From: Streptomyces sp. ICC1
Lineage (GTDB): Bacteria; Actinomycetota; Actinomycetes; Streptomycetales; Streptomycetaceae
NCBI RefSeq assembly: GCF_003287935.1
Contig: NZ_CP030287.1
Location: 8,183,375-8,207,231, forward strand
Length of the DNA: 23,857 nucleotides
Direction of reading: 5' to 3'
The notes beneath the pieces are model-generated. The model was not told where the DNA came from, did no database searches, and saw only the letters and a list, made by a program, of their open reading frames with translations. The stretch's first letter is position 1. Every line of letters begins with the position of its first letter. Shown in pieces: positions 1 to 23,857 of the stretch. The translations under genes were made by a program, and so were the position numbers.

Positions 1-102
1 CCCTCGAGCGGGAGGAGCGCCCTGGAAGGCAGGAACGAGTGGGACTGGGCACTGAGCGAGGGGGACGCCGCGCGAAAACAAGGGAAGGCCGCGACAGGGC
101 GG

Positions 103-121
103 CGGCCGGGGACCCCGGCCG
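103..121 (-). terminator. Hairpin after the TetR-family gene
   Basis: Perfect 9-base arms CGGCCGGGG (103-111) and CCCCGGCCG (113-121) enclose a single base and lie 6 bp beyond the stop codon of the minus-strand TetR-family gene. There is no clear U-tract, which is common for Streptomyces terminators. I see no gene or repeat in 1-102. Confidence 0.55.
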
Positions 122-127
122 GGCGGA

Positions 128-709
128 TCAGGTCCGGGCGAGGCGGTCCAGCTCGGCGGCGATGGCCGACACCATCAGCTCGCGGGCGTGCGCCAGGGGC
201 AGGCTGCCGCTGAGCCAGCGCGAGCTGAGCCCCTCCACGAGGGCGGTCAGCCGCTCGGCGGTGCCGGCGAGGGCCGCGGCCCCGGCCATGGGCCGGACGC
301 GGCCGAGCAGCTCGCCCACTTCCTGGACCCAGACGAGGGTGGCCCGCGCGAGGTCTTCCCGCAGGTCGGGGTCGAACACCGCGCTGGCCCGGAGCTCTCC
401 CCAGGCCGTGCTGTTCTCCCGCACCCCGGGGTCGTCCTGGAACTCCAGGAGGAGGGTCTGCTCCAGCTCGCCCTGGGCGTCGAGCGGCGGATCGGCCGGA
501 TCGCGATCCGTGGTGTACCGGCCCGCGCGGTCGTTGATGAACTCCAGCGTCGCGCGCAGGATGCCCGCGCGGTCCTTGAAGTGGTAGTAGATCAACGCCG
601 TGGACACTCCCGCCTCCGCGGCGAGCTCCTCCACGCGCAGGCCTCGGACGCCGCGCCGGGAGATGACCCGCGCGGCTCCTTCCATGATTGCTGTTCGACG
701 ATCGGCCAC
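128..709 (-). CDS. TetR/AcrR-family transcriptional regulator
   Basis: A 193-residue DNA-binding regulator of usual TetR length. The N-terminal helix-turn-helix is clear at about residues 28-47 (VEELAAEAGVSTALIYYHF), the TetR signature. The C-terminal ligand-binding helices (about 60-190) are divergent as normal, so the inducer cannot be read. I chose the GTG at 709 because it gives the short lead (VADRRTAIMEGA) usual in the family; ATG at 685 is the alternative. The gene lies 80 bp downstream of the NACHT gene on the same strand, with a palindrome (757-774) between them that could be its own operator. A hairpin at 103-121 ends the unit. Family assignment is firm; target and ligand are unknown. 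Confidence 0.9.
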   Translation of the reverse strand: MADRRTAIMEGAARVISRRGVRGLRVEELAAEAGVSTALIYYHFKDRAGILRATLEFINDRAGRYTTDRDPADPPLDAQGELEQTLLLEFQDDPGVRENSTAWGELRASAVFDPDLREDLARATLVWVQEVGELLGRVRPMAGAAALAGTAERLTALVEGLSSRWLSGSLPLAHARELMVSAIAAELDRLART

Positions 710-756
710 GATTCGACACCCTACCCGGAGCCCGGGTGGTGGCAGGAGGCCCTGAT

Positions 757-774
757 TGACTGAATCTGCAGTCA
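757..774. promoter_or_regulatory. Inverted repeat, candidate TetR operator
   Basis: TGACTG (757-762) and CAGTCA (769-774) form perfect 6-base arms around a 6-base spacer, 47 bp upstream of the TetR GTG and just after the NACHT stop. Size and position fit an autoregulatory operator for the TetR-family gene. This is inferred from position only. Confidence 0.45.
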
Positions 775-789
775 GTGCGAGCACGGGGG

Positions 790-3700
790 TCAGCGGGGCC
801 GGTCCTCCTCGGTGTGGACCATCACCCGGTCGGGCAACGCGGACCTGCCGTGGACCAGGTCGGCGGGCAGGTCGATCTGGAGGAGTGTCAAGTGGGGCAG
901 GGCCCCCAGCGGGGAGACGTCGACGCCGCCCCCGGCGGTCGGGTTCCCGGTGATCCGGCAGTTGGCCAGGTGGGGAAAGGCGTGCGGCAGTCGGTCCAGC
1001 GTCCGCTGGGTGACGCGCACGCCGTCGCGGCCGTTGACGTGGAGGTGGACGACCTCTGCCAGCACCGCGCCGTCCGGAAGGTCGGTCAAAGAGGCCTTGC
1101 CGAGGATGAGGACGTGGAGGGCCGGAAGGGCTGCCAGCTCCCGCCAGTCCCCGGCCGACACCGGGCCGGAGAAGCTCACGGCAGTGAGCCCGGTGAAGCG
1201 CCCCAGCCCCTTGAGCCCGCTCTCGGAAACGAGCTCGCCCATCACCGAGAGCTCCTCGAGGGGAGCGTGTGGATGCAGGGTCTCCGGAGACCAGTACAGC
1301 GGGCCCTCGCCCTCGATCCGCAGGTGCCTGAGCCGCGACAGGTCCTTCAGTGCGCCGAGGTCCGTCGCGGGCGACACCGTGATGTGCAGGTCGCGGATCG
1401 GAAGTGCGGCCAGGGGCGACAGGTCGAGGAGGTGCGGGCAGTCGGCGGCCGTGAACGAGGTGAGCCCCGACTGCCCGGCCACGGATCCCAGATCCTCGAT
1501 CGGATGCTCCACGAGTCTGAGCCTCGTCAGCGCGTGCCGGGACAGGTAGGAGTCGACGGAGTGCGCGGATACCGCGCCCCTGACGTCCAGGGAAGCCGCT
1601 CGCACCCCCAGGCGCTCCAGCTGGTGGAGCTGTTCGTCGGAGGTGACGGTGTAGTCGAGGCCGTCGGGGTCGAGCTTCGCGATGACCTCTTCCGCGTACC
1701 GGGCGGTGTCGTAGCGGGACCAGGCCCACACGAGCTGGCTCCGTACCTCCAGGTAGGAGTGGTCGGCGTACCCGGCCAGGAAGGGCAGAGCCGCGTCGGA
1801 GGCTATCCGGGAGGCCGCGACGACCGTCAGGTACGCATCCACTTCACTGAGGCCCTCGTGGCCGGGCAGGAGGTCCAGGATCAGCGGACCCACTTCCGCC
1901 AGGGCGCGGGCCTCGATGTCACCACGCGGCGGGATCAGGCTGCCGGTACGCTCTTCCACGGCCCGGCGGACCGCCGGTTCCAGTGTGGTGGCGTGTTCCA
2001 GGCAGGCGGCGGCGAGCAGGTAGACGCGGAACCGGGTGCGCTGGTCGTCGGCCCGGTCGCCGAGGAGGAGCAGGCCCTCGAAGAGCGCCGTGCGCTCGCG
2101 CGGCCGTGCGAGGGCCACCGCCATGCGGATGACGTCCTCCCACTGGTCGTCCGCGGCGTGTGCGGCGAGCAGGCCGAAATCCCCCTCCTCCACCGCCGCC
2201 CGCGCGCCCAGGAAGTCCTGGAAGGTGCGGTGGACGAAGTCCACGGTCCCCGGGGCCGGTTCGCGCAGGAGCCCGCTGCGCTGGAGGAAGTGCTCGAAGA
2301 CGGTCGCCGCGTCACCCAGGGCGGCCGCCTCCGGTACGGCGGGCAGGGCCCGGCCGATGATGTCCTCGGCCTGCGAACGGTCCATCTCCGTACGGCCGTT
2401 CTTGATCAGCCAGTACGCCAACCGCTGGAGCAGGTCGAGCTGCGGCTCCTCCCGGAGGTCGGGAACCGCCATGTCGCGCTCCCGGTCCCGGCGGCTGACC
2501 AGCATCGAGAGCGCGGCCTCGTACAAGTCCTTCCGTCCGTGCGGGAGGTGGCCCCGCCGGTCGCGGTGGAGCGCGCAGATCAGCCCGCACATCAGCGGGT
2601 TGGTGGCCAGCCGCCCGAGATCGGCCTTGGTGCGGACGGTCGTGCGCAGCTGCTTCTCGTACGCGTCGAGTTCGGCGTCGTCGCAGCTCCCGCCGCGGGC
2701 CGCGGTGTGCCAGCGCTCGATGAAAGTGGCGACATCGGCCGGTCCCATGGCGGACAGGGCCAGTTCGTCGAACCCCTCCTCGGCGAGCCAGTCCTGGCCG
2801 ACGGCCGACGGGCGCGAGGTGACCAGCCAGCGGTTGGCGCCGTCGTAGGTGTCGATCAGGTCCCGCAGCCAGCGGCGGGTCCGCTCCCGCTCGGGCTCCG
2901 GGACCTCGTCGATGCCGTCCACCAGGACCAGGCCGCGCCCGGCGGCGAGGACCCGGTGCTCCCAGCCGGCCGGCTGTGAACCCGCGAGCACGCAGCCGGT
3001 GGCGGTGAGGAAGTCCTTCGGGGCGGGCAGCCGTTCGCCGTGGCGGGTGAGCGTGCGCAGGGGCAGTACGAAGGGCACGCGGTCGCGGAGGTAGTCGGGC
3101 CGGTCCGCGCGGTCCCGCTGCGCGGCGGTGACGGCCAGCCACTGGACGAGCGTGGTCTTGCCGGATCCGGCCTCGCCCCGCAGGAGGACGCGGGGGGTGC
3201 GGTCCAGTACCCGGTCCGCGGGCTGGGGTTCGTGCGGGCGGTGTGACTTGACCTGGATTTCGACCCCGCCCACGATGTAATCGGCCGTTCTCGGGCCGTC
3301 CTGCGCCTCCGCGCGCTCCAGCGGCACCGCCTCCAGGCTCAGGTACGCCACGTCCAGCGGCCACCGCGTCGGCGAACTGCTCAGGTCGATCCCGTAGATG
3401 GTGAGCTTGGCGTGCTTCTTCGCCACGTACGGCAGGTACTCCGCCTCGAAGGCGGCGTCCGCCGCGTCGGGCAGCGGCGTGCGCCGGATCAACTCGTCCG
3501 TCTTGGCCGTCAGTTCGTCGACAGCCCGGGCCTGGCCGACCAGCGCGTGGGCGGTGAAGGTCTTGCGCTGCGTGAAGAACTCCAAGATGTGCAGGCAGGC
3601 CAGGCCGACCAGGGCCTCGTAGAAGTACGTCGCGTCGGCCGAGAGGTGGCGCTCCGGCTTGCCTCCCGCGCGGCGCAGCTCCCGGGCGAAGGCCTCCGGG

Positions 3701-4026
3701 CCGAGGCGGACGGCGTCCAGATCGGTGATCGTGAGGTCGCCGAGGGCGTGCAGCGTCTGGGCGAGGGCGTCGGTGACGGCCTCGTGCTCGTCCGCCGGAA
3801 CGCGGCGGTCGTTCGCGCGCAGGGCCTGCTGGACGAGAGTGCCGGCCAGGGCGCGCACATCGGCCTCGGTGAGGGTGCGCTTCTCACCCCTGAACGAGAC
3901 GTGGCCGGAGAGCCGGACCGGCTTGTCGACCAGGCCGGCCCCCGGGCCGTCGGCGACGAAGAACTTCTTGACGATCGGACCGATCACGGCCGATGCCAGC
4001 CGGATCCCGATGGCTGTGGGTTCCAT
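790..4026 (-). CDS. NACHT-domain STAND NTPase with leucine-rich C-terminus
   Basis: A 1078-residue protein laid out like a bacterial NLR-type receptor. Residues 1 to about 260 form a largely helical N-terminal region resembling the helical domains that precede NACHT in actinobacteria (inference). The NACHT domain follows: Walker A GEAGSGKTT (284-292), Walker B LVLVDGIDEV (366-375), a sensor-like LVTSRP (401-406), NPLMCGLICALH (476-487) and the distal VHRTFQDFLGARA (598-610). A helical region runs to about 800, and residues about 830-1055 carry irregular leucine-rich repeats that probably sense a ligand. No nuclease or TIR domain is visible. ATG 4026 has a G-rich site (ACGGGGGG) about 7 bases upstream. 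The gene is divergent from a Ser/Thr kinase. Relatives include anti-phage NACHT proteins; whether this one defends is not shown by sequence. Confidence 0.92.
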   Translation of the reverse strand: MEPTAIGIRLASAVIGPIVKKFFVADGPGAGLVDKPVRLSGHVSFRGEKRTLTEADVRALAGTLVQQALRANDRRVPADEHEAVTDALAQTLHALGDLTITDLDAVRLGPEAFARELRRAGGKPERHLSADATYFYEALVGLACLHILEFFTQRKTFTAHALVGQARAVDELTAKTDELIRRTPLPDAADAAFEAEYLPYVAKKHAKLTIYGIDLSSSPTRWPLDVAYLSLEAVPLERAEAQDGPRTADYIVGGVEIQVKSHRPHEPQPADRVLDRTPRVLLRGEAGSGKTTLVQWLAVTAAQRDRADRPDYLRDRVPFVLPLRTLTRHGERLPAPKDFLTATGCVLAGSQPAGWEHRVLAAGRGLVLVDGIDEVPEPERERTRRWLRDLIDTYDGANRWLVTSRPSAVGQDWLAEEGFDELALSAMGPADVATFIERWHTAARGGSCDDAELDAYEKQLRTTVRTKADLGRLATNPLMCGLICALHRDRRGHLPHGRKDLYEAALSMLVSRRDRERDMAVPDLREEPQLDLLQRLAYWLIKNGRTEMDRSQAEDIIGRALPAVPEAAALGDAATVFEHFLQRSGLLREPAPGTVDFVHRTFQDFLGARAAVEEGDFGLLAAHAADDQWEDVIRMAVALARPRERTALFEGLLLLGDRADDQRTRFRVYLLAAACLEHATTLEPAVRRAVEERTGSLIPPRGDIEARALAEVGPLILDLLPGHEGLSEVDAYLTVVAASRIASDAALPFLAGYADHSYLEVRSQLVWAWSRYDTARYAEEVIAKLDPDGLDYTVTSDEQLHQLERLGVRAASLDVRGAVSAHSVDSYLSRHALTRLRLVEHPIEDLGSVAGQSGLTSFTAADCPHLLDLSPLAALPIRDLHITVSPATDLGALKDLSRLRHLRIEGEGPLYWSPETLHPHAPLEELSVMGELVSESGLKGLGRFTGLTAVSFSGPVSAGDWRELAALPALHVLILGKASLTDLPDGAVLAEVVHLHVNGRDGVRVTQRTLDRLPHAFPHLANCRITGNPTAGGGVDVSPLGALPHLTLLQIDLPADLVHGRSALPDRVMVHTEEDRPR

Positions 4027-4168
4027 GAGTGCCCCCCGTAGAGCTGTAACCGGTCCCGGGGTGATCTTAAGCTCCGGGGCCCCCGCCCCGCCGGGGTACC
4101 GGGAGGAGCGTGGGGGCCGGGTCCGCTGCGGCATCATGGGCCCGGGACCAGGTGAGGGGGAGGTCGCA

Positions 4169-5857
4169 GTGCCACAGGACGGGACGAGCGGCAGTGTCGT
4201 GGTGGCCGGACGGTACCGCCTGCAGGAAAGGCTGGGCCGCGGCGGGATGGGGACCGTCTGGCGGGCCGCCGACGAACTCCTCGGACGCCCGGTCGCCGTC
4301 AAGGAGCTCCACCTCGGTGAGGGCGACCCGGACGGCGTGGCCGCCGGGGCGCTGCGCGAGGCGCGCGCCGTGGCGCACGTGCGCCACCCCCACGTCGTCG
4401 TGGTCCACGACATCGTCGAACACGACGGACGGCCCTGCATCGTCATGGAGTTGGTCGACGGCGGCTCGCTCGCCGAGCTGATCGCCGCCGGGAGGACGCT
4501 CACCCCGGTCGAGGCGGCCCGGACCGGGCTCGCGCTCCTCGGAGCCCTGACCGCGGCCCACTCCCGGGGGGTCCTCCACCGGGACGTCAAACCGGCCAAC
4601 GTGCTGATGGAGGCGGGCACCGGCCGGGTGGTGCTCACCGACTTCGGCATCGCGCGGCTCGCCGGGGCCACCACCATCAGCGAGACCGGCGCGTTCGTCG
4701 GCTCGCCCGAGTACACCGCTCCCGAGCGGATACAGGGTGCCCAGGCGGGTCCGGCGTCCGACCTGTGGTCGCTGGGTGCGCTGATGTGCGCCGCCCTGAC
4801 CGGCGAATCGCCCTTCCGGCGCGATTCGCTGGGCGGGATCCTGCACGCGGTCGTCTCCGGCGAGATCCGGCCGCCCGCGCAGGCGGGCCCGCTGCTGCCC
4901 GTCGTCCGCGGTCTGCTGGAGCGGGATCCGGAGCGCAGGATGACGGCGCCCGAAGCCGAACGGCTGCTGTCGGCGTACCTGGCGGGCGGCGGCCACCACC
5001 AGCCCGCCGACCGGATCCCGGCATCCGGCCCCGCCCCCGTGTCCGGCCCCTCCCTGGTGTCCGGCTCCGCCCGCGTGTCCGGCTCCGTCCTGGTGTCCGG
5101 TTCCGAACCGGCCCCGGGCTCCGAGGGTTTGACGGCGCCTGCCGTACCCCCGCGCCCGACGGCAAGGCAGCTCGTCGCCACCCGGCCGGGCCTGCGCGCC
5201 GGGCTGCTCGCGGCCGCCCTCGTCCTCGCGGTGGGCGGGGCGGTGGCCGGGGTCTCGCTGCTCGGCGACGAGGACCGGGAACAGGGGCGGCAGGTGGCGG
5301 CCGGCCCCTCCGGCACCCCCGCGACCTCCTCCCCGAGCCCGGTGGGCGCGGCTCAGGCCACCGCGCCGGCCATCGCCACGGGTGAACTGCCCGCCGGATA
5401 CCGGACCTTCGCCGACCCGCAGGGCTTCACCATCGCCGTACCCGAGGGGTACCAGCGGGCCACCGACGACCAGCGGGTCTTCTACATCTCCCCGGACGGC
5501 GCCTTCCGCATCGGGATCCGGGTGAAGATGCCGGTCCCCGGCGGCCCGCTCGGCGTGATGCGCCAGTCCCACGCGAAGGGCCCGGACACCAACCCCGGCT
5601 ACCGCGGTGGCACGGTCGTGTCGACGACCCGCGGCACACTCCCCGCGGCTCTCTGGGAGTTCACCTGGGACGGCTTCACCCCGGCCGAGGGCGCCCGGCA
5701 CACCTACGACCTCTGCTGGGACGAGAACGGCCGGATGTACGACATCTGGGTCTCCGCGCCCGTCGGCCGACTCGCCGAGGCGAAGCGCCACTTCGACACC
5801 GCCGTGGCCACCTTCGCCCCCGGCGCCCCGGGCCCGGTGGCCCCGGACGCCCCCTGA
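4169..5857 (+). CDS. Membrane-anchored PASTA-less Ser/Thr protein kinase
   Basis: A 562-residue Hanks-type kinase. Visible motifs are the glycine loop GRGGMG (23-28), catalytic Lys45, helix-C Glu64, HRDVKPANV (137-145), DFG (158-160) and APE (184-186), so the catalytic domain is complete (about 14-270). A low-complexity linker (285-320) follows, then a transmembrane helix (about 343-366). The C-terminal domain of about 190 residues should lie outside the cell; it is not a PASTA repeat and I cannot name it. I chose GTG 4169 because GGGGGAGG sits 5 bases upstream; ATG 4136 in frame is the alternative but has no comparable site. It is divergent from the NACHT gene, with 142 bp between starts. 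Substrate unknown. Confidence 0.93.
   Translation: MPQDGTSGSVVVAGRYRLQERLGRGGMGTVWRAADELLGRPVAVKELHLGEGDPDGVAAGALREARAVAHVRHPHVVVVHDIVEHDGRPCIVMELVDGGSLAELIAAGRTLTPVEAARTGLALLGALTAAHSRGVLHRDVKPANVLMEAGTGRVVLTDFGIARLAGATTISETGAFVGSPEYTAPERIQGAQAGPASDLWSLGALMCAALTGESPFRRDSLGGILHAVVSGEIRPPAQAGPLLPVVRGLLERDPERRMTAPEAERLLSAYLAGGGHHQPADRIPASGPAPVSGPSLVSGSARVSGSVLVSGSEPAPGSEGLTAPAVPPRPTARQLVATRPGLRAGLLAAALVLAVGGAVAGVSLLGDEDREQGRQVAAGPSGTPATSSPSPVGAAQATAPAIATGELPAGYRTFADPQGFTIAVPEGYQRATDDQRVFYISPDGAFRIGIRVKMPVPGGPLGVMRQSHAKGPDTNPGYRGGTVVSTTRGTLPAALWEFTWDGFTPAEGARHTYDLCWDENGRMYDIWVSAPVGRLAEAKRHFDTAVATFAPGAPGPVAPDAP
5021..5110 (+). repeat. 18-bp tandem repeat inside the kinase linker
   Basis: Five head-to-tail 18-bp units (starts 5021, 5039, 5057, 5075, 5093) encode five six-residue units of the form VSGSxx or ASGPxx just before the transmembrane helix. 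Because the unit is a multiple of three, copy number can change linker length without breaking the frame. Confidence 0.85.
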
Positions 5858-5875
5858 CGCGCCCGGGCCCGTCCG

Positions 5876-6044
5876 CTACGGACGCAGCACCACCAGGCCG
5901 TCCGCCGTCCGCAGGCTGCCCGGTACCAGCGGGGCGAAGGTGCGGGGGAGCGCGAGGCCCGGGAGCCCGTCCTCCTGCGGCGCCCGCGGTGCGTCGAAGA
6001 GGTACGCCGCCTCCGAGGCGCTGTCGCTGACCAGGTGCGGCCCG
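5876..6044 (-). pseudogene. 3' remnant of an unidentified minus-strand gene
   Basis: The minus strand between about 6044 and the TAG at 5878-5876 encodes about 56 residues ending in GSLRTADGLVVLRP. This looks like the C-terminal end of a larger protein: no start codon or ribosome binding site suits it, and the sequence upstream of about 6045 belongs to a different gene on the other strand. The ending (short beta-strand-like segments and a hydrophobic finish) recalls C-terminal domains of glycoside hydrolases, but I cannot assign a family. It looks like one side of a deletion whose other side is the GH13 fragment at 6045-6659. Confidence 0.4.
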
Positions 6045-6659
6045 ACGTGGGTGCTGTCGAACCATGACGTGGTGCGCCATGTGACCCGGTTCGGGGGCGG
6101 GGCGCGGGGGCTGGCCCGGGCGCGGGCGGCCGCGCTGCTGATGCTGGCGCTGCCCGGGTCGGCGTACGTGTACCAGGGCGAGGAGCTGGGTCTGCCCGAG
6201 GTGGTGGACCTCCCGGACTCCGTGCGCCAGGACCCGGCGTTCGCCAGGGGCGAGGGACAGGACGGGCTGCGCGACGGCTGCCGCGTACCGATCCCCTGGT
6301 CGGGTACGCGGGCCCCGTACGGGTTCGGTGACGGCGGAAGCTGGCTGCCGCAGCCCGCAGACTGGGCCGGGCTCAGCGTGGCCGCGCAGACCGGCGACCC
6401 GCACTCGACGCTGGAGCTGTACCGCGCCGCGCTGCGGATCCGCCGCTCGCACCCCGCGCTGGGCGCCGGCGACGCCGTGGAGTGGCTGGAGGCCCCGGAG
6501 GGCGTTCTCGCCTTCCGCCGCGGCGACTTCACGTGCACGGTGAACACGACGGACGAGCCGGTACGGATACCCGCGCCGGGCACGGCCCTGCTGTCGAGCG
6601 GGGACCTCGCCGACCCGGACGTACTGGCACCCGACACGGCGGTGTGGTGGCGCGGGTGA
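6045..6659 (+). pseudogene. GH13 alpha-glucosidase, 3' fragment only
   Basis: About 204 residues that begin abruptly at TWVLSNHDVVRHVTRFGG and run to a normal stop (TGA 6657-6659). NHD is conserved GH13 region IV, and the downstream sequence (SAYVYQGEELGLPEV, then a short C-terminal beta domain) is typical of oligo-1,6-/alpha-glucosidases of maltose-type operons. Conserved regions I-III, with the nucleophile Asp and acid Glu, are absent, so any product would be inactive. The frame is open upstream, but the sequence before 6045 is not GH13-like and has no credible start. The stop overlaps the GTG of the LacI-family gene, so the original operon junction is intact at this end. I infer a deletion that removed the 5' part. 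Confidence 0.85.
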
Positions 6660-7690
6660 CCGCACCGCTCCGGCTGACGGACATCGCCGCGCAGGCCGAG
6701 GTCAGCGAGGCGACCGTCAGCCGTGTCCTCAACGGCAAGTCGGGCGTGGCGTCCGGCACCCGTCACAAGGTGCTGGCCGCCATGGACCTGCTGGGCTACG
6801 AGCGGCCGGTACGGCTGCGCCGGCGCAGCAACGGCCTGGTCGGCCTGCTGATCCCGGAGCTCACCAACCCCATCTTCCCGGCGTTCGCCCAGGTCATCGA
6901 GCAGGCGCTGGCGGGGCACGGCTACACGCCGGTCCTGTGCACGCAGACGCCGGGCGGGGCGACCGAGGACGAGCTGGTGGAGCAGTTGGAGGAGCGCGGG
7001 GTCACGGGCATCGTGTTCCTGTCGGGCCTGCACGCCGACTCCTCCGCCGACCCGTCCCGCTACCAGCGGCTCGCGGCCCGGGGCGTCCCGTTCGTCATGA
7101 TCAACGGCTTCAACGAGCAGGTCCAGGCGCCGTTCATCTCCCCGGACGACCGCGCGGCGGCGGACATGGCGGTACGCCACCTGGAGGACCTCGGGCACCG
7201 GCGGATCGGCCTGGCCATCGGGCCGACGCGCTACGTCCCGTCGGCCCGCAAGGAGGCGGGCTTCACTGCCGCGCTCCCCTCGGCGGCGGCCGAGGGGCTG
7301 ATCCAGCGCACCCTGTTCACGGTGGAGGGCGGCCACGCGGCGGGCGGAGCCCTGCTGGACCGCGGCTGCACGGGCATCGTGTGCGGCAGCGACCCCATGG
7401 CGCTGGGTGTGATCCGCGCGGCGCGCGAGCGGGGGCTGCGCGTGCCGGAGGACGTCTCGGTGGTCGGCTTCGACGACTCCCCGCTGATCGCCTTCACGGA
7501 CCCGCCGCTGACGACGATCCGCCAGCCGGTGCGCGCCATGGCCACGGCCGCGGTCGGCGCCCTCCTCGAGGCCGTCGCCGGCACCCCGGTGCAGCGCACG
7601 GAGTACGTCTTCCAGCCGGAGCTGGTGGTACGGGGGTCGACGGGCCAGGGGCCGGGGGACTCGCCGCCCAGACGTGATCTCGATACCTGA
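6656..7690 (+). CDS. LacI-family transcriptional regulator
   Basis: A 344-residue regulator with an N-terminal LacI helix-turn-helix (residues 6-28, LTDIAAQAEVSEATVSRVLNG), hinge (about 45-60) and periplasmic-binding-like sugar domain (about 61-330, including SVVGFDDSPLIAFTDPPLTTIRQP). GTG 6656 overlaps the stop of the alpha-glucosidase fragment (GTGA); GTG 6644 and 6647 are in-frame alternatives. Such linkage points to control of alpha-glucoside use. Since the glucosidase is now a fragment, the regulator may act elsewhere or be left over; transport genes are not in view. No terminator was found in the 100 bp after it. Confidence 0.93.
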   Translation: MTAPLRLTDIAAQAEVSEATVSRVLNGKSGVASGTRHKVLAAMDLLGYERPVRLRRRSNGLVGLLIPELTNPIFPAFAQVIEQALAGHGYTPVLCTQTPGGATEDELVEQLEERGVTGIVFLSGLHADSSADPSRYQRLAARGVPFVMINGFNEQVQAPFISPDDRAAADMAVRHLEDLGHRRIGLAIGPTRYVPSARKEAGFTAALPSAAAEGLIQRTLFTVEGGHAAGGALLDRGCTGIVCGSDPMALGVIRAARERGLRVPEDVSVVGFDDSPLIAFTDPPLTTIRQPVRAMATAAVGALLEAVAGTPVQRTEYVFQPELVVRGSTGQGPGDSPPRRDLDT

Positions 7691-7790
7691 GAGCTACGCG
7701 CAAACCCCACTCCACAGCGGGACGCGGTGTGGCGGCTCCCCGCAGGAACATGAGCCTGTAACCGAGGCCCACCCAGCGGGGAGCATCAAG

Positions 7791-8051
7791 ATGTCCACCC
7801 AGAAGACCACCACGACCGTCACCCTGGCCACCCTCGGCACCGCCGTTCCCGCCTTACGGGCGTGGGGCGCCCGGGCCGCGCGCCCGGCGCTCGCCCTGCC
7901 GGTGGGCCTCGCCGCCCTCGCCCTCACCGTGGTCGGCCGCCGCCGGGCCGACTCCCTCCAGGCGTGGTCCAGCGGCGCCAGGATCCTGAGGGCAATGGCC
8001 CGCGGCCAGCGGGCAATAACCGGCCGAGTCGCCGGACGTCAGACGACCTGA
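7791..8051 (+). CDS. Small single-pass membrane protein, unknown function
   Basis: An 86-residue basic protein with one hydrophobic stretch (about residues 32-48, PALALPVGLAALALTVV) between Thr-rich and Arg-rich flanks. It resembles no family I can name. ATG 7791 has GGGGAG about 9 bases upstream, a good ribosome binding site. It stands alone: the LacI-family gene ends 100 bp before it, and the next gene starts 94 bp after it. The positively charged C-terminal side suggests that this end stays in the cytoplasm. Confidence 0.65.
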   Translation: MSTQKTTTTVTLATLGTAVPALRAWGARAARPALALPVGLAALALTVVGRRRADSLQAWSSGARILRAMARGQRAITGRVAGRQTT

Positions 8052-8145
8052 GCAGGCGGAACCCTTCGATCGTCTGGATCTTGATTCCGAACGTCAAATG
8101 TTCTAACGTCGCGGGACTTCCCACCTTCCACCCGAAGAAGTGCCC

Positions 8146-8574
8146 ATGCCTCGCCGATCGCCGGGCGAGATCAGGCTCCGGCTTTCACGCCGGGCCGACC
8201 AGGCTCCGCACCGACGGACAGCCGTGATCCGAGGGATCTCTGCGTCGACGAACGGGCAGCTTGCACACTTCGAGCGCAGTCGAGGTCTCCCGGTCGGCGA
8301 GGTCGCGCACGCGTTCCACCGATGGAGTTCCCTTGCCCGTAGGCCGAGGCGGGATCTCGCCCCGTTCTACGGATACGACCAGGGAAACCTCGAGTGCGGC
8401 TACTACAACGTCCGCACGCTGCTGGAGATAGTGCTCCACGCCCTCCCCAAAAGAGCGCGACGCGAACTGCACGCGCTCCTCGCTCCCGTGGACGCCCAGA
8501 TCCTCCGACGCACGGCCCACAACCCCTTCGCTCCCCCCGACCTCCCCTGGTGGAAACGCCGAATCGAACTGTGA
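8146..8574 (+). CDS. Hypothetical protein, basic, actinobacterial type
   Basis: A 142-residue Arg-rich protein with no motif I recognise. It is probably cytosolic and mostly helical in its second half (NVRTLLEIVLHALPKRARREL), ending in a Pro/Trp-rich tail (PPDLPWWKRRIEL). ATG 8146 is preferred; GTG 8140, two codons earlier, is in frame. GAAGAAG lies just upstream. The region around it (8050-8150) is less GC-rich than the neighbours, and the first copy of the window's repeat family begins within 40 bp of its stop, so this may be an accessory segment. Confidence 0.6.
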   Translation: MPRRSPGEIRLRLSRRADQAPHRRTAVIRGISASTNGQLAHFERSRGLPVGEVAHAFHRWSSLARRPRRDLAPFYGYDQGNLECGYYNVRTLLEIVLHALPKRARRELHALLAPVDAQILRRTAHNPFAPPDLPWWKRRIEL

Positions 8575-8611
8575 CGCGGGGCCGTTGGGTTGGGGCGGGA
8601 CGCGCTGGCGG

Positions 8612-8783
8612 GGTGACGTGGACGGCGGGTCGGTGGCGGCGGGACCTGCGTGCGGGGTGGCTTCGACGGTTGTCGGGGGGAGAGAAGGGGAGGGACGGCC
8701 CGGTCGCGGCAGCCCGCCCGTGGCGTTGAGGCGCACCGGATCGCTACACAGTCGCTCTCGGCATAGCGGCTACAGGCCGTCTT
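8612..8783 (-). repeat. Repeat-family tail without the central palindrome (empty site)
   Basis: Read on the minus strand, this block matches the tail found at 23444-23536 and resumes at 23696: TGTGTAGCGATC, then GGTGCGCCTCAACGCCA, GGCGGGCTGCCGCGACC, and CTCCCCCCG running directly into ACAACCGTC. At the junction (between 8673 and 8674) the other copies carry a 157-159 bp palindrome that is absent here. It lies in the 294-bp gene-free gap after the hypothetical gene; I see no promoter or coding signal in it. Confidence 0.85.
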
Positions 8784-8868
8784 GCGTTGGGCGCCGACAG
8801 CCCGAGACGCTGTCAAGGAAGGGATCGCGACGACGAAACCTCGGTCGGGGCACCTCGGGAAGCTCCGG

Positions 8869-8949
8869 TCAGCAGATGCCGACGAGGATGGAGGTGAGTA
8901 CACCGAGGACGATGAGGACGTAGAGGACCTGCCGCAGGAGCTCGGTCAC
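8869..8949 (-). CDS. 26-residue hydrophobic microprotein
   Basis: The reading frame VTELLRQVLYVLIVLGVLTS followed by ILVGIC is a short charged start followed by one membrane-spanning helix. On length alone it would be ignorable. However, its GTG (8949-8947) overlaps the TGA of the zinc-ribbon-like gene by four bases (GTGA), the same arrangement that joins the two genes above it. So it is the third gene of a tightly coupled operon. There is no strong ribosome binding site of its own, as expected for coupled translation. Function unknown; candidates are a membrane partner of the preceding proteins or a small toxin-like peptide. Confidence 0.55.
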   Translation of the reverse strand: MTELLRQVLYVLIVLGVLTSILVGIC

Positions 8950-9098
8950 GGATCGCGTACTCGGATCGGTCGGCACTCTGGATCCGTCCAGTTGTGAGCG
9001 TGCTGGTCTGGGCGGGCACCGGACGCCGAATGCCCGGGGATCGTCTCGTAGTCCTTGCTCAGGATCGGCCGGTCACAGTGGCAACAGAAGCGCGTCAC
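8946..9098 (-). CDS. 50-residue putative zinc-binding protein
   Basis: A very small protein starting VTRFCCHCDRPI. Cys5 and Cys8 form a CxxC pair, and His33/His35 with Cys42 could complete a metal site, so a small zinc ribbon or treble clef is likely (inference). GTG 9098 overlaps the stop of the upstream gene (GTGA), and its own TGA overlaps the GTG of the microprotein gene, placing it in the middle of a three-gene unit on the minus strand. Similar short CxxC proteins are common near regulators in Streptomyces, but I know no function for this one. Confidence 0.65.
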   Translation of the reverse strand: MTRFCCHCDRPILSKDYETIPGHSASGARPDQHAHNWTDPECRPIRVRDP

Positions 9099-9424
9099 TG
9101 GACGGCGCTCGACTCGTACTCGCTGAGAGCCGAAATCAAGGCCCGCGCGATCCTGGCCAGGCCGCGGGCGTGGTTCCAATTCGCGTTCGGCTCGGAACTC
9201 CGCGGGCCGACCGCCGAGACGTACTCCCATTCGTCGACCGCGCTGGTGATCTTGGGGGCCCGCTGGTTCTGGGGAATGCGTACCGCGGCATCGTGGAGCC
9301 GCTGGCCGCACGTGATGAGGTCGTCGATGAGAAGGGCCACACCCTCAGCGGGCGGGCGTTCGGGATAGGGGGCGAGAGCCGTGGCAATCAGCTCCTGGAG
9401 GTTCCTGCCTGCTTGCGTCGCCAT
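9095..9424 (-). CDS. Hypothetical helical protein, first gene of a micro-operon
   Basis: A 109-residue, mostly helical, acidic protein (for example GVALLIDDLITCGQRLHDAA and HARGLARIARALISALSEYE). The pattern vaguely recalls small Streptomyces DUF6415-like proteins, but I cannot confirm that. ATG 9424 has GGGG about 7 bases upstream. It is divergent from the TPR-type regulator gene (start 9574) and translationally coupled to the next gene by a GTGA overlap, so the regulator may have controlled this operon. Confidence 0.7.
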   Translation of the reverse strand: MATQAGRNLQELIATALAPYPERPPAEGVALLIDDLITCGQRLHDAAVRIPQNQRAPKITSAVDEWEYVSAVGPRSSEPNANWNHARGLARIARALISALSEYESSAVQ

Positions 9425-9573
9425 GGTTTACCCCGGGTTCGTCAGCGCGTCCAGTGCTTGCAAGTGGATGATTGCGCTGCATGCAGATGGGCAAATAGGC
9501 CATCGCATGGCCATCGATGGCCACGTGGCGGCCATGGCCGGGGATATGTGCGATGACACCTCAGACTGGGGCC

Positions 9574-10818
9574 ATGGGCCACCGAAACGACGCGCTCAGG
9601 GCCGCCCGACTCCGGGTCGGATGGCGCAGCATGGACGCCGCCGCTGCGGCGCTCAGCATTCACGGGCAGCAGTTCCTCGACGACCGCTCGTACGAAGTGT
9701 CCGCGCGAACGTGGCGCCGCTGGGAAGGCACCAGCCCGGGCTGGCCGTCGGAAGAGACTGCCACGGTGCTCCACGACGCACTCGGCCGATGGCCTGAAGA
9801 ACTCGGCTTCCGGGTGCCCGCAGGCTGGATCCGACCCGAAGCCCACCCGGAGGACGACGTGAGACGCAGGACGTTCGTATCCGTGACGGCGGCCGCACTC
9901 ATGCCCGGTCCCGTCGCCACCCAGCACGTCGACCCCGCCCTCATCGACTACTTCCAGCAGCAGCTGGAAGGTCACTACCGCGCCGACATGTTCCTTGGCC
10001 CTCACGACCTCGTCGGTACCGTCAGCGCTCAATTCCAGCTCATCGACAAACTCATCCGCAGCGCGAAGGGCGAGACCCGTCGCGGGCTCCTCCGGGCGGG
10101 CGCCGCGTACGCCGCCCTCGTCGGCTGGCTCTACCAGGACGCTGGTGACCTCGGCGCGGCCGCGTTCTGGCGGGGAATCACGCAGGAGATCGCGGCCCGG
10201 TCCCGCGACCCGCACCTTGTCGGATACTCGCTCGTCAATCTTGCTCAGGTCCGCACCGATCTCGGGGACGGGCACGGCGTCATCGATTTGTGCGAGGCCG
10301 TGCTCGAAGACGACCGCGTTGTCCCCAAGGTGCGGGTCATGGCGATGCAGCAACAGGCCCACGGCGCCAGTCTCACCGGTGACCGCACCGCCGTCGACCG
10401 CCTCATCGACACTGCGGGCGGGCTCATCTCCCGCGTGGACGACGACCTGCCGTGGGGTAACGCCTGTCGGCGCACCCCGGGCTACCTCGAGGTGCAGCGG
10501 GCCACCTGCTATGGCCGTCTCGGCCTGGGCCGGGAGGCGGAGTCGTTGTAGTCGCAAGTGCTCCACGCGGTTCCCGCGGCCGCCCGCCGGGACCGCGGCG
10601 TTTACCTCGCCCGGCACGCTACGGCGGCCGCCTTGGCCCGCGAGCCGGAGCAGGCAGTGGAGATCGCCCGAACTGCCGTGGAGATCGTGGCAGAGACCCG
10701 ATCGGCGCGGATGCACCGTGAACTACGCGGACTGGAGCGGGCCATGAGGCCGTGGCACGATGCCCCGGTAGGCCGGGACCTCGCAGAGATCCTGGCGCCC
10801 GTGAACAAGGGGAGCTGA
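9574..10818 (+). pseudogene. TPR-type HTH regulator broken by an in-frame TAG
   Basis: The product resembles Streptomyces regulators with an N-terminal helix-turn-helix (residues about 4-60, NDALRAARLRVGW to ARTWRRWEG) and a long tetratricopeptide-like helical region. A conserved RRRTFVSVTAAAL segment lies at about 98-110. The frame is open for 325 codons, meets TAG at 10549-10551 (after LGLGREAESL), and continues for 88 more codons (SQVLHAVPAAARRD to LAPVNKGS) with family-like TPR sequence up to TGA 10816-10818. A single C-to-T change in CAG would explain it. I start at ATG 9574; ATG 9553 is in frame. The gene is divergent from the three-gene micro-operon. It may be truncated but partly functional, suppressed, or a sequencing error. 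Confidence 0.8.
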
Positions 10819-10819
10819 C

Positions 10820-11134
10820 ATGGGCGTACCGAAGCCGTTGTCCGACGAGGCGATCGCCGAGCAGCTGGCCGGACTGCCGGGGTGGGAGCGCAAGGGTGAC
10901 GAGATCACCCGCACCTACGAGATCCGCTACCACGCGGCCGTCGCAGCGATCGTGACCATCGCGGACCGGTCCCGACGCATCCAGCACCACGCTGACCTGG
11001 ACCTCCGCATCGACAGTCTGCGCGCGTCGATCACCACCCACGATGCCGGCCACCGCTTGACCCACGCAGACTTCGATCTCGCGCACCGCATCGACGTGAT
11101 CGTGGCTGCACACCAATCACTCCCACTGGACTGA
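10820..11134 (+). CDS. phhB: Pterin-4a-carbinolamine dehydratase
   Basis: A 104-residue enzyme that removes water from 4a-hydroxytetrahydrobiopterin during pterin cofactor recycling. The core QHHADLDL (55-62) and THDAGHRLTHADFDLA (73-88) matches the family, with catalytic histidines at His56, His57 and His74. The usual Pro after HH is Ala here. Length is standard. ATG 10820 follows the stop of the TPR regulator frame by one base, with AAGGGGAG upstream, so they form one transcription unit. There is no aromatic amino acid hydroxylase nearby, so its role here is unclear. The gene is followed by a hairpin and then repeats. Confidence 0.88.
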   Translation: MGVPKPLSDEAIAEQLAGLPGWERKGDEITRTYEIRYHAAVAAIVTIADRSRRIQHHADLDLRIDSLRASITTHDAGHRLTHADFDLAHRIDVIVAAHQSLPLD

Positions 11135-11147
11135 CGCAGGATGCACA

Positions 11148-11187
11148 AAGGGCCTCTCCCGCGCCCGGAAGGGCGGGGAGGGGGCTT
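11148..11187 (+). terminator. Hairpin after the carbinolamine dehydratase gene
   Basis: A long stem with a GGAA loop (11067-11070 plus 100, that is 11167-11170): CCTCTCCC-G-CGCCC pairs with GGGCGGGGAGGGG with one bulged base, flanked by AA and TT that also pair. It lies 13 bp after the stop codon. Confidence 0.65.
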
Positions 11188-11251
11188 GATGTCGTCTGAG
11201 GGTGATCCGTTCGTCCTTAGAGTCCGAGAGCTGATCGTTTACCTCCCAACC
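11188..11251 (+). repeat. Array leader, copy 1
   Basis: This block, running from GATGTCGTCTGAGG through TTCGTCCTTAGAGTCCGAGA to GATCGTTTAC, is closely matched at 23162-23222 (GACGTCGTCTGGCG, CCATAGAGTCCGAGAACTGA, TCATTCAC). In both places it stands at the head of a 66-bp tandem array. No coding or promoter pattern is evident. Confidence 0.75.
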
Positions 11252-11352
11252 GGCCGCCAAACCGGCACAAAAAGGGCCACTCAAGGTCCTCGCGGACCAG
11301 AAGGGCGTCCCACCCGCACTCGCCTCCTCGAAGGGGCGCCCCACCGCCCTCG

Positions 11353-11683
11353 GCGGCTTGTGTTCGACCCCAGGCGACCCGCAGTCGCCTCCCCAGAGGG
11401 GCAAATGCTGCGCCTGGGCGGCTTATGTCCGGCTGCAGACGGTCGTCGGCCGCTGAGTCGAGAAGGGGAACGTCTCGGCGCTGGTGCGGCTTATGTCCAG
11501 CCGTAGACGGTCGTCGGCCGCTAAGCCGGCCAGAGAACGTGTGGCGGGTGTGCGGCTTATGGCCAGCCGTAGACGGTCGTCGGCCGCTAAGCCGGCCAGA
11601 GAACGTGTGGCGGGTGTGCGGCTTATGCCCGGCCACAGACGGCCGTCGGCCGCTATGCCAACCGGGACTGTGTAGCGATCTGG
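11353..11683 (+). repeat. Tandem array, about 66-bp unit, five copies
   Basis: Units start with GCGGCTTATG or GCGGCTTGTG at 11353 (degenerate), 11418, 11486, 11552 and 11618, spaced 65, 68, 66 and 66 bp. The unit contains GTCCAGCCGTAGACGGTCG and GTCGGCCGCTAAGCCGGCC. The last unit runs into the TGTGTAGCGATC tail. No reading frame in it looks real. With the leader and tails it fills the gene-free stretch from 11188 to 12078. Confidence 0.9.
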
Positions 11684-12065
11684 TGCGCCTCAACGCCAGA
11701 GGCGGGCTGCCGCGACCGGGCCGTCCCTCCCCTTCTCTCCCCCCGGCCATCCTTCGGGGGGATCCCGGGAGTCTTGTGTTGTTCCGGGACGGGACGGTCG
11801 GTCAAGGGTGGCCGAAGGCCATCGCGTAGCGACGCGACCGGAGGGAGCGCCCTTGAGGGGCCGGCCCGGCGCGGAAGGACACAAGACTCCCGGGACGCCC
11901 ACCGATACCCGTCAAAGCCACCGACCAGGCGGGCCCCGCCACCTCGGCGCCTCCTGCCGGCCGTCGCAGCCACCCCGCCTCTGGCGTTGAGGCGCACCAG
12001 ATCGCTACACAGTCCCGGTTGGCATAGCGGCCGACGGCCGTCTGTGGCCGGGCATAAGCCGCACA
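11615..12065. repeat. Large inverted repeat with perfect 92-bp arms
   Basis: Bases 11615-11706 and 11974-12065 are exact reverse complements. Each arm carries the end of the array unit plus the TGTGTAGCGATC tail (11669-11680 and 12000-12011). The spacer holds the palindromic element at 11746-11904, and the whole structure is nearly symmetric about 11830-11840. A cruciform is possible. It could also in part be an assembly fold-back near the adapter at 12086. Confidence 0.9.
11746..11904 (+). mobile_element. 159-bp imperfect palindromic element, copy A
   Basis: The element starts GCCATCCTTCGG after CCCCCCG and ends GACGCCCACCG. Inside are perfect 16-base arms CCCGGGAGTCTTGTGT (11764-11779) and its complement (11879-11894), then imperfect arms down to a tip TCGC-GTA-GCGA (11822-11832). 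It encodes nothing. Insertion into the repeat tail is inferred from the copy at 8612-8783 that lacks it; CCG on both sides could be a 3-bp target duplication. Confidence 0.6.
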
Positions 12066-12085
12066 ACCGCCACACGTTGCGCCTA

Positions 12086-12119
12086 GTCTCGTGGGCTCGG
12101 AGAGGTGTATAAGGGACAG
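12086..12119 (+). other. Nextera Read 2 adapter inside the sequence (chimeric join)
   Basis: These 34 bases match the Nextera Read 2 transposon adapter at 32 positions, including GTCTCGTGGGCTCGGAGA at the start; the two mismatches are at 12104 and 12114. The 7 bases before it (12079-12085) do not continue the genomic repeat and are about index-sized. This is library sequence, so 12085 and 12120 are not proven neighbours in the genome. Confidence 0.96.
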
Positions 12120-12133
12120 GGTCTGGCGGGTCC

Positions 12134-12169
12134 GGGGTGGGGGCCCGGGAACACCCGGGCTCCCACCCC
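12134..12169 (-). terminator. Strong hairpin after glutamate dehydrogenase
   Basis: Arms of 16 bases (12134-12149 and 12154-12169) pair at all positions with one G-T pair, around the loop AACA. It lies 22 bp past the gdhA stop on the minus strand, and 14 bp from the adapter. Confidence 0.8.
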
Positions 12170-12191
12170 ACCCGCCCGAAGGGCGGCTGCC

Positions 12192-14304
<2,113 letters not shown>

Positions 14305-14392
14305 TGCTCCGGCCGGAAAGGTCCACCGAGGAGGGCCCGCGGCCAGATCTCCACGCCGTACGGCCCCCGGAAATCCGCATGTAGCGCACACG

Positions 14393-14398
14393 TAGGCT
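14393..14398 (+). promoter_or_regulatory. Candidate -10 element for a leaderless transcript
   Basis: TAGGCT ends 6 bases before the ATG at 14405, and no ribosome binding site stands between them. This spacing would put the transcript start at or next to the ATG, as in leaderless actinobacterial messages. The -35 region is not clear. Confidence 0.45.
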
Positions 14399-14404
14399 GC
14401 GGAA

Positions 14405-14908
14405 ATGACCACCAGCCCCGGGACCGCCCCCCGGACTCCCGCCCTCCGCCTCGAACCGGTCACCCCGGACACCTTCGACGCCGCCTGCGCGCTGTCGGTC
14501 CGCCCCGACCAGGCGCATCTGGTCGCCCCGGTCGTCAAGTCGCTGGCCGAGGCGTACGTCCACGGGGCGACGGCCTGGCCGCGGGCGGTCGTCGACGGCG
14601 ACGAGGTCGTCGGCTTCGTGATGGCCTTCCTCGACATCGCGTGGAACCCGGCCGAGGACCCCCGCGACATCCGCTCCGGCCTGTGGCGCCTGAACATCTC
14701 CGCCGCCCACCAGTCCAAGGGGTACGGGCGCTTCGCGGTCGAGGCGGTCACCACCGAGCTCCGCACCCGCGGCGCCTCGCACGCCTACGTCACCTATCAC
14801 CTCGGCCCCGGCACCCCCGAACCGTTCTACCTGGCCCTGGGTTTCCGCCCGACGGGCGAGACGAGCGACGGGGAAACGGTCGCCGTGCTGGATCTGACGG
14901 CCCCGTGA
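14405..14908 (+). CDS. GNAT-family N-acetyltransferase
   Basis: A 167-residue acetyltransferase. The acetyl-CoA site is seen as LWRLNISAAHQSKGYGRFAV (residues 93-112, with Q103, G106 and G108 of the QxxGxG/A motif), and the C-terminal PFYLALGFRPTGE segment is typical. The LNISAAHQSKGYG style resembles polyamine acetyltransferase-like members, but the substrate cannot be told. The start lacks a ribosome binding site and follows a TAGGCT -10 element, so the message may be leaderless. It converges on the AraC-type gene, with a hairpin in the 34-bp gap. Confidence 0.9.
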   Translation: MTTSPGTAPRTPALRLEPVTPDTFDAACALSVRPDQAHLVAPVVKSLAEAYVHGATAWPRAVVDGDEVVGFVMAFLDIAWNPAEDPRDIRSGLWRLNISAAHQSKGYGRFAVEAVTTELRTRGASHAYVTYHLGPGTPEPFYLALGFRPTGETSDGETVAVLDLTAP

Positions 14909-14916
14909 CTCCCGGT

Positions 14917-14933
14917 GCCGGGCCCGGCCCGGC
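14917..14933. terminator. Hairpin between converging GNAT and AraC genes
   Basis: GCCGGGC (14917-14923) and GCCCGGC (14927-14933) form a perfect 7-bp stem with a 3-base loop in the 34-bp gap between the two stop codons. It could serve both strands. Confidence 0.5.
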
Positions 14934-14942
14934 CACGCCCCG

Positions 14943-15869
14943 CTACGACGCGGACAGCGCCCCCGCCACCGCCCCCGCCCTGAACTGCCGCGGGCTGATC
15001 CCCCGTACCCGCTTGAAGGCCGTCGACAGGGCGAAAGCCGAGCTGTAGCCGACCTGGTGGGCGGCCGAGGCGAGCGTCGTCGACGGGTCGCGCAGCAGGT
15101 CCGCCGCCAGGGCCAGGCGCCAGCCCGTCAGGTAGGTCATCGGGGGCTCGCCGACCAGCTCGGTGAAGCGGCGGGCCAATGCGGCCCGGGAGACACCGAC
15201 CTTGCGGGCCAGCGACTCCACCGTCCAGCCGTGCGCGGGGTTCTCGTGGAGCAGCCTCAGCGCCGGCCCGGTCACCGGGTCGCTCTCGGCGCCGCCGCGC
15301 TCCGCGAGCCAGTCCCGTACGACGCCGATCACCAGCAGGTCCAACAGCCTGCCCAGGACCACGTCCTGGGCAGGTTCGGAGCGGGAGATCTCCCCGCCGA
15401 GCAGCGTGACCAGGCTCGGGTCCACCGGCCCGACCAGCACCCGCGGCAGCGCGTCGAGCAGGCGGCTGCCGATCTCGCCCGGCTCCTGGTAGGTGCCGCT
15501 CAGCAGCACCACGGAGCCGGCCTCCTCGCCCCACGTCCGCACCCCGAGCGCCATGGAGTCGGACACGTCCTCCCCGTCGTCCACCCTGCTGCACCGCTGG
15601 TCCGGTCCCACCCTGATCTGCACGGGCGTGTCCCGGTCGTCGCCGACGGTGTACGGGTCCGGCCCGCGGACCAGGACCGCCTCGCCCGGCTCGACGAGCA
15701 CCGGCTCGCCCCCGTCGGGGAGCAGCCACGCCGACCCGTTCACCGTCGTCATCACCGACAGCGGGGCCCGGTCCTCGATCCGGACCGCCCAGGGCGGGGT
15801 GAAGACGGACTTGATGAAGAAGGCCGACCGGGCCTTGGGTCCTTCGAGGAGAGCCGTCAGCGTGTCCAT
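14943..15869 (-). CDS. AraC-family regulator with N-terminal cupin domain
   Basis: A 308-residue regulator. Residues about 5-190 form a cupin-like sensor (VNGSAWLLPDGGEPVLVEPGEAVLV) of the kind found in AraC proteins that control small redox or NAD(P)-binding enzymes. The C-terminal 100 residues carry two helix-turn-helix units (WTVESLARKVGVSRAALARRF and TLASAAHQVGYSSAFALSTAF) and the end motif GISPRQFR. ATG 15869 matches the family's usual beginning (MDTLTALLEGPKARSAF); the ribosome binding site is weak. It lies 64 bp downstream of the NmrA-like gene on the same strand and probably regulates it. Confidence 0.92.
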   Translation of the reverse strand: MDTLTALLEGPKARSAFFIKSVFTPPWAVRIEDRAPLSVMTTVNGSAWLLPDGGEPVLVEPGEAVLVRGPDPYTVGDDRDTPVQIRVGPDQRCSRVDDGEDVSDSMALGVRTWGEEAGSVVLLSGTYQEPGEIGSRLLDALPRVLVGPVDPSLVTLLGGEISRSEPAQDVVLGRLLDLLVIGVVRDWLAERGGAESDPVTGPALRLLHENPAHGWTVESLARKVGVSRAALARRFTELVGEPPMTYLTGWRLALAADLLRDPSTTLASAAHQVGYSSAFALSTAFKRVRGISPRQFRAGAVAGALSAS

Positions 15870-15933
15870 CGGCCCATTCTCCCCGAGCGGTTCCCGCTCG
15901 CCCCGCTCTCCCGCCGAGGCTCCGGCGCCGTTC

Positions 15934-16755
15934 CTACGCGTCCCAGACACCGCGGGCCGCCGCCTCCCGCACGAAGTCGGAGAAGTCCTTGGGCCGCCGG
16001 CCCAGTACCTCCTCGACCCCGCCCACCAGGTGCGCGTTGCGCCCGTCGAGGATCAGCTCGAACAGTTCCGCGAACTCCTCCGGCAGCCCGTTGTCGCGCA
16101 GCACCGCCCGGTAGGCCTCGTTCGAGACCGGGACGTACGCGATCTCGCGCCCGGTGGCCTTCGACAGCTCGGCGGCGACGTCGGCGAAGCTGAGCAGCCG
16201 CGGCCCGGAGAGCTCGTACGTGCGGCCGATGTGCCGGTCGTCGGTCAGCGCGGCCACCACCACGTCGGCGATGTCGTCGGCGTCGACGAACGGCTCGACG
16301 GCATCGGCCGTCGGCAGGGCGATCTCGCCCGCCAGCACGGGCTCCAGGAAGAAGCTCTCGTCGAAGTTCTGGTTGAACCAGGCCGCCCGCACGACGGTCC
16401 AGTCGGCCCCGGACTCCTTCAGCGCGTCCTCGCTGCGCTCCGCCGCCTCCTCGCCGCGCCCCGACAGCAGCACCATCCGACGCGCGCCCGCCGCCACCGC
16501 CACCCGGGCGAAAGCGCCGACCTGCTCGGCGGCGCCGGGGAAGCCGAGGTCGGGGTAGTACGTGACGTACACCCGGTCCACGCCCTGCAGGGCCGGCCCC
16601 CAGCTCTCGGGGTCGTTCCAGTCGAAGGCCGGCTCACCGGTGCGCGAACCGATGCGGACCTGCCGGCCCAGGGCGGTGAGCTTCTCGGCCACGCGCCGAC
16701 CCGTCTTGCCCGTGCCGCCGATGACCAATGTCTGCGTGCTCTCTGTCTTCGTCAT
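15934..16755 (-). CDS. NmrA-like NAD(P)-binding protein
   Basis: A 273-residue atypical short-chain dehydrogenase of the NmrA/NAD(P)H-binding type. The N-terminal nucleotide site VIGGTGKTGRRV has the GxxGxxG pattern at residues 13-19, and ELSGPRLLSFADVAAEL is typical of this family. There is no YxxxK catalytic pair in the usual place, as is common for NmrA-like proteins, which may act as redox sensors or quinone reductases. ATG 16755 is chosen; the TTG 12 bases upstream is in frame but weaker. The AraC-type gene follows on the same strand. Confidence 0.9.
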   Translation of the reverse strand: MTKTESTQTLVIGGTGKTGRRVAEKLTALGRQVRIGSRTGEPAFDWNDPESWGPALQGVDRVYVTYYPDLGFPGAAEQVGAFARVAVAAGARRMVLLSGRGEEAAERSEDALKESGADWTVVRAAWFNQNFDESFFLEPVLAGEIALPTADAVEPFVDADDIADVVVAALTDDRHIGRTYELSGPRLLSFADVAAELSKATGREIAYVPVSNEAYRAVLRDNGLPEEFAELFELILDGRNAHLVGGVEEVLGRRPKDFSDFVREAAARGVWDA

Positions 16756-16822
16756 GGCCCCAGTCAACGCTCATCGCGCTGGACGGAACATCGCCGAGAA
16801 GCTCAATCGCATACGCCTGCGT

Positions 16823-17026
16823 CTACTTCGCGGCGAGAGTGTGCGCCACGAGCGCGTTGGCGTGCCCGTGTCCGAGGCCGTGCTCGCTCTTGAGCCAGGC
16901 GACGAGCTCCATGTGCTTGGTCAGCGGCGAGGAACGGATGAGCTCCTGCCATTCCGCGATCGGACGGCCGTGCTTCTTCTCGATGGAAGGGAAGTAGCTG
17001 GCGGGGCCCTTCACCGGCTCGGTCAT
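16823..17026 (-). CDS. DUF4287 protein
   Basis: A 67-residue protein with the DUF4287 features SYFPSIEKKHGRPIAEW and WLKSEHGLGHGHANALVAH. Function is not established for the family. ATG 17026 has GAGGAAGAAG about 9 bases upstream; the GTG at 17053 would add nine residues without a good site. It runs in the same direction as the NmrA-like gene 67 bp further on, and is divergent from the alpha/beta hydrolase gene. Confidence 0.85.
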   Translation of the reverse strand: MTEPVKGPASYFPSIEKKHGRPIAEWQELIRSSPLTKHMELVAWLKSEHGLGHGHANALVAHTLAAK

Positions 17027-17129
17027 GGCGGTCTTCTTCCTCTCGGTGCGCACAGGGAACGGCCGCCCTGCGTCTCACGATGGATGGACGCCCGGCAGCC
17101 CGAAAACTCATCGGTCGTACCGCGAAAAT

Positions 17130-17147
17130 ATCGGATGATCTTCCGAT
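17130..17147. promoter_or_regulatory. Inverted repeat overlapping a start codon
   Basis: ATCGGA (17130-17135) and TCCGAT (17142-17147) flank TGATCT, and the second arm runs into the ATG at 17146. AAAATAT just upstream could be the -10 element. A protein bound here would block transcription start of the hydrolase gene. Confidence 0.45.
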
Positions 17148-17979
17148 GATGTGGACCGAGCGCACTGTCACCCGAGCCGGCGTACGCCTGACCTGCCGCG
17201 ACTGGCACCCGCACGCCACCGCCACGGACTCCGCCGCCACCCCCGTCGTACTCCTCCACGGCCTCGCGGGCCACGCGGGCGAATGGGACGCGGCCGCCGC
17301 CCACCTCGCACCGCACCACCGCGTGGTGGCGGTGGACCAGCGCGGCCACGGCGCGAGCGAGCGCCGCCCCGCCGACGTCTCCCGCGCCGCGTACGTGGCG
17401 GACGTGCGGGCCGTCTGCGAACAGCTCGGCCTGCACCGCCCGGTGCTGGTGGGCCAGTCGCTCGGCGGCCACACCTCGATGCTCACCGCGGCCGCCCACC
17501 CGGACCTCGTACGGGGCCTCGTGCTGGTCGACGCGGGCGCGGCCGCCGGCGATCCGGGCACCGCCGAGGAAATCGGCTCCTGGCTGGACTCCTGGCCGGT
17601 CCCCTTCCCCTCGCCGGCCGCGGCGCGGGACTTCCTCACCGGACAGGGCTTGAACGGCGAGGTCTGGGCGGCCGGCCTGGAGCAGCGCGCGGACGGCTGG
17701 CACCCGCGGTTCGAGCGCTCGGTGATGGTCGCGGCCATCAGCGAGAACAGCACCCGCGACTGGTGGCCGCAGTGGCGCGCGGTCCGCTGCCCGGCGCTGC
17801 TCGTCGTCGGGGAGAAGGGCATCATCCCGCCCGCGGAGTCCGTCCGGATGCTCGACTCCGCCGACCCGTCCACGAGGATGACGGCCGTCTCGGTCCCGAA
17901 CTCCGGCCACGACGTCCACCTGGACCAGCCCGCGGTCCTGCACGGCCTGCTGTCCGACTTCCTCGCGACGCTCGCCTGA
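17146..17979 (+). CDS. Alpha/beta hydrolase
   Basis: A 277-residue serine hydrolase of the alpha/beta fold. Seen are the oxyanion segment VVLLHGLAGHAGEW (34-47), DQRGHGASERR (64-74), the nucleophile elbow GQSLGG with Ser105, and the catalytic His255 in NSGHDVHLD. The acid is probably in the VDAGAAAGD or VVGEKG region. Ester, amide or epoxide substrates cannot be told apart. ATG 17146 and 17149 are adjacent; neither has a ribosome binding site, and an inverted repeat overlaps the start, so the message may be leaderless and repressed. It is followed by a hairpin and a truncated gene. Confidence 0.9.
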   Translation: MMWTERTVTRAGVRLTCRDWHPHATATDSAATPVVLLHGLAGHAGEWDAAAAHLAPHHRVVAVDQRGHGASERRPADVSRAAYVADVRAVCEQLGLHRPVLVGQSLGGHTSMLTAAAHPDLVRGLVLVDAGAAAGDPGTAEEIGSWLDSWPVPFPSPAAARDFLTGQGLNGEVWAAGLEQRADGWHPRFERSVMVAAISENSTRDWWPQWRAVRCPALLVVGEKGIIPPAESVRMLDSADPSTRMTAVSVPNSGHDVHLDQPAVLHGLLSDFLATLA

Positions 17980-18000
17980 GCCCCGGCCCGCCCCCGACCC

Positions 18001-18050
18001 TTACGGGGCTGCGCCCGGCCCCGCCGCCGCCCCCGGGCGCAGCCCCGTAA
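18001..18050. terminator. 18-bp inverted repeat at a gene-truncation point
   Basis: TTACGGGGCTGCGCCCGG (18001-18018) and its exact complement (18033-18050) enclose a 14-base loop. This GGGGCTGCGCCC type of hairpin is widespread between Streptomyces genes and would end the hydrolase transcript 22 bp after its stop. The next gene's conserved sequence starts within its right arm. Confidence 0.8.
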
Positions 18051-18967
18051 CGGCTGCCACCCAGCTCAGCCTGTTCACCGTGGACGGCCTGATACGCGCC
18101 CACGTGCGCCGGGACACCGGCGCCTGGCACCCGCCGACCGACGTGCACCGCGCGTACCTGCGCTGGGCCGCCACCCAGCACGACTGGGGCCCCGACGAGC
18201 GCCGCACGGACAACGGCTGGCTCGCGCAGGAGGAGTGGCTCTACGCCCGCCGCGGTCCCGCCCGCGCCTGCATGACCGGTTTCGCCGACGGCACCCTCGG
18301 CACCCTCGACCAGCCCAAGAACCCCACCGCCCGCGACGCGGCCGCCACCACCCGCTCGGCGCCCTTCGGGCTGCTCGTCGGCTGGGAGCCCGCGCTCGTC
18401 CTCCAACTCTCCGTCGAATGTGCCGCGCAGAGCCACGGCCACCCCGCCGCGTACCTGTCGGCGGGCGCCCTCGCCGTCATCGTCCACGGGCTGACCCGCG
18501 GCGAATCCCTCGACGCCGCCGTCCAGCGCGCGCTCGGCCTGCTCGGCGTCCGCCCCGGACACCAGCCCGTCACGGACGCCCTGCAGCGGGCGCTGGCGGC
18601 CGTCACGGCCGGCGCCCCGTCGGCGAAGGCCATCGAGGCGCTGTCCCCCGGCGACGGCCGCGACGCCGAGGACGTCCTCGCCATCGCCGTGTACTGCGCC
18701 CTCGTCGCCGAGAACGTGGCGCACGGCCTGCGCCTCGCCGTGAACCACGGCGGCGACTCCGCCGCCACGGGCGCGCTGTGCGGGGCGCTGCTCGGCGCGC
18801 AGCACGGCGAGACCGCCCTCCCGGCGGGCTGGCTGGCCGGCCTCGAGGGCCGCGCCACGGTCCTGGAGCTCGCGGACGACTTCGCCCTGGAGATGACCCA
18901 GGGCCCCGCCCTGCACAGCCCGACGGCCGCCTCCCCCGGCTGGCTGGCCCGCTACCCGCGCGGCTGA
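18047..18967 (+). pseudogene. ADP-ribosylglycohydrolase-family gene lacking its 5' end
   Basis: Family-like sequence starts at VTAATQLSLFTVDGLIRA without any start codon, directly at the edge of the hairpin 18001-18050. The first possible in-frame start is GTG 18080 (VDGLIRAHVRR), without a ribosome binding site, giving 295 residues. ADP-ribosylglycohydrolases need an N-terminal segment of about 60-70 residues (fold start and part of the two-metal site) before this point, which is missing. The C-terminal metal motif reads NHGGDSAATGA where HxGDSDxTG is usual, so one Asp is Ala. Reversal of protein ADP-ribosylation is therefore unlikely unless a divergent form is still active. Confidence 0.75.
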
Positions 18968-19126
18968 CCGGCGCCCGGCCCACGGCCGGAACCGCGGCCG
19001 AACCGCGCCCCGGACCACCGTCCCGCGGCCGCGGTCACACCGGGCGCGGTGGCCGACGCGCGCCCCTCCCGTCCGCGCACGCGAAGCCGTACCTTGGCCG
19101 TCCCACTCACGGAGGTGCCAGCGCAC

Positions 19127-19987
19127 ATGCGGATCGCCACGACCATCTTCCTCACCGACCGCACCATCTCTCCCGTACGCCTCGCCCGCGCTCTCGAGGA
19201 GCGCGGCTTCTCCGGCCTCTACCTCCCGGAGCACACCCACATCCCGGTCAGCCGCGTCACCGCCGCGCCCATGGGCGGCGAGCTCCCGGAGATGTACGGG
19301 CGCACCCTGGACCCCTTCGTCGCCCTCGGCCAGGCGTCCGCCGTGACCGAGCGGCTCCACCTCGGCACGGGCATCACCCTCGTCGCCCAGCACGACCCCA
19401 TCGGCCTCGCGAAGCAGGTCGCCACGCTGGACCACCTGTCCGGCGGCCGCGTCACCCTCGGCATCGGCTACGGCTGGAACGTCGAGGAGGCCGCCGACCA
19501 CGGCGTCGAGTGGCGCGGCCGCCGCGAGCTGGTCCGCGACCGCATGGCCCTGATGCGCGCCCTGTGGGCCCCCGAACCCACCGCGTACGTCGGCGAGTTC
19601 TCCTCGGTCCAGGCCAGCTCCGCGCACCCCAAGCCCGCGCAGGCCCCGCGCGAACTCGCCCCGGGCGTGCCCCTGTACGGCCCCCGCACCATGATCGGCG
19701 GCCAGGCCGGCCCCAAGCTCTTCGCAGCGATCGCCGACCACTCCGACGGCTGGCTCCCGATCGGCGGCGGCGGCCTGACGGAATCCCTCCCGGTGCTGCG
19801 CCAGGTCTGGGAGGCCGCGGGCCGCGACCCCAAGTCCCTCCAGGTGGTCCCGTACGCCGTCCAGCCCACCCCGGGAAAGATGGCCCACTATGCCGACCTG
19901 GCCATCGAGGAGGTCGTCCTCCAGCTCCCCTCACAGGGCGAAGCTGAGGTCCTGGCCGTCCTGGACGACTTCGCGCGGTACCTCTGA
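19127..19987 (+). CDS. LLM-class F420-dependent oxidoreductase
   Basis: A 286-residue luciferase-like TIM-barrel protein. The sequence GFSGLYLPEHTHIPVS, then LHLGTGITLVAQHDPIGLAKQVATLDHLSGGRVTLGIGYGWN, matches the actinobacterial subgroup that uses coenzyme F420 to reduce or oxidise small molecules; the substrate is unknown. ATG 19127 follows GGAGG (19111-19115) at 11 bases. It stands 159 bp after the truncated glycohydrolase gene; the GC-rich gap holds nothing I recognise. The small hypothetical gene at 20046 follows on the same strand. Confidence 0.92.
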   Translation: MRIATTIFLTDRTISPVRLARALEERGFSGLYLPEHTHIPVSRVTAAPMGGELPEMYGRTLDPFVALGQASAVTERLHLGTGITLVAQHDPIGLAKQVATLDHLSGGRVTLGIGYGWNVEEAADHGVEWRGRRELVRDRMALMRALWAPEPTAYVGEFSSVQASSAHPKPAQAPRELAPGVPLYGPRTMIGGQAGPKLFAAIADHSDGWLPIGGGGLTESLPVLRQVWEAAGRDPKSLQVVPYAVQPTPGKMAHYADLAIEEVVLQLPSQGEAEVLAVLDDFARYL

Positions 19988-20045
19988 CCCGGCTTCCGCG
20001 AAAACCCCTTGGGCAAGGCCCCGCACACACCCCGAGAATGACCGC

Positions 20046-20294
20046 ATGCCAGGCCAGCGCAAGCGCAAACGCAGCAAGGAGCGGGCTCACCAGCGGACGC
20101 GGGACACCCCCGGCCGCTGGGAGCTGCTGTTCTCCACACAGGACCAGGCGGAGATGGCGGAGTACGTCCGCCGCCTCCGATCCGAAGGCACGGTCACCGA
20201 CCTGACGCAGCTGCGCATCGACAACTTCTGCGGCCGCCTCACCCACCCGTCGACCTACCAGGTGAGCCTCTTCGTCCCGGAAGACTCCGCCTGA
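20046..20294 (+). CDS. Small hypothetical protein
   Basis: An 82-residue protein with a strongly basic N-terminus (MPGQRKRKRSKERAHQR) that could bind nucleic acid, and a compact acidic C-terminal part (WELLFSTQDQAEMAEYVRRL to SLFVPEDSA). I do not recognise a family. ATG 20046 has no strong ribosome binding site. It lies 58 bp after the luciferase-like gene and converges on vapC, with a hairpin (20319-20334) between the two stops. Confidence 0.7.
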   Translation: MPGQRKRKRSKERAHQRTRDTPGRWELLFSTQDQAEMAEYVRRLRSEGTVTDLTQLRIDNFCGRLTHPSTYQVSLFVPEDSA

Positions 20295-20318
20295 CCGACG
20301 GCCTGCGAGACCCTGCGG

Positions 20319-20334
20319 GGGGGCAGACGCCCCC
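20319..20334. terminator. Hairpin between converging genes
   Basis: GGGGGC (20319-20324) and GCCCCC (20329-20334) form a stem with loop AGAC in the 54-bp gap between the stops of the small hypothetical gene and vapC. It could act on both strands. Confidence 0.55.
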
Positions 20335-20348
20335 TGAAGGCCGCCGCG

Positions 20349-20753
20349 TCAGCCGACGATGCGCCGGACGGGCTGGCCCGTGATGCGGGCAATGGTTTCG
20401 AAGTCTGCGTCTTGGTGGAGGACCGTCAACTTGTGATGCTGTGCGGCCACAGCGACGAACAGATCGACGGGGCTGGCGCACTGGTGGCACCCCTCGTCGG
20501 CCAGCCTCTGCTGAAGGGCTGCGGTCTCCTCCCAGACGGTGTCCCGTGCCACGAAGTACGGGAAGGTCTCACGGAGCAGACCGTCAGCCTCGTAGTACGC
20601 CGGGCGTCCACCCACGGCACGCAGGAACTCTTGGCGCACCGGTTCACACAAACCCACGACCCCGGAAGTGACCACCTCGTCCCAGGCGGGAGCGGTCTGC
20701 CCACGGTAGAAGCGGATGAGTGCGCTCGTATCGATCAGGAAGTTCTCGCTCAC
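20349..20753 (-). CDS. vapC: VapC-type PIN-domain toxin ribonuclease
   Basis: A 134-residue PIN-domain protein. The acidic residues that hold the metal are present: Asp8 (FLIDTSALIRF), Glu42 (VRQEFLRA), Asp97 (SPVDLFVAVAA) and Asp115/Asp117 (LHQDADFETIA). Such toxins cut RNA and are neutralised by VapB. GTG 20753 overlaps the vapB stop by four bases (GTGA), the usual antitoxin-first coupling. Length is standard and the active site looks intact, so the toxin is probably functional. Confidence 0.93.
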   Translation of the reverse strand: MSENFLIDTSALIRFYRGQTAPAWDEVVTSGVVGLCEPVRQEFLRAVGGRPAYYEADGLLRETFPYFVARDTVWEETAALQQRLADEGCHQCASPVDLFVAVAAQHHKLTVLHQDADFETIARITGQPVRRIVG

Positions 20754-20992
20754 GCGGCCGATCGCCCTCCGGCCCCTTGTGCACCGTCGGCATCGCCGCC
20801 CTCGATCACGGAGAAGTCGATCTCGCCGTCGGCCACCATCTGCCGCATCCGCTCCACAGCAGCGGCTCTGCGACGGCGGTCCGCGATCTCCCGCAGGGCC
20901 GCGTTCACGGTGTCCCGCTTGGTCGTGGTGCCGAGGTGGCGGGCAGCCTCTGCGAGGGCTTCGTCGTCCAGGTCGATCACCGTTCGGGACAT
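20750..20992 (-). CDS. vapB: VapB-type ribbon-helix-helix antitoxin
   Basis: An 80-residue antitoxin. The N-terminal MSRTVIDLDDEALAEAARHL followed by TTKRDTVNAALREI is the VapB ribbon-helix-helix pattern that binds DNA; the C-terminal tail (residues about 45-80) should bind and block VapC. ATG 20992 has TGGAGG about 6 bases upstream. A 10-bp palindrome at 21013-21022 overlapping a TATATA -10 sequence is a likely site for autoregulation. The ATPase gene lies 46 bp upstream on the same strand, so some read-through from it is possible. Confidence 0.92.
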   Translation of the reverse strand: MSRTVIDLDDEALAEAARHLGTTTKRDTVNAALREIADRRRRAAAVERMRQMVADGEIDFSVIEGGDADGAQGAGGRSAA

Positions 20993-21012
20993 GATGACCT
21001 CCAGGCCGGGCG

Positions 21013-21022
21013 CGTATATACG
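21013..21022 (-). promoter_or_regulatory. CGTATATACG palindrome at the vapBC promoter
   Basis: A perfect 10-bp palindrome in an unusually AT-rich patch (21013-21040), 20 bp upstream of the vapB ATG. TATATA inside it can serve as the -10 element. VapB-VapC complexes commonly bind short GTATAC-like palindromes, so this is a good autoregulation candidate. Confidence 0.6.
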
Positions 21023-21038
21023 ATTCCAAAAAAGGATA

Positions 21039-21464
21039 TCACCGGACGGTCAGCTCCGCCCAGACGGTCTTGCCGACCACCCGGTCCCTGACCCCCCAGT
21101 CGGCGGCGACGGCGTCGACGATCCGCATGCCGTAGCCCGACTCGGCCCGGGATTCGTGCGGCCGCACCACGGGCCGGCGGTCCCGCCGGGCGTCGGACAC
21201 CTCGATGCGCAGCGCTCCGGGAAGCAGGCTCACCCGCAGCTCGAAGTCCCGCCCGGGAACCCGCCCGTGGGCCACCGCATTGGCGGCGAGCTCGGCGACG
21301 AGCAGCCCGGCGTCCTCGGAGAGCCCGGTGCGGTCGGGGATGCCCCAGTCGTGCAGCTCGACGAGGGCCAGCTGCCGGGCCAGGCGGGCCCCGCGCCGGG
21401 TGGAGCTGAAACGCTGAGTGAACACGCGTACGAAGGCGTGGGGGGAATCCGAAGGTGCGGTCAT
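21039..21464 (-). CDS. Histidine-kinase-like ATPase (anti-sigma/AbaA-locus type)
   Basis: A 141-residue single-domain ATPase of the GHKL fold. The N box is LVAELAANAVAHG (55-67, Asn62), the G1 box IEVSDARRDR (Asp91), and the G2 box SGYGMRIVD (Gly110, Gly112). It lacks a histidine-acceptor domain, so it is of the anti-sigma-factor or regulatory ATPase kind. ATG 21464 fits family length; the frame is open up to a TTG at 21503. It is divergent from the HTH/DUF397 pair, and this trio is the hallmark of abaA/whiJ-like developmental regulator loci in Streptomyces. Confidence 0.88.
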   Translation of the reverse strand: MTAPSDSPHAFVRVFTQRFSSTRRGARLARQLALVELHDWGIPDRTGLSEDAGLLVAELAANAVAHGRVPGRDFELRVSLLPGALRIEVSDARRDRRPVVRPHESRAESGYGMRIVDAVAADWGVRDRVVGKTVWAELTVR

Positions 21465-21591
21465 GGGAGCAACGTCCCGCGCGAGCAGGGCAGTTCCCAG
21501 CAAGCGGACCGCTACTTTTCAACTGTACGAGTTCACGTTCTGGACAGTGGTGGTCACCGACCGTGAAGGTTGTCGCGGGGAGGTGACCGCC

Positions 21592-22428
21592 GTGGCAAGC
21601 GTGGACGAGAGCGGTGACGGCGAGGTCGAGCAGGACAGCGACCTCGAAAGCTTCGGAGACATGGTCAAGGCTTTCCGCAAACGGGCCGGCCTGACGCAGG
21701 AACAGCTGGGCCCCCTGATCCGCTACTCGGTCCAGTACATCGGCTCGGTGGAACAGGGCCGCCGCCACCCGTCGACCAAGTTCGTCGACCGGGTGGAGGA
21801 GAAACTGGACGCCTTCGGCGTCATCCGCATCGCGGCGAACCAGCTGACGCGGCGGCGGGGACTGGCGAAGTGGTTCCGGAGGTGGGCGGAGCTGGAGAAG
21901 GGTGCGATCGCCCTCAACACTTACGAGTGCAGGTCGGTACCGGGGCTGCTGCAGACCGAGGCGTACGCGCGGACCCAGATCAGGGACGTACCGCCGCTGC
22001 CGACACCGGAGGACGCGAAGGCGCGCGTCCTCCTGCGGCTTCGCCGCCAAGCGTTACTGCGCAGGACGCCGTTCATCGCGTTCAGCTTCATCATCGAGCA
22101 GGCGGTGATCGAGCGGCAGACGGGAGGCGCAGAGGTCACACGGGAGTTGATCGACCATCTACTGGAGAGCGCGCGTCTGCCCAACGTGGATCTCCAGATC
22201 ATGCCTACGGTCAGCCCCGTCCACGCTGGGGTCGACGGCTCTTTCCAGCTCCTCGAAACCGAGGACCACGATTGGATGGGCTACACGGAGGGGCAACAGT
22301 CCGGCCAGGTCATCACCGAACCGAAAGACGTCAGCCTGCTCCACCAGCGGTATGCCAAACTTCGCATCCAGGCCCTCAATCCGGCGGACAGTGCGGGCCT
22401 GTTGATGCGATTGCGAGGATCCCTGTGA
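21592..22428 (+). CDS. XRE-type HTH regulator with DUF5753
   Basis: A 278-residue regulator. The N-terminal XRE helix-turn-helix lies at about residues 22-75 (FGDMVKAFRKRAGLTQEQLG then YIGSVEQGRRHPS), and the rest is the DUF5753 domain (AIALNTYECRSVPGLLQTEAYAR to VSLLHQRYAKLRIQAL). This is the WhiJ-like family, which acts with a DUF397 partner in development and antibiotic control. GTG 21592 is chosen because GGGGAGG sits 8 bases upstream; GTG 21583 overlaps that site. Its stop overlaps the GTG of the DUF397 gene (GTGA). Confidence 0.93.
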   Translation: MASVDESGDGEVEQDSDLESFGDMVKAFRKRAGLTQEQLGPLIRYSVQYIGSVEQGRRHPSTKFVDRVEEKLDAFGVIRIAANQLTRRRGLAKWFRRWAELEKGAIALNTYECRSVPGLLQTEAYARTQIRDVPPLPTPEDAKARVLLRLRRQALLRRTPFIAFSFIIEQAVIERQTGGAEVTRELIDHLLESARLPNVDLQIMPTVSPVHAGVDGSFQLLETEDHDWMGYTEGQQSGQVITEPKDVSLLHQRYAKLRIQALNPADSAGLLMRLRGSL

Positions 22429-22670
22429 ACAGCTCCCAGCTCCGGTGGTTCAAGAGCAGCTACAGCGGCAGCCAGGGCGACAGCTGCGTCGAAGTCGCCC
22501 TGTCCTGGCACAAGTCCACGTACAGCGGCAGCCAAGGCGACGACTGCGTCGAGGTCGCCGCCTGCGCCGACTCCGTCCACATCCGGGACTCGAAGGTGGA
22601 CGCCAGCCCCGAGCTGGCCGTGACGCCCGGCTCCTGGGCTGCGTTCCTCGGCGGGGTCACGGAGGCCTGA
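22425..22670 (+). CDS. DUF397 protein with duplicated N-terminal module
   Basis: An 81-residue BldB-like small protein, partner of the upstream DUF5753 regulator and coupled to it by a GTGA overlap. The DUF397 opening appears twice: WFKSSYSGSQGDSCVEVA (8-25) and WHKSTYSGSQGDDCVEVA (28-45), followed once by the usual VHIRDSK and SWAAFLGGV ending. At DNA level this is a 60-bp tandem duplication (22446-22505 and 22506-22565). Most DUF397 proteins have one module or two whole domains, so a doubled head on one tail is unusual. The window's repeats start soon after its stop. Confidence 0.92.
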   Translation: MNSSQLRWFKSSYSGSQGDSCVEVALSWHKSTYSGSQGDDCVEVAACADSVHIRDSKVDASPELAVTPGSWAAFLGGVTEA

Positions 22671-22702
22671 GCTGCGGGCCGGTCCGGGACTTCGACAGTT
22701 AC

Positions 22703-22859
22703 CGGTGGGCGTCCCGGGCGTCCAGTGTCCTTCCGCGCCGGGACGGTCCCTCAAGGGCGCTCCTTCGTCGCGTCGCTACGCGATGGCCTTCGGCCACCCT
22801 TGACCGACCGTCCCGACACGGAAACACACAAGACTCCCGGGATCCCCCCGGGGAATGGC
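22703..22859 (-). mobile_element. 157-bp imperfect palindromic element, copy B
   Basis: This is the inverted copy of the element at 11746-11904, with boundaries CGGTGGGCGTCCCGGG on the left and GGGGAATGGC before CGGGGGG on the right. The tip is TCGC-TAC-GCGA (22773-22783), which reads GTA on the minus strand. It begins 33 bp after the DUF397 stop. The 200 bp after it (22870-23065) hold no gene that I can support. Confidence 0.6.
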
Positions 22860-23065
22860 CGGGGGGTGAGAGGGGGAGGGACGGCCGTGTCAGAGGCCCA
22901 TCGAGCCGCGTCCCGCCGGTCAGCCACACCAGCACGCGGCAGAAGCGAACAGACAGCCCCAGGCGCCACCGCAGCCGAACCGGCCACCCACACGGGCATG
23001 CCGCACCCCTTCCCGAAGCTCCGCCCGCCCAACACGCGCCAAAGGACGACCACAAGCCCCTCCGA

Positions 23066-23145
23066 GGCCTTGAGGCGCACCAGATCGCTACACAGTCGCT
23101 CTCGGCTTAGCGACCGACGACCGTCTGTGGCTGGACATAGGCCGC
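23066..23145 (-). repeat. Repeat tail plus one array unit, inverted
   Basis: On the minus strand it reads as one array unit (GCGGCCTATGTCCAGCCACA) running into TGTGTAGCGATC (23083-23094) and GGTGCGCCTCAA. It is the same as the arm at 11974-12065 and lies directly before the second array leader. Confidence 0.8.
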
Positions 23146-23161
23146 CAGGGGCGGGAGGGTG

Positions 23162-23222
23162 CCTGACGTCGTCTGGCGACGAACCCTTCGTCCATAGAGT
23201 CCGAGAACTGATCATTCACTCC
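23162..23222 (+). repeat. Array leader, copy 2
   Basis: Counterpart of 11188-11251: GACGTCGTCTGG, TTCGTCCATAGAGTCCGAGA and CTGATCATTCAC. It again stands at the head of a 66-bp-type tandem array, so leader and array appear to be one conserved unit. Confidence 0.75.
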
Positions 23223-23272
23223 CCCAGACGGCCCGCAGCCGCTATGCCCAGCGACGCACCCAGCGGTCTCGT

Positions 23273-23477
23273 GCGGCTTGTGCCCAACCACGGACCGCCC
23301 GCCGGTCGCTGAGCCGACCAGAGAGCGTGTGGCGGGTGTGCGGCCTATGTCCAGCCACAGACGGGCCGCAGTCGCTGAGCCGAGAGCGGCTGTGTAGCGA
23401 TCCGATGCGGTTTATGTCCAGCCACAGACGGGCCGGCGGCCGCTATGCCGAGCGGGACTGTGTAGCGATCCGGTGCG
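23273..23477 (+). repeat. Tandem array, about 67-bp unit, three copies
   Basis: Units start with GCGGCTTGTG, GCGGCCTATG and GCGGTTTATG at 23273, 23340 and 23407. Units two and three each end in TGTGTAGCGATC (23391-23402 and 23459-23470), showing that the tail sequence is also part of the repeating material. It matches the array at 11353-11683. No gene lies between 22670 and the window end. Confidence 0.9.
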
Positions 23478-23536
23478 CCCTCAACGCCACAGGCGGGCTG
23501 CCGCGACCGGGCCGTCCCTCCCCCTCTCTCCCCCCG

Positions 23537-23695
23537 GCCATCCTTCGGGGGGATCCCGGGAGTCTTGTGTTGTTCCGGGACGGGACGGTCGGTCAAGGGT
23601 GGCCGAAGGCCATCGCGAAGCGACGCGACCGAAGGGAGCGCCCTTGAGGGGCCGGCCCGGCACGGAAGGACACTGGACACCCGGGACGCCACCCG
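23537..23695 (+). mobile_element. 159-bp imperfect palindromic element, copy C
   Basis: Same orientation and length as copy A, and with the same left border (CCCCCCG then GCCATCC). The tip is TCGC-GAA-GCGA (23613-23623), so the loop changed from GTA to GAA while the stem stayed paired. The right border runs into ACAACCGTC, the sequence that is joined directly to CCCCCCG in the copy at 8612-8783. Confidence 0.6.
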
Positions 23696-23698
23696 ACA

Positions 23699-23797
23699 AC
23701 CGTCAAAGCCACCCCGCACACAGGCACCGCCAACCCGGCGCCACCGACCCACCGTCAAAGCCACCCCGCACGTGGGTCCCGCCAACCCACCGCCTCC
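23699..23797 (+). repeat. 52-bp direct repeat
   Basis: ACCGTCAAAGCCACCCCGCA occurs at 23699 and again at 23751, each followed by related ACCGCCAACCC-type sequence. A similar single copy follows the junction in the repeat at 8612-8783 (minus strand). Confidence 0.75.
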
Positions 23798-23801
23798 GAC
23801 C

Positions 23802-23834
23802 CTGTCCCCTATACACATCTCACGCTGCCGACGA
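23802..23834 (-). other. Nextera Read 1 adapter at the window end
   Basis: These 33 bases match the reverse complement of the Nextera Read 1 transposon adapter at 30 positions (mismatches at 23807, 23809 and 23821), ending ACGCTGCCGACGA. The 23 bases after it (23835-23857) are presumably index or other library sequence; I could not identify them. Confidence 0.95.
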
Positions 23835-23857
23835 CCTACTCCTGAATGAGAGGGGAC

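What the first reader, a model, noticed from the sequence alone, without database searches (positions are those of the whole stretch)
12086..12119. Sequencing adapter in the middle: the window is a chimera of two pieces
The 34-base Nextera Read 2 adapter (32/34 match) sits between a repeat and the gdhA terminator. The 7 bases before it stop following the genomic repeat. A biological element would not match a synthetic adapter over its full length. Any conclusion that relies on phhB and gdhA being neighbours is unsafe.
Basis: partly seen in the sequence, partly recalled or inferred. Interest (0 to 1): 0.8.

Follow-up and report, generated by a model that had tools for sequence, protein, structure and literature searches.

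The report
Leftover sequencing adapter marks false join
This stretch of "chromosome" is really several separate assembly fragments glued end to end, with synthetic sequencing adapter left at some of the seams, so genes that look like neighbours here are often not neighbours in the bacterium.

Summary
Bases 12086-12119 are the Nextera Read 2 adapter (32/34), preceded by the damaged end of sample index N706. It is one of 18 Read 2 and 22 Read 1 adapter copies (up to 3 mismatches) in the window's own 9,034,319-base, one-contig record. In the last 1.2 Mb, index N706 fits best in 13 of 15 Read 2 copies and S504 in 21 of 26 Read 1 copies.

The artefact is much wider than one seam. The record looks like short-read contigs joined without spacers, longest first. 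Exact repeats pile up at 127-128 bases, a k-mer overlap. A maltose/glucan gene cluster that is contiguous in relatives lies in seven separate places here. Around the window, contig lengths inferred from the seams fall from 6063 to 4879 bases; 0 of 20,000 randomised controls fit such a decline. The window holds at least four contigs, not two, with seams near 6043, 12078 and 18058. The last was predicted from contig length before I read the sequence there.

There is no new biology here. The value is a warning about the record and a sequence-only way to recognise others like it.

The parts
1..6042 (.). contig piece 1 (about 6052 bases in the record, counted from the masked seam before the window)
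   Evidence: N run and transposon end just before the window; ends where a 127-base contig overlap begins
6043..12078 (.). contig piece 2: starts inside an alpha-glucosidase gene, holds a LacI-type regulator and phhB, ends in a repeat
   Evidence: 127-base exact overlap with 8371190-8371316 starts exactly at 6043; gene continues a frame that stops at 8297886; repeat ends at 12078
6043..6169 (.). 127-base exact overlap shared, inverted, with record 8371190-8371316
   Evidence: length equals the spike of contig overlaps
12079..12085 (+). damaged end of the i7 sample index N706 (gccta exact)
   Evidence: index identity
12086..12100 (+). Nextera Read 2 adapter core, exact
12101..12119 (+). Tn5 mosaic end of the adapter, 2 mismatches; marks the start of a contig
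   Evidence: orientation rule
12120..18058 (.). contig piece 3 (gdhA, AraC-type regulator, hydrolase); end placed to within tens of bases
18059..23801 (.). contig piece 4: begins inside an ADP-ribosylglycohydrolase gene that lacks its first ~52 profile positions
   Evidence: no adapter and no 127-base overlap found at this seam
23802..23820 (-). Tn5 mosaic end (2 mismatches); marks the end of a contig
23821..23834 (-). Nextera Read 1 adapter core (1 mismatch)
23835..23842 (-). damaged i5 sample index S504 (6 of 8)
   Evidence: identity

Best explanation
The 34 bases are laboratory adapter, not genome. A Nextera (Tn5 tagmentation) library with index pair N706/S504 was sequenced with short reads. 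Some reads ran through short inserts into the adapter. Adapters with 0-1 errors in the 19-base transposon end were trimmed or masked; copies with two or more errors mostly survived and became the dead ends of assembled contigs (inferred). A de Bruijn assembler with k=127 made the contigs (inferred from the overlap length; SPAdes is my guess). The contigs were then written one after another without spacers, longest first, into a single 9.03-Mb sequence (shown for about 0.26 Mb around the window, inferred for the rest). The adapter at 12086 is the start of one such contig, so the step from phhB to gdhA is a seam.
For: Record-wide adapters: 18 Read 2 and 22 Read 1 copies at up to 3 mismatches, reversed-pattern control 0. 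Same index pair: N706 best in 13 of 15, S504 in 21 of 26 (index names). Orientation rule: of 129 exact adapters in a capped list of 120 public stretches, 127 lie within 60 bases of a stretch end, + at starts and - at ends. Truncated error spectrum: 42 adapter cores in 1.2 Mb have 2 or more mismatches in the transposon end, none 0 or 1; in the whole record 0 exact and 3 one-mismatch copies. Exact repeats pile up at 127 (28) and 128 (17) of 311 pairs. Masked N runs: four of 14 are 47 bases, the length of P7+index+Read 2; in one 27-base run both flanks fit P7 and Read 2. Scrambled gene order against five relatives and a split alpha-glucosidase gene. Contig-length chain 6063 to 4879 with 0 of 20,000 in each of two nulls.
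Against: No raw reads or independent assembly seen. The seam at 18058 has neither adapter nor overlap; it rests on a truncated gene and on contig length. In the chain, boundaries were placed by hand to about 30 bases, four rest on transposon ends with 4 mismatches, and two steps rise slightly (6036 to 6052, 4942 to 4965) within the tolerance I set. Of six other 127-base repeats in that range, four do not fall on predicted seams; I take them for repeats inside contigs. Only 1.2 Mb of 9.03 Mb was read.
Confidence: 0.97

Rival explanations
1. The adapter is a local scar: reads with adapter were used to fill a gap, but phhB and gdhA really are neighbours and the order of the record is right.
For: Some seams of any concatenation may join true neighbours by luck; no reads were available to exclude it at this seam alone.
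Against: In G018 the two homologues are 3.15 Mb apart. None of the nine fetched 20-kb stretches of eight relatives holds genes from both sides of 12078. In all 10 relatives whose best match to the window's LacI protein is 76% or more, a second LacI homologue lies 6.2-8.5 kb away on the same contig; here the pair is 180 kb apart. The contig-length chain is not expected of a true chromosome.
Confidence: 0.02
2. The contigs were ordered along a reference genome, not by length.
For: Reference-ordered concatenation is a common practice (recalled).
Against: A gene cluster contiguous in relatives lies in seven places here, which reference ordering would have kept together. Lengths fall steadily. Full-length adapter copies per Mb rise along the record: 0, 0, 0, 1, 0, 2, 6, 7 and 24 in successive Mb (hand count of the 40 rows).
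Confidence: 0.015
3. A natural Tn5/IS50-like end or another repeat that happens to resemble the adapter.
For: The 19-base mosaic end derives from Tn5 (recalled).
Against: The copies also carry the synthetic Read 1/Read 2 tails and the index. In 40 near relatives of the genus search, G001-G024, none has a copy, and 21 of 295 genus genomes have one, this record included. Copies in G136 and G298 carry other indices, 703-like and 709.
Confidence: 0.003

Closest known systems
Illumina Nextera adapter read-through at the ends of short-read contigs
   Same: Same oligos, same orientation rule (+ at contig starts, - at contig ends) and a few to about 20 bases outside the adapter, as in public draft contigs
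   Different: Here the contig ends are hidden inside one long record, and copies with 0-1 errors in the transposon end are nearly absent
Pseudo-chromosome made by concatenating contigs
   Same: No true linkage across seams; genes cut at seams; overlaps of k bases left at both sides
   Different: No N spacers at the seams seen, and the order is by length rather than by a reference. The N runs look like masked adapter, not gaps

Membership tests
Nextera adapter read-through | Read 2 core plus mosaic end, full length | tested here: met
   32/34 at 12086-12119; 0 in 100 shuffles
Nextera adapter read-through | Sample index next to the core, the same across the library | tested here: met
   N706 best in 13 of 15, S504 best in 21 of 26, ties counted, against 9 i7 and 8 i5 indices; the window copy keeps only 5 of 8 index bases
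Nextera adapter read-through | P5/P7 sequence beyond the index | tested here: inconclusive
   Not seen at the window copy (9 of 12 mismatched); seen at some copies, e.g. 1-3 mismatches of 12 at 8879029, 8589778 and 8512771; often masked as N
Nextera adapter read-through | Lies at a contig end | tested here: met
   Repeat stops at 12078 and adapter begins; seam fits the contig-length chain
Concatenated pseudo-chromosome | Assembler k-mer overlaps between distant places | tested here: met
   45 of 311 exact-repeat pairs of 40+ bases are 127 or 128 long; 8 are 110-125 and 7 exceed 130
Concatenated pseudo-chromosome | Gene order scrambled against relatives | tested here: met
   Cluster of G014 2.097-2.122 Mb falls in seven places of the 0.8 Mb searched
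Concatenated pseudo-chromosome | Contigs in descending length | tested here: met
   17 boundaries over 8165230-8420650; 0 of 20,000 in each null; rest of the record not tested
Concatenated pseudo-chromosome | Read pairs do not span the seams | not testable with these tools
   no reads held
Natural Tn5/IS50 end | Mosaic end flanks a mobile element, without synthetic tails | tested here: not met
   Synthetic Read 2 tail and index precede the mosaic end

The most novel reading that the evidence does not exclude
The record is one of a hidden class: draft assemblies filed as few long sequences whose contigs were concatenated without spacers, with a sequence-only fingerprint (adapters of 2+ errors in fixed orientation, repeats piled up at the k-mer length, seam spacing that falls along the record). 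G136, with 38 adapter copies, some full P7-index-Read 2 copies deep inside long contigs, is a second candidate. Gene-order and gene-cluster studies that use such species representatives would be misled.
Probability: 0.5. Interest if true: 0.35.

Novelty: not a real feature. Interest (0 to 1): 0.15.

Why it matters
A record that looks like a finished 9-Mb chromosome (completeness 100's table) has no reliable gene order beyond single contigs of about 5-6 kb near the window. Any operon, gene-cluster, synteny or 'novel neighbour' claim drawn from it is unsafe, and genes at seams look truncated or fused. Other findings from this window that cross 6043, 12078 or 18058 should be discounted. The three-part fingerprint can be run on any genome without reads.

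Tried and rejected
Natural repeat or transposon end: rejected because the copies carry synthetic tails and a sample index. Local scar in true gene order: rejected by gene order in relatives. Exactly two pieces: rejected by the seams at 6043 and about 18058. N runs as scaffold gaps: rejected because lengths and flanks fit masked adapter, clearly in some (8881144, 8376484, 8938772) and only weakly in others (8183340, 8620011, 9012087).

Led nowhere or only partly: search of the record for a copy of 17700-18400 found no 127-base overlap at the seam. Rfam and tRNA scans of the window found nothing. Literature searches (listings only) showed no paper that I could recognise as describing this record or this kind of length-ordered record; I do not know the organism's name, since the record is unnamed here.

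One search's list of transposon-end places turned out to be incomplete even at 2 mismatches (one search shows places missing from it), so I did not use it for counts per Mb and repeated the search at 1 mismatch.

Full report
1. The observation. Bases 12086-12119 match the Nextera Read 2 adapter at 32 of 34 positions, once in the window at up to 3 mismatches, with 0 matches in 100 dinucleotide shuffles. A second, Read 1 type copy lies at 23802-23834 on the minus strand. Similarity of the left-hand repeat to its other copies ends at 12078 at the furthest, except for one weak alignment that runs on to 12103, and similarity to other adapter copies begins at 12081 in most cases. The bases in between and up to 12085 are what is left of the index N706; that CATGCCTA is N706 and AGAGTAGA is S504, next to exactly these cores, is printed in oligo tables of PMC10528933 and PMC8225968 (passages seen). 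Papers by the thousand print both adapters (1,230 papers hold both and the word Nextera; listing only).

2. It is a property of the record, not of the window. The window is G000:C1:8183375-8207231 of one 9,034,319-base contig. That record has 18 Read 2 copies (11 with 2, 7 with 3 mismatches) and 22 Read 1 copies (15 with 2, 7 with 3), reversed-pattern controls 0. The bare transposon end has 162 places at up to 3 mismatches, control 1, but 0 exact and only 3 with one mismatch. The 40 full-length copies are unevenly spread: 0, 0, 0, 1, 0, 2, 6, 7 and 24 in successive Mb (hand count).

3. Same library. In the last 1.2 Mb, 54 Read 1/Read 2 cores with at most 1 mismatch were found, 42 of them with a transposon end at up to 8 mismatches beside them; the other 12 have 12 or more mismatches there and were set aside as chance or broken (reversed cores: 3). 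Where the index could be read, N706 fits best in 13 of 15 Read 2 copies and S504 in 21 of 26 Read 1 copies, ties counted, against 9 i7 and 8 i5 indices. In two other genomes of the genus the same construct carries other indices: 703-like in G136 (two exact TTCTGCCT, two damaged, of four stretches) and 709 in G298. A sample barcode that changes with the genome is what a library artefact must show.

4. Why no clean copies. Among the 42 copies the transposon end has 2 mismatches in 22, 3 in 7, 4 in 6, 5 in 5, 7 in 1 and 8 in 1, and never 0 or 1. The likely cause is a trimmer or screen that accepted at most one error in the 19-base end (inferred). The 14 N runs in the 1.2 Mb are 26-47 bases long. 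Four are 47, the length of P7 (24) + index (8) + Read 2 (15), each with a run of A or T on its outer side, as expected when reads pass the end of the adapter (last point recalled). For the 27-base run at 8881144 both flanks fit (18 of 20 bases) and the missing length is exact. Placement is weak for several others, among them 8183340, 8620011 and 9012087. So exact adapter seems to have been masked; who masked it I cannot tell.

5. What an adapter marks. In a capped list of 120 public stretches with the adapter there are 129 copies, all exact: 72 on the plus strand near a stretch start, 55 on the minus strand near a stretch end (within 60 bases), 2 elsewhere. Lengths's table indicate that these stretch ends are contig ends (80 of the 120 rows were shown). 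So plus marks a contig start and minus a contig end. In the window, 12086 is a start and 23802-23834 an end. Within the genus, 21 of 295 genomes, this one included, have a copy at up to 3 mismatches.

6. Assembly overlaps. In the 1.2 Mb, 311 pairs of exact repeats of 40 bases or more were found (words present 2-12 times). 28 are exactly 127 long and 17 exactly 128; 8 are 110-125, 9 are 129-130 and 7 longer than 130. This is what contigs of a k=127 assembly share at their ends. One such pair starts exactly at window 6043, with partner 8371190-8371316 inverted.

7. Gene order. In G014 a 701-codon open frame (alpha-glucosidase type) matches the record in two parts: codons 1-474 at 8296492-8297886 and codons 482-699 at window 6045-6650, 108 kb away; a paralogous C part at 8370688-8371320 scores slightly lower (61 against 64%), so the partner is not beyond doubt, but each half stands alone. 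The maltose/glucan cluster at G014 2,097,526-2,122,108 matches seven separate places of the 0.8 Mb searched: near 8.190 (the window), 8.292-8.298, 8.335-8.340, 8.366-8.371, 8.669-8.671, 8.853-8.856 and 8.928 Mb; G018 and G005 show the same scatter, G022 and G020 in part (hits of 55% identity or more). One long frame of G014 (2103322-2108706) is cut at 8335287, inside the adapter at 8335268-8335300, and continues at 8855577. In all 10 relatives whose best match to the window's LacI protein is 76% or more, a second LacI homologue lies 6.2-8.5 kb away; here they are 180 kb apart. For the seam in question: G018 has phhB (65%) and gdhA (74%) homologues 3.15 Mb apart on one contig; G014 has the phhB homologue (81%) but no close gdhA. 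None of nine 20-kb stretches from eight relatives (seven round gdhA, two round phhB) has genes from both sides. G038, which also has gdhA, was not fetched, and gdhA's own neighbourhood did not match among these relatives' stretches either, so this last test is weak alone.

8. Order by length. The hypothesis was noted, with the prediction of a seam near 18.0-18.1 kb, before I read that sequence (the ORF list was already known). There, an ADP-ribosylglycohydrolase frame begins at profile position 53 directly after a terminator-like hairpin. No adapter and no overlap was found at that seam. With 17 boundaries between 8165230 and 8420650, the gaps divide into contigs of 6063, 6036, 6052, 6035, 5980, 5813, 5784, 5703, 5640, 5495, 5341, 5228, 5151, 4942, 4965 and 4879 bases; 0 of 20,000 sets with jittered boundaries and 0 of 20,000 with uniform ones give such a chain. 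Boundaries were placed by hand to about 30 bases, four rest on transposon ends with 4 mismatches, and two small rises lie within the tolerance. Hold-outs: the glucosidase break falls 56 bases, the 127-mer partner 3 bases, another 127-mer 46-81 bases and a weak adapter 73 bases from an interpolated seam. Four other 127-base repeats in the range (8195109, 8235756, 8388805, 8388902) do not fall on seams; I take them for repeats inside contigs. The last 127 bases of the record are themselves such an overlap, as expected if the shortest contigs come last.

9. Verdict. The finding is right: a synthetic adapter at a false join. It is wider than reported: at least four contigs in the window and a concatenated record.

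Noticed in passing
23802-23842: Second adapter in the window (Read 1 type, minus strand) with damaged S504 index, followed by 15 unmatched bases and then a masked N run in the record.
   Followed up: yes
6043-6169: Seam without adapter: a 127-base contig overlap starts inside an alpha-glucosidase gene whose other half is elsewhere in the record.
   Followed up: yes
18058-18967: ADP-ribosylglycohydrolase frame without its N-terminal part, right after a hairpin: a predicted seam.
   Followed up: partly
11410-12078; also 8674-8782, 22681-22886, 23268-23769 and record 8908965-8910737: Dispersed family of tandem ~67-base units plus a ~270-base palindromic element, no match in the 19 relative stretches searched. 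Natural repeat that probably broke the assembly.
   Followed up: partly
record G136 (C141, C3, C1) and G298:C1:775128: Full P7-index-Read 2 constructs inside long contigs of two other genomes of the genus, with other indices: likely further concatenated or gap-filled assemblies.
   Followed up: partly
790-5857: Minus-strand frame with NNH1 and NACHT domains, next to a plus-strand Ser/Thr protein kinase; both on contig piece 1. NACHT proteins include anti-phage defence proteins (recalled).
   Followed up: no
adapter copies in record 7834320-9034319: Errors in the transposon end lean to G and C: 102 of 129 substitutions are A>G, T>G or A>C. Cause not tested.
   Followed up: no
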